A stretch of DNA of 64,000 bases from Caenorhabditis remanei. Taxonomy: Eukaryota; Nematoda; Chromadorea; Rhabditida; Rhabditidae. Made by a program: the position numbers and the translations under genes. The notes beneath the pieces were generated by a model. It was not told the DNA's origin. It made no database searches and saw only the letters and a program-made list of their open reading frames with translations. Below are positions 1 to 64,000 of this stretch, piece by piece. The stretch is from the NCBI RefSeq assembly GCF_010183535.1, contig NC_071333.1, forward strand, positions 16,490,587 through 16,554,586, read 5' to 3'. Each line of letters opens with the position of its first letter. Position 1 is the first letter of the stretch.

Positions 1-396
1 GCTGAGCAGCATCTCCTTTTCTTTTATAATTGGTAATAGTTTCTGAAAAAAGTATTCAGCATCAAAATCACATAAGAGAACTGCTTACAATCACATCTAA
101 ATTATTCCAGTAAGCGTTTTTCTGAACATGCTCTAGATACGCAAGCATATCTTGGAATGCTGCACCAAACAGGTTTTCAGGACTGTTGAAAGAGCAAGCA
201 TGACGATAGAAATTGTCACATGAATCAACACTGTTATTTTTGTATCTAAAAAATATATTCTCACCTTGACCGTAGTCTGAGAGTCAAATGAAACCTACTT
301 CACTATGGAATCTTCTATTACATCAAACGGTTCGAATTCAATAGCGATACTGTAAAAAATAAATGCCGACAGTAACAACAATAATAAAAGTTTCAT
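1..396 (-). CDS. M13 neprilysin-like secreted protein, 5' end only (three exons, runs off window)
   Basis: Exons on the minus strand are 396-299, 245-89 and 42-1; phases agree and the frame stays open to the window edge (99 codons visible). The ATG at 396 begins a hydrophobic leader (MKLLLLLLLSAFIFYSIA), a clear signal peptide. The second exon contains CDNFYRHACS, which matches the first conserved cysteine block (C-x-D/N-F-Y-x-x-A-C) at the start of the extracellular M13 (neprilysin/ECE) peptidase domain. Family knowledge: M13 proteins are zinc metallopeptidases that trim extracellular peptides, and nematodes have large expansions, some without the catalytic HExxH. The catalytic half is outside the window, so activity cannot be judged. 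The leader is followed almost directly by the M13 domain, so this would be a secreted form rather than the usual type II membrane form. Confidence 0.72.
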
Positions 397-850
397 GTCT
401 CATAATGGAGGAAATTTTCAGTTTCTTTATATACCCGATAGTGATAATACATTTTTCAACTCTTTTTAGGTCTGACAATTGAACAAAAGACATGAAAAGA
501 GAAAATTCTCTCCCTCAATATAAATTTATAATAGGAACATATCATGCTGTTGAACTTTTTTTTCTTCAAATAATTGAGTCCAAACCAAACTATAAAATTT
601 AAGCACACTGGAGCAGAGTTCAAAAAAAGAATAAGACAACATCTGGTTCTATATGAAAAATTTATTTATTTTCAAAATTATTCGATAAGTCATAAATAGT
701 TCTTGATCATGGTCAACAAGCTCTGGATATATTTTACAAAGAACAAAACACAATAAAGCGACTGATGAAAAAAATGGGGGATGAGAAGAATCGTTAACCC
801 GGGGCATGTTTTTTTGACGACTGGCATATTTTAGAATATACATTGTGTGA

Positions 851-3297
851 TTATGTCATGTTGATGAAAATGATCTCACAGGCTCCAAACATTTTGATTG
901 GTGGCCCAAAATAATTGACACCAGCACTAACGTAGACGTATGTGTCCGTTTTGTTGTCGTAGTACTGTCCTCTGAAACAAGTTTTGGTTAGAGACCGGTA
1001 TTTATCAAAGTTGTCAGGCCCGAATTCAAAAACGCACCTTTAAAAAATTTTTGGCATTTTTAAATTTTTTATCGAAAACGTTGAAATTTCTCGCTTTTTT
1101 CGCTATAAAAATTCAAAAAATTTGAATTTTATATTTTGGCGCCAATTATCCGGGACTTTGAGCCGAACTTTAATTCTGCTCTGCTGACACGGCTTTGGCA
1201 CAGCCCCGTATCATTTTTATTAATAAATGAATTCTACTCACCTCACAAAAGCGTTAGCAATATGAACGATTGGAACAAATGGATACATTTGACCACCATG
1301 AGTATGTCCGGACAAAATGAGGTTGACTTTGTCGCTCAGTTTTGGGTTAGTGAGTACAATCTTGGCTGCATTGGGTTGATGAGCAAGTAGAATGTTGGTT
1401 GAATCGGAGTCACAGGTGGAGAGAGCTTTCATCAAATCCATTCCATGTCCAGGTACATGAGCGCGAACAGCGAAGAGATCATCAGCACCGGCGACACATA
1501 GCTTCTGTCCATTAACCTTGATATGCTTGTTCTGGTTGTGGAGGACCTGAAACCAATGAGTCATTACTATTTTGATCTGAATGATTGTATTACTCACGGT
1601 GATATTACAATTCTCGAGGAACCAAAACCATTCGGTGACGTTTCCGTGCATATACTCGTGATTTCCTGTAGAGAGGTGTCATTGTTTGCTTTCGATAAAC
1701 TTTGAAACTAATACCTGTTGCGAAATAGACACCTCCCGGTGCTTTCAAATTGCAAAGTGGCTCCGCTGCTCCATGGAAGTCGCGAACAAGTCCGTCAGCA
1801 AGATCTCCGGCAATAGCAATTATATCTGGAATTGAATAATGGTGACAGGGAGGCTATTGTTTTGACTCACCTGGGTTCAATGCATTGGTCAATTCAACTA
1901 TCCTTGCTATTCTCGTTCTTCCAACCGATGGACCAATATGAACATCCGAGAGAAGAGCAATTGACACATTTCCACTGTTTGACGCAAATCTCTGAACATA
2001 ATTTGATGAAAAATTCACATCCGAATGAAAAAAATTCCCTACTTTCATCGGGATGCTAGCTTTTCTAACAACCGGATCCGTATGTGTTGTGTAGAGTCCA
2101 CCGAACATAAACAAAAATCCGAGAATCACAGCGAGAAGGATGTGGAAGCTACGATTTTCATGAAGATATCTGGAAATGTAGTATTTTTTATCATTTGTCA
2201 CAATCCTTATGTAGTGGAACTATGAAATATTCATCCAAGAAAATATTACTTACGTATGCACAGAGTTGGCCGACACTTTGTGGTGGATCAATTTTGTAGC
2301 ATAGTAGAAGATATCAGCAATGATCAAGAAGATCAAAATGTGTGCGTAGCAGGCAATGAAGCTGAGACTGGTGATGGCGATGACGTTGGGTTCCGGACCT
2401 ATAATACATCGATTTGTCATGTTTTTATTTCGGATTTCGTAACTTTTGTGACTTCTAGTGTGTATGCTTATTGATCTTCACAATTCTGTTTTGTTATACA
2501 CAGGGTACATTTTTCCGGACAAAACATGAGAAAAATTTGCATAACAGTTGACCAGACCAGACAACCTTTGATAGACCATTTCCGGGTATTCATCAGTTTT
2601 TTCTCACAGTCTACGAGTCGAAAGAGAAGAATTCATCTTTTGAACACTTACCAAGTAAAATATAATAGAAAAACAGGGCGATGTGTGACAAAAACAGGAA
2701 GAGGAGCATTAGGGCTTGAGCAATGTCTTGGAAGCAGAGAAGTCGTAATCGCCGGTTTCCTACTGGATTTGGACCTGGGAGAAGGGTACTGAAAAACAAT
2801 TTCTCTTAAGACTAATTTTTCGAAACTCAGGTGTCAAATTTGTTTCAACTAAAGCAGGGATACTACTACCAGAAGCAACGCTACTGACTAATTCACACTT
2901 TCACACACAATTGCTTCAACGGATTATGAAAATACTCACGTTGCTGCGAAATCACTCTCAGTCTCTACGTTATTCGCAAGAGAAATCTCACTCTCGGATT
3001 TGTGAGTTCTGTGTTTTCTGAAAAAAAAGAAGCTTCGTGGTAAGTAGAGATTTTACACCTTTTTTCTATACTGTATTCCGACATTGTTTTATTCAATGAA
3101 TTTACTCACGTTATGGCAAAGTTGACCCGTTTCCATATGTAAAAGGAGGTGGCCAACATCGCTGTTGAGGTTATTAGCATAGTGTGCAGACGGACCAGTC
3201 GATGGTGAGCCACACCATCTGTTGATTTTCTCGCGATTGCAATGGTGACATGGATAATGGCTATCACCAAGATTGCAATCTTAAGTTTGAGGTTCAT
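851..3297 (-). CDS. Multi-pass membrane metallophosphoesterase (calcineurin-like, TMPPE type)
   Basis: Nine exons on the minus strand: 3297-3110, 3017-2940, 2788-2652, 2398-2254, 2169-1871, 1825-1715, 1665-1598, 1546-1242, 971-851. All junctions are GT-AG and in phase, giving 483 residues. Hydrophobic helices occupy roughly the first 220 residues (e.g. LMLLFLFLSHIALFFYYILL). The C-terminal half has the metallophosphoesterase blocks in order: LLSDVHIG, GDLADG, GNHEYMHG, then AHQP and GHTHGGQ, the metal ligands of this superfamily. The last exon ends with GVNYFGPPIKMFG, typical of the membrane-anchored branch. Family knowledge: such proteins bind two metals and hydrolyse phosphoesters; the substrate is unknown. 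An acceptor (TTTTTCAG) lies 3 nt upstream of the ATG, so the message is probably trans-spliced. The upstream neighbour is the BEL element, inserted about 1.5 kb from the start. Confidence 0.88.
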
Positions 3298-4784
3298 TTC
3301 CTGAAAAATCAACAAATTTTACACATAGAACAGTAGAGAAAGCAATCGAAAATGATGTATGGAGTACTTTATACTAGCCGTCACAAAACAAAACCGATAA
3401 GATGCGGGCACAAAACCTTGTGTGAGAGGGCGAAGAAAGTGTGTCCGAGTGGACGGAGATGCGGGAGAGGGTTTGTTCCGATGGACATAGTGAGTAAACA
3501 ATGCGTCAGCAGAGAAGCAGGCGCATTTCTTGAGACGTTGTGCGCGTTTGCGAGAGACCAAGCGAGAATTTAAGGTTTACAAGTTTAATTTCTTATAGGA
3601 CTAAAAAAAATATTGTTTGGCAATCACTTAGCCTAAATTTTAGTGACTTTTTTCAACTCTCCGCAAATTTGGTCACGAATCAAATACTCACCGAGAATGA
3701 ATTTGTGCATCGTGAATACCAGGGCATCTTACTGAAATTGAGAATTGAATGAAAACGAATGAAATTGGAAAAAAATAAGACGTTTTAAAACACGATATTC
3801 AAGATAAAATCAGGTCATTTATAATTTCGTAATACACATCAACCGGTTTTCAAGATCTTTGTTTTGAACAAAATGATCGTTCAAATAAGAGGTCACACGA
3901 TTTTTGGATCATTGAGCAGTGGTTGTTGTTACCAGTAAGATTCTTGGAGGTTGGGAGTTTGATGGAATTTTTTTTTGAAAGTAGAAAAAACTTGGGTAAA
4001 CAGTTTGTTTTTGGTTGAGATGAATAGAATCGCTTTGCTAAACGTGTGAAATGATGTTTTTCGGAGTACAAGAAAAAGCGTGTAAATTTCAAATAAACAC
4101 AGAAAAAATGGCATTTATTAAACATGTGAATATTCACTTTGCGTAAAACTACTACTGTCACTACATAAAGATAAAATTTATAACAACCAAGTAATTCTCG
4201 AACAAGAAAAAAAAGTTTCAAAAAATTCCTCGTTTCTCCTAGAAACCTCCAGCAAATAGCTTTATGAACGACAAATCTTCCTTCCTGCTAAGCTTTGAAT
4301 CACAAAACTGCCACAAATGCAAGAAATGGACAGTAAATTCCCTTTTTTCTGCCGTATTGGACACTTTGGACACAACACGACACACTTTCCGCACGACGCC
4401 GACACTCCGATGATGTTGATGACAAATCTATGATGACGTTGTGTTACTTTTTTGTTCTATGGAATCACAGTATCAGTTTCATAATGGTAAAAGGTCTAGA
4501 AGCAAGGAAATATCAACTAAATCGCTTTGGAAAAGGAGAAATGAATCTAGTTAAAGGGAAAAAAGCGAGAACAGCTCTTAAAGAATATTGGTTCGTAATG
4601 GAAAAGGAAAAAAAAAACGGAAGGGCACTAATTCCCACTTTTTATTCACGCCATTCCCCTTTGAATAGGATTGTCTTCCTTCTCCGGCTGATGGAAGTAC
4701 CTCATTGGTCCAAAATATGCAGAATATAGACAGCGATGTCTTTTTTGGTGTAGAATGTGAGAAGAATGGAGATGGGATTGTGAA
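3298..4784. other. Intergenic stretch between the phosphoesterase gene and the BEL insertion
   Basis: AT-rich sequence with no reading frame that combines splice signals and a recognisable domain. It probably holds the upstream promoter of the minus-strand phosphoesterase gene. The short frames present have no family resemblance and are interrupted without plausible introns. It ends at the target duplication of the retrotransposon. Confidence 0.5.
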
Positions 4785-4789
4785 GAAGT
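4785..4789. repeat. Target-site duplication of BEL element, left copy
   Basis: GAAGT stands directly before the first LTR base (TG at 4790). The same five bases follow the 3' LTR at 23954-23958. BEL/Pao integrases usually make 4-6 bp duplications, so this fixes both element ends. Confidence 0.93.
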
Positions 4790-5576
4790 TGTTGTCAACT
4801 ATTTCCCTAAAGACAAAATTGTCGACAACTGAAAGGCTGAATGATGAGCCCCACATGGTTTTCCCCGCAAAACTAGGCTCATCATCGCCTTACTAATCTC
4901 TTATTTCAATATTGTTCCAATCTGTTCACTAATTCACTTCATTTATCTCTTTTTAATCTCCTGTTATCAGGAATATTCAAATAATTATAATTCAAATTAC
5001 CGCTCTTAATTCCCTTTTGTCAGTAAACACGCTCTATCGCTCATCTACTCTCCTCCGCATCAACACTATCTCGTTGTCGGCGGCCGCGACGCGTGTCCGC
5101 GTAGCGGTCGACCGCGCATCTCAGACCAATCTCGTTTAACGAGAGAGGACCGTTCACCTACTTTTTGGGTAGAATGCGTGAGAGTGAGAGAGTTTTCCGG
5201 CGAAATAGATCCTTATAATTTTCCAGGACTATTTCTAGCCACTTTAGCGCGTACTGACGCTAGGAAATTCCTAAAAACTCCACCTTTTTGGGCCCTTTAG
5301 GCCAATTCAAGCGATCCGCGGTTGTGACCGCTCATTTTGTCTACTAATCGACCCGCGGCACCTCCAGCAGGACGCTTCTCTAAATATATAAAATTATCTC
5401 TCTTAAATTTAACTAAATCTTTCGTAAATAAATGGATCATTGTCTTAAAACTTGTGTTCTGTTGTCGCATTGCTCATCCTCACATTTATAGCCGTTATTC
5501 TCACATTTAAACCAGTTAGGGAAGATTTTATCCGGAGCGGGTCTGTCTCCGACCGCACTTTAGGCCCGCCTCCACA
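4790..5576 (+). repeat. 5' LTR of BEL element
   Basis: 787 bp, TGTTGTC...CTCCACA. The only difference I found from the 3' copy is T at 4856 versus G at 23233. A TATA-like box (TATATAAAA, 5385-5393) and a polyadenylation signal (AATAAA, 5427-5432) suggest U3 runs to about 5415, with a short R and then U5. Two CCGCGG sites lie near 5325 and 5353. The first 107 bases match the part of the 3' LTR that encodes the Pol C-terminus. Confidence 0.95.
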
Positions 5577-5594
5577 TGGTGCATAACGACCGTT
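5577..5594 (+). promoter_or_regulatory. Candidate primer-binding site
   Basis: The internal region begins TGGTGCATAACGACCGTT immediately after the LTR. TGG pairs with the CCA end of a tRNA, the expected position for minus-strand priming. The first eight bases would also pair with the 3' end of tRNA-Gly as I recall it, but the rest does not fit, so the primer tRNA is not identified. Confidence 0.6.
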
Positions 5595-6556
5595 CATTCT
5601 TGTAATGATTGGCCAGTGACACGTCCTCCGATTTATCGATTCGTCCGTAGAACTTCTCAGAAGTAAGCCGGAAATCGCTCAAATTAGACTATTTTACGTC
5701 TATGAGCAAGAATCGAAACGAGAGAGGCGCTAACTGTAAAAAGAACCGAGTCGGCTTCCCTTTCTGAAAAATCAAGGCTAGTGAGCAGCGATCGTGGCAT
5801 CAGAATACATTGATCCATCAAAAACCTCTAAAAATTCAAAAAATTTCGAAAATTCTCGTCAATTCCGCTTATACTCGCGATATTCTCTTCCTCTGCTTCC
5901 GTACACTTCGATCCGCGGCTGAAGTCTCTTCAAATCCGACTACAATACTGTCAAACAAGGAGAATTCATCGTCAAGGAGCGGAAAACCCGTACAACAGAA
6001 GTCACGAAGGATATTCGCAATATAAATTTAGCCGTCGCAGTCTCAAACTCGTAATACTATCCGTATAAATCGTGTTTTCCCCATGGAAAACCACGAGAAC
6101 GGTGGAGTAAAAGAGCTGATAAAACGATAAATCGATCGGTTGGCGGCCGTGACAAAATCCCATCGGGTAACCTAAAAATATCTACAAAATCTACAAAATT
6201 GTCTCAATAAGTCACATTTTCTTGTGCGAAGAGCGATTTTTCAAATCAAATTTCCATAAAAAGAGCAAATTCCGACATCGGAATGCTCCAAACCACTCAT
6301 TCTTGAGTCTCCGTAAATCGACACCTAATTATTGGTTAAATCGGACTACGGTACGCAGTGCGCGAGTCATTGTACGCAATGCGCGTGTCACTGCGGACCA
6401 TGATACACATGAGCTTACGCGCAACCGGAATTAAGTAATTTCGCGCTCGGCCTAAAATCTTTTTCGTGTATTTCCGTCATGTCGTTAAATTTTCGTGAGA
6501 TTTCTTGAAAAATACCAATATAAAAATAATTCTGAATGTATTTTCAGTAAAAAACA
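5595..6556 (+). other. Leader of the BEL element, no convincing gene
   Basis: About 960 nt with one CCGCGG site near 5911 and no frame I would call a gene. Candidate splice donors are present (GAAGTAAGC near 5660, CTAGTGAGC near 5779, GGGTAACC near 6166). A shared donor here could feed the acceptors ahead of genes A, B, C and gag. This is inference; spliced-leader trans-splicing would do equally well. The stretch ends at the acceptor TATTTTCAG (6540-6547). Confidence 0.45.
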
Positions 6557-7766
6557 ATGAATTCGTCCGACGAAAAACCTCAACTCTACGACCCGCGGCC
6601 ACGATCGGAAATAATGTCTTCAGACAACTACGAAGTCCCACAAATCGTCAAGCCAGCGGTCGCTGTGAGCCCAGTGAGTATTTATTCACAAAAATATCAA
6701 AAAATTATACAAAAAATTCGAGAAAATTCGAGAAAAACTCTAAAAAATCCGTTAATTTCGTCTGAAAATTATCGGAATTTCGGCTGGCTACACCAAAAGT
6801 GTGCTAATTCGTCAAAAATCCTATGTAAAGGAGCTAAAAACGTTAAATAAGAGCCTGTCGCCGAAAAATCGATAGCTTTCCAGCCAAAATCCTTGATTTT
6901 CAGCCAAAAATGTTCAAAAAAAGCAGTTTTTCGAGCCAAAAATCGATAAAATCCATCGATTTAAGACACAATCCAAAAAATATAGTGAGATATAAGCCAG
7001 TACTCCTAAGTATAGGTCATCTTTCCCACTTTTTTGGCGGAAACGTCACAAATTCTCGAATTTCAACACTGTCTGAGTACATATAGACTGATAAAATCAA
7101 TAAAAATGCTAAATCTAATCAATATGGGATAAAATTCTCAATGAAATAACGCTAATGTTATTGAATATTGCTATTTCCAGATCCGGGACAAAGAACCGAC
7201 CCGCGGCTTCAGACAAGCAAAATGCTCAGTCCGCGGCTGCAATCGTCGCCTCGAATTAATGGGATTCCCAACCTTCACCGACTCATCTGAGGAGGATGAA
7301 GAGAAAAGTCTCTCGACCCGCGGATCGCAAGCCACTCGATGGCCCTTCGCCAACAAAGAAGGTACATATAATAGCAAAGAGATACCCATCTAACCATTCT
7401 CCTTTTAGCCGCGGCTGAAACCACCACAGCGAGTCAGCAAATCACGCTCAACCGAGATCGTGTGGAAATGTTCTTGCAGAACATCGACATCTCAACGGCT
7501 CGCATGGCTGTAGCTCTGGAACGATCCGCGGATCAGAAAGAAGAGCAAGGAGGAAAAGGTTGGAGAGATAGCATATAAGGCAAAGAAAACAAAAGCTATA
7601 TATTCCAGCCAGAAACCGCCGCCCCCGAAACAACCAGGTCGACTTGAACAAACTCACCGACAAACTGGAGGCCCTCGAGCTAAAAATCGACCTTCTGGTC
7701 AACAATTTGATGGAGCCACCAAAGTCGACGAACCTGGAAGGAAAAGGGACCCGCGGATGGCACTAG
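6557..7766 (+). CDS. BEL accessory gene A, spliced, unknown function
   Basis: Four exons: 6557-6673, 7181-7361, 7409-7558, 7609-7766. All introns are GT-AG with good TTTCCAG or TTTTAG acceptors, and the joined frame is open for 201 residues. No family recognised. Visible features: an acidic Ser/Glu/Asp patch in exon 2 (SSEEDEEK), a C-x4-C pair (CSVRGC), and a C-terminal heptad-like helix (LNKLTDKLEALELKIDLL) suggesting a coiled coil. The ATG lies 9 nt after an acceptor (TTTTCAG ending 6547). Six CCGCGG sites fall in the exons. The strand and position match genes B and C and gag. The open spliced frame with near-identical LTRs argues for a functional gene. The function is unknown; the coiled coil suggests oligomerisation. 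Confidence 0.68.
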
Positions 7767-8002
7767 AGATAGTACGCGTTCCGCGGAAAACTCAATAAAT
7801 AATTACTGTTGAACCCCCATCTATTGTTCATCCAAACGTAACCACCCGTTACTTGTTAAACACTCTTATAAATCACTTGTTCTTACCATTGAGAAATGGT
7901 CACAAATAACCGCTTTTTGATAAGCTAATATCCGTGTATTTCGGTCATTCTTATATCTGAAACTGTGCTAGTCACAAACATTTAGTAATCAGATTATTAC
8001 AG

Positions 8003-9222
8003 ATGACCTCACACCAAGAACAGGTGCTTCAATTAGACGTGGAGAACGAAGAGACGGTTACCGCGGCACCAAGAGGTCCACGCACTCCTCCACCAGTGGA
8101 TTTCAATCAGAGTGGACCACTCGTACCGCAGAACACCAGAAGATCTCGCAGCAGATCGACAATCCACCAACCGTCGGAAATCCCTCCAAAGAGAGGAAAG
8201 ATGAACGACGAAGCCGCGGATGAGGCAGAAGATCCCGATGATGTTCACAGCGTCAAGTCGGAAGACTATACCTTGGAACCGCGGATCACGGTTGATGAAT
8301 TGCTCATCGATGGTAATAACAGTAAATCAATATAAAAAGAATACACATGCCTATTCTTCCAGAGATCCGCGGCATGCATCAATCCATCGAAAACATGGAG
8401 CTGACAATCGCGGCGAACTGTGCTCCACAGAGCATCCCGCCGGATTGGATCAAAAACTCAAACCAGATCTCAGCCAACATGGCAGCCATATTGCGCACCA
8501 ACAACGACCTCATTCGAGCAAACAACTCGACAACCGCGGCACTGCAACGCCTCGTCACACTGGCCACCAAGGACCAGAAGATCGATCTACAAAAGTCGTG
8601 GCTCAAAGGTTTCCAAGACGTCGCTCATGACAACCAAGAGACCCGCAGAGCCATCCAAAAAGTTGAAACCGCGGTTGAACAGCTCGAAGGGTCCATGTTG
8701 CGCCAAGCGGAGCCACAGATCCTACAAATCGACCCGCAGGTCAAGGAAGAAAGAGGTACTGCCTCGACAGCTCAAAAGACCAACGTGAGTTCCGTCAAAC
8801 ATTCAAAAACAAGAATACAATCAAGCCATTACAGCGCGGATGTGTCCTGTGCCAAAGACAGAGCCACCCGACTGATGCATGCAAGTCATACGTGGGATCA
8901 GATCGCATTCAAAGAGCACTACAGCTCAACATCTGCACCCGCTGTTTGGATACAAACCCAAACCCAGAACTTGGCAAGCATACCGGATGTCCAAGCGAGC
9001 TCATCAAATGCAAACGATGCATCGGCAAAGTGGTTGACACGAAAGCCGCGAATCATCATGTCGCCTTTTGTAGCTACAAAGACGAAAGATCCGCGGACGT
9101 TCCACAACCTCCCAGAAGAAACAAGGTATCAGTTACACAACCTTTTTTCATAAGATGACATGATTGACTTATAGCCAAGCCAGCCGTCAACATCCGCCCA
9201 TCACAGATCATTCTACAACTAG
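8003..9222 (+). CDS. BEL accessory gene B, spliced, Gag-like zinc-finger protein
   Basis: Four exons: 8003-8312, 8363-8784, 8835-9125, 9175-9222, joined in phase to 356 residues. The N-terminal third is Pro/Arg/Ser-rich with an Arg-Ser stretch (RRSRSRST). The middle (about residues 105-240) is helical. Exon 3 encodes three Cys/His units: CVLCQRQSHPTDAC (canonical CX2CX4HX4C), then CTRC...HTGC, then CKRC...NHHVAFC. The same three-unit order occurs in Gag of this element, so B may be a Gag-derived nucleic-acid-binding protein. The acceptor TTATTACAG ends exactly at 8002, so the ATG is the first codon after the splice site. The final exon adds only 15 residues. An unspliced readthrough of each intron would end early. 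Confidence 0.72.
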
Positions 9223-11349
9223 AAGGCGTCGATCCGCGGGTGTGGTTGTCACAGTCACTCAGAGAACAATCAACTCCATTTTTGTTCTCTCTTGTTATCT
9301 TTTTTGTTATTTTGTTGTTGTTAACCCCTTGTTACTTCTCCACTAGGAGCTTATTGTTTTGTACCCCGCCTACCGATACTCATTACCGGCTACGCCTAAT
9401 GAAAGATCAATATGTTATAACAGTCTACAATTCTCTCCTTCTCAATTTTCAAGAGTCGAGTCACTCTGTTATACCTGATTTCAGATACTTCTCGGAACGG
9501 TGGAGAGATATGAGATGATGGTCGGAAGCGGATGAGTTACGTGTTCAATTTTGAATGTCAACCAGAATTAGCCACAACAAACCCCAGCCAACACACATCA
9601 AACTGAGCAGCTTAAAAAAAGCCCTCAGGAGATAAAAAGGGGATGAAAAACCCTCATAAATGGTTCAAAGGGGATGAAAAACCCTCCTAAATGGTTCACA
9701 AAGTCACAAAAACGTGCAAGTTAACCGCAATCCGCGGAAAAAGAGCAGATGATACATCATCGCTCACAAATTTAGAGGAGAGTTCACTTTCGAAATCCCC
9801 TCCACATAAATAAAAACATAAAGAGCCTATTAAGAGTCACTTTCAGACCGAATAGCTCAAACCCGATAAAAATCAATAATTCAGCAAATACAAGCTGAAA
9901 TGCTGCGAACCCGCGGCTCAAAACCATCATAAAAGCGATTGATTCGCAACAAAATAAAATCAAAGAGAGTCACAAGAGAGAATCCATTGCGGAAACTCCA
10001 GAATCTCTAAAATAAAATCAAAGAGAGTCACAAGAGAGAATCCATTGCGGAAACTCCAGAATCTCTAAAATAAAATCAAAAAGAGACTCACAAGAGAGAA
10101 TCCATTGCGGAAACTCCAGAATCTCAAATATTATAATCAGAAGCAGGAGAACCTATAACTCTGATGCTCGAAAACAAAAGAGACACCGCTCAAATAAAAA
10201 ATCGATAATGTCAACGGCATATCGACAGATCCTGGGCAAATGTCTCAAACAAAACCATGTAGAAAACAACGTCATCTACATAAAAAATACATCAAAATCA
10301 GACAGAAACCACAGTTTCTGGAAGATTTTCAAACAACGAGATCCGCGGAAAACACCGTTTCTGCAGGATTATAAGACAAGACCGTCAAGAAGCTTCAAAA
10401 AATGGCATAAAAACACCGTCACGACTTCGCAACAATTGGCGAAGGAACGACAATTGCCAGAAACTTCGAGACAAAAACCCTCTTGAATTTTCACAGTTAA
10501 AGAGCCTCAAACATGGAAAAAACGTCGCGAATTCGCAACAAATGGCGAAGGAACGACAAATTCCAGAGACTCCGAGACAAAAACAAGTTGATTTATATTC
10601 TAAACGTTAGGCTATAGTTAGTCTATAGTTGAAGTATGGAAATTGATACATAGATTCTTTAAACTATGGCACTGTCGTCAGACGAAGCCAAATAGTATCC
10701 AGGACACTATGGTATCTCAGAGAGCCACCAACTCTCAAAAGACCCAACAAATTGTACTCACAATCAATGCACGTGACTCGGACGAAAGACAAGAAGTCTT
10801 TAAGTGGCAGTTACAGATGGAAGAAGTAGAAGGTTGTCTGTATCAGGAGTAATTAACCTGATACGCAAAGAGCGTGAGGACAACGAGTTGGTAGCAATAA
10901 TTGCAAGTCAAATCTCGGGCTGGTACCCTGAAATTTGAATAAGATCACCAAATATCGCACCATAGCGAGATATAATACGGTCTAGAGTGCCGACAGGTTG
11001 GCGTTTTTATTGCTTTCTGGTATCAAATCCATACCGATTGATAGCAAAACGTCAGCCGTGAAATCCGCGGCACAGAAAGTTATGCATAAATTCACTCTCA
11101 TAAATATAAACGTGTAACGGAAAGCAGAGCGATCGTATCTCTTTGACACGCTAACCCACTGCCCCAAATCTACACATTATATAAGAAATCTAAAACAAAC
11201 AAATTGAAATCAGTCTCAAAAATTATACGAGCAACCTTCCAAACCATAAACTCAACCATCCGGCTAGTAAGTCTCATACACGAACCCATCGTTCCGAGAA
11301 CAGTCCCGTCAGAGATCTCAATTCCATAATAAACCTATCTGTTGTTCAG
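9223..11349 (+). other. Non-coding spacer of the BEL element with several repeat blocks
   Basis: No gene is supported in about 2.1 kb. It contains a 30-bp near-duplicate (9640-9695, GGGGATGAAAAACCCTC twice), a 58-bp tandem triplet (9951-10128), and a diverged pair of about 60-bp repeats (GCAACAATTGGCGAAGGAAC near 10429 and GCAACAAATGGCGAAGGAAC near 10538). It ends with the acceptor CTGTTGTTCAG at 11349. CCGCGG sites continue through it. It could be the 3' untranslated region of gene B or a cis-acting region for packaging. Confidence 0.5.
9951..10128 (+). repeat. Tandem repeat, about 58 bp, three copies
   Basis: The unit runs from AAAATCAAAGAGAGTCACAA to GGAAACTCCAGAATCTC. Copies 1 and 2 are near-identical at 58-bp spacing; copy 3 has a small insertion (AAAAGAGACTC). 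It is followed by sequence with no further copies. It lies in the non-coding spacer between genes B and C. Confidence 0.9.
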
Positions 11350-14300
11350 ATGGCACAAAGCGAGCACAATCGTCGATTGGCACACGTGTCAAGAGACGAA
11401 GGAGTAGCCAGACCTCCAGAGATCCGCGGTCCACCCAGACAGAGTCCCACAAGACACCGTCCACCTCACCGAAACGACATCCGAGAACACCAAGTCACTT
11501 ACGAACAATTCTTTCGAAGAGACACACCGTTCGATTGGGATGCGATACAACGTTTCGCGGAAATGGAGGCAAACTGGCCGATTCCATGGCTACCTCAATC
11601 ACCATTCGATGGAGCATCTCTCAGGCTCTACGTATGGAGCGGAGATCGCCCGACACCCGCGGATCATTGGGAACAGACAGTCGCTCGTATGCCGTTCCTG
11701 GCAAACCAGGAGGAAATTAAGACATTTTCTCTCAAGTTCGCTAGAGCGACATATGAATGTACCCGCGGAGGAAAATCTCGGAGATGTCCGTATTGCGGGA
11801 GTCAGTTGCTTGGTCAGCCTCTCTACGACCATGGGCTCTTTGAATGCCCATTCTTCGAGAACCTGCCAAGTCGCGATCGATTCCGCTTCCTCGCAGTCAA
11901 TTTGGTATCGTTCTGCCAAAAGTGTAATTCAAGAAGCTCAACCCACACGGGATGCCGACCAATAGTATGCCTGATGTGCTCGAGTCCAGAACACTCATTG
12001 GCGTCCGGCGTATGCAGAGATACGGAATTGAGAGGGTTGACCGAAGGTCAACTCAGAGAAAGAGCGAATCAACACCGTCGAGACTACCTCAGACACATCC
12101 GCGGACTACTGGCATCACCAAATAACCCGTTGCAATATCGCCTACCTTCCGACTCCCCATACATCTCACTGTATAGAAGAGAAATACCCGCGGGTGCCGA
12201 AAGAAGCGGTCTCCAGATACTTCGAGTCCCACCAAGCGAGTTCCCAGGAACGCGGCTTGAAGAATACCGCGGAGCCACAGGCAGTCTAATCAGAGAATTC
12301 CCAACTCTGCGTCCACCAGAATTCGACAACGGGAACCAACTGATGATTCCCATCTTTGAGGAGGATTCAGCAAGGTATCTGGAAGAAATCGCTCGAGTGG
12401 TGACGAGAATCAGAGCAGATCCTGAGTCAGCCAGAACGGTGAGGAAAACAGATAAATAATAAAATTAATAAATTATCGACTTTCAGTTCGATCTACCCGC
12501 GGCTCCACAGGCGAACCAAAACGGCGTCAGACAGCAACGCCAGAATCCAGTGTTGCCAGCCGGGCCCCGAGCTCAACAAGTTCATAATCAACCCGCGGCT
12601 GTACCAAATGCGAATCAAGCGATCCGCGGAAGACAACCACTAGTTGAGACACCCATTCTTCGTGCCAACCCGCCAGGACTTAGAGCACCACCATCAGTGC
12701 CACCCGCGGGAACAACGAATCAAGCCACAGCAAGTGCAGCGAAGAACAGAGCTACGTCTAACTACATGAGAAGACCACCGCCTCGTCCACTGACTGAGGA
12801 TCCGGGGTCACAACCATGCTCCAGCTCACAATACGCGCCAGCTATGTATGAGTCAGCGGTAAGAACTCGGAAAGAACTGAAAAACCTTAACAATGAGTTA
12901 TTCCAGAGCTCGAGTGCACAAGCAACCAGTTCGTCGACAATCAATATTGAGAACATGTTCAACCCAGAGACATACGCGTCCATGGGTCCGTGGTCGAACG
13001 AAATGGAACGCAGAAGTACTGTTCCACAGAGAACCAACTTTGCCAGTGTACCCGCGGGAATTGAGTCTCAAGAAGTCCATTCTCAGGATAATACTCTAAT
13101 TGAGGTAAAATAATATAATAAAAATTCTCTAAAAACCGGGAAAATTCAGGCTTCTCAGCTAGCCAACAGCATGCAGATGATTCAACCCATGAGCCATCAC
13201 AGCTCGAATTCTGCCCACAACGAGGTATATTTCAACAATTTTACAGCTTGAAATAGTAAAATTCCTTATTCCAGGGATCAGAATCTCAAAGTCGTGGCAA
13301 CTCGAGGGAATCCGCGGTTGGAAGACCCAGTTCGCAAAACTCATGGCGAACAGCCAGTCCTCAGGTATAGTAGACATCAACGAAATACCAATAAATCAAT
13401 ATGAAATTGATTACAGGACCAGCTGGAAGCTAATCTCGAAAGAGAGATCCAAGCGAACGCAATCTTCCACTGTCACGAGCATCTACGTGTTGATGGGACA
13501 CCAATGAGACCGGCATTCCAGCACAGAGCTTTCCAAGAGATCGTCGGCTTAGCACCAGTTGAGAGAACCGCGGCACAAATCATACGTATCCAAACACTCC
13601 AATTCATCATCACAGCTCAGAAAGATGAGAGAATGGAGGTATACCACTATAAAAATCCGCGGCTGATCAAAGACTACCTGGACATGCTCATACGTCTTGG
13701 AGAAGCGCTGTCAACCACCGACATCATGGTTGTCAAGCTGGAGAAACGCCACAGAACCAACGTCATCCAAAAGCGAAGAGCAGGCACGGACATCTTTCCC
13801 GTGCCGTCATTCGATCTGTGGACGCACACTCACGTAGCCAACGCGATGGAGTTTATCCTTGGAACCGGAGAAGTCGGAGTCACAGAGCGTATCTACAACT
13901 TCAACGCTCGAGAGCCACGTCTATGGTTCGAGCTCGATTACCCAAGAGACATCGACCTCCCGGCAGAACTCCAAAGAGCCCGTGAGCAGCAGATGCTACA
14001 AACAGTTCGACCGACCGAGAGATACCACCCGCGGACACTAGCCCAGTTGGAAGCAACATCCAGACTCCCCATCCCCTTAGACATCGGTGCAATCCACACT
14101 CAAATCGAGTGGATGACACTGTACCTTTCGGGAACGTCGCTAGTTGATCAGAACCATGTCCCAGAATACAAAATCATGGCATACGCAGAGATGCTCAGAG
14201 CCATCCTGGAGCTCCTCATCTACCTACGCCAAGAATTCCACTTCGATCCAGCAGTCCGTTTTATCGACTGCGGAGAAGAATTAGGTGTCATGGCGGCCCG

Positions 14301-14451
14301 CGGACACAACATTGTTGCCCCCACTCTGAGACTCTTCGCATACAAAGATGTGGTCCAGGTGAAAGCATACCTTCAAATCGTCTGGAGCTCATTGATCGAA
14401 GCACATCAAGACAAACCAGAGGAATGCGAATGCATCACCACCCCAGAGTGA
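11350..14451 (+). CDS. BEL accessory gene C, spliced, large zinc-finger protein
   Basis: Five exons: 11350-12438, 12487-13104, 13150-13224, 13275-13364, 13417-14451. Every junction is GT-AG in phase 0, giving 968 residues. Around residues 135-220 are three Cys/His units: CPYC...HGLFEC, CQKCNSRSSTHTGC and CLMCSSPEHSLASGVC. Their order and spacing mirror the zinc knuckles of Gag and gene B. Residues about 364-570 are low-complexity, rich in Ala, Pro, Gln and Asn. The last exon (345 residues) is an open, helical, non-repetitive domain that I do not recognise. The ATG directly follows TTGTTCAG, so the message is made by cis- or trans-splicing at this point. About sixteen CCGCGG sites lie in the gene. 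It is longer than Gag; the role is unknown, perhaps a second structural or RNA-binding protein. Confidence 0.72.
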
Positions 14452-15565
14452 TCGATCCGCGGCTGAATATTGATTGTATCCGCGGAAATAACCAAAAATT
14501 ACTTGACCTACTCGTGTATTATTGATTTCAAGAATAAATTTGAATTCATATAAACTGTGTTCGTCTTAATGCTCTATAAATACAAAACCAAATAAAAATT
14601 TCAATATAAGTAAACTAAAGATTTCTTAAAAAGAAAAGACCTCGTGAAAAACGCATAACTACCTGACGCAGACTCACTGCTGATGAGTTGCTGTTTCTAA
14701 CCGCAAAAGACCAATGCTGTCAAGCCAGCGCCGCTAGTGTCACCCACCTTTGAGTCGCTGACACGAAAAAGGGAACAAGAAATAGGCCTCCCTTATAAGC
14801 CCTAGTCGACCACGTTCCCGCGGTCGTAACTGGCGGGCAAAGGTCCGGAACAGTCACAAATCACTGCTCAAATCAGTTTGAGTTACATCCTTTGCGAACG
14901 ACGGACACAAATCTCCAGTTTCGAAATCATGGACACATGATTAGATGTAACCCAAGAAGAAGCTAACACCCTTCTTCCCCATCGTAAAGGTACTGAGGAG
15001 TATAAAATCAACAAAACTAACCCAGACCAATCACAAATTATTGGTCGAAAAGCCACAGATGCACAAATTCATCTATCGGCTGAACCCAGATGCACAAATC
15101 CATCTACCCTCTGAACCCGATCACATAGACCAACGGCTAGGGATGCCTGCCGTATGGACCCTGACTTGCACCCACAGCACACCACTAGTGTGAAGTCGTG
15201 GGCACACGATTAGGTGTAGGTCAGGTCCTGCGAGTCTACGGGCAAAGAAAAGCACGCATACCATGAGTGCTCAAAGAAATCAAGACTGTGACACACACAC
15301 AGGCACACCATTAGTGTGGGGTCGTGGGCACACGACTTGGTGCAAGCAGTCCTGTAAGCCGAAGTGGGGAAGGAACGGAACATGACCGAAGACGGACCCG
15401 CGGAGGCCCATCTAAGAGCTACTCATGATATATAAGTCAAGTCCTAACTCGCGACTTCCATCATCTCAAGTCGCTCCACCACCGAGGCTAACACCCCTCA
15501 TTCTCATCAACATTATTTTTTCTTACAGTTATCTGAACTCCCTTGTCTCTGACAAATCTCCAAGG
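14452..15565 (+). other. Spacer and candidate gag leader of the BEL element
   Basis: No gene seen in about 1.1 kb. A diverged direct repeat of about 45 bp, GCACACCACTAGTGTG...GGGCACACGATTAGGTG (15173-15217), recurs at 15299-15343. A shorter repeat pair lies at about 15055-15120 (CAGATGCACAAATTCATCTA). A TATA-like stretch (ATGATATATAAG, 15425-15436) and an acceptor (TTTTTTCTTACAG, 15516-15528) precede the gag ATG. Confidence 0.5.
15173..15343 (+). repeat. Diverged direct repeat pair upstream of gag
   Basis: Two copies of a motif containing CACACCA-TAGTGTG and GTCGTGGGCACACGA, at 15173-15217 and 15299-15343. CACACCA/TAGTGTG and TCGTGGGCACACGA are locally self-complementary, so each copy could form a hairpin in RNA. 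Confidence 0.6.
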
Positions 15566-18262
15566 ATGCTAAGCCGTCTTAGCCGTCGTACTTCTAGATC
15601 TCCTGTGGGTCGCAAAGAACGCTCTCTTCCAGTTGAAAGAGAGCAAATCCGCGGCAAAATCCGGTCGAAATCGCAACCGAAGTCCGTAATGACCTCGATT
15701 GTCGGTCCGACCAAATCAGCGATCACGAAAACTGTGACCAAAGCCAAAGCTCTGAAGACAGATGCAGAAGCCGCGGTTCAATTTCTTCAAGACCCTACCA
15801 ACAAATACCCTGATGATATCAGCCAAGAAACAATTCAAGCAGCCACATCACTTGTACTCAACATGAAGACAGTGGTGGCGAGAATTGAGGGTTTCGACGC
15901 ATTCATCTATAATCAGTTCCAAAAGTCCGCAATGAAAAAACTACCGGAAAGAGAAACTCTTCTCCGCGACGTCACGGACGCACTCCGAGCAAGCGGAGCA
16001 GACGGGTTACATAAGCAACTCACCGCTCAAATCGCTGAAGTGGAGCAAATCCTAACGGCTTTTGGAACACCAATGAGTAGCCTCCAACCACCTAACCAGC
16101 CCCAAGATCCACAATCTTGTGAAGCGATTACTGAAATGGAAAACTACATCTACGAGGCAAATCACAGCATAGAGACAATCCATCTGGGTGATGAGCTGCC
16201 TCACTCTCTCGACTCTAGAGACGAGTCCGCTTCCAGCTCACATCCTATCACCTCGTCTCAAGACCGTGAACTATCCATGATGTACTCCGACAGTGCGTTT
16301 CCAGATCGTACACGAGAAATTCAGCAAAGACTATTAGCTGAAAACCGCCGGTTGAAAGAGGAGAACGCTCAGCACATTCGTGCTCAATATGAAGAAGAAA
16401 AGAGAAGATATGCTGCCAACATGCAAGATCTCCAATACCGAGAATCTCTTGCAGCTGAACTAGCGAAGGCTCAAGCAAAAGAGGAAAACTGGATGTCGCG
16501 GCTCAATCAACACGTTGAGGCAAGACAAGCACAAGAGAATGCTAACCAGGAATCCGCGGGTGTCATTACCACCAGCTCGCCATTGCCACCGTTCGAGCCG
16601 CCAACCGTCAGAACAATTGCTGATCCGGTGGTAGAGTCTTTCGAACCGGTGACTGACAACAGAGTTGTACCGTCCCCAGCTCAAAGCCAAAGCATTCCAG
16701 CTGCAATTATTGTTCCTCAAGAGGATTATGTACAGGAGACTCCGATCCTGCGCACAGCACATCAGATCTATCAACAGAACATTGAGCCGAGAACCGCGGA
16801 ATCACTACACAGCACCCGCAATCCTGTTCTAAACGACCTAATGAATGTCCTCTCAAACATTGCCCAAAACCAAAGAGCAACAGAGAGAAACATTCTACAG
16901 CAAACAACCCACATGGTCCAAGATATGGAACAGAGACTCGGTGCACAAATACATGAAAGAGCTGAGTCTTTAAGATCCAGAACAACTAGCAGAAGATCTC
17001 GGGCCAGAAGTCCAGCCCGTTCGGAGTCAAGTTATGCGCGCAGATATGAACGTGGTGATCCTTCAGACTCGGAAGACGAATCAATCCAACCGACACCACC
17101 TCGTAACGCGCCGACCCACCGAATCCGATCACGCAGCCCGACGCCGATACCTCGTAACAGAGGTCTGAAGCTGGAAGTCAGACTAAAACTTCTGCAAAAG
17201 TTCGATGGATCGAATGACTTGGATCATTTCCAAACATTGTTCACAAAATTCGTCCTTGAGGACACGGATCTGAACCCGGAAGCAAAACACGCAGTGCTGA
17301 TGAACCACATAACCGGTCCAGCTTCAAAATGCGTTTCACACGCCAGAGACCCCTCAGTTGCCATCATGATGACATTCACAGCACTGAATAAAGTCTATGG
17401 AAAAGTGAATAATAAACACAATCTGCTCAGAAAATTGCAAAGCTTACCATTCCATCAAACAGACCCAGAAGCCATGCGGCTAGACGCGGCCTCTCTTACC
17501 AACGTCCTACAACAGCTAAAGGACAGAGGAGTACCCGCGGACGACCACATGACTATGTGGGCGATTGCGTGCAAGCTCCCAGAGAGCATGCAAAAAAGCC
17601 TAGCCAAATACACTGTCAAGATGGGCGAAGTTCTAACCCACGATCTAATTCTCGACAGAATCAGTCGAGATATTGAAACGATGGCAATGGAACAGACGTA
17701 TGTCAGTCAACGCAGTCCCCCAGCAAATGAGCTGACGGGATCATACGCTACGGTCAACTTTGCAAATGCTACACCGAGCAGACAAAAATCCGCGGCTCAG
17801 CACAAAGGAAATAACTCAAGTAGATCACGCAAGCTGGCATACGATCCAAAAGCAGTCGAATCGGAATACACTGACCCGATTACAAAAGCTAAATTGGAGG
17901 GTATTTACGCTCCAGGAGAAAAAGGTGTCAATCCCAGAGTCATTTACCGCACATTCCCCTTCCACGAAAAGGAAGAAGCCAAATGCAACGTCTGCCGCGG
18001 AGATCACCACGAGATCCGCTGCACCCTCTCAAGCAAAGCATTCAGAGACACGTGCAAAGCGAAAGGGTTGTGCCCAATCTGTACTCGAAAACATGACATC
18101 ACAGCTTGCACTACCACCTTCCGTTGTGGATATTGCAGCGGATTACACCACCTCGGTGGCTGCCCAAAGAAAGAGTTCTATAGAGACATGAAGAACTACC
18201 CAAAGGACGCTCCAAAAGTGGCCACGTTTTTTCGTGCCCCACACACCAACAAATCGCAGTAA
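15566..18262 (+). CDS. gag: Gag polyprotein of BEL element
   Basis: The frame is open from 15425. I prefer the ATG at 15566 because a strong acceptor ends at 15528, which would give 898 residues. The N-terminus is basic (SRLSRRTSRSPVGRK). A coiled-coil region (about 16310-16560, rich in Glu/Arg/Ala) and an Arg-Ser tract (RSRTTSRRSRARS) follow. A helical capsid-like domain starts near 17160 (LEVRLKLLQKFDGSND) and has the PELP/BEL Gag wording FxGxxxxxxxFxxxFxxxV. The C-terminus has three zinc knuckles with identical CX2CX3HX4C spacing: CNVCRGDHHEIRC, CPICTRKHDITAC and CGYCSGLHHLGGC. Gag coats and packages the genomic RNA. The last 71 nt overlap the pol frame, which is +1 to gag. Confidence 0.9.
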   Translation: MLSRLSRRTSRSPVGRKERSLPVEREQIRGKIRSKSQPKSVMTSIVGPTKSAITKTVTKAKALKTDAEAAVQFLQDPTNKYPDDISQETIQAATSLVLNMKTVVARIEGFDAFIYNQFQKSAMKKLPERETLLRDVTDALRASGADGLHKQLTAQIAEVEQILTAFGTPMSSLQPPNQPQDPQSCEAITEMENYIYEANHSIETIHLGDELPHSLDSRDESASSSHPITSSQDRELSMMYSDSAFPDRTREIQQRLLAENRRLKEENAQHIRAQYEEEKRRYAANMQDLQYRESLAAELAKAQAKEENWMSRLNQHVEARQAQENANQESAGVITTSSPLPPFEPPTVRTIADPVVESFEPVTDNRVVPSPAQSQSIPAAIIVPQEDYVQETPILRTAHQIYQQNIEPRTAESLHSTRNPVLNDLMNVLSNIAQNQRATERNILQQTTHMVQDMEQRLGAQIHERAESLRSRTTSRRSRARSPARSESSYARRYERGDPSDSEDESIQPTPPRNAPTHRIRSRSPTPIPRNRGLKLEVRLKLLQKFDGSNDLDHFQTLFTKFVLEDTDLNPEAKHAVLMNHITGPASKCVSHARDPSVAIMMTFTALNKVYGKVNNKHNLLRKLQSLPFHQTDPEAMRLDAASLTNVLQQLKDRGVPADDHMTMWAIACKLPESMQKSLAKYTVKMGEVLTHDLILDRISRDIETMAMEQTYVSQRSPPANELTGSYATVNFANATPSRQKSAAQHKGNNSSRSRKLAYDPKAVESEYTDPITKAKLEGIYAPGEKGVNPRVIYRTFPFHEKEEAKCNVCRGDHHEIRCTLSSKAFRDTCKAKGLCPICTRKHDITACTTTFRCGYCSGLHHLGGCPKKEFYRDMKNYPKDAPKVATFFRAPHTNKSQ

Positions 18263-21200
18263 AGGCATTTCGGCAGACACAGAGTCAAAAGTACCGAACT
18301 CTGTGTCAAACGCTGACTTGCCAACAGCATCTAGCACTAACACATGCTCTATTATTTCCGTTCCTTGTTCTACTAATATTGTCTCTCAAAAACATAGTTC
18401 TCAATCCGCGGTTGCAGAAGGTAGCTTCCCTCGATCCGCGGTTCAATCCGTTACAAATCCCAAAACAATATCCTATTTCAAAAATCTTGTTAAAACTAAT
18501 TACGCCGAAAAAGGTGATCCAGAAAAATTGGCCTTACAGCTATTCACTCAGTTTCTCAAAAGATCAGACCATCATGTCAACTCGGCATTTGCTCCGAATG
18601 ATACAACACGTCTCACTTTCCTTTACCTGGAAACACCAGACGAACAGCCTCTCCTCTGTCTAATCGACTCAGGCGCGTCGTTGTCACTCATTCTGGAATC
18701 AACAGCTAAAAATTACCAGCTACCGGTCTTGAAACGAACTAGACTGTCAGTCCAAGGATTCGGATCCACCACATTCGCAAACTCAAATATTTACGCATTA
18801 CAAATTATGTTACAAGAATCCAAACACGATCTATCAATTATGATTGTAGGATCACCCACGCTACCAAAAACTCAGTATCGAGCACCAATACTATCTCTTG
18901 AAGATGCAAGGTTCTTACAAAGACAGAACATTGACATGAGTTCAGCTATCAATAGTGGCGATTATAATGTTCACAACATTCACATGATCATTGGCAACGA
19001 CATACTGTCGTACATCACTGCACAACCCAACTATTGCAAGTATATACTCCCATCTGGCAGAGCATTGGAAAGAACTATAATCGGAAACATCGTTCATCCG
19101 ATACCAAAGCTAGCCCTATGGAACAAAGCAGTAGATCCGCCATTGTCAGATCAATACCAAATCGCCATGAATGTAGCCAACACTCTGTTGAGTAGCTGTG
19201 AACCAGAAGATGCTATGACAAAACTGACTCTCCAAATTGCCGAAATGTACAGGTTGGAAAACCTGGGCATTGAAAATCCTTCTGTTCTTGACAACTTCAA
19301 AAAATCCACACTGGATCTCCTACAGGAGTTTTTCAATACTGTCAAATTCAACGAAGAAGGCAAACCAGAAGTTGCCCTTCCATACAATGGCAACGAGTCA
19401 CGTCTAGCTGATAATTACAACGTGTGCTTCAAGAGACTAGTCAGCCTGGTCGTAACTCTGAAAAAAGGCGTAGATCTACTCTCAAAATATGATACTATCA
19501 TTACTGGTCAAGAATCCGCCGGCTTCATTGAGAAAGTAACCGCGGAAATGCTGAAAGCTGAGGGTCCCAAATACACTATTCCCCACCGAGGAGTAGTGAA
19601 AGAAGACTCACTCACAACAAAGCTGAGAATCGTTCTCGACGCATCTAGTCATGCTAGAGGCGAACTCTCGCTAAACGACTGTCTCCACGCCGGAACCAAC
19701 ATGATTACCCCAATTTTCGGAATCCTGATAAGGATGAGATGCCCGCGGTTCATCATTGTTGCTGACATCGAGAAAGCATTTCATCAGGTGCGCCTGCAAC
19801 CTGAATTCAGAAATGTCACAATGTTCCTATGGCTCAAAGACATCTCAGCTCCAGTATCCGCGGAAAATATCGAAGTGTACAGATTCCGCCGAATCCCATT
19901 TGGAATGTCCAGCAGCCCATTCTTGCTTGCGGCGTACATTACCTACAATCTAGACATCAATCCCCATGAATTAAATGAGGAGATCAAAGACAACTTGTAC
20001 GTCGACAATGCTTTATTCTGTACAAACGACAGATCTGAGATTGCTACGAAGATCAAAGGTACAAAATTCATTTTCAAAAGAATGGATATGAACCTGCGGG
20101 AATACATCGTAAATGATCCAGATACCATGGAAGCACTTCCAGAATCAGAAAAAGCGCAAGCCACCACTATCAAGCTGTTAGGCTACAAATGGAATTCTAC
20201 AGAAGACACTCTCACAGTAAAGATTGCTGCGTTGGATATTGACCATCCCACAAAAAGAGATGTTGCTTCCAAACTTGCTGAGACTTTTGATCCCCTTGGA
20301 CTTGTGTCACCTATCATGGTCCCATTCAAAAGGCTCATGCAAAGAATATGGGAAAATGGCAAGAGTGTCAACTGGAAAGATCGCATCCCAAAGGAGCTAC
20401 TTCCAGATTGGAGAGCCCTGCGGAACATCTTCATTGACAGAGAACTCACAGTCCCGAGACAGCTCACGCCAAATTACAATTATTCTGAAGTCCATTTGCT
20501 AATGTTTAGCGATGCGTCCCAGGACATGTATGCGGCATGTTGCTATGCGTGCTTTGTCGTGAAAGGTGAAACACCGGTTGTAACTCTGCTTACCAGTAAG
20601 AACAAAATCCGCCCGTCTAAACACGAGAGCTGGACCATTCCAAAACTCGAGCTACTTGCAATCCAACTAGCCTCAAATCTCGCGTGTGCCATCGTCGCAG
20701 AGCTAAGAATCTCTATCACTTCTATCAAACTGTTCACCGACTCTTCCTGCAGTATTTACTGGGTTCTTTCTGAAAATAACCCCCGGCAATGGGTGGCTAA
20801 TCGGAAAACGACGATCAATGACAATATGAAAAAGATGGAAGAGTGTGGAATTCCCACTACCATCCATCATTGTCCCACCAAGCAAAACCCAGCTGACTAC
20901 GCAACCCGCGGAATGAGTACCAGAGAAGTACAGAACAGTAAAATGTGGTTCGAAGGCCCAAGCTTCCTGAAAGCTGATCCATCAACATGGCCATGTATGA
21001 TTGCAGGAAAAGTTACCTGTCCAGCTGAGTTCCGAGAACTGGTGTACTCCGAGATCATCGATCCGGACACCAAAAAGAAAAGGAAACCACTCATGGAGAA
21101 AAAAGTAGCCAAACCAGCCGAGAATGTCCAGCGATCCGCGGTTGAACAGAAGACAGACGACACCGTCATGATTCTAAACAGCCAAACGACGAGACCCGGA

Positions 21201-23273
21201 TCTTTCATCCCATATACAGCAACAAACTCTCTTCAAAAATTGACAAAAATTGTTGTACTAATATTAAAAACATTCAGCATAATCAAAAACAAGTCTTGGG
21301 AAAGTCCAGTAATGACTCAGTTCTTAAGTTCTGACTGTCCGCTACATCAAGCGAAAGTCGCCAGATTGCTGATAATCACCGAGCACTACAAAGACTGTGA
21401 TTATCTAGACTACTCATTCCCGTCTGATATCGAGCACTTCACTGATACTTATGGAGTTCGTCGGGTACACAGAAGAATTACATCTCCAGTACTTCCACAG
21501 GAAGCCAGTGAGCCAATTCTCATCCACCCGCGGCATCCATTGGCGAAACTCATCGCTCGCGAAACACATGAAATCAATGGACACATGCCAGAAGTCTATA
21601 CAACTTCAGCCATCAAAACGAGATATTGGATCCCAAAATTGGGAGGCATTCTAAAGAACGTGATCCGCGGTTGTGTCAAATGCCAGAAAGTAAACAACTT
21701 TCCATTCGATTATCCATACACCAAAGATCTCCCACTATGCCGGACCACTCCGTCCAAACCATTCTCGAAAGTCGGCTTAGACTACCTTGGTCCAATCATG
21801 TACCGCGGTGACGATGGTCAAACCAATAAAAAGGCGTATGTCTTGGTCTACACCTGCTTGATAACACGTGGAGCAGTACTGAGAGTTGTTCCAGATGGAA
21901 CATCACAACGATACATCCTCACCCTGAAAATGATTTTCAGAGAAGTTGGTGTACCCAAAGTCATTTTCTCAGACAATGCTTCCACATTCAAATTAGGCGG
22001 TTCCATGATCAATAAAGACATCGAAGATTCAGTATACAGTCATTCACTTGTATCATTCCTAGCCTCTGAAGTTATCGATTTCAAGTATATCACACCTCTT
22101 GCCCCATGGCAAGGGGGAATCTACGAAAGAATCGTGAAACTTGTCAAACACCAACTGATAAAAGAGTGCGGAATACGAACTTATGACTTTTACGATCTCC
22201 AATACATTGTATCAGGTGCTCAAGCTATGGTTAACAATAGACCACTAATCCCACACTCAAGAAGTCCACGTGACATGATTGCTCTCCGACCCATGGACTT
22301 TATAGCCCCAGGCGTCATGACTGAAATTCCAGCAGACTCAGAGAAGTCCGATGCGCCCCCACGGAGCACAGAGGCTACCGTACGAGCTCATATCAACAAA
22401 ATGGAAGCAGCCACTGACAGACTTTGGGAGACGTGGTCCAATGGATACCTACTCCATCTCAGAGAGAACATGCACACCAAAAAACGCTCTTCGTTATTAC
22501 GACCCGCGGTTGGACAATTGGTGATTATTGTTACCAAACTTCTAAAACGGCACAAATGGCCATTGGGACTAATCGTTCATGTCGAAAGATCAAAACGCGA
22601 CGGACAGATTCGATCCGCGATCGTAAAGTGCAGAGGCAAATTATACTCTCGTGCAGTCTCTCAGTTGATTCCTCTTGAATTAAATCCACTGAACCGCCCT
22701 AATATTGCAACAGAGGAAGAGACAGGAGATACACAGGACTCCAGTCCAAGAGAGCTACCAGCACCCGCGGTTCTGTTCGATCCAAACATGAAATACGCCC
22801 CAGAGCTATTCCCGTCTAAAGACCTACCAAACATTGCTGAATGTGAAAACAAAAACCCCGATCATAAAATTAATGAATCAAATAATATAAATATACCACT
22901 GAACCTAAACACCGATCATCTTGAGAATAATGTAGTGTCAGGTGACACAGATGACGATTTTGATATCATTGAAAAGAGATTGGGAACCGCGGATACTTAT
23001 CAAGATCCACAAAGAGTCTTACCGGCTGAAGCCGCGGATGATGATTTTTCGGAGTTGCCAGCGGGCAGAGTTAGAACATATCTTTCTCGAAAAGCCAAAG
23101 AGCTTCCGATCAATTACGTTCATCACGCTGACAGTCAGGGGACCGCTGGCACCCTCCCCCCGGGAATGTTGTCAACTATTTCCCTAAAGACAAAATTGTC
23201 GACAACTGAAAGGCTGAATGATGAGCCCCACAGGGTTTTCCCCGCAAAACTAGGCTCATCATCGCCTTACTAA
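18192..23273 (+). CDS. pol: Pol polyprotein: protease, reverse transcriptase, RNase H, integrase
   Basis: The open frame is entered by frameshift; about 1,680 residues counted from 18234. Aspartic protease: LIDSGASLSLI near residue 142. Reverse transcriptase: ADIEKAFHQV (about 509), RRIPFGMSSSPF (about 550), and the active-site motif as YVDN (about 588). RNase H: FSDASQD, PKLELLAI and FTDSSCS (about 756-838), ending ADYATRG. Integrase: zinc-binding HEINGH...CVKCQK (about 1111-1150), then DYLGP (about 1181), FSDNAS (about 1244) and GIYERIVK (about 1296) for the DDE triad. The tail reads 107 nt into the 3' LTR, which encodes the last 35 or so residues. No stop codon or frameshift breaks the frame. 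YVDN in place of YVDD is a variant I associate with nematode Pao-like sequences. Confidence 0.92.
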   Translation, partial: RTTQRTLQKWPRFFVPHTPTNRSKGISADTESKVPNSVSNADLPTASSTNTCSIISVPCSTNIVSQKHSSQSAVAEGSFPRSAVQSVTNPKTISYFKNLVKTNYAEKGDPEKLALQLFTQFLKRSDHHVNSAFAPNDTTRLTFLYLETPDEQPLLCLIDSGASLSLILESTAKNYQLPVLKRTRLSVQGFGSTTFANSNIYALQIMLQESKHDLSIMIVGSPTLPKTQYRAPILSLEDARFLQRQNIDMSSAINSGDYNVHNIHMIIGNDILSYITAQPNYCKYILPSGRALERTIIGNIVHPIPKLALWNKAVDPPLSDQYQIAMNVANTLLSSCEPEDAMTKLTLQIAEMYRLENLGIENPSVLDNFKKSTLDLLQEFFNTVKFNEEGKPEVALPYNGNESRLADNYNVCFKRLVSLVVTLKKGVDLLSKYDTIITGQESAGFIEKVTAEMLKAEGPKYTIPHRGVVKEDSLTTKLRIVLDASSHARGELSLNDCLHAGTNMITPIFGILIRMRCPRFIIVADIEKAFHQVRLQPEFRNVTMFLWLKDISAPVSAENIEVYRFRRIPFGMSSSPFLLAAYITYNLDINPHELNEEIKDNLYVDNALFCTNDRSEIATKIKGTKFIFKRMDMNLREYIVNDPDTMEALPESEKAQATTIKLLGYKWNSTEDTLTVKIAALDIDHPTKRDVASKLAETFDPLGLVSPIMVPFKRLMQRIWENGKSVNWKDRIPKELLPDWRALRNIFIDRELTVPRQLTPNYNYSEVHLLMFSDASQDMYAACCYACFVVKGETPVVTLLTSKNKIRPSKHESWTIPKLELLAIQLASNLACAIVAELRISITSIKLFTDSSCSIYWVLSENNPRQWVANRKTTINDNMKKMEECGIPTTIHHCPTKQNPADYATRGMSTREVQNSKMWFEGPSFLKADPSTWPCMIAGKVTCPAEFRELVYSEIIDPDTKKKRKPLMEKKVAKPAENVQRSAVEQKTDDTVMILNSQTTRPGSFIPYTATNSLQKLTKIVVLILKTFSIIKNKSWESPVMTQFLSSDCPLHQAKVARLLIITEHYKDCDYLDYSFPSDIEHFTDTYGVRRVHRRITSPVLPQEASEPILIHPRHPLAKLIARETHEINGHMPEVYTTSAIKTRYWIPKLGGILKNVIRGCVKCQKVNNFPFDYPYTKDLPLCRTTPSKPFSKVGLDYLGPIMYRGDDGQTNKKAYVLVYTCLITRGAVLRVVPDGTSQRYILTLKMIFREVGVPKVIFSDNASTFKLGGSMINKDIEDSVYSHSLVSFLASEVIDFKYITPLAPWQGGIYERIVKLVKHQLIKECGIRTYDFYDLQYIVSGAQAMVNNRPLIPHSRSPRDMIALRPMDFIAPGVMTEIPADSEKSDAPPRSTEATVRAHINKMEAATDRLWETWSNGYLLHLRENMHTKKRSSLLRPAVGQLVIIVTKLLKRHKWPLGLIVHVERSKRDGQIRSAIVKCRGKLYSRAVSQLIPLELNPLNRPNIATEEETGDTQDSSPRELPAPAVLFDPNMKYAPELFPSKDLPNIAECENKNPDHKINESNNINIPLNLNTDHLENNVVSGDTDDDFDIIEKRLGTADTYQDPQRVLPAEAADDDFSELPAGRVRTYLSRKAKELPINYVHHADSQGTAGTLPPGMLSTISLKTKLSTTERLNDEPHRVFPAKLGSSSPY
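18227..18236 (+). promoter_or_regulatory. Candidate +1 ribosomal frameshift site between gag and pol
   Basis: In the gag frame the codons read TTT TTT CGT GCC (18227-18238). The pol frame is open only from 18192 and lies +1 to gag, whose stop is at 18260-18262. UUU_CGU is the known shift-prone motif of the influenza PA-X type: tRNA-Phe can move from UUU to UUC, and the next codon would be the GTG at 18234. This is the only motif of that kind I saw in the overlap. A spliced route cannot be excluded. Confidence 0.6.
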
Positions 23274-23953
23274 TCTCTTATTTCAATATTGTTCCAATCT
23301 GTTCACTAATTCACTTCATTTATCTCTTTTTAATCTCCTGTTATCAGGAATATTCAAATAATTATAATTCAAATTACCGCTCTTAATTCCCTTTTGTCAG
23401 TAAACACGCTCTATCGCTCATCTACTCTCCTCCGCATCAACACTATCTCGTTGTCGGCGGCCGCGACGCGTGTCCGCGTAGCGGTCGACCGCGCATCTCA
23501 GACCAATCTCGTTTAACGAGAGAGGACCGTTCACCTACTTTTTGGGTAGAATGCGTGAGAGTGAGAGAGTTTTCCGGCGAAATAGATCCTTATAATTTTC
23601 CAGGACTATTTCTAGCCACTTTAGCGCGTACTGACGCTAGGAAATTCCTAAAAACTCCACCTTTTTGGGCCCTTTAGGCCAATTCAAGCGATCCGCGGTT
23701 GTGACCGCTCATTTTGTCTACTAATCGACCCGCGGCACCTCCAGCAGGACGCTTCTCTAAATATATAAAATTATCTCTCTTAAATTTAACTAAATCTTTC
23801 GTAAATAAATGGATCATTGTCTTAAAACTTGTGTTCTGTTGTCGCATTGCTCATCCTCACATTTATAGCCGTTATTCTCACATTTAAACCAGTTAGGGAA
23901 GATTTTATCCGGAGCGGGTCTGTCTCCGACCGCACTTTAGGCCCGCCTCCACA
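23167..23953 (+). repeat. 3' LTR of BEL element
   Basis: 787 bp, same ends as the 5' copy with one substitution at 23233. The pol stop codon lies inside it at 23271-23273. The sequence just upstream (CACCCTCCCCCCGGGAA) has only five purines next to the LTR, so a classical polypurine tract is not evident. Its polyadenylation signal AATAAA is at 23804-23809. Confidence 0.95.
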
Positions 23954-23958
23954 GAAGT
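23954..23958. repeat. Target-site duplication of BEL element, right copy
   Basis: GAAGT, identical to 4785-4789. Confidence 0.93.
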
Positions 23959-24194
23959 GGTTTTTCTAAATCATGATTTAGAAAACAATGGAATTTTGAA
24001 AATTGTTTTTTTTTGTTTTGAAAAACTAAAAATAGATAAAATAGAAAACAAATATGAAATGTAGCTTACTCTTGTCTTTTTTCAATAACATGCAAGATTT
24101 TTGAAAATTTTTCAGAATTTCCGGAGAGAAGAAAATTGCCAACACCCTTTTACCTTTTTCTTCATTCTTCAGTTTGCGTCCCGACTTCTTTAGT

Positions 24195-24202
24195 TTTCCG
24201 CC
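24195..24202. repeat. 8-bp target duplication of hAT-type element, left
   Basis: TTTCCGCC directly before the terminal CAGAGTTG; repeated at 24762-24769. Confidence 0.88.
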
Positions 24203-24761
24203 CAGAGTTGAGCGGAATGCGGTTTTTGAAATAGCGGAAGGCGGAATGAACATTTTTTGGGCGGAAAGCGGAAGGCGGAAGGTGGAATTGAAAAAATATC
24301 GGCGGAAAGCGGAGAGCGGAAGGCGGAAGCGAAAATTGTTTGGCGGAAGGCGGAAGGCGGAAAGCGGAATGGAAAAAAATGCCAAAAGGCGGAAGGAGGA
24401 ATACAATGTCACTTTCAAAAATACGATTTTGGCCTTATTTTGTTGTAAAAAACACTAAACTGGTTAAATTTGTGTTAAGTTTTGTTTTTTCGGTAAACAT
24501 TGATAGTTTTGCTGCAAAAAAAACCTCAAAAATATCAGTAAATTGGAATAGGTGATCAAATTTTTCAAGCTGAGGAAAAAATCTTTAAACAGCGGAAGGC
24601 GGAAGGCGGAAAGCGGAAATAGGACAATTTTTGGCGGAAAGCGGAAAGCGGAAGGCGGAATAAAACATTTTTAGGCGGAAAGCGGAAGGCGGAATGCGGA
24701 AAGAAAAAAGTGGCGGAAAGCGGAAGGCGGAAGGCGGAAGGCGGAATTCCGCTCAACTCTG
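24203..24761. mobile_element. Non-autonomous hAT-type element (MITE) filled with GCGGAA repeats
   Basis: Terminal inverted repeats CAGAGTTGAGCGGAAT (24203-24218) and ATTCCGCTCAACTCTG (24746-24761) are perfect complements over 16 bp and are flanked by 8-bp duplications (TTTCCGCC). The CAGAG end and 8-bp duplication are hAT hallmarks. The 559-bp interior has no gene. Two clusters of GCGGAA(A/G)GCGGAA repeats (about 24226-24380 and 24590-24750) surround an AT-rich middle. The subterminal repeats resemble the clustered transposase-binding sites of hAT elements. The frames on both strands here are products of the repeat. Confidence 0.87.
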
Positions 24762-24769
24762 TTTCCGCC
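24762..24769. repeat. 8-bp target duplication of hAT-type element, right
   Basis: TTTCCGCC, identical to 24195-24202. Confidence 0.88.
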
Positions 24770-25853
24770 AAGATTAAAGGCTGTTCTTCCTCTTTCTATT
24801 TTTTCAATCGAATGAGTTATTCTCCAGCTGTTGGCTGACACCAATATATTATTTCCCACTTCTTATTCTACTATTTTTCTGCCTCCGTTGAAACATTACT
24901 GTGTTCTATATATTCTCGCTTTGCCACATCATCCCACCCATAACCTAGCCGACTTGATACACCTATTTCAATATCTGACAAGACTGCAATAAAATCAAAC
25001 ATTTTGAAAAAAAACGCCACTATTTCTATTTCCCGCAAACAATCGACTAAAAAACTAAGAACTGAACTAAAAACACCTATAGAAACAACATTTTTGTTAT
25101 TTTTTGCAATAAAACTTTGATATCCTTACTTTCCTTTGGTTGGAATTATTATTCGCTCTTCCATTGTCGAGTCAGACTATAATTGATTGATACCCAGTGC
25201 AAAATTAAACAAGAAATGACGAAATTGAACCAGAAATGCGAACGAAAACATAATTTTTCTTTTCAAATGCCCGAATCGGGTTTTATTAAATCTTTTCAAA
25301 GTAATAGAAATCCGAAAATATGCTATTTCTAATTTAAAACAATTATATTTCACTTATAACTGCTGACATTGTGTTCAGAATTTTTCTCCGTCGAAAAACG
25401 TCAGCTAAAGCTTTGTCTGATAAAAATTATCTTCAAATTTTTACGCGTCCCTCCAACGTGCCGTGGAGCGCGTTTGCTTTACTTTTCCTTCAGCACTTTT
25501 TGGAGCCCTCTTCTATGTATTACTTAGGTGTTCGTTGTCTGGACGACACATGCTGCCATTGATTTAGTGCAAACATGCGTATCTTCTCTATCTCTTCTCA
25601 CATTATGTCTCTCTCGAGGGTGTCTCTCCTATTCTTTTATGTCTTTCCTATTCTTATGTTGTTATTTTTCAAGCCTCGATTAACATTACTCCATTTTCAG
25701 GTAATATTTTCTAATACAACCTCTTTGGCAACCTATCCACGGAGTATCAGAGACTATAAACTAGGTAAGCAGATACTGAATATGAAAAAATGAAACTTTT
25801 CTTTATTTCGTTTTTGGCAGTAATATAATGTTGCATGCAATTTCAGTCTGACA
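24770..25853. other. Intergenic, upstream of the MSP-domain gene
   Basis: AT-rich with no supported gene. An acceptor (GCAATTTCAG, 25837-25846) lies 7 nt before the next ATG and is the probable spliced-leader site. A further acceptor-like CATTTTCAG occurs near 25700. Confidence 0.5.
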
Positions 25854-27319
25854 ATGAATTCGTCGGATGGAGAGCTTTCCGGAGCAGCTCCTGCTGCAAA
25901 GCAGGAGAAAGTGTATCAAAAAACACGTGTTCCACCCAGGGAAGAACCACGTTCCCATCGGACTCCAAAACCAAAGATCCCGTTCGACCAGCAATTTCTT
26001 AGTGAGTTTTATCTTATATTTAAGTTTAGGTAACCCTGTATCCAAATTTCAGAGACGTCTAAGAGACAAGGGCGGACTGCCACCAAAAAACGGATTCCAG
26101 TGAGCCAACGGGTTATGAAAGGTAGTTTCATAAGTTGAAAAACTTTAATCAGAGAGAACGTTAAATGAAATTTTCAGTTGCCCGATCACCACCACCTCAG
26201 AACCCTCCAAAAAGAAAGCATGCGGTTAAGCAAGGAGATTCAAAAAAGCAAGCAGGAACTTCTTCTCGTAATGATGGTAAGAATTATTGTACCGCGTATT
26301 TTTACACAAACAGTCTAAACATAAAAGTGTGAAAATGGTTTTACTGAACTAATAACTGATAAAAGTTTCCAGATCGTTCTTCAAGCAGTGAAGGAGAAGA
26401 TGATGAGAAAGAAGTGGAGGATGGGGATGATGCTGACGTCCCAGATGTTGGAGGTCTTGAAGCAAATGATGATATTGGTTAGTCGCTTTTTCCTTCCACT
26501 AACCTGTCAACCGCTAGTATTCGGCCATTTCCGTACTGTCTGAGAGTTGGGACCCAAATTATTTCTTTAAAAGTTGACTCTTTGTTTCTACAAGATAATA
26601 CTACAGCAGCTGCTCGTCCACCAAACGGAAATGATTTCCTGGCAGGTCCACCGAACGGAAATCAAGTTGTTGAGCATCATGCTCCGAATGAGAGAGACGA
26701 GGAACACGAGAGAGAGGGATTCATCAATCGTAAGTTTTTATATTTGACTGGTTATCTTTTTAAAAGTCGATATCTAATTTTCAAAAATATTCAAAGACGC
26801 ATAGTGTTTTTCTAATTTTACGACTGAATGGTACTATTTGTGTATTCGTAATAAACATAAGGAAAATACAAATTAAAGATCCGTACGACCTCAGCTTTCT
26901 TTTTAATTAAAAATATTCAACAACATGAAAATATTGTTAATTTTTCAGTTGATCCGAGACAATATCCACCGGGAATTATTTCAACCGAACCATTCCGGAG
27001 AGTAGTATTCAATGCTCCATTCGATATTGCTCAAACAAATATCATCAAAATAAAAAACTTATCCTATCAAAGGGTAGCGATTGGAGTGGACTCCCTCTCT
27101 CCTCGAATCGAGCTCGACACATGCTATAAAACTCTGGAGCCAAAAGAATCGATTTACGTCCAGATCAAAACAAAACCTTTCACAATTCAGGAGGGTCTCA
27201 ATGATAAAGTGTATATAGAATATATAAATGCTCCAGAAGAAGGAGAAGTGTGTAGGCAGTGGTTCTGTGATGCCACAATCACATCACTGCGGCAGCTGCT
27301 TGTTCAATACAGTTTGTAA
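25854..27319 (+). CDS. MSP-domain protein with a charged disordered N-terminus
   Basis: Six exons: 25854-26001, 26053-26121, 26178-26276, 26373-26477, 26595-26729, 26949-27319. All junctions after exon 1 are phase 1 and the joined frame is open. The first five exons encode a low-complexity region: basic (KTSKRQGRTATKKR), then acidic (EGEDDEKEVEDGDDAD). The last exon encodes about 120 residues with the major-sperm-protein fold signature: FNAPFDIAQTNIIKIKNLS, CYKTLEPKESIYVQIKT, and an ending strand pair. Family knowledge: MSP domains are immunoglobulin-like; in nematodes they serve in sperm motility, signalling or as VAP-type adaptors. With a long charged N-terminus this is unlikely to be a filament-forming MSP. 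It lies between the hAT element and the Maverick and appears unaffected by either. Confidence 0.8.
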
Positions 27320-28670
27320 TTGCAAGTTTTTCCGTGTTCTTCTTTTTCCAATCTATGTTGTTCTTCCAAGCCCTCCACCTTCACACTTCCCTTTTTTTTC
27401 TTGCTTTTCCCGTTTTTCTTCCCTTTTTTTTTTCGTCGCCACCAACTTATAACAGTTATCTTTCTTTCCCTGTTTCCGGCCACCGCTGAAAATTGTATAA
27501 TTCACTGATCCCTTTTTGTTCTTCCACTCCCTCCTCCGTCACATTGCTACTTCTTTTCTTGTTCTTAAGGTTTCTCTTTCCACTCATTTTTCTGTCTTTG
27601 CCACCTAGTAATTTATAACACTAATTTCTTCTCCCCCGTTTTTGGCGATCGGAAACAATTAATTTACTTTTGAGATTTATCATATTGGTGTAAAAGTGTT
27701 TCTGTTGATGTTCATCTAATAAATATATAATTTAGCACATACCTTTTTTTTTCTTACTAATGGAATTTTTCCCGCTATTGCAATTCTTTTATACAAAGAA
27801 TGTTCCAGGTATTTCAGATCATTCAAAAAATACACGGAAAAAATTGGATTACATGGATAAACTCGATCATCTGCTGGGAAAAAAACTTAAAACCAGAGCA
27901 AATTAATTGCACCGAACAGGTTTCAATTAGAAAGTAGAGCAAAAAATGCACCAGATGGTCACTCCTTGGACACCACCAACCGATTTGTATTTAATAGTTC
28001 AGATGTCGTTGTAGTTGTTAAGCTTCTTACATAAATTATGTATTTTGTCCTCTTTTGTCTTGTCTAGAGTAGTTTTTCAGACACCTGACTTATTTTGGCC
28101 CTTTCTCTCACACTTTTTTTTGTCTTGAGACAGACATTGTTTTTGGAGTACTAGTCGATTTTGACGGAGAACTAAAAAAGATTTACGGATTTTCTTCATA
28201 GAATATAAAATCCAAAAAAAACCGTCTAAAATTGAATATAGTGTTGAAAAACATTCTTATATTTTGACACGAAATATATCGTTTTCATGATTTCCAACTT
28301 TTTAATAAGCACCGGACTTCAAGCCAATACTAATGTGTTTACCATTACAAATACTGATTTTTGTCTCTGGTCAAATGATTAGTACGGGAAAATATGAGAA
28401 ACAAATACAAATTCACCCAGGACCACTCCTCTGGTGTCTGATTTCAACATGTTATCATAAGTCGTCTGGTTAGCCGATTTGAAGTAGCTCTCTTAAGGGT
28501 TTATAGTATTATAATAAAATCTTATTCTCGGTTTTTTGAAAACTTTTCTTGTCACTAAATTTCTACACCTCCTTCAGGTCATGCGTTCCTTTCCAACTTT
28601 TTTTATGATCTTTTTTTATGTCCATCCATCTGTTTCTTGTTAACTTGTTTGCAATCAAAAGCTCACATTT
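27320..28670. other. 3' region of the MSP-domain gene and intergenic DNA
   Basis: Pyrimidine-rich 3' untranslated sequence (many TTTTTC and CTTCC tracts) with AATAAA near 27719. The rest is AT-rich without a supported gene. It ends at the AGAATC target site of the Maverick. Confidence 0.5.
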
Positions 28671-28676
28671 AGAATC
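28671..28676. repeat. Target-site duplication of Maverick, left
   Basis: AGAATC directly before the terminal AGTAGTGTTAGG; repeated at 50882-50887. Six bases is the usual Polinton duplication. Confidence 0.95.
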
Positions 28677-29338
28677 AGTAGTGTTAGGTTGATATTTTCG
28701 ACATTTTACCACCCTGTCGGGACACACCCCCGTCGTCTGCGTCTCGTTCTCTCGTCAAAATGAGAGACGTAGAGAAGCTGGATTCAGCGGGATGGGACAG
28801 CTGCATCCAATTAGTGGCGCCCACTGGAGTGGCTCCCCGGCCCCCCCCCTTTTGTCTGACTGTCTGCACCCTCCACTCTCTCTAAGCCCCGCCCCTTTTG
28901 CGGTACCCCCTTCTTTTGCGGGAAGCGCCCCTTTTGCCCCCCCCCCCTCTTATGCGGGAAGCAATTTCGCAATTTAAAAACTAGTAATGCGCTTCCAGAG
29001 AGTGGCTGATTGTGCGTCATACATATTCCAAAATTTGTTTCATTCAACAGTCAACATATTTAACCTTTTCGGTAACACATTTGTTCTCCATTCAAACGAC
29101 CAAAGTTCAATTTTTCCCTCTTTTAACATTCCTTTGTGGGAAATTTCAAACTTCCGCACATTTTTTTGTAAAATTTGTTTCATTCAACAGTAAAAATTTC
29201 AAAAGTCAATTGATTTAACGTTCAATTCAATCTTTCCCCTCTCTCTCAAAGACCCCCCCCCCCCTTTTTTTTTATAAGAAGTCCATCTGAAATACAGTCT
29301 TCACAATGTATCATTTTACAAAAATTTATTATTGAAAA

Positions 29339-29758
29339 TCAAATAAGATCTCCTTCTGCAGCAATCATCAAACGACCAAGGTCGACTTCCACCTCGTGTA
29401 CAACAGCCAAAATTGTGCGAAAGCTGAAAAAAAAGTGTTAAAACTTGCACAAATAAAATGGAATGTCTTACTTTGTTTCCAATTTTGAAATGTTGAGTAA
29501 ATGCTCTTCCAATTTTGCAATTTCTAAGCAGAGATCTCCAATTTCTAATGATGATTGATTGTATACTTGTACCATCTCCCGATCCACAATCTTCTTCCCC
29601 TCGATAGACTTGTTGATTAAATCGCACACGCATAAAAGTTTTGAAAGCACATCCTGTAGATACCGATTCGCAATGTCCCGATTTCTCAACAAAAGATTCT
29701 TCACGTCGTGCATATTGTGAAAACCAACAATGCATCCATTGATTGAAAATTCGATCAT
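29339..29758 (-). CDS. Maverick terminal-repeat gene 2, small helical protein (left copy)
   Basis: Two exons, 29758-29472 and 29423-29339, giving 123 residues. The protein reads MIEFSINGCIVGFHNMHDV..., then a long amphipathic helical stretch (SSLEIGDLCLEIAKLEEHLL) and ends EGDLI. No family recognised. The acceptor TTGTTCAG lies one base before the ATG, so it is probably trans-spliced. The copy at 49802-50221 has the same protein. It is downstream of terminal-repeat gene 1 on the same strand, about 110 nt apart, a spacing that fits a nematode operon. Confidence 0.7.
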
Positions 29759-29871
29759 CCTGAACAAAAATTAGAAAAGAGAAAATTTTGATCAGTAGGA
29801 ATCAAAGTGACTCTGCACATTTAGTAACAAAAAAAACAATTTTTTAATTAACAAGGGTTTATTAGAAACAT

Positions 29872-30473
29872 TTAGTCCTCAATATTATTTTCACGCTTGA
29901 AGACGAGAAGATCGTGATTGAAAAACTTATTGCGCCGTTGAATGTTGAAGTTGGCACAGCAAATTTTGCACAGCGAGAGAGCTGAAATTTCCCAAAATTG
30001 GCTAAACAAATAAGCGATACAAGAAGCAACTCACGAAATTGTTGATATTCCTCATTGACTTGCACGACATCAATGTTGCGATTCAATTTTCTACACGTGA
30101 AACACATTTGGAGCACAAAAGTTGGATCATCAAACATGAAGAGTGGTTTCAATTGCGCAGCCTCGTCGGTTGGCATGGTCACACCTTTTGCCTTTTCAGT
30201 CATGTACTTCTAAAAAATTACGTAAAATTAATACTAGATCAAAAAGGGAATACTTATTTTCAGTTTCAGTTATGTTCGTTTTTTTTAAATCACGTAAAAT
30301 TAATACAAGATCGAAAAATTGATTACTAATTTTGGAAAACGGAATACTAGGTTAGAAAAACAATAATATAAAAAACTGACCTGATGATTTTCTTTCCATG
30401 TTCCTTGTTGTATAGGCTTGAATGGGGTAGTTTGGGACATTTTTGGTTTGAAAGCGTTTTGAATTTTGGGCAT
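29872..30473 (-). CDS. Maverick terminal-repeat gene 1, small zinc-ribbon-like protein (left copy)
   Basis: Three exons, 30473-30381, 30209-30035 and 29981-29872, giving 125 residues. The N-terminus is MPKIQNAFKPKMSQ. The middle has MCFTCRKLNRN, and the last exon has LCKICCANFNIQRR, so two CxxC pairs could bind one zinc ion. The identical arrangement occurs at 49087-49688. The function is unknown; small CxxC-CxxC proteins in DNA viruses are often transcription or replication factors, which is inference here. Confidence 0.72.
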
Positions 30474-30728
30474 GCTTCTAGAGAAGAAAACGTCAAGAAT
30501 GGCAAAGAAAGGAGGAGGAGACGAAAGAAGAGCCACTTGAGAGTTAATCCTATTAAATCCCGTTGCGCGTCCCAACTGAATGACGCAATAATAATTCAAT
30601 TAGGCATACACGAGGAGTCGTCGAAAAATCAAGCTTTCACTGTTTATGAATTTATTTGTGTCGAAAAAAATACACGACTTTAAAAAAATAAAATTTATTC
30701 AAAACACAAATGGTAGTATTGTTTAGAT

Positions 30729-31351
30729 TTAAAACTTGTTGACACGTTGACTGCATTGATCACACAACACTATTGTAAGAGTTTTGCCGTCATAAGTCGT
30801 GTTTTCATGACATTCCTTACAGAAATAAACGCACACAAATTTTTCCATTCCACGAAATGCCAATACTTCTGAAATAAAATTCGTAAAGACTTTCAATTGA
30901 AATAGGTCACAACCTCGTTCCTCAATCTTCTTCTTGCGAGGTGCTCGCTTTCGTTTCGGTTTTTCAGGCAACTCATTCATTTTGATCATTTTCTTTCCGC
31001 TGATTTCACGTTTTGGCTTGGGCACCCGTATTTCTGAAAAGAAGAGAACGCATAACATTTCAATTGAAAAGAACTCACTTTGAACACAATTTTCCGCACA
31101 TTTCACTGTTTCAGCATCTGCAACATTTCTTTTTTTTAAACAATTTATAAAGTAAAAAACAAACCTTGTCGATTCAATTGCTTTTGAGGTGTTTGAGTAA
31201 TTAGATTTGATGGGAAAAAAATTTCATTGGCTAGCATTGTAGGAGAAGGAGACAGATGCAAATCTTGGAATACGGTTCCATAATCCGTTTCCGAAATTGG
31301 AGGATTTATGGCAAAGTCCGCCAGGGGTTGGAAAGATGGAGTAGAGTTCAT
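30729..31351 (-). CDS. Maverick small protein with basic middle and C-terminal zinc ribbon
   Basis: Five exons: 31351-31165, 31117-31079, 31033-30914, 30868-30729, with a very short second exon (39 nt); I count four segments in all, joined in phase to 161 residues. The N-terminal 60 residues are polar and Pro/Ser/Thr-rich. A basic block follows (KPKRKRAPRKKKIEE), a likely nuclear localisation or DNA-binding segment. The C-terminus has CKECHENT...CDQCSQ, a zinc ribbon. It is divergent to the helicase gene, which starts 170 nt away. No family recognised. The layout (disordered, basic, ribbon) suggests a nuclear regulator. Confidence 0.66.
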
Positions 31352-31520
31352 TCGGGACAAAAAATATTGGTCACCACCTGGTGCGACGAAATTCTATAGA
31401 AATGAAGAGACGCTCAGGAGGTAAAAGGAAAAAAAAGTGGGCGGAGTCTTGTACGGTACATTTTTCACATTTTCGCCAAACATTTGTGCTATTCTACTGT
31501 GCAACACTACAATTTTCATC

Positions 31521-33068
31521 ATGGCTACTCTCAATGACGAACAAGAATTTTACCTTCAAAAAATTCTAAAAACCATCCAAGAAAAAGTGAGTGTTTTTAA
31601 AAATTGTAATTACTTTTGAATAATAGAACGCATGATTCATTTTTGAAAATAAATTTTTAGGGTCAAGCATTATTTGCAATCATCTCCCCAGGAGGAACAG
31701 GAAAATCTTTTTTCATCAAAAGATTTGAAGCTCTTCATGAGAAGGGGAATAATCTGGAAATTCTAACACCCACCAATCTCACAGCTCATGCTCTAGACGC
31801 CCAGACAATCTTCAAGTTTTGTAACTGGAGGTCAAAAAAAATCTCATGGAAAAAATATGATCATGATCCGAATTTGCAAATTGTCATCGTATATGAGGTT
31901 GGGTGTATGAATGCCCACATCCTCGAGGGATTAAATGCTGTATTGAAAAGAAAAAAGCAAAATGATTTGCCATTTGGTGGATGTTCTGTTATTCTTGTGG
32001 GAGACTTTTTTCAACTTTCCACAATAGACGATAAAAATAAGAAGTCAAACAAACGAGAGAGCTTACAATTATTCGAAGGTAATTTATTCCCTTTTCAAAA
32101 AAGACAGTGTATTATTTTTTAGCTCCTTCATGGAATTTGTTTGAACTTATCGAGTTCAAAACAAACTACCGTCAAAGTAGCGATGCGCACCACCAAGAAA
32201 GACTTGGTAGATGGAGAGTCGGGAGAGTCAACCAAAAGGATCTAAAATACCTCCGGGAACATACAATCAGTAAGCGAACCACCGATTATGGTCTCGTCGC
32301 CTCAAAAATGGCAGAATGGTGTAGAGTGGAGGACGGTCTTCAGTCTTTTATTGTGACACCAAATGCTACAAGTGTCACGACATTAAATAACTTGGTATGT
32401 AGGTTGAAAATGGTAAATGTAGAAATTGACCTATTTTTTCAGGTTTGTGAACAATTGGGCTTCACAAAAAAAGTCAATTTCCTTTTAAAAGACGATACAC
32501 CCCTAGAGAGTGGCAATACATTTTACGTTGGCAAAAACGCACGCGTGATCGTGTCCTCCAAATTTGAAGTCACCGAAAAATCAAGTTCGCGAACCGCCAT
32601 ACCAATTAACGTACACAACGGAGAAATTGGCACGGTAATTGCTTATAAAGTGGCTAATGAGCCCTCTGATTGGATCGAAGTGAAGTGAGTTTAGAACAAG
32701 AAAAAACGGTATATTAAATTCCAATTTTTAGGTTTCCTCGTACTGGAAGATCAGTGATAATCACTCGTGGAAAGCGTCAGCAAGAATACGTATTCAACAT
32801 GAATAATGCCTACGCATTGACCATCCCCGAGGTTCAAGGAAAAACATTGAAGAACGTCATCCTGGACACCACTATCAAACATGCTCCCACTGACACATCA
32901 GAATCAATGATTCCCGGAGGATTCTACACGGCTGCAAGCATGGTCTCGGAAGGAGCCAATTTCCACATAACCGAACTATGTCATGTTGAAAACGTTGAAC
33001 AATTGAAACGCCTAATCTTACCACGTCAAGACGCCATCACCGCATTGGCCGCAAAACGCGAAAACTAA
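31521..33068 (+). CDS. Maverick superfamily 1 helicase (Pif1-like)
   Basis: Five exons: 31521-31586, 31661-32078, 32123-32394, 32443-32684, 32732-33068, joined in phase to 444 residues. Walker A is SPGGTGKSFF (near residue 30). Motif Ia is TPTNLTAHAL, followed by motif III-like LVGDFFQLS. Then come FKTNYRQ, VIVTPNAT-type motif V region and the C-terminal AYALTIPEVQGKTL (motif V/VI of Pif1 and RecD-type helicases). The Walker B position reads IVIVYEVGCM, where family members have D-E. The change of the first acidic residue to Tyr could reduce ATP hydrolysis. Family role: unwinding DNA during replication. It stands upstream of polymerase B on the same strand, 290 nt apart. Confidence 0.82.
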
Positions 33069-33357
33069 AAAATATCCCCCCCCCCTTTCAATCTATGCAT
33101 GTACTCCTATATTATTCTTTAAAATTATAATATCTCAATCTTTTTCGATATCCCCTAATTCCAATCAATGTAATTCTAACACTTGATGAAATAAATACAT
33201 GAAATAAACCCCGTCTATGAAAAAGTGAAAGTGGGTCACTCCGCCGTAATGAGATTAAAAAGAGAGGGAGTGCGCGCCAAGTCCCCCCTTTTATACGCCC
33301 TCATCCTCTTGAAAATTTTGAAAACCGCATCATTTCAAACAACCCCCACCCTACAAA

Positions 33358-36300
33358 ATGGACGTTCCTTCTTCTTCTTCTGTTCCTGGTGAGTATAATA
33401 GTTTTTTTCGCAAAAAAATAATTTTTTTGAAGATGATGCAATTATTGCTCAACACTTTCCTACAAGGGAAGAAATGGAATTTCTCAAAAAGTTTGCCGAC
33501 ATTGTCGATGGCACACGAAAAGTGCAAATAACAAGTGACGTACTAAAAGTAGGGCCCACTAGAATTGCATTAAAAAACGTGGACCAATTTCCAACAAATG
33601 TGCGCCTTGACCAAAACATTGGAAGACTTTTTGATATTTTTATTCGTGCCATGATAAAAGAGTGTGGAGGAGACTTGCACACTACTAAATTTTGGATAAA
33701 CCTCCAACATCCTGGCTATCATGATGATGATGGATTTTATATCATGCATAAGACGTATCAAATGGCAAACGGCCACACTCTAATAAACACGATAGCCCGC
33801 CATAGTCAATCAAAAAAGGAACTGGCAATGGATGAGGCGATGATCTTCACCATGCGCATCTTTACGCGTCCTCCAAAAGCAAGACCGGGAAAAGGAGGTC
33901 GTATTCCCGATCAAATTTTGGTATGTTTAAACTTTTACAAGTTCTCTCCTAATATTCATCTTTCAGCGTAAATTTGGAGTAAACAACCGACACGTCGTTG
34001 GCACTGGACACTGTCTCCCCAAGGCACTAATCATTGGAATGGCATGGAGTGATATGCAAAACAATAAATGCAATGCTACCACCAATAATTACAATAGATT
34101 GATTAGACCAAATGTGAGTTGATTTCTTTTCCAAAAAAAAAGCACAAAAATCTTTTTTTAGTGCGAGAACACGTCACGCCCAAAAACTCAATTAAAAGAA
34201 GCCAAGGCACTACTAAAAGCTGCAAAAATGAAGCAAAGGCAATCAGAACACACTCTTGATGATTTGAAGAAGCTTGCAAAGCACTTGAGCAATTACCGAA
34301 TTCGTGTATGGGCTCTAGAAGATGGAGTGGCTGTGCCTACGGTGGTTTTCGATGAAAACCAGTCTGCCAAAGGCTTCATTCCAATCTTTTATGCCCAAGA
34401 ACATTATGAATTCTTCCAACCCACTTGCCCAACAGTTGGTGTGAGATTTTGTTTCAAATGTCATAAACTGGCCGATGACAAACACTGGAAAAGGTGTTCG
34501 GTAGAATGTAAGAGATGTGGCAGAGACAAATGCATCCAAAAACTCGACTCGACGCAAATCTACTGTGAAGAGTGTAACATTAACTTTTACAGTCAAGAAT
34601 GTTATGATGCTCACTTGATAAAGCCATCCACAAAATCACTTCCGTTTTGCAGTCGCTATGAAAAGTCAGTTTTTTTTCAAATTTTTCCACATTTTTTTCT
34701 TATAGATGCAAGAAATGCTACGTCATTCATCGCCGAGAAGAGTATGCAAAAGACAAACATGTGTGTTACAATTCAGACTTTTGCAACGTTTGTATGGAAA
34801 AGGTGTCTGGATATCATGATTGTGTGCATGCCGCCCCAACACAAGCCTCAAGAAACCGTGCCCTAGAACGACAATCAAAGTGGACTATTGTCATTTATGA
34901 CATTGAAACAATTGTAGTAAAAAGTGGAGAGTATAGAGGTGAGTTGATATCATCAAATGGTGAATAATGCTCCTTTTTTTACAGGAACCGACAACTTTGG
35001 AGTAAAACACGTGCCTAATCTAATTTGTTATAAACTGGTTTGCGAAAAGTGTAAAGGAGGCGAGTGCGAAAGATGCGGTAAAATAGAGACAATATCGTAC
35101 AAGGACAAAGAAAGTGGGTCGGTCATTGAAAGATTTGCATCATTCCTAAAAGAAGATCCAAGACTTGTGAATGCGTACGTCATTGCTCATAATGGTGGCC
35201 GGTAAGCTCCCTCCAATAATTTTTATACAAATTTTCTCCTTTTCAGCTATGATCACGTATTCACATTGGAGGAATTGATGAGAAAGGAGCCGTATGAACC
35301 CAATTTTACAATGTCTGGCTCGGCATTCATCTCTGCAAATGTAAAGCTGACAAAGAAAAACACACTTCATTTTCGCGACTCTGTACGATACATGGCAATG
35401 AAATTGGATCAACTCCCCAGTGCTTTTGGTCTTCCTACAAAATCAAAAGGACACTTTCCATATCTATTCAATCATCCCGACAATTACGGAGCACTCTTGC
35501 CAACACTTCCTCCAATCGACTACTATGAGCCAAAACTTATGGGTGTCAAGGCGAGGGCAGAGTTTGAAGAATGGTATGAGAGCGCAAAGGATCATCCATT
35601 TGATTTTGACCAAGAAATTGTCGACTATTGCAAAAATGATGTCAAAATTCTAACGGAGGCAGTGGTGAATTTTATAAAGGTGCGTCTTTTCTCTTTCTCT
35701 TGTCAATTTGATCAGTTTTATTTTTAGTTATGCGAACCCCACTGTAATGGTTGGAACCCCATCATCCAGAGTCCAACGCTTGCTTCGTACATTTTGTTTG
35801 TGCTAAAATATCAGCACATCAAGACGGGAGACATTGGATACATTCCCGAAAACGGCTGGCCAGGCAGAAACAATTCAAAGTATGCCCTCAAATATTTGCT
35901 ATGGTTGGAACACGAGACGCCGGGGTTGGAACTTGTGCATAAGCTTCGAAAAGATGGAGAGCATTATGTAGAGTGTGGTGGACCTGGATTTTTTGTCGAT
36001 GGATTCGATCCTAAAACTCTAGATGTCTACGAGGTTCACGGATGCATGTGGCATGGATGTCCAAAATGCTACCTCGATCGAGAAGCCAAATGCCCACGAA
36101 ACAAAAATGTCACAGTCGAGCAATTGTGGGACAAAACAGTGGAAAGGGAGCAGGTTATTCGAGAGGCCGGCTACAATCTTCATACAATTTGGGAGTGTGA
36201 AATCAAAGAAATGCTTCAGAAAAACGGAAAAATGGCAAAATTCTTCAAAAATGCAAGTTTTTTTCACTCATGTAGTAGAGATCAATATTTTTTTTCAGTG

Positions 36301-37837
36301 CAGCTACACTTCTCACCTCAATCCAAGAATGGGAATGAATGGAGGAAGGACTCAACAGTTTCAAAGTTTGGTCACTGCAAATGATGAATTTTCAATCGAA
36401 TTTCTCGATTTTTGCTCACTCTACCCCTATATCAACATCAAGGGCACCGTCTACCCACGCGGAGCGCCTCGTCGAATTACGGAAAATTTCGCACCAACTG
36501 ATGAACCAATTCCCTATAATGGACTTGTCTATTGTGATTTGCTCCCTCCTCCACAATGCCCAATACCCGTCGCTCCGGTTCGAACCGACTCGAAACTCTT
36601 GTTCCCCTTGTGTAAGTCTTGTGCCTTCTCAAAACAAAGCGGCCCATGTACGCATACCAAAATATCAGAGAGATATTTTACTGGTGTGTGGTGTTCCGAT
36701 GAGCTAAAAATGGCCCAACAAGAGGGATACCAAATTTTGAAATATCACGAGGCATGGCATTGGGAACCCGAAGCATGGTTCCGTGGAGGATTCTTTGAGA
36801 GCTTTATGAAACCACTCCTCAAGATGAAACACGAAGCTTCTGGATGGCCACGAGCGGACATGAGTCACCAGGAAAAACTCGATTATGCTCAAGACATTTT
36901 CGACAAGGATGGTGTATGGATAGAGCTGGACAAGGTCGAACATAACCCCGGACTCCGCAGTTTTGCAAAGCTCTTTTTGAATAGTGTTTGGGGAAAGTTT
37001 GCTCAAAATCCACTCAAAACCGAAACACGCCTCATTCCAATTTCAAAAGCGGTCGAAATTTGGCAATTTTTCGAAGAACCAGGCTATGAACCAAAATGTT
37101 TCAAAGAGTGGGGAGAGCATCATGTGCTGGTGGCGCGGCGCCCTCTAAAGGAAAATGTGAAGACTGCAAAATTTACGAGTATCGTGTATGGAGCCCTCAC
37201 AACATCGGCAGCGCGAATCAAATTGTTCAAGGCAATGCAACTGGTCGGAGCCGAGAATCTGATTTATTGTGGTAAGTATTTTCGCAAAATTGACTCTTCT
37301 CAAGCAATTTTTTCAGATACCGACTCTATAATCTTCAAACAAAAGCGAGGAACAGATCCACTAAAGTCTCTAAAGGGGGACGCACTTGGACAGTTGACTA
37401 GTGAGGTGCCATCCGGATGGAAAATTGAAGAGATTGTAGCAATGGCACCAAAAGTCTATGCGCTGAAAATGGTGGACGCTCAAGGCAATCATCGATATGT
37501 GACAAAGGCCAAAGGAATCACGCTAAACTCTGAGACTATGGATAAGATCAATTTCGAGACAATGCGAAAAATGGTGAGGATTTCTGACTAGTGTATTTGT
37601 AATTTTGTCAAAATTTAGGTCACTGCAAAGCTGGATGGTGTTGGCAATCAGGAAACAATTGTGCGAAGAATGCGAATGAAGAGAGGCTCAAACATTTTGG
37701 ATGGGCTTCGAACCGTCATAGAGCCGAAAAGAGTGCGCCCAATGATGGATAAAGGACATTTTGATGAGACTGGAGTGTTAAAACCATTTGGAACTCGATG
37801 TGAAAATGTTGAATTTGATGATGATTACATGTTTTGA
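33358..37837 (+). CDS. POLB: Maverick protein-primed DNA polymerase B
   Basis: Eleven exons: 33358-33388, 33433-33920, 33967-34113, 34162-34664, 34706-34938, 34985-35201, 35247-35679, 35728-36252, 36299-37271, 37317-37573, 37619-37837. The joined frame is open for about 1,341 residues. The N-terminal half has the Polinton-specific region including GTGHCLPKALIIG and a cysteine array (CFKCHKL...CKRC...CEEC...CNVC). The exonuclease motifs follow: VIYDIETI, HNGGRYDH and DYCKNDVK. The insert HGCMWHGCPKC is typical of this group. Polymerase motifs: DFCSLYPYI (A), FLNSVWGKF (B) and CDTDSIIF (C). The intron between exons 8 and 9 starts GC (AAAAATGCAAGT), the only non-GT donor in the gene. The protein copies the linear element from protein-primed ends. 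Confidence 0.93.
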
Positions 37838-37877
37838 AAACGGGTCTTATTTCTAGTTTTTTTATTTTTACAATAAA

Positions 37878-38933
37878 TTATAATGTTAATAGTCCATTCG
37901 CATCTACCCAAGAATCAAATTCAGGTCCATATCCTTCCCAGCGAACAAGATGTTGAGTCTTTCCACGCACAGTTCGAGTTTTTAGAATTTGCTCAATTCT
38001 ATAGTTTCCGTCTGGATCATATGTGCACTTTGTCAATTCTCGAGTGTAGAAAATACCAACAACCTTCTCTCCATTAGTATCGACAATTCTGTAGGTTACA
38101 GGTCTTCCAGCAATCACTTCACTAATAACATAGACTTCTGTCGTCCATCCTTGCTCGTACCCCTTGTCAAAATGTCCTCTCTTTGAAGCGATACGTACAT
38201 GATCACCCTTAGTGAATTTGATTTTGGCAGTTTCTGGTTTTGGAAATGGTACACTAAAATCTCCATGCTGCACGTCTACTGGCTTCATTCCGATTCCTCG
38301 ATTTATAGAGTTGTTTATTCCCGTCACGACCTTTTGCAAAACGTCAATATACTTGTGTCCATATTTTTGAGTCATGTACTTTGCCAAACGAGTTTTCAGA
38401 GTCCGATTTGCGCGCTCCACGACCGCACACTTTATTTCACTTTTAGGAGATGCCAAATTGACATGATTTTTCTTGAGCCAAGCACTCACATTTGAATTGT
38501 AAAATTCTTTTCCGTCGTCACTATAAATCGTTATTGGCGTATCGACAAAGTCTTTGAAAATTGATTCAAGGGCATCGGCCACCTCTTCGCCTCTCTTTGA
38601 CTTTAGGGGTCTCACAAAAAGCTTTCGCGAGTACAAATCGACGAGAACAAGCAAAAACACTACACCATCATTGTGTTTTTTATATTTTGACACGTCGGCC
38701 AAGTCCATTTGAAAATCAGTGTACAATCCCGAAGCTTGAGTTTTTAATCGGGGAAACCGCGACTGATTTGGACGATGGAGTGTAAAAGATTCGAGATCTT
38801 CCAAAACCTTCTCAACTTGGTCATATTTGAGAGTTTTAAAACGAGGTTTCAGATATTTGTGAACATTTGAAACACTAGTGAATGCACACGGATGTTTTTC
38901 GTTTGTATACGCATCTTTTATTGCCTTTTCCAT
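37878..38933 (-). CDS. INT: Maverick retroviral-type integrase with chromodomain
   Basis: Single exon, 351 residues. The catalytic core carries QMDLADVS (first Asp), IYSDDGKEF (second Asp) and VVERANRTLK (Glu), the DDE triad. An SH3-like segment follows (KGDHVRIASKRGHFDKGY). A C-terminal chromodomain contains YRIEQILKTR and LVRWEGYGPEFDSWV with the aromatic cage positions present. Family role: inserts the linear element into target DNA with 5-6 bp duplication, matching the AGAATC seen here; the chromodomain may steer integration to modified histones. A TATA-like CTATATAAAG lies about 45 nt upstream of the ATG. It is convergent with polymerase B, whose stop is 40 bp away. Confidence 0.93.
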   Translation of the reverse strand: MEKAIKDAYTNEKHPCAFTSVSNVHKYLKPRFKTLKYDQVEKVLEDLESFTLHRPNQSRFPRLKTQASGLYTDFQMDLADVSKYKKHNDGVVFLLVLVDLYSRKLFVRPLKSKRGEEVADALESIFKDFVDTPITIYSDDGKEFYNSNVSAWLKKNHVNLASPKSEIKCAVVERANRTLKTRLAKYMTQKYGHKYIDVLQKVVTGINNSINRGIGMKPVDVQHGDFSVPFPKPETAKIKFTKGDHVRIASKRGHFDKGYEQGWTTEVYVISEVIAGRPVTYRIVDTNGEKVVGIFYTRELTKCTYDPDGNYRIEQILKTRTVRGKTQHLVRWEGYGPEFDSWVDANGLLTL

Positions 38934-38990
38934 TTACAAAACAAGAGAAATTAATGGTAGAGATAATCACATACACACTTTATATAGGTT

Positions 38991-40295
38991 TTAAAATTTC
39001 CAGAGCCTGCAATAAATTCGGGAACCAGGAGGAGCCGCACCCGAGCCTCGAATAACACGACGTTTGGAAGGAGGTTCCGTACTGGCAGAGTCGGGTATCG
39101 TAGAGTCTAATTTACGTTTTCGTGCATTCATAACACCTCGCTTTTTCTTTGGCACCCTTCTCTTCTTTTCCAATTTCATGTACTTTTTTTTTGGCTCACC
39201 ACGGACGCGTCCACTTACAAGTTTTCGTTTCAAATTTGTAGGTACAGCCTCTTCTTCTTTCTCCCGCTGTGTCTCATCTTCCTTTTTAATATTCAAATTT
39301 GTTCGATCCTCCTTTGGAAACTTTTCATTCTTACGTCGAATAATAGGATTAACAAAGGTCTCAGTCTTAACGGTAGGTTTGCCCTCTTCATACTTGATCT
39401 CGCTCTTGGAGGGTTTGACGTCTTCTAGTTTAATCTCTTTCTTCATTATACGGTAGTTCTTCCCCCTATGCTCCACCTCCTTTTTCTTGGGTTTCATGTC
39501 TCCATCTTCTTTCTTTACTCCATTCTTCTTCTTATTCTTTTTTCTCGACGACGCCGAGGCTTTTACGTTCTCATTTTTTAAACCATTTATCGATGAAATA
39601 TCCCACTTTCCTCGTTTCCTTCCCTCTTCTGGACCATCATCTTCAGCCTTTCTCTTCACTCCTCTTTTTGGTGTTTGTTGTGAAATACGTCCTTTCTTCA
39701 TGGGAGCCTTGTAGGGTACATAACGATAGTCGGGAAAGCCGCGATAATTGCGCATTGGTCCAACATTACGTGAATCTGACACTGTTTGAGCAATTTTCGG
39801 GGGTTGTGGGGTGTCTTGAACGATTTTTGGGGGCAAGATTTCCTTCTTTACGGGAACTGTAGTCGTATACGGCAAAAATTTTTCATTTTTTAGTTCCTTT
39901 TTGATTGCCTTTGGTTTAATCTCATGCTGCTCATACTCGCCAAACGTTTCTTCGATAGTAGGCTCTGTCTTTGTTGAATCCACTTCTTCTTCCTTTTTCA
40001 CAACCTCTTGCTCCATTCCTTCTTCCCTTTTCACCTCATCCTTCATGATTTCATTTACTGTAGTTAGTGCAGAGTGTAGATTATAGTTTTCGCGTACAAT
40101 TGACATCATTTCGTCGTTGACAATAGGCATATCGGTATGATTTCGGATACGGTATAACATGTCTTGGTAGAATCGGCATTTTGTGCTGTCATCCAGGCTA
40201 GTGTCCGCTAGGATAGTTTCTAGGAACCGTTTCGCTGATTCTAGGGCGAATCCGCTTTCGTATGGAATAACATGATACTTACGTATCAACTTCAT
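38991..40295 (-). CDS. Maverick lysine-rich protein with repeated SUMO-consensus motifs
   Basis: Single exon, 434 residues. The first 100 residues are a compact helical region (AKRFLETILADTSLDD...). The remainder is highly charged and basic, with many hydrophobic-Lys-x-Glu motifs: VKRE, VKKE, IKKE, IKLE, IKYE, VKTE and others, about ten in all. The C-terminus is GSGAAPPGSRIYCRLWKF. No family recognised; the position beside the integrase and the composition suggest a core or chromatin-associated protein. Its ATG overlaps the stop of the preceding gene as UAAUG, so translation may depend on termination-reinitiation. Confidence 0.75.
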   Translation of the reverse strand: MKLIRKYHVIPYESGFALESAKRFLETILADTSLDDSTKCRFYQDMLYRIRNHTDMPIVNDEMMSIVRENYNLHSALTTVNEIMKDEVKREEGMEQEVVKKEEEVDSTKTEPTIEETFGEYEQHEIKPKAIKKELKNEKFLPYTTTVPVKKEILPPKIVQDTPQPPKIAQTVSDSRNVGPMRNYRGFPDYRYVPYKAPMKKGRISQQTPKRGVKRKAEDDGPEEGRKRGKWDISSINGLKNENVKASASSRKKNKKKNGVKKEDGDMKPKKKEVEHRGKNYRIMKKEIKLEDVKPSKSEIKYEEGKPTVKTETFVNPIIRRKNEKFPKEDRTNLNIKKEDETQREKEEEAVPTNLKRKLVSGRVRGEPKKKYMKLEKKRRVPKKKRGVMNARKRKLDSTIPDSASTEPPSKRRVIRGSGAAPPGSRIYCRLWKF

Positions 40296-40603
40296 TAGCG
40301 TAGCTTCGCCGCGACGAGAGAGGGAATAATGAAAGAGGACAACTGAGTTTTTGAAAGCTTAAATAGTATTTTCCGTGCTTCCTCAGTATTATTTGCTCGT
40401 GAAAGTTGTACCAAAGTGGCATGAATTGGACGTAAATTGTTGACCTCCTTTGTACTTAGTGGAATATTTTTAGAATTTAGCATATTGAAAACAATCTCAA
40501 CTAGAATATTGATTTGCTTTGATGTTGCCGTCCGTATAGTAGCGCGATTCTGTTTCATGACTTTATTCAAAAAATCAGTGTGAATGATTAACTGAGCCGC
40601 CAT
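40295..40603 (-). CDS. Maverick small helical protein, recurrent Polinton type
   Basis: 102 residues from the ATG at 40603 (MAAQLIIHTDFLNKVMKQNR). The frame is open further upstream, but a TATA-like CTATATAAATG (about 40627-40637, minus sense) supports this start. The pattern of a short N-terminal strand, a Lys-rich helix, ATSKQINILVEIVFNML and a spacer IPLS before further helices resembles a small protein that recurs beside integrase in animal Polintons. Function unknown. It is the first cistron of a pair with the lysine-rich gene, joined by UAAUG. Confidence 0.7.
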   Translation of the reverse strand: MAAQLIIHTDFLNKVMKQNRATIRTATSKQINILVEIVFNMLNSKNIPLSTKEVNNLRPIHATLVQLSRANNTEEARKILFKLSKTQLSSFIIPSLVAAKLR

Positions 40604-40773
40604 GATTGAAATGAAATGATTGTACATTTGATGCACATTTATATAGGCACCACCTACCACATACACTTCTTCATTTTTTTTTCCTAGTCCTTTCTCGAAA
40701 TCGTCTATTATACGCTTGAATCTTTTATAAATTTCTTGGTACGAGTAGTGTAACGTTTTTCAGTGTTGTAGAC

Positions 40774-41168
40774 ATGCCTTCTGAAGCAACTTTTGGAGAA
40801 TATATCCGTGAAATCCTGCGAGGAGTGAGTTTTTTCATAGTCTGTATCATTTGAAAGCTAAATTTCAGAATCAATGGAACGGCGAGGTCCTTCATCAACT
40901 TGATGAAGTCATAACAGATTTGTGGCCCCTCTCTGTCAACTATCCCATCCCCAATGAGCTTCGTGAACTAATCGAAATCACGATCGGAACGCTGCAGATG
41001 ATAGTCGCTGATGCGGAAGCATTCAATGACTGGAGAATGGTGGTGTATGACCTTGGTCAAGAGCTTTTTGAAGCATTCGAATCGAACATTTTGGATGACT
41101 TCCCGAGAGGAGTTCTCGAGAGGGCCTATAAGGCCCTACGGCGCCTAGCCTTTGTTAATTTAGAGTAA
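40774..41168 (+). CDS. Maverick cargo-position gene 1, small unknown protein
   Basis: Two exons, 40774-40824 and 40869-41168, 116 residues. The protein is acidic and helical (FGEYIREILRGNQWNGEVLHQLDEVITDLW...). No motif recognised. An acceptor TAACGTTTTTCAG ends 11 nt before the ATG, and a TATA-like TTTATAAA lies near 40720. It starts a plus-strand pair in the middle of the element, where Mavericks often hold lineage-specific cargo. Confidence 0.68.
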
Positions 41169-41313
41169 ACAACATTTGTCCTATTTTTTAAAAATAATAC
41201 GATTTTATTTTTAGAACCCGTCTTGTTCTCTGTTTGTAACAAAAGGTCTGATACCGTGTTGATATCTTTTTTCTGTCTAAATTTTAAATTTTCAAAATAG
41301 GATAGATACGAAA

Positions 41314-41776
41314 ATGTCTATAATTTCAGAATTCAATCAACGAACAATGGACTACTTAGATGGACTACTGAACCAGGTTTGTTTATTGTACTTTCTTTAT
41401 TGAAAACCAAAAGCTATGTTATTTTCAGCTCTGCCCCTTCCCTTCGGAGGAACAAAGAGTAAGAATCGTAAATCTCGGGAATCAACTCCGTGATGCACGC
41501 CGAGAAACTGGTGGTTTCGTAGATGAGTGGATCTTCGACCAAGCTCTTTTTGAAATAATGGTGGCCCTACAGGGATCACGACGAGGAACGCGTACATGGA
41601 GACATCAACTACTCCAGGCAGGGTTTTTCCTGGAGCGTGTGCCGCTACCACTACAACAGGCGGCTTTCAAAGATGCTGCCAAAGAGCTGAGGGCTATCGT
41701 TTTCAGCACAATAAGATTTTGGTGTAAGTTTTTTCAAACAATTTCTTCGCTAGTTACAATCTTTTTTTTTGCAGAG
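41314..41776 (+). CDS. Maverick cargo-position gene 2, small unknown protein
   Basis: Exons 41314-41376, 41429-41723 and the start of a third at 41775. With the strong donor GT|GTAAGT the stop codon TAG is formed across the last splice junction, giving 119 residues (start MSIISEFNQRTMDYL, end VFSTIRFW). If that intron were retained, the frame would continue to 41983 and add a hydrophobic tail. The protein is helical with several Arg and aromatic residues; no family recognised. It has about the same length and exon layout as gene 1 upstream, so the two may be distant duplicates, but I see no clear sequence identity. Confidence 0.62.
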
Positions 41777-41992
41777 TCTTCCCACCTCCAGACCCAAAAA
41801 TCTCCATCACAACAGCCTCAGCGACATTTTCCCTCAAACCCTTTTCTCTTTTACACCTTTTTAATTCCTTTTTTATTGACAATTTTTCATTTTTACAATG
41901 TTTGCTTGCTTCTCTTTTGCAATATCCTTTTACATCTTTTCAAAATAAATTACAAGGTGGAGAACGTCTTTTTTGCTATTTAGGTACTGTTC

Positions 41993-42270
41993 TGGTGGTG
42001 GCTGGGGGACTCGAAATGCAAATGCGCTCCGCTGTAGACTCGGCCACGGTGACTAGGCTATGTACACACACATTGAGAAAAAAGGGAGGGAAGACACATT
42101 TGAATTCTGGTGGTGGCTGGGGGACTCGAATTAAATTACGTCCTCGGCCATCTACACACAGAGGGAAAAGGGGGGAAGGGAGACTCTTCTCATTCGGGTC
42201 GTGGCTGGGGGACTCGAATGCAAACGCGCTCCACTGTAGACTCGGCCATTGGACTCGGCCATGGAGAGTA
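41993..42270 (+). repeat. Diverged direct repeats between convergent Maverick genes
   Basis: The core GTGGCTGGGGGACTCGAA occurs near 41998, 42114 and 42203. Copies 1 and 3 share a longer downstream match (TGCAAA-GCGCTCC-CTGTAGACTCGGCCA). Units are about 90-116 bp. The stretch is GC-rich against its surroundings and codes for nothing I can support. Confidence 0.8.
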
Positions 42271-42371
42271 GTTGTGAAATCCGAGACTTGTTGGGAATAA
42301 AACTGGTGAAATTGACAAGATTTTATTAAAATCAAACATTTTTAGTGAAAATACACAATTGAAACTAAATT

Positions 42372-43043
42372 TTATACAGGTACATGCGCTATAGGATAAG
42401 ACATTGTGAAATTTGAAAGGATTCGCATGCTTGAGTGTGCCAAGGGATCATTGTTTATTAGCATTGCTTGATAGGGTTCTGACATTATATCTTGATATGC
42501 TTCGAAGGCTCCACGCCATTTCTGTCCAAATTGTTGTACAAGTAAGTTTTTAATTTGTGCCGCATCAGACAAGTTTCGCATCAAAATCAAATATGTACTA
42601 TTGTTTCGAGTGGTGGGTGGTAGTGCAAATGCAGATTGTACCAAATTAAAGATTGCACAATTCATGTGGTGAGCATACAAACAAAACAGGTCATTCAATA
42701 GGTGCATTGATTTCTTATCCCTGGCGAAAAAATTCATCAAGTCATCACATACAACAATGTTTCTCTCGTCCTTGTGTCTTTTTAGTAGCTCAATGTCTGG
42801 TATTCCTTCAATTGCTCGAAGATTTGGTAAATATCTTGGGATTCCAGGAGTGTCAACACCATAAAACCAAAAAATGTTGTCAATTGGTTCTTCAAATGTA
42901 CGGCTCGAATTTTCAATAATACTACGTAATAGAGTAGTTTTGCCAGATTGCGTAGCACCGATAATTGTAGTCTGTGAGGGGAAGCGAAAGCGAAAGCCAG
43001 GAGTTAGGCGTGTTGTCTGACCAAATGATGTAGACATGGGCAT
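42372..43043 (-). CDS. ATP: Maverick genome-packaging ATPase (A32/FtsK-HerA type)
   Basis: 223 residues from the ATG at 43043 (MPMSTSFGQT); the next Met is two codons on. Walker A is IGATQSGKTTLL near residue 32; Walker B is NIVVCDDLMNFF. A Gln/Ser sensor region follows (VQSAFALPPTTRNNS), as in poxvirus A32-like ATPases. Family role: pumps the element genome into capsids. The start lies 35 nt after the stop of the upstream membrane-protein gene, so the two are probably one transcript. Confidence 0.88.
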   Translation of the reverse strand: MPMSTSFGQTTRLTPGFRFRFPSQTTIIGATQSGKTTLLRSIIENSSRTFEEPIDNIFWFYGVDTPGIPRYLPNLRAIEGIPDIELLKRHKDERNIVVCDDLMNFFARDKKSMHLLNDLFCLYAHHMNCAIFNLVQSAFALPPTTRNNSTYLILMRNLSDAAQIKNLLVQQFGQKWRGAFEAYQDIMSEPYQAMLINNDPLAHSSMRILSNFTMSYPIAHVPV

Positions 43044-43077
43044 AGAATTAGTGTTATTGTAACACAAAAGAAGATAT

Positions 43078-43836
43078 TTATAGTGAGAGTTGACGGACAA
43101 GTGTCGGCTTCTTTTCCAAGTTCAGACCACCAGCACCACGAAGATGAGCTATTTGCTGTCCACATGTTTCCATAATCAGTGTGGATAATGAGCCGATTAA
43201 GAAATAGACGAGGCAATATATACTGGTTTCTAGGGGTTGTGGAGTTTCGTTTGGTGCAGCGAAAATTGGTAATCTACTATATGAAGCAGGATCGACTTGG
43301 CCCAGAATTGTTCCATTGAATAGAATGGTGCCATTTGAATGAAGAGTTGTCAAAAGACCAGAAACTACATTAAAATCTCGAATTTCCTTTACATTATTCC
43401 AAACTGGTACGATCTTTTCATTCAGATGGGGTTGGAGGCGTACAATTTGACCGTGAGCATATACATAAATGTGCTTCATTACATGATCGAAAGCAAAATG
43501 TTCTGAAACTTGAGCGACGACATGAATATGCTTGTTTTCCACACGATAAAGGCGGCCTTGGCATTGCATCAGCATATCATTTGGTGCAATAATTTCACAA
43601 ACACACGCACGGTTTGAAACGTGTAGATTCAAGTTGGTATCCATTAGCATATCTTCAAATTCCCAAAAGGCTGTCATTATGGGTTGACCCTCGGGGTCGT
43701 AGCCTTGAAAATGAGCACGCATATTAGTCTCGAGGGGTATATTTTGCAAATTATAGGGTTGGGCAGACATTGTCTTTGTGAAAATCTTCACACTAGCAGT
43801 CATTGGTATGAGAAGGGTGAGGAAGAAGGGTGTCAT
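43078..43836 (-). CDS. Maverick predicted membrane protein, unknown
   Basis: 252 residues with no intron. The N-terminus is hydrophobic (MTPFFLTLLIPMTASVKIF), fitting a signal peptide. A second hydrophobic segment near residues 208-228 (YCLVYFLIGSLSTLIME) would be a membrane anchor with a short basic cytoplasmic tail. The region between has several Cys and Asn-Gly-Thr glycosylation sites (NGTILFNGT). This is the arrangement of a small type I envelope-like glycoprotein, but I recognise no fusogen family and no fusion peptide. It could equally be a membrane-binding virion protein. It shares a promoter region with the minor capsid gene. Confidence 0.7.
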   Translation of the reverse strand: MTPFFLTLLIPMTASVKIFTKTMSAQPYNLQNIPLETNMRAHFQGYDPEGQPIMTAFWEFEDMLMDTNLNLHVSNRACVCEIIAPNDMLMQCQGRLYRVENKHIHVVAQVSEHFAFDHVMKHIYVYAHGQIVRLQPHLNEKIVPVWNNVKEIRDFNVVSGLLTTLHSNGTILFNGTILGQVDPASYSRLPIFAAPNETPQPLETSIYCLVYFLIGSLSTLIMETCGQQIAHLRGAGGLNLEKKPTLVRQLSL

Positions 43837-43878
43837 TTTTTGCGGTGAAGTAATGAAAGAGATTTCAAAATACCAGTC

Positions 43879-43906
43879 CTTTTATAGGAGGAAAATGGTA
43901 TAAAAG
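43879..43906. promoter_or_regulatory. Bidirectional TATA promoter between membrane-protein and minor-capsid genes
   Basis: The 106-bp divergent interval holds two TATA boxes back to back: CTATAAAAGG on the minus strand (43879-43888) and GTATAAAAGG on the plus strand (about 43897-43906). They lie about 43 nt upstream of the minus ATG (43836) and 37 nt upstream of the plus ATG (43943). Confidence 0.75.
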
Positions 43907-43942
43907 GAGTCGAGTTTTCCCCTCCATTTCATAGATTGTGTC

Positions 43943-46033
43943 ATGACTGATTTTTATTTGACACTCCCTTCGTCTGTAAAAAATCCCCAGTTTGAAAACA
44001 CTTCTTCTCGATATGTTACTCATCTTCCTGAAGTTTTGCATTTGGAACGAGACAAATATGTGGTTGCGGCAACTGATGTGATTTATCCATATTCCTTTGT
44101 GAATGTCGGACGTCCTCTGAGTTATTGGATTCATATGAAAAATGGTCCCCCTCTACATGTAACTTTTCCCGCTGCACAATACTCTGCATTGGATCAGATT
44201 ATTGATTCGTTGAATTATGAGCCACCTCGTCGCCGAAAGAATAGACTAAAAAGAAGGGCACCTCTGAATCCAGACGATATCGACATTGTTAGTACGATTG
44301 AATGGTCAAGGCCTCACAAACGGGCTAAACGAGAAACAGACAGTGAACGCGAGGAGAGACTGAGGCAAGAATATATTGATGAGAATATAGCTGCTTTTCA
44401 AGCAGCGCAAGATGATGAGGAACAAGAGGCTAAAGATATTCAGGCTGAAATTGATGAAAATATTGATGCTGAACGAAAAGCAAGGGAGGAGGAGGAGAGA
44501 GAAGAAAAGTTGAGACGGGAGGAGATTGCCAAGATTAAAGAGGGGCAGGAGGCGGCGGAACAGGAAGAGGCAGAATTTGAAAGGGAAGAAGCAGAAAGGA
44601 ACGCGGCATATATTGCGGAAAATGAGAAAGCATTCGCCGATGCTGCTGCCGGTCAAAATGGTAGAGATTCGCCGAAAACTGAGGGTCAAGGAGTGGAAAA
44701 TGATAATGAAAGTGATGAAGAGGAAGAAATTAGTGAAGGAGATGCAGCATATATTGCGGAAAATGAGAAAGCATTCCAAAATGCTGCTACTGGTCAAGAT
44801 GATGGAGATTTGTCAAAAAATGAGACAGAAAATGTTGAAGAGGAAGAAGTTAGTGAAGGAGATGCAGCATACATTGCTGAAAATGAGAAGGCATTCCAAG
44901 ATGCTGCTACTGGTCAAGAAGATGGAGATTCACCAAAAAATGAAGCTCAAGAGGTGAAAAGTGATGGAAAAGATGATGAAGAATCAGTCGTTGGCCAAAA
45001 TGTCGGAGATTCGCCGAAAAATGAGGCTCAGGAAGTGGAAAAGGATAATGAAAGTGTTGAAGAGGAAGAAATTAGTGAAGGAGATGCAGCATATATTGCG
45101 GAAAATGAGAAGGCATTCCAAGATGCTGCTACTGGTCAAGATGATGGAGATTTGTCAAAAAATGAGACAGAAAATGTTGAAGAGGAAGAAGTTAGTGAAG
45201 GAGATGCAGCATACATTGCTGAAAATGAGAAGGCATTCCAAGATGCTGCTACTGGTCAAGATGATGGAGATTTGTCAAAAAATGAGACAGAAAATGTTGA
45301 AGAGGAAGAAGTTAGTGAAGGAGATGCAGCATACATTGCTGAAAATGAGAAGGCACATCAAAATGCCCTAGATGCCATAAAGGAGGACCTCGAAAGCGCA
45401 GAAAGGGATGAACAAGAAATGATTGAGACAAATGAGAAGATGATGAGTGATGCAAAAACGATTGCAAATTTGATGGATGAGTATTATGTGGCGGCGGCAA
45501 GGGTTGCGATCAAGTCAACGGATGAGACGACATATAACTTTGAAAAGCAAAAGTTTGAAATGATTCGAAAAAGGATGCCCACCACAGACATTAGGAACGC
45601 AAACGAGTTTTTGTATTTCATGGAAAGGGATGGACGTATACACATTGATTTTCTTGACCCTGATATAATGTTTATCGAATTTGAAACTGCTTGCGCCTAC
45701 TTTTTGGGCTTTCATGACCCTATTGTACGTAAATCTGGTGTGGCGCCCAGTAAAGTTGATCTTTTTGGAAACGTTAGCACAATTTATCTATACTGTGACA
45801 TTGTAGATCCTGTTATTGTCGGAGACCAAAAGAATCAGCTTTTATCTGTTATTCCATGTAGAGGAAAATATGGTGAAATGATACATCACACTATACCTCA
45901 CCCCCGATATTTGCCCATTATGAACAACACTATAGATAGTATTCGTGTTGAAATGTTATCTGAATTTGCAGAACCAATTCAATTCAATTGGGGTAGCACT
46001 ATTGTTGTATTGCACTTTAAAAAGATTAAATAA
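43943..46033 (+). CDS. Maverick minor capsid (penton-type) protein with acidic repeat insertion
   Basis: 696 residues, one exon. The N-terminus (DFYLTLPSSVKN...RYVTHLPEVLHL...DVIYPYSFVNVG) matches the start of Polinton and virophage-like minor capsid proteins. A Glu/Lys/Ala-rich coiled coil follows, then about residues 215-475 are repeats built around AAYIAENEKAF, six copies, with DNA units of 120 bp. The C-terminal 180 residues (EFLYFMERDGRIHIDFL..., ending STIVVLHFKKIK) return to a folded beta-rich sequence. Family role: single-jelly-roll pentons at capsid vertices. The insertion lies between N- and C-terminal parts and could form a long acidic spike or loop. The frame is maintained through all repeats. 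Confidence 0.85.
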   Translation: MTDFYLTLPSSVKNPQFENTSSRYVTHLPEVLHLERDKYVVAATDVIYPYSFVNVGRPLSYWIHMKNGPPLHVTFPAAQYSALDQIIDSLNYEPPRRRKNRLKRRAPLNPDDIDIVSTIEWSRPHKRAKRETDSEREERLRQEYIDENIAAFQAAQDDEEQEAKDIQAEIDENIDAERKAREEEEREEKLRREEIAKIKEGQEAAEQEEAEFEREEAERNAAYIAENEKAFADAAAGQNGRDSPKTEGQGVENDNESDEEEEISEGDAAYIAENEKAFQNAATGQDDGDLSKNETENVEEEEVSEGDAAYIAENEKAFQDAATGQEDGDSPKNEAQEVKSDGKDDEESVVGQNVGDSPKNEAQEVEKDNESVEEEEISEGDAAYIAENEKAFQDAATGQDDGDLSKNETENVEEEEVSEGDAAYIAENEKAFQDAATGQDDGDLSKNETENVEEEEVSEGDAAYIAENEKAHQNALDAIKEDLESAERDEQEMIETNEKMMSDAKTIANLMDEYYVAAARVAIKSTDETTYNFEKQKFEMIRKRMPTTDIRNANEFLYFMERDGRIHIDFLDPDIMFIEFETACAYFLGFHDPIVRKSGVAPSKVDLFGNVSTIYLYCDIVDPVIVGDQKNQLLSVIPCRGKYGEMIHHTIPHPRYLPIMNNTIDSIRVEMLSEFAEPIQFNWGSTIVVLHFKKIK
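44600..45360 (+). repeat. 120-bp coding tandem repeats in the minor capsid gene
   Basis: Copies of GCAGCATA(T/C)ATTGC(G/T)GAAAA stand at about 44603, 44743, 44863, 45082, 45202 and 45322. Four of the five intervals are 120-140 bp; the third is 219 bp because of an extra diverged segment. The last two units are nearly identical, showing recent expansion. Confidence 0.92.
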
Positions 46034-46052
46034 ACACTTTTTATTATCAATC

Positions 46053-46621
46053 TTAGTATTCATCAGATTCGTCATCAGTGTCAATGAAAATTTTGTCATT
46101 TTCTAGCGAATCGTCGTCGTCGTCGTCGTCGCCCTTTTTTTTGTCCTTTTCCTTCTTTTCACACTCTGTGCAGCTCCAAGTGTTTGAAAAATCATCGTTG
46201 GTGCATCTCTCTCGGTTGATGCGCCAATTTTTTCTCAACTGTAAAAAACGAGTAATGTGTATGTAAATGTACTTCATCTTACCAAAGCAAATGTCCCAGG
46301 ATAAATCACCTCGACGAGACGTTCCCATTCGTAAATAACAGCCTCTTTAGTTGGGCGGAATAGAGAGCATGATTGTTGGCTTGGATGGCAAGTATCCACG
46401 TGAAAGACGCACGCACTAAGCGAGCTAAAATGAATGAGACAGACTGGACATGTTTTCACTCGGACTTGTGGAACATGGGAATTGATTGCATAAAATGTAT
46501 CCTCGGAAATTTCTGGGTCTGGAGGTGGTACTCCGTAATGAACAATGTTAACGTGTTGTCCCTTGGTGAATGGATCAGCAAAGTGTGTAGCACATTCACG
46601 ACAATATGCGTTGAAAGACAT
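46053..46621 (-). CDS. Maverick zinc-finger protein with acidic tail
   Basis: Two exons, 46621-46283 and 46238-46053, 174 residues. Two C2H2-like units are visible: CRECATHFADPFTKGQHVNIVH and CPVCLIHF...CVFHVDTCH. The C-terminal exon has a third possible CxxC (CTECEKKE), a poly-Asp run (seven Asp from a GAC repeat) and ends DTDDESDEY. The start at 46621 (MSFNAY) places the first finger at once; a Met ten codons upstream is possible. Function unknown, presumably DNA or RNA binding. It is convergent to the minor capsid gene. Confidence 0.7.
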
Positions 46622-46687
46622 TTTTGAGAGAGCAAGACAAGGGGTCACCGTTCGGTACGACGAAAAAAAATAGGAATGAGAGGGAAA

Positions 46688-47137
46688 TTAGAAATTGTAT
46701 GTATCTTTTAGGAAGCCCCGGACGAATTCATCATCGTTATTTATAGTCTCGAAAATGTTGCATAATGTTTCAAAACTGTATCCTCGTGCCATCATAGCTT
46801 GTATAAAGATGCAATAGCCTCCACATGTGACCTGATTCTGTTTCTGCTGACTGTTTTTGTTGCAGTAGACTTGTTTGAATCGTGATAGAAATTTGAGAAT
46901 ATGTGAGTTTGGCTTCTCCCCCAGTGAACAAAAAAAGTTACAAGAGTCCTTTTCGATAAAAATACTTTGCCAATGACGTCCGGGTTTGTTGAGAGGATCG
47001 GTATTCACAATCAATCCGTACCGCTTCTTTCTACACTTTGGCAACGAATTGAGCTCATCTGCACTGTAGACACCAATAAACGTACGTTTTGAAAATGCAT
47101 CTTCTGTCAAAATACGCGAAATGTCGTCAGAGAACAT
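46688..47137 (-). CDS. PRO: Maverick adenovirus-like cysteine protease
   Basis: 149 residues, one exon. The catalytic His is in GRHWQSIFI, the oxyanion Gln region in QQKQNQVTCGG, and the nucleophile is the Cys of VTCGGYCIFI, in the His...Gln...Cys order of C5 (adenain) and Ulp1 proteases. The length is close to other Polinton proteases. Role: virion protein maturation. It is divergent to the core-like gene, only 50 bp away, with a TATA box (CTATAAATAG) at 47140-47149 in the gap. Confidence 0.85.
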   Translation of the reverse strand: MFSDDISRILTEDAFSKRTFIGVYSADELNSLPKCRKKRYGLIVNTDPLNKPGRHWQSIFIEKDSCNFFCSLGEKPNSHILKFLSRFKQVYCNKNSQQKQNQVTCGGYCIFIQAMMARGYSFETLCNIFETINNDDEFVRGFLKDTYNF

Positions 47138-47139
47138 GG

Positions 47140-47149
47140 CTATAAATAG
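47140..47149 (+). promoter_or_regulatory. TATA box for the core-like / major capsid transcript
   Basis: CTATAAATAG lies 39 nt upstream of the ATG at 47188. Confidence 0.6.
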
Positions 47150-47187
47150 ACGTGACGATTCACATTTGCACTCTAAACGTTTTTATA

Positions 47188-47610
47188 ATGGCTCCTGTAC
47201 TGGTCGATCTCTCGAAAATTGACTATTATAGTCTATTGCGAAGACATGTGCCAGGAAATGGACATTTTATGGGAATGCGCCATCAGAGGGGTGGAGGCCA
47301 GCGTGGTGCAGGACTAGGTGGAATACTTGGAGTAGCACTAAGTCTTTTGCCAAAACTGATCAATTCGAGTGCTGGTCAACAACTTGTGAGTGTCGGAAAG
47401 GATCTGACAGCAGAGCTAGCGCAAGGAAAGGATTTCAAGTCTAGTTTGAAAAGCGTGGCTGCGCAAAAAATGCGTCAACTAACTGGAGCTGGAAAAAGAC
47501 GTCGTGGTGGTGGCGGAGCCTCAAAAAGGATAAAAGGAAACAGTGTGACCGTTTTGAAACCTCATTTTGTCTCAAAAAGCAGTCGTCGAACCAATTTTCT
47601 CTCGCCATGA
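47188..47610 (+). CDS. Maverick small basic Gly-rich core-like protein
   Basis: 140 residues from the ATG at 47188 (MAPVLVDLSKIDYYSLL); an upstream in-frame Met lies before the probable start. The middle has a Gly-rich segment and a hydrophobic helix (GLGGILGVALSLLPKLI), followed by a charged helix and a basic tail (GAGKRRRGGGGASKRIKG). This pattern (Gly-rich hydrophobic patch plus Lys/Arg tail) recurs in small Polinton virion proteins reminiscent of adenovirus core or membrane-lytic proteins. The stop overlaps the next start (ATGA at 47607-47610). Confidence 0.72.
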   Translation: MAPVLVDLSKIDYYSLLRRHVPGNGHFMGMRHQRGGGQRGAGLGGILGVALSLLPKLINSSAGQQLVSVGKDLTAELAQGKDFKSSLKSVAAQKMRQLTGAGKRRRGGGGASKRIKGNSVTVLKPHFVSKSSRRTNFLSP

Positions 47611-48929
47611 TTAGCCGTATGGATCCAAAGTCTCGCGACACTATTGTCGATGCGTTGGACTTTACAACTATGCCTGGTACCCAAACATGTATACAAAATT
47701 CAAGATGGACGGTGGTGAACTTGAAAAATGCGTTTCAACCCGAAGGACCCTGGGAATTTGTATTGACAAACAATTCGCGGTCCTATCTAGACTTGAGAAG
47801 AACATATCTTGTTTATACGTTTGAAATCACCGATACGGCTGGTAATGCTGTTGAAATGCCCAGTCCTGTAACAGAGACCACTCTACTTTATGCCCCAATC
47901 AACAATATAGCCCATTCAATTGTGAAGAATTTTACTGTACACTTGAATTCACAACAAGTCTATCACAACCCATCAAACTATGCCTACAAGGCGTATTTTG
48001 AAAATTTGCTAATGTATGGACGCGAAATCAAAGATTCCACTCTTACGGCTGCTGGTTTCTATTTTGACGATGAGATTGACTCGAGTACGAGCCCCGGCTT
48101 TTTGAAAAGATGTGGAACTGGAAAAGCACAAGTGGCTGCACACGTTTCGGCAGATTTGTTTAATCAGGAGCGGTGTTTGCTGAATGCATGTACTCTAAAA
48201 TTGACGGCATATCCAAACAGTAGTGAATTTCTGATTGAGTCGTTTAATCGCAAGAAACAATTGTTCAAGTTTAAAATACACGATGTCTACGCGCTTGTTC
48301 ACGAGTATGACCTCACTGATGGACTTGCTAATGCTCTTGAAACTTCTATTCGTGAGCACAAAATAATACAATACCCAATGATCTCCTCGGAAGTTCGAAC
48401 CTTTTACATTGAGCCAAACCGTTATGATGCGCCAGCAAACACATTGTTTACTAGCAAGATGCCCCGTCGTATTTTCTTGGGTCTTGTTTCTGCGGAAGCG
48501 TTTAATGGTTCTTTCGACACGTCACCATTTAATTTCAAGCCGTATGGTGTCACTGATGTACACATTGACTATTGTGGATTGACACTTCCCGGTCGCCCGA
48601 TGAATTTGGACTTTGTGGGAAATAAGTTTGTCGAGGCGTATATTCAACTCCAGGAGACTCTAGGACACTCTCGAAGCAATGTCAGTTGCAATTCGATAGA
48701 CATGGACATGTTTAGATCCAGAGGATTCACAATTTTTGGATTTGAATTGAGCCCTGTCGCCCTCGATAATTCGCTTTTCGAGCTGGTTCGTCAAACCAAT
48801 GTTAGTGTTCGGCTCAACTTTAAAGATTTGACTCCGTCTGGTGGATTGGTGTGTGTTGTGTATGCAGAGTTTGATCAAATTCTCAATGTTGATGAATTGC
48901 GAAATCCCCTAATGGACACTATTATTTGA
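47607..48929 (+). CDS. Maverick double-jelly-roll major capsid protein
   Basis: 440 residues, one exon. The sequence is beta-rich, with Polinton major capsid wording: LRRTYLVYTFEI, APINNIAHSIVKNFTVHLN, YAYKAYFENLLMYG, and the ending GGLVCVVYAEFDQIL. Length is within the family range. Family role: trimers form the hexagonal capsid shell. It is translated from the same transcript as the core-like protein through the ATGA overlap; a second Met (MDPKSRD) lies four codons in. Confidence 0.9.
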   Translation: MISRMDPKSRDTIVDALDFTTMPGTQTCIQNSRWTVVNLKNAFQPEGPWEFVLTNNSRSYLDLRRTYLVYTFEITDTAGNAVEMPSPVTETTLLYAPINNIAHSIVKNFTVHLNSQQVYHNPSNYAYKAYFENLLMYGREIKDSTLTAAGFYFDDEIDSSTSPGFLKRCGTGKAQVAAHVSADLFNQERCLLNACTLKLTAYPNSSEFLIESFNRKKQLFKFKIHDVYALVHEYDLTDGLANALETSIREHKIIQYPMISSEVRTFYIEPNRYDAPANTLFTSKMPRRIFLGLVSAEAFNGSFDTSPFNFKPYGVTDVHIDYCGLTLPGRPMNLDFVGNKFVEAYIQLQETLGHSRSNVSCNSIDMDMFRSRGFTIFGFELSPVALDNSLFELVRQTNVSVRLNFKDLTPSGGLVCVVYAEFDQILNVDELRNPLMDTII

Positions 48930-49086
48930 TTTTTTGACGACTATTCGAGTACGCATAATTGAATTATTATTACAACAGTCGGAGGGACGCGCAGCTGATT
49001 TTAATAGGATTAACTCTCAAGTGTCCCTTCTTTCGCCATCGTCCCCTCCTTTCTTCGTCATTCTTGTCGTTTTCTTCTCTAGAAGC

Positions 49087-49688
49087 ATGCCCAAAATTCA
49101 AAACGCTTTCAAACCAAAAATGTCCCAAACTACCCCATTCAAGCCTATACAACAAGGAACATGGAAAGAAAATCATCAGGTCAGTTTTTTATATTATTGT
49201 TTTTCTAACCTAGTATTCCGTTTTCCAAAATTAGTAATCAATTTTTCGATCTTGTATTAATTTTACGTGATTTAAAAAAAACGAACATAACTGAAACTGA
49301 AAATAAGTATTCCCTTTTTGATCTAGTATTAATTTTACGTAATTTTTTAGAAGTACATGACTGAAAAGGCAAAAGGTGTGACCATGCCAACCGACGAGGC
49401 TGCGCAATTGAAACCACTCTTCATGTTTGATGATCCAACTTTTGTGCTCCAAATGTGTTTCACGTGTAGAAAATTGAATCGCAACATTGATGTCGTGCAA
49501 GTCAATGAGGAATATCAACAATTTCGTGAGTTGCTTCTTGTATCGCTTATTTGTTTAGCCAATTTTGGGAAATTTCAGCTCTCTCGCTGTGCAAAATTTG
49601 CTGTGCCAACTTCAACATTCAACGGCGCAATAAGTTTTTCAATCACGATCTTCTCGTCTTCAAGCGTGAAAATAATATTGAGGACTAA
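49087..49688 (+). CDS. Maverick terminal-repeat gene 1, zinc-ribbon-like protein (right copy)
   Basis: Exons 49087-49179, 49351-49525 and 49579-49688, 125 residues, the mirror copy of 30473-29872. Both copies keep the CxxC pairs and splice sites. Confidence 0.72.
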
Positions 49689-49801
49689 ATGTTTCTAATA
49701 AACCCTTGTTAATTAAAAAATTGTTTTTTTTGTTACTAAATGTGCAGAGTCACTTTGATTCCTACTGATCAAAATTTTCTCTTTTCTAATTTTTGTTCAG
49801 G

Positions 49802-50221
49802 ATGATCGAATTTTCAATCAATGGATGCATTGTTGGTTTTCACAATATGCACGACGTGAAGAATCTTTTGTTGAGAAATCGGGACATTGCGAATCGGTAT
49901 CTACAGGATGTGCTTTCAAAACTTTTATGCGTGTGCGATTTAATCAACAAGTCTATCGAGGGGAAGAAGATTGTGGATCGGGAGATGGTACAAGTATACA
50001 ATCAATCATCATTAGAAATTGGAGATCTCTGCTTAGAAATTGCAAAATTGGAAGAGCATTTACTCAACATTTCAAAATTGGAAACAAAGTAAGACATTCC
50101 ATTTTATTTGTGCAAGTTTTAACACTTTTTTTTCAGCTTTCGCACAATTTTGGCTGTTGTACACGAGGTGGAAGTCGACCTTGGTCGTTTGATGATTGCT
50201 GCAGAAGGAGATCTTATTTGA
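49802..50221 (+). CDS. Maverick terminal-repeat gene 2, small helical protein (right copy)
   Basis: Exons 49802-50088 and 50137-50221, 123 residues, the mirror copy of 29758-29339. The acceptor TTTTTGTTCAG ends at 49800. The spacing to gene 1 is 113 nt. Confidence 0.7.
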
Positions 50222-50881
50222 TTTTCAATAATAAATTTTTGTAAAATGATACATTGTGAAGACTGTATTTCAGATGGACTTCTTATAAAAAAAAAGGGGG
50301 GGGGGGTCTTTGAGAGAGAGGGGAAAGATTGAATTGAACGTTAAATCAATTGACTTTTGAAATTTTTACTGTTGAATGAAACAAATTTTACAAAAAAATG
50401 TGCGGAAGTTTGAAATTTCCCGCAAAGGAATGTTAAAAGAGGGAAAAATTGAACTTTGGTCGTTTGAATGGAGAACAAATGTGTTACCGAAAAGGTTAAA
50501 TATGTTGACTGTTGAATGAAACAAATTTTGGAATATGTATGACGCACAATCAGCCACTCTCTGGAAGCGCATTACTAGTTTTTAAATTGCGAAATTGCTT
50601 CCCGCATAAGAGGGGGGGGGGCAAAAGGGGCGCTTCCCGCAAAAGAAGGGGGTACCGCAAAAGGGGGCGGGGCTTAGAGAGAGTGGAGGGTGCAGACAGT
50701 CAGACAAAAGGGGGGGGCCGGGGAGCCACTCCAGTGGGCGCCACTAATTGGATGCAGCTGTCCCATCCCGCTGAATCCAGCTTCTCTACGTCTCTCATTT
50801 TGACGAGAGAACGAGACGCAGACGACGGGGGTGTGTCCCGACAGGGTGGTAAAATGTCGAAAATATCAACCTAACACTACT

Positions 50882-50887
50882 AGAATC
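50882..50887. repeat. Target-site duplication of Maverick, right
   Basis: AGAATC, identical to 28671-28676. Confidence 0.95.
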
Positions 50888-51493
50888 ACTGTGTTGAGCC
50901 GGAAAATTCAAAAGTGTGACCACCCAACGTACTTCTAATTCAATTTCCGGTTCGAGTTCTGTGTTTTTCGATATTTTGGTGGGATGTCTGAAATGGGGAC
51001 ACACTTAGGAAGTAAAAAGAAAAACAAGATATGTTGTGAGCTTTTTCCTGGATTTTTTTTTGAGCTGATAAGTTTTTTTGTTGAAGTTTTTTTATTTAAA
51101 CAATTTTTGGGAAATCTTAGACTTGACTTGTCAAAGAGAAAAAGCACTTAAGCTCCAGATTCAATTTTTCCCGCCATTCCTTTTAAAGAAGAGGGAAAAG
51201 GAAATGAATTGATCACCAATCGTTGCAATTTTCTCTCTCCTCCTGAAATCTGATCTGTGCAAACAAACGCTCTGCATTCTCACACAAAAACTGTCATTGT
51301 TTTCATTTTGGAATTGGGAATTGTTGGAAATGAGAGAATCTAGTTACTATCCAGTGTTTGTTGTTCTTTCGGTGTTTTGCCATTGTGCACGGAATTTTTG
51401 TCAGTACTCGGAATAGGAGTGATGATGTGATCATTTGTTTACTATCAGTTTCGCTATTCTGTTTTACCCCCCCCCCCCAAATAGTTTTTTTCT

Positions 51494-51498
<5 letters not shown>

Positions 51499-51532
<34 letters not shown>
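51499..51532 (+). repeat. CT dinucleotide microsatellite
   Basis: About 17 uninterrupted TC units, preceded by TTTTTTTCTCTCAT. Confidence 0.95.
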
Positions 51533-51535
<3 letters not shown>

Positions 51536-52951
51536 AAACCGAACTTTTTATATCATCTGGAGCACTTTGAGGGAAAAGAGCAAAAAGCAATTGTTTTGCA
51601 GAAATAAGATAGAAAGATGCTTCCATTCTTCAATTTATCTTTATCACCCCGTTTTTCCCTCCTTTTCTTCCTTCTTCTCAATTTCTTTTCATTATCTCTA
51701 ACCTTTCTTCTCCCAATTTTTTTTCGCATCTTGTCTTTGCTCATTGAGCGAGCAAAAATGAGTTCTATCTGGTCTAGCGTACGGAAATATACGACGTCCA
51801 GATTTTAGTGTTCACATCAATTCTCAATTCATATGGTCCGACATCTTGATTTCTATCAATTCCAAGGCCCCTTCTCCTCACTTCTCCTGGCAACTTTTGT
51901 CTAACGAGCCAGATGTGATGCTTCTCACACATATTTCGTTCACTTTTCACTATTTCACTACTTCTTGTTTGCAAGAAAAAAAAGTTTTGCTCTGTGGAAA
52001 TCAAAAATTCTGGTGAAATATTCATAAATTGTGGATATGTGTCAGAAGTGTCCGCGTGGGGAGGAGGTGGTGGTATGACAACAGAATGGGATAGGATGTT
52101 CTGCATATTTGGGCCATTTTGGATGTATAACCTAAATTTGATATCCCGTACCTAATCTATTTCCGACTTTTAGTTCAAAAGCTAGTTTATCAAAATTTAC
52201 GCTTCAATGCTCATACATTTGCAAGTTTTTAGACTATTTCGAGACATGCACCATGAAACATGAAACATTACCCCTATTAGAGGTTCAAAATTTCGTTTTC
52301 TTCGGTTTAAAGACCAAAACATTCATTTTATGAAGTGTAGATCTTCGGACACCCATTTGACGTTTTAATCCTCATGTTTCCCATGTCTGGTCAACAGGAC
52401 CTTATGATAGAAGAAGCTAAGTGGTCATTTGATTCTTCTAACGTCAGCCATTGTGTTTTATTCCTGGTATTAACATATTCAGACCTCATTGTCTGTTATC
52501 ACGAATGATCTCATTCTGTTTTGGGACAAAAGAAATATTCCCGTTCGTTTGTAAATAAAAATATATATCCTGGTTGGGTCCACTGACTAATATATTTTTC
52601 ATTAATGTATTTTGTCAAATAGGTTTTAAAACCTGACTGTCACTAGATGACTATATCAAATCATACTTGTCAAAGCCCAGATATGTGGCGCCAAAACTCA
52701 AAATATAAAATTTTCGAACTTTTTTTAATGAAATTTTCTGAATTGTTTTTGTGAAGAAGTCGAACATTCGACTATGACTTAGAATTAAGAGAAAATTCTG
52801 AAAAATCATCCAAAATGTTCATATTTTAGATGAAAAATTGAAAAAATATCAAAACGTTTTTTGAAAAAATTGGAATCCGATCTTTCGTGTCGTGCTGGGT
52901 CTTCAAAATTTGTCCTCTGACCGACTTGGGCCTTTGGGCCTTCCCGTACCT

Positions 52952-53001
52952 TGCCGAGCCGAACATGTCTAGTTAATGCCGAGCCGAACATGTCTAGTTA
53001 A
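52952..53001 (+). repeat. 25-bp perfect tandem duplication
   Basis: GCCGAGCCGAACATGTCTAG plus TTAA occurs twice in immediate succession. It lies at the end of a GC-richer patch (52880-52950) within AT-rich DNA. Confidence 0.9.
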
Positions 53002-56000
53002 AAATCCAAAATGACTCATTTCTTATTTTCTTATATTACTTTTTTGTGTTCGTCATTTTTCTTCTTTTTTCTCCTGCAAAAACATATAATACTGAAAATG
53101 AAATCCTGGCGAACATGTCCTAAGTCATTTCCATCTCCCATGAGACGCGGGTTGTACATTTTTTTTTGGCAGGAAAAGAAGAGAAGTATTCTATCAGTTT
53201 TAGAGACAAAAAAAACGAAAAGCTTCCACGCATTTTTTTCTCATTTTGCAAATGCATTTTGAGATAGCCATTCGAAAGTGACCATCCGGTGACCATCTCC
53301 CATTTTTTTCAACGCTCTTCCTCTCTTACTCTCTCAATTCCATACTCTCAATTTCTGTGGTGGTCCCAGGGATTTGGGTTTCGTTTTTGTCTATCCATCT
53401 CTTTTCTTTCCTATGTCGGTGTATCTTTTCCTCATTTTGAAGTGCATCCCGTCATTTGCACTTGAACGCTTTGCCCGCGATGGAATCTGGGTATCATCAA
53501 AACACATATGATGTTTAGGTCTAGATCTGGCAATCTTCTTCCATAAAAAGAAAATAATCGAGAATTATTTGAGTGTTTTCCTTGCTTTTTTTGCTTTTTT
53601 TTGGGTTCTGGTGGGCGGAGTAAGTCTAAGTTTTATTTCTAAGATCTTTATTCTCAGAAGAGAATAAAAAAACATTCTCAAATTGTTTCCTATTTTCTAC
53701 ATACCAAGAATCTTATTGTTTACGGTTTTTTGTTTTGTCTGTACTCTCGTGTTTCCAATTTATATACATAATTGAAGCTTATTAATATTAGAATGTAAGG
53801 AATTTTGACAGTTCCTCCTTATGACATCATCCACTCTTCTCTTCCGTAACTTTCTGTTATCTAATAATTTTTTTCAATTCACTTTCATGTTATCAGTTCA
53901 GTCAGTTAGCCTATTCTCCAGTTCCTTGGCACCACTCGACGTTAATTGATTTTTTCTTTTTTTTACCAGTTCTTGCTCTCCGGAGCACTTTTTACTCCCT
54001 TGGTGGTCGTCAGAGTGAATCCATTCCATATATTGTTTTTGATGCCTTCAATATACCCGCTTCGCCTTTTTTCGCCTCTATATTGTGTTCCTCTTTCTCT
54101 TCTTTCTTCGCACATACTCTGAAAATAATGGAAACCGCTTATGAAATGGCGGCTAATTGTAAGACGGGAAGGCATTTACACACCATTCTTCATATCGTCT
54201 CAATTGTTATTTCCGTTCTTTTCAATTCCAGTTTTTTTTCATTTAAAGACGTTTTTATGGATGTTGGAGAGATCGGGCTATAAATGAGGATAAAAATTAG
54301 AAATTCATTAAAAATTAAGGAGTAAAACACAATTGGGTGAATCATCCGAGCAGTGGTACTGTGCCTTAGAAAAAGGTGGTCTTTGATCAACAACTTCCGC
54401 TCGAATATTCCAGAAAATTCCATCCCTCACAGTTTGAGATTATAAAAAAACCCTTATGTCCGATTTCTGTCAATTTTCTAGTTCAAAAAACCACATAGAT
54501 TTTTTGATTTGTTTGTCTAGGTGATTGTCGAAACATTGACACCAGCAGAAGAAACTGTTGATAAGAAAAGTTGCAACCCCATCGTCTTGAACTCTAATTT
54601 TTCACATCCATCACTACACACATATTTCTTCCATCACATAAGGTATTAACTTCAATTTTAATTTTAAATGCTCTATAAATTCATTTCCAAAACTTTCATA
54701 TAAATTGACCATTTCCAAACTTGTTTTGAGAAGGGGGATCCTTCCTGAAAAGTGGTTGTTGAACACTTGGAACTTCCAACATCCCACCCAATTCTTATAT
54801 ACTTGCTTATTTTCTCTTTTTTCAATATATACTCTAATGACGTTCCTCTCGTGGCAATTATGAGAAATATTTGATGAAAAATGAGTTGTTCACTCACCAC
54901 AGAACGTTTTTTTGGCTAGGAGTGACATGGAATTGCACTAATTAATATCAAATTTCAGTCACAAGTTTAGAACTCGTTTCGGATAACATGGGACCTCAGT
55001 AATTTAGAAGTACAACGTGATTATTCAGAATGTATCCCAAAGATTTGTGACCAATGTGCTATTGAGAGGTTTAAATTAGAAAAAATGAACAAAAATGGGA
55101 AAAAATCTTGTTCTTGTCATTCATTCACTCATTTACTCTCGAATTTCACACTTTTTTCCTTTTTTTCTCGGAATTTTTTGCAACTTCTCCTTTTTTCCTC
55201 CTCCTACACATGTATACTTCAAGCTCAAAAATTTGATTTTGAGCATCCTAGAGGTTTTTTTCGGTGGGTTGAGGTTTGAAGAGTCAAAAGTTGTCTTTTT
55301 GTATCTTTTTGGATGTGTCCATTTCGGACACATGTTCGCTTTTTTCTTCTCAGAATTTGACCAATACAAAGTTTTTGTTCTGAGATTTTGAACGGTTAAA
55401 GGGGAAAAAATCGAGTCAAGAAAAACAGCTCAATCTTTGACCTCCACTTCACGAGTCTAATTGATGATTGAACTAAATAAATAAAAGTCATCAAAATTTT
55501 TCTTTTCCCTTTTATTAGCTTTCTATTTTGTTTTCTCGAAACTATCCGTTTCGATATTGACTTATAAGTTTACCATTGATCATATTTCACTACTTTTTAA
55601 AAGTTGAGTTCTACACTGATCCGTTGTTCAGTTGAATGTAATATAAAACTGTTCAATCGAAAAAATTGAATAGATGCGTATAAACAGTTTTAGAAAAATA
55701 TTGTTTTTGAATAATAATTGATGATTGAGCAGTTAAACGTGTAGGGTACCTACCATTCTTTAAAATTTTAAAATTGTAAGTTCTGCTAAGTATGCTAATC
55801 TCTTTTATTTCTGAAATTATTTCAGCTCTAATGAGTTCAAAACGTTTGATAAGGGAGCTAGAGAGAGAAAGAAAGAAGAATTTATCGAACTATCTATGAT
55901 ATGTTTGTATATTGTATTATGAAGTTTGCGTTTCAAATCAAATCAAATAATAGAAAAGAGTTCACCAGAAAGGATAGAAAAAAGGTTGAGAGAAACGCCG

Positions 56001-59000
56001 CACGGAAATAAAGAAGATACCAAAGATCCACGAGAACTGCACCGAAAAGTCAACCGATGGTTCCTTTCTCCCGTATCGAATGAACTAAATGAACTAAATA
56101 GCGTGGGAAATTAGTCGCGGCCCCCGAATAGAGTGGACCCTGCCTGACTACTACTATATCTGGTTATATTGAACGAAATGAATCTATTGGTATCTGACTC
56201 CTCCGCTCTCCTCTTTATTTGTTTCCCACACCATAGACATTTTGGGACACTAGCACCCTCCTATCATGGATGACGTTTCGCCACTCCGGATTCTGTGTCA
56301 CGTTCAGTTTTTGGAGTAGCCCCCGCTTTTCTTATTGTAGTTTTCAATTTCTTATTATAGCTGTCTCAGTTATTTTTGATTTATCTTTAATGTCATAAAA
56401 TCCGGATTTCAGATTTCTATTCAGAGACTTTCTTATAAAGTGCAAATTTTGAAAAAAATTTTCCTATCTGGTTAATTTCTACATTTTCAAGAGGTTATTG
56501 TTATTTTTTCTATTTCCATTACACGCTGTGTTTCAATAATCTTGCACCTTACCTCCAACCCTTCAATTATGAAAAAAAAACAAGTATCTCAAAACAAAAG
56601 ATATACATTTTTCGCTGTCTTCTTAAAATTTAGAGGCGTCTGTATCTCTAGCCAATCTCAGAGGACTATTTATCAAATCCAAGTGCTAACTAGCTTTCCA
56701 AGTATTGAGGGGAGAGTGGGTGGGAGACAACTAGCTTGTGTTCTCTCACAACAAACGTACAGTGATTTTGAGATTGAGGGATTTTTTCGCTTATTTAATT
56801 TACATTTAAATTTTTTTTTCTTTATAAAAGTTCATTCTCACTATGTATCGTTTTTCTTTCTCACCACGTGACTTTTTATTGTATTTCTCAATTTCCATGC
56901 TTTTTTCTTTTTCAATCATTCAATTTAACAGTCTAGGGCGGAAGTTCTATGAAGAATTGAAAAATACAATATTATCCTATTACCGTAGTTTTCTGTCCTA
57001 CCCCGTTACCTTTTCTGAGTGGAGGCTACTACAAAAGTCACACAGCTACTAGTAAACATACAAAATTCACACTCACAGCACTTAAGTTCCTCCAAAATCT
57101 TTGAACTTTACGTTTTGAAAAGGCTTAGTTGTTGTGACGTAGAGAGAGATAGCCGATGGTATTAGTCAACAACGCTATTTTCTGAAACATTGAAATTGAG
57201 CTGGACTTTGTTGTCTTATCACAGACATTATCACTCAAGCGGTCATGCCCTCCCCTACTGATTCCTTTCTGCTCTTCGCCCTTACAAAAAAGAAAGAAAA
57301 ACGAATAAAAGTGAAAAGAGAACTTCCAGTTGTATATGTATTACCCACTCCAGATTCGTGGTTTTTGTAACGTGTTTGTTTATTCTTTCTGTCTTTTCTA
57401 TGTCGGTATCTAGCGGGATGTATGTTGTCCTAGAACGCTTATTTATCGTTGAACACGACTTACAAAAGCTGGGTTTCACAGTTTTGAGTTTTGAAAGTCA
57501 GACTGTTCTTATTAATTTATCTAGTGCAAAATAAAATATTCAAGAACATTTTTTGATAGTTCATTTTTTCTTTTCTTAAATCCCTCAACCTCCAAATCCC
57601 AAATCCTTGAAACCAATGGATCTATGTTTAGTGATGACACATGACGTGAAGAGCACAACGAGACGCGACGATCCCAATACCAAACCGCATATCACTTTTC
57701 TAATTAAAATCGCCTTTCTCTATCCATTTCATTTTGAAACCATGCGTCCGTGAGCATCTCCTTTCCTTTTCTCACTTTTTTCTCCCGATTTCTCCTTTTC
57801 ATTTTCTCTTTTCAACGTCTTCTCGTTTCCACTACCATATTCTTTTGACGTGGTGCGTGGTGCAACATCACAATGCAAACATTGCTTTCTCTTCTCTTTT
57901 TTTTCTTCTCACTTTCGATATATTGCCCTTATATGGAAGTAGATGGCTTTTAGAAATCGGATGATTCCAAGAATTTCATTCCGTCTAATTAACTTTTATC
58001 CGAAAGTTTCATCAGCCTGACTCTGACAATACTACCGTATACCTTGGATCACATGGAATATAAGATGAGGGTGATGATGAAAAATGAACAATAGGGCTGA
58101 AAGTAATAAACTAATGGACTAAACTTGGTAAACATACAATGGGAAAAGAGGCTTTTCAGAATAATGTTGTGATGCGGAGGAAATAACACTAATTTGTTCG
58201 TCACATGGAGTACTGGACGTAGATGAGTGCCTAATTCTGATGATTTGCTTATTTTTGGTAACGGCAAAAGCCTGATATCCTGTTTGTTACAAAAAAGTGT
58301 CTACGACCTATGATTCTGAGTACAGGTTTGAAAATTTTGAAATTCTATCACAAAAAGTTTTTCTCAGCTGTAAAACTTCACTTTTAAAAATGATTTATCT
58401 TCTAAAAACCAAAGTTCACCAGAAAATGATCCTAAAATAGAATATCCCAATCAACATTAAATTTAAGCTTATCCATTCTCTCCTCCGCACCTTAATTCCT
58501 AATTCCAGAATAATTCCTGAATAAGCCATAGATTAAATCACCTTATCACAATTGTTTAATCCAATTTTCAAAGCTCTTCTTTTTTCTTCGCATTTTTTTT
58601 GCTGCGATCCTCTATTCTCCGCAAAATGATGATAATGGCATCGTAAACCCCCAAAAACTTTGCCACCATCGTTTCACTTCACATTTTACGAAAATTACGA
58701 AAAATCGGGCCGGTGTGTGTGTTTTTTTTTTGGTTAGTGAGACACCGCCTTTCTGCAAGTGGACCGGTGTAACATGAGAATCTCACAAATTCCTCTTTGT
58801 GACCGGAAGCCGAAAGATGAACCCTATACCCCTGAAAAACGTCTATTTGTCCTATTTGCCGCCACTGGTCACTCTAGTACCAGTTTTTTGGCATTTTGAG
58901 TGGAGGTGGCACTCGTTGTTATTTTAATCCTTCGAATAAGACTTATCCAGACATGAAAACATAAAAATCCAGAAAAATTCAACGTTCTTGAAACTAATTT

Positions 59001-61046
59001 ATATTCTAGGCTAACCTTGGATCGGCACAACGTGATGCGACGTGACGCTGTGGCATTGTGTTGTTATTGTTATGCCGCCTTTTCTTATTTTTTCTCATGT
59101 TATTTTTTCTTTTTCATTCACACCCATATCTCAATGATCAGAGAAAATACCGTCATGACAAACTTGGAATAACTCGGGATAGGAAAGCGGAGGTGGGAAT
59201 TAGGAACCTGTCAAAAACTTCGTCTCGTGTAAGCTAGATCCTTACATTCTTTTCGCAAATTTTGGAATTTGCACTTTTTTGGGAAATCCCAAACTTTTCT
59301 GGAAGGTTTTCTTTTTTTTCTTCAATTTCTAATTCTATAATTTGGTATATGAAGAATTTCCAAAAATGTAGTATCTGGGAAATTATCCAAAACATGATTC
59401 CGGAAAGAAACCCAATAACTAGTACATATCTATTGAGTTTCTTGCAAGTTTCAGTTCTAGAAAGTGTTCATTCCACAGAACTATTCCTCAGAACTCTACC
59501 AGCAAATCAAAATGTCTAACCTTCCAACGATCAGTGGTATATTTCTTTGTTTACCAGCTCTGCCCTGTCCCACGATCTGTTCTACCTGTTTCTGTAAACG
59601 TGGTCAAATGATTCCTAGTAAGTGATCAACTTGCTTCTCCAAATATCCATCCAGCAAACTGAACGAAACACAAAAAAAGTGCTGCAGTTCAGCCAGTTCT
59701 GCTTTAATCCTCTTCATTTTGTAGTCCTAACGCCCTTCTTCTTCCAAAGCGAGACCACATTTTTCGTGCTATATCCTAAATTCTATTTTCGAGGCGTAGG
59801 AAGTGGTAGTATAGGCGCCAAGCACCTCATGTCCAGGATGCCTAGGTGTGGGAAAATCCACGTGGGAAAGTGACAAGTACTAGTTTTGTTTCACAAGTTT
59901 CAACTCGCGATGTTGCTTTTTGAAATTTGGTTTTAGATCCGAGATTGAAATCAAAATCATTCTTGTAAGGTTTCTTATCTCTTAAACATAATCTCATAAT
60001 CGTTGTCTCCTCTCAATTTTTCAAATTTGAACCTTGGCGATATATCTGACCAACGTAGGCGAACATCTGTTATTTTCGGTGGAATAGTACAAAGAATACC
60101 CCCCAGGGAGGTTTTCGACGCCATTAACGTCTGAGATATGACTAGCATTATTCATGCTTAGGCGTTCTATATATTTTATATTTCTAACAAAAACCTGTTA
60201 ACGACTAGTACAGATATGATGTTTCAAAAGTTTTTAACTTTTCAATAACTTTTTCCAAAGCACAAAAAGCAGTGAGAAGGATGGGCACCCAACGGAACAA
60301 GAAAAAAGAACGATATCATATTTCCTAGCACCTTGTGCTCTTTTCACGCCTTCCCACTCTATTTGGTATCATTTTTCTTTTAGAAATGTTTAAAAAGAAG
60401 AGAATTTTCAAATTTTAATAAAAATTTTGAATTTTGATACCAAACCTAAAAAAAGATCTTATTTTGAAAAATAGAAAAGAAGAAGCGAAACACCAAAAAA
60501 TTTACTTTATCTTCTCATGCTCCGATAGTTCCGAGAATTTTAGTTGATTAATCAGTTATTCTGAATTTTTGAATTTCGAGAATTAATTTCAACTTCATTC
60601 CTTGTTCTCTATTTTTCTATTTCCGTTTGTCCCTTTGCCCTGTCTCTGTTCTCAACCTATTTTCACTTTCCATGAATTTGAATTTCAATCAAAACATTGT
60701 CTCCATTTTCTCACACATACCCTACCGTATATCCGTTTACTCATTGTTTATCCATGTCGAGTTCTTTTTTTTTCTCGAGTTAAAGATTCATATTGTAGGC
60801 GGCGCCGGCGACCCCATAGGAGAGGACACGACACGTCTAAGTTAAGGAGGAGCCCGAGGAGCCCTTCTTCAGAGCCAACTTTGGGAGCGAGAGCAACACA
60901 ACCTGCTCTCAGACACAAAGAGTGACACGCCCACTTATTGTGGAGCCGTCCTCTTCCTTCCCGCCTCACAACGAATTCTGAATTTTCTCTCTCTCTCCCC
61001 TTCGACACCATTCCTTCCCCTTCTTCACTTATTTCTCACTGTCATC

Positions 61047-62934
61047 ATGTCTACAATGCTGATGGCGCCTTCATCATCAATCCTGATGAGTACAATATCT
61101 ACCATTACTTCTACGACACCTCCATCGCCGACATTGTTAAGTGAGCCAATGGAAATTCAGTTTGAGATTATGTTCGTTATGGTACTATACTCTTGTCTAG
61201 CAGTGACGGGAGTCAGTGGAAACTGTTGGGTTCTCATGAAAGTGATAAAACAACTATCTGGATGCTCATCTAACCGGAGCAGGCCATACAAAACCGCCGT
61301 TGTCCAATCATCCGCCTACGTTTATCTTATTATTCTCTCCGTGGTGGATCTGTTGTCACTCATCCCAGTGCCGATGATTGTCACAGATGTCTATGTGAAT
61401 CACTTCCCATTCGGACTATGGGCCTGTAAGCTCAGCTACTTCTGTGAGGCAATCAACAAGTCCTTGAGTCCCATGGTGCTCACCGCCTTGTCGTTAGACC
61501 GCTATGTCGCTGTCTGTCACCCAACACTATACTGGCTACGGACGACCAAATTCTCATTGGGAGTACTCGCTGTCTGCTTTTCGATTTCCCTGATTTTCAT
61601 CATTCCGGTGACCCAAAAAGCGACAATGCAAGTGATGAAAGACCATAGTGGCGATGAAATCGTTAAATGCGCGTTCGATGGTGGCTCGGCAAGCGATGTG
61701 TTCGACACCGCTCAAGCAATCATCTGCTATTTGGTGCCAATGTTCCTGATTTGTGCTGTCTACTTGGCTATCTTGTACAAGCTGTGGCGTCACACTAGAT
61801 TCTCAACTGTCGGAAAGAAGACCAGCATCTCGTTGGGAAGAGTTGTCAGGTGCAGTGTAATGGTTGTTGCATTCTACTTCGTGTGCTGGACACCATACTG
61901 GGTGATGCGGATTCATTATCTGATACTGCGATTTGTTGAGAAAAACAGTGGTGGTGTGTCAGGTGAGTCAAGAAAATTCAAAACACAGAAACTAATGCGC
62001 GTGCAAATGCAAATTAGACACTTTTTGCGGTTTTGTTATTGTGTTCGCTTTTGACAAGAAAAGAAAACCTGATGAAAGAGAGCCTCTTTAGAATTTCAAG
62101 TAGATTTGATTGGTCACTTCAGGAAACAGAAATCACTCTTTTGTCTGGTTTGCAAATTCTTATTTGGAAAAATTGAATTCCATCACCAAAAATCAAAAAT
62201 GAACATTTCAGTGAAAAACGGAACTATGACTGAAGACATTGTGGTGACTACCACCAAAGCAACAATAACGGACAGTAACGAGTTTTCGTGGTCTTCGCTT
62301 TTCGATTTCATCTCTGAAACACGGTGGCACAATATACAAATCGCTGCGATCTACATTCTCCATTCATTCACATATGCACAGTCTGCATTCAACTGGCTCT
62401 TCTATTCGTTTCTCAACCGCAACTTACGCTCGAACAACGGCCGAGGAAACGGAACACGATCTGCAGCTAACACATCCGTGTTTGACAACGGAAACGCAAC
62501 AAGCACCGTCAACACGTCTTTAACACCAATTTGGAAGAATATTCAACAAATGGGAAGTCATATTAAGACTGCTGGACTTGACACTCGTTCCGCGCTTTTG
62601 AAGAAGTCGCCGTTCAAAGGGAAATCCAAAATTCAGTCGAGGTGAGTCAGAATCCATCTCACTTTCTCATTTAATTCAAAAATTTTCCAGAAGTGCCGCA
62701 TACCTCGACTGTTCATCAGCTCATATGCTACGCCCTGCATCCGAGAATACACTGAGTTCATCGCTTCTTGAGATTCCAAGAAGACCATCCCTGATACCGA
62801 GACAAGAACCGTCTCTTGTCGGAAAAGCTCTTTCGTTTACAAACATACCGCAACCCCAATATCAACGAATAGAACAGAAGGAGGAGTCATCTCATGGAGG
62901 TGTCTCCGAGAGTTCTTCTGTTGAATGGCTGTAG
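61047..62934 (+). CDS. Class A (rhodopsin-type) peptide GPCR
   Basis: Three exons, 61047-61962, 62212-62641 and 62691-62934, giving 529 residues. Seven hydrophobic helices: TM1 with GVSGN, TM2 LIILSVVDLL, TM3 after the conserved Cys (WACKLSYF) ending LSLDRYVAV (DRY), TM4, TM5 (AIICYLVPMFLICAV), TM6 with CWTPYWV, and TM7 in exon 2. TM7 reads SAFNWLFYSFLNRNLR, so the NPxxY motif is FNWLFY. A long Ser/Asn-rich tail follows. The wording is that of the somatostatin/opioid/neuropeptide branch; the ligand is unknown. The start could be this ATG or one of the two next Mets (positions 4 and 6). Large upstream DNA and an SSS/TTT-rich N-terminus suggest further 5' untranslated exons. Confidence 0.87.
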
Positions 62935-64000
62935 ATATCGATAACAATTTTTCCACTAATTATGTACTTTTTTCCTCTTGAAATATCATTTTTGTCCCTC
63001 ACTGTACCTATCTTCTGGTAACATAATCTGAATTTCTTCTTCTCCTGTCTCTGGTCCCTTCTTCTTTGTCCTCTCCTTCCGGTATTTGTTGTATTTGATC
63101 TAAAACATTCATGTCTCCCTTTTTTCCTTACACAGAATCAAATCAAATTGTTTGTTTTATCATATCACAGTAGCTTTTCTTGGATACGACTACCGGTCCC
63201 CCATTTCCTTCCCAGTTTCTGTATTTATAATGTGAGCTTGCCAAACCACCAAACAAAAACAACAACTTATTGTTATTATTGATAGAAAAAAAATGGATCT
63301 CGTGTATTTTTTTTTCGGACTCGCCGGATAAAGATAAATAAATAAAACGGTATAAATGAATAAATATTACGAAATGTAATGTTGATGAAATTTTATCTAT
63401 CTGAAAACCAAGGAGAGAAAAACTGGAAGCCAAAGCTCGCTTCCATTTTTGAGTATAAAAAAACAAGCGCCCGGAAGAAACTGGACCGCAGTGCCATACC
63501 TAATTGGACTACAATATCATATTTCACTGTACTGGTTGGTGGTTGGATGCGGATTGCATAATACATAACATCTGGAGTATCAAACAATATTTTGCAAACA
63601 AGAGCAAAAAAATAAAATTCCTGAAAGATAGAGCGTGGGTGTTTCCCAGTATTCTTAATGAGTTTTTGGTTCTGCAAAAAAAGTCAGACGAAATGATTTT
63701 TTTCATTAAAAAGATTGAATTTTCATTAGGCGCCCGTTTCAGACAAACAATTGGGTGAGGAATTGCAAAATCTTTGATGATCGATGTCTTCTGGAAGTGA
63801 TTTCGGATTTCCTACGGATTTCTCACATGTGTCATATGAGAATTTGATTACTTTTTCGTTTTTCCCCCAGTTTGCATCACTGTTGAATAATTAAGATTCC
63901 TGCTTGACATTACTCATCATTAGTCGGTTTCAGTTTTAGATGCAATCAGGGAAGGGGGCCTGCTTCGATGACATCACAAAGAAATTGGCTAGTCTGACCA
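62935..64000. other. 3' flank of the GPCR gene
   Basis: Pyrimidine-rich 3' untranslated sequence; AATAAATAAA near 63338. No gene supported in the last kilobase on either strand. Confidence 0.45.

Follow-up and report, generated by a model that had tools for sequence, protein, structure and literature searches.

An oriented CCGCGG array as the family A version of a candidate RNA recognition tag in large Bel/Pao retrotransposons of Caenorhabditis remanei

Dispersed RNA packaging signals have been described in parechovirus, enterovirus-E, HBV, MS2 and STNV; in the accounts available they are short motifs in stem-loops, many to one genomic RNA, which the virus's own structural protein is thought to bind. 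In the VANDAL DNA transposons of Arabidopsis the element-encoded protein VANC binds duplex DNA at short motifs that lie in noncoding regions, in tandem repeats, mark the elements and differ between related families (PMC5735166, available text). Cer1 of C. elegans, a Caenorhabditis LTR element, carries an extra protein, CERV, which has a Cys-rich, possibly zinc-binding loop, joins the nuclear genomic RNA and is needed for RNA export (PMC10309623). The available part of that account names no RNA motif for CERV and mentions neither a palindrome nor CCGCGG, and it has Cer1 feeding GAG-sharing exons into CERV, a difference from the element described here (PMC10309623). Each of these precedents differs from the oriented, family-specific words that we report. 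The common parts of Caenorhabditis Bel/Pao elements are Gag, Pao peptidase, RT, integrase and DUF5641.

The window, the whole 64,000-nt stretch of DNA analysed here, holds an element that we assign to family A (Table 1). Its LTRs, target-site duplication and Pao-type pol make it a Bel/Pao LTR retrotransposon, and it appears from its sequence to be a young insertion, with one mismatch between the LTRs over 787 bp. Pfam matches in pol include PF05380 (3.2e-58), RVT_1 (2.7e-09), Integrase_H2C2 (1.3e-08) and DUF5641 (1.1e-12), and the closest named C. elegans protein is ZK228.2, at 52% identity. In the family A element an interval of ~9.8 kb, with extra open frames and the motif array, separates the 5' LTR from gag and may set it apart from Bel/Pao elements of the ZK228.2 type, known here from protein alone. 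No relative was found among viral contigs.

Table 1. Features of the family A element, in window coordinates
Feature	Position	Strand	Remarks
Target-site duplication, left	4785..4789	.	sequence GAAGT
Bel/Pao element, family A	4790-23953	+	LTRs 99.9% identical, 5-bp target-site duplication
5' LTR, 787 bp	4790..5576	+	CCGCGG at 5316, 5353; zero in initial 526 bp
CCGCGG array, n=64, context AYCCGCGG	5316..23037	+	first site 5316; final site before the 3' LTR 23032
Protein A region	7961..9158	+	overlapping open frames 7961-8335, 8326-9153, 8679-9158
Protein B	11350..12459	+	open frame, three CCHC-type zinc stretches
Proline-rich open frame 3' of protein B	12472..13113	+	possible second exon
Protein C	13411..14451	+	open frame; mostly helical by prediction (poor model)
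gag frame	15416..18262	+	DUF1759 and nucleocapsid-type zinc knuckles
pol frame	18192..23273	+	retropepsin-like (weak), RT, Pao peptidase A17, integrase zinc domain, DUF5641; end within 3' LTR
3' LTR	23167..23953	+	CCGCGG at 23693, 23730
Target-site duplication, right	23954..23958	.	sequence GAAGT

The preliminary description of this DNA had reported about 66 copies of CCGCGG in the element and none in its flanks, and exactly 66 lie inside 4790-23953, with 0 in the remaining ~44.8 kb. It had expected fewer than five by chance; the 5' LTR and internal part (18,377 nt) hold 64, where dinucleotide frequencies predict 1.9. Over 500 Markov-1 simulations the count averaged 1.88 and never exceeded 8, and the runner-up palindromic hexamer reaches 12 copies. 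Its remark that A stands two bases ahead of the core in most copies was borne out (55/64), and the one-sided contexts of the motif number 25 sense and 2 antisense. Counting one-mismatch hexamers, as it had suggested, placed all 18 at chance level, at 1-5 copies each against 1.2-4.0 expected. Two further statements stood in part: CCGCGG does occur in the LTRs, two copies in each, but begins only at position 527 of 787, and the 21 sites, out of 64, that lie within gag and pol do use all three codon phases, but unevenly (2, 14 and 5). Neighbours of CCGCGG able to pair by wobble are not enriched (TCGCGG 3 vs 2.3 expected, CCGTGG 1 vs 1.7), which weighs against palindrome pairing or RNA dimerisation as the main function. 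The sites are single, their surroundings are mutually dissimilar, and no helical phasing was seen among them; as a weak, post-hoc observation, four of the 63 gaps measure 29-32 nt and none is shorter than 23 nt. Genome-wide, close CCGCGG pairs number 322, against 181 for a reversed-pattern control, and those listed first lie in other, unrelated repeats, so CCGCGG per se is not exclusive to the family A element within the genome.

In a comparison with a ~90%-identical copy over the 5' region, CCGCGG was kept at 36/36 sites against 4660/7981 (58%) of all hexamers, which shows that the family A sites are held by strong selection and bears out the earlier view that selection is on nucleic acid. 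The idea that the sites are inserted 6-bp blocks was rejected: some sites fall in alignment gaps, others are residue replacements in place. Pol codons that carry sites are less conserved across families than other codons (P0002, 18/34 vs 1152/1605), which would fit turnover between families. Motif inference from protein sequences alone was dropped as too noisy; it had hinted at CCGCGG in P0002 and P0017, and its A-context version gave no support for P0002.

The analysis drew on 29 pol matches and, from a separate set of 139 peptidase A17 matches, on one further place. The related families are without a comparable CCGCGG array, and each has an oriented word of its own. In families B and C, whose pol is 71% and 68% identical to that of A, CCGCGG occurs 0-4 times per 9.9-kb piece. 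The family B word, the non-palindromic TCCCGCCG, occurs 63, 38 and 32 times in sense in the three copies and never in antisense, and beside the 63 exact octamers there are just 5 one-mismatch copies. For family C the word is CAACAYCCGC (27/0 and 25/0 in two copies), and its close pairs genome-wide number 6, every one within the four C elements. Family E has CCGCT (54 sense, 1 antisense), family H ACCGCG (26 and 1, one copy), and family G the short and less sharp CCCAC (one copy). Most of these words share a CCGC core, they sit in coding and noncoding sequence, and their pol codon phases are uneven (B, 8 and 2 of 10; E, 18, 7 and 7). In A, B and C alike the initial part of the LTR is motif-free. 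A degree of sense bias is seen for CCCAC and CCGCT in other families as well. The family G word is only moderately above controls (six-letter z of 7.8 in pol and 5.4 upstream, where one ordinary flank piece reaches 8.2); for H, the pol piece alone gives 8.3, no better than the flank control, and the upstream piece 12.7. Arrays, orientation and family specificity are firmly established for A, B and C and well established for E, and come from one copy each for H and G. These word counts cover two of the four C copies, one of three E, one of four G and one of two H; they leave out C4:1755012/1759023 (D-like), both F copies and a partial A copy at C6:21254377, and take in the A copy at C5:15574321 as a 6.7-kb locus only, with 18 CCGCGG. 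In 3.6 kb scanned of a distant Bel copy with no protein B nearby (L036), no word was significant (ACCGA 19/0, z 4.9; TACCGA 7/0, z 5.4).

Several proteins of the element could read such words, and zinc knuckles can act as readers of single-stranded RNA. The frames of protein A, which may be exons of a single protein, encode a coiled-coil-like part and three Cys-X2-Cys...His...Cys stretches, and tblastn finds relatives in families B and C. Protein B has twelve invariant zinc ligands and is found 5' of pol in A, B, C, E, F and H and in one G copy, the matches in H and a further group being weak (27-31% identity); it was undetected in the G copy used for word counts and in two further G copies, and nothing in Pfam or PDB matched it above the cut-off. 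Structure prediction returned mean pLDDT values of 33 and 45. Where most of protein B is missing from a copy, the two LTRs are identical and yet 49, 32 and 38 sites remain, which fits a tag acting in cis and a reader acting in trans. We take protein B as the leading candidate reader, with protein A and the Gag nucleocapsid as alternatives; co-occurrence does not single out protein B, because zinc arrays are present in Gag and in protein A too.

The arrays are real, oriented, exact and different between families; RNA as their target, the reader and the step served are what we infer from them. CCGCGG, in the context AYCCGCGG, is probably the family A version of a sense-strand recognition tag in a clade of large multi-gene Bel/Pao elements, where a zinc-array protein of the element would read it on genomic RNA and so serve nuclear export and/or packaging. 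The word would be repeated along the unspliced genomic RNA of each family; a zinc-array protein, candidate protein B, would sit on that RNA every few hundred nucleotides and single it out from host and rival RNA for export and/or packaging; and each family would have shifted to a word different from the others, so that mutually private codes would operate within one nucleus. Strict orientation favours recognition of RNA, or of a single strand, over marking of double-stranded DNA or chromatin, one of the functions raised in the preliminary description. Its suggestion of RNA dimers through the palindrome fares no better, because the family B word is non-palindromic and stands 63/0, and palindrome pairing is disfavoured as the main function since sister-family words are non-palindromic. 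It had left the choice between an element-encoded and a host-encoded factor; the former is plausible, but one common host factor for CCGCGG is argued against because protein-conserved relatives carry other words. Relatives with conserved proteins and no enrichment, it held, would count against a function, and CCGCGG is indeed not enriched to a comparable degree in B and C, but a different family-specific word is present there.

A reading that we consider unlikely, though it deserves weight, is that the sites are dispersed packaging signals with the Gag nucleocapsid as their sole reader, while proteins A and B serve other functions. At the DNA level a common sense-strand motif does recur at many sites, Gag has zinc knuckles, gag relatives adjoin pol in B, C, E, G and H (all the families covered upstream), and the G copy in which protein B was undetected still has one. 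However, the Gag architecture is generic Bel, the words differ sharply between families (a comparison of words, not of gag zinc parts), and the array extends over 18 kb, farther than any packaging signal is known to require. When 64 A, 62 B and 54 E sites were folded locally, no consistent RNA-structure context emerged, stem-loop or other (p of 0.12, 0.045 with slightly more open sites, and 0.14), whereas the viral signals, as described in the available accounts, are motifs in stem-loops; the words here are exact, 6-10 nt long, carried by a retrotransposon, and exchanged for another word from one sister family to the next within a single host.

An anti-silencing or chromatin tag, by which a VANC-like element protein would bind provirus DNA and keep the provirus active, strikes us as improbable. 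Family words here do behave like VANC motifs in being short, lying within the element and differing between relatives, but in the available text those motifs are noncoding tandem repeats of DNA transposons (PMC5735166), and here, in an LTR retrotransposon whose reader is a candidate only, single, dispersed, strand-locked sites with unrelated flanks extend into coding sequence, 21 of 64 in gag-pol. The motif-free LTR start in three families is a further difficulty, and the 63/0 orientation, unexpected if duplex DNA were read regardless of direction, would speak against duplex binding.

We give very little credence to a sense-RNA shield against small-RNA silencing, in which a protein or the C-rich word itself blocks the host RNA-dependent RNA polymerase or Argonaute targeting: the words are confined to the sense strand, and sense RNA is the template copied in nematode silencing, but a shared host pathway leaves exact words, family by family, unexplained. 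That the array arose as a side effect of composition (of bases or codons), of repeats or of common descent can be practically dismissed, for although A and C are abundant on the sense strand (A 0.326, C 0.253, G 0.200, T 0.221) and gag-pol phases are uneven, the Markov simulations and real flanks speak against it, site flanks are mutually unlike, 41/64 sites lie upstream of gag, and sites are kept while their surroundings diverge.

To our knowledge, how retroelements tell their own RNA from host or rival RNA is largely open outside a few retroviruses. What is offered here is a candidate cis code that is legible in the DNA itself and changes from one sister family to another; the proteins that might read it are few, and the genus is open to genetics. 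The key feature of the code is not the palindrome but the oriented, family-specific word. The constraint at the nucleic-acid level inside retrotransposon coding sequence is strong, and could mislead protein-based evolutionary rates. A wider possibility, which we hold to be evenly balanced between right and wrong, is a retrotransposon clade with mutually private RNA address codes, in which a 6-10-nt word would recur dozens of times per family RNA, coding sequence included, a fast-evolving zinc-array reader would handle only RNAs with that word, and deletion derivatives that keep the word would be carried in trans. With a readable candidate code and a list of readers, the specificity of recognition, the co-evolution of word and reader and the trans-mobilisation of deletion copies become testable.

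Positions 4790-23953 of the window (C6:16490587-16554586 in the 130.5 Mb assembly G000) are a Bel/Pao LTR retrotransposon. Its pol frame shares 99% identity with CRE_13318, and the window matches Caenorhabditis remanei. The interval from 5' LTR to gag is ~9.8 kb and holds further open frames, named here proteins A, B and C. Pol lies in another frame than gag, so that frameshifting or splicing would be needed for its expression.

Features of the element and its neighbourhood, in window coordinates
Feature	Position	Description
LTRs		787 bp each; one mismatch between the pair
Target-site duplication		GAAGT
Protein A	7961-9158	several overlapping frames; three zinc-type stretches
Repeats between proteins A and B	9941-10131 and 10406-10584	a ~60-bp sequence in three near-identical direct copies; a further 73-bp sequence present twice
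Protein B	11350-12459	three CCHC-type stretches; proline-rich frame next
Protein C	13411-14451	open frame
gag		DUF1759
pol		peptidase A17, RT, integrase zinc domain, DUF5641
gag/pol overlap	18192-18262	pol out of frame with gag (calculated offset +1)
Minisatellite	24260-24746	just downstream of the element, outside it; GGCGGAA/GCGGAAA; 41-bp and 7-bp periods
Type-B DNA polymerase (PF03175) frame beside integrase-core and chromodomain frame	36023-37591 (+) and 37878-38933 (-)	resembles a Polinton/Maverick-type element
Rhodopsin-family receptor frame (PF00001)	60846-62054	ordinary host gene

The preliminary description put some 66 CCGCGG across the whole element where fewer than five would be expected, with none in the flanks, and this was borne out: all 66 copies in the window fall within the element, and in 18,377 nt of it 64 were observed versus 1.9 expected, with a maximum of 8 across 500 simulations. 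The proposed count of one-mismatch neighbours revealed no enrichment, so the word is all-or-nothing. The sites are distributed over LTR (2), LTR-to-gag interval (41), gag (7) and pol (14). An A mostly stands two bases before the core, as had been noted (55 of 64 sites), and a T two bases past it in 32 of 64. The further claim that codon phase is ignored holds in that all three phases are used in gag-pol, but their use is uneven (2, 14 and 5). Contexts that are one-sided number 25 sense versus 2 antisense (P = 0.0005, base composition allowed for), where a direction-blind reading of duplex DNA would be expected to give an about even split; the other family A copies, which are related and hence not independent, gave 21/4, 29/1, 25/1 and 18/1.

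Comparison among copies likewise set the sites apart from their flanks, as the preliminary description had suggested checking. From LTR to protein C, all 36 sites are intact between the window and L013 (the family A copy at C5:14747296; nucleotide identity 0.897), whereas well-aligned hexamers in general are kept in 4660 of 7981 cases and GC-rich hexamers in 188 of 347. Three other copies kept 34 of 35 (L015; one of the 36 left out as poorly aligned), 15 of 17 (L009; 19 left out) and 15 of 16 (L017; sites from 11000 on). Conservation of the six core bases in this 5' stretch is 0.98-1.00 over a background of 0.883, and positions -2 and -1 are slightly raised as well. Over 14094-23166, five copies retained 22/24 (2 left out), 24/26, 25/26, 25/26 and 25/26 sites versus 92, 80, 79, 79 and 78% of hexamers, so that this stretch on its own is only mildly above background; the single site lost from all five, 14818, has no A at -2. 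The L013 copy and another of family A (C5:14747296, +; C5:14753973, -) lie tail to tail with pol frames 1.6 kb apart, both LTR pairs identical and intact-looking.

A pol search of the assembly gave 29 matches. Two pieces each were read for five further A copies, three of three B and two of four C, and one copy each for D (pol only, decayed), E, G and H; protein identity is 97-99% in A, then 71% (B), 68% (C), 63% (D), 56% (E), 47% (G) and 45% (H). Four of the five A copies, with both LTRs present, carry 43, 49, 62 and 63 CCGCGG; the fifth (L011/L012), with no LTR match between its pieces, has 24 in the pol piece. Sense/antisense counts are 63/0, 38/0 and 32/0 for the B word TCCCGCCG (an octamer with 63 exact versus five one-mismatch copies), 27/0 and 25/0 for the C word AACAYCCGC, and 4/0 for a C-type word in D. 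Close pairs of CAACAYCCGC number six genome-wide, all inside the four C elements, and the complete A, B and C words are found 0-6 times in families other than their own. Shorter words mark E (CCGCT 54/1, ACCGCT 33/0), G (CCCAC 44/1, TCCCAC 23/0) and H (ACCGCG 26/1). Such words are sense-biased elsewhere too: CCGCT counts are 24/7 (B) and 25/6 (C), those of CCCAC 24/1 (B) and 23/7 (A). The case for E and H, and most of all for G, therefore depends on excess over expectation. In pol, z reached 14.3 for E (five letters; maximum in 60 simulations 4.7), 8.5 for G (five letters; 4.3) and 8.3 for H (six letters; 6.5); in upstream pieces it was 11.5 for E, 12.7 for H and, for G, 6.4 (TCTACG) and 5.4 (TCCCAC). 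Leaving aside homopolymers, one simple repeat and one minisatellite, window-flank controls had six-letter maxima of 4-8.2, which leaves the G word suggestive, not firm. The highest non-simple control was 43701-48600 (AAAATG, 28 sense and 5 antisense, z 8.2), where TCGTCG is also over-represented. In the 3.6 kb of a distant Bel copy, L036 (C2:6474400-6478000, - strand), ACCGA (19/0) and TACCGA (7/0) are sense-only but fall short of significance.

Five A LTRs have their first sense site at 526-535, three B LTRs at 405-406 and two C LTRs at 424; a downstream AATAAA follows some 101-312 nt later, and B LTRs have an additional earlier AATAAA at 268-270. Pooling one motif-free stretch per family, ~3.8 sites would be expected and the chance of zero is ~2% by arithmetic. 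These motif-free LTR starts would fit an array limited to transcribed sequence.

Zinc-type stretches are found by pattern in proteins A and B (three each) and in Gag (two, with a third by eye). With the family C protein B as query, relatives turned up upstream of pol in families A, B, C, E, F and H and in one G copy, as well as next to another group of Bel elements (C3:16147655 and kin); the matches in H and that group are weak (27-31% identity). With the family E protein C as query, relatives were confined to families A, B and C and the E/F group. Protein B is 42-46% identical between families, with its twelve zinc ligands invariant in an alignment of two family A sequences, one from B and two from C. 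It had no convincing match in Pfam or PDB, and AlphaFold models were unusable. Three copies without most of protein B (L009/10, L019/20, L023/24) have 100% identical LTR pairs and keep 49, 32 and 38 sites; the array stays in cis, and a reader, if protein B, could act in trans. Counting against protein B, it was not detected near three of four G copies, including the one read. An annotated C. remanei protein, P0121 (GCK72_011150), combines a PIF1-helicase domain with a segment that shares 85% identity with protein B, reflecting either a fused annotation or a nested element.

The nearest known process belongs to the C. elegans element Cer1, where CERV, made from spliced mRNA, associates with nuclear genomic RNA and is needed for RNA export, cysteines and an arginine of its Cys-rich loop being essential (PMC10309623). 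Dispersed packaging signals and VANC motifs partly share the logic of these arrays, but descriptions of the former place them in stem-loops, and VANC motifs are described as duplex-DNA motifs in noncoding tandem repeats (PMC5735166). A search of open-licence PMC papers, mostly by listing, turned up no description of arrays like these in Bel elements, though one may exist.

The words are exact, locked to one strand, private among sister families and present in coding sequence too. Together with the zinc-array proteins, these traits point to an element protein that recognises sense RNA. We lean towards genomic RNA being read in this way for export or packaging, the sequence data favouring neither, and are less confident that protein B would be the reader. 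An element-encoded protein would recognise its family's word on the sense genomic RNA and so may serve its export or packaging.
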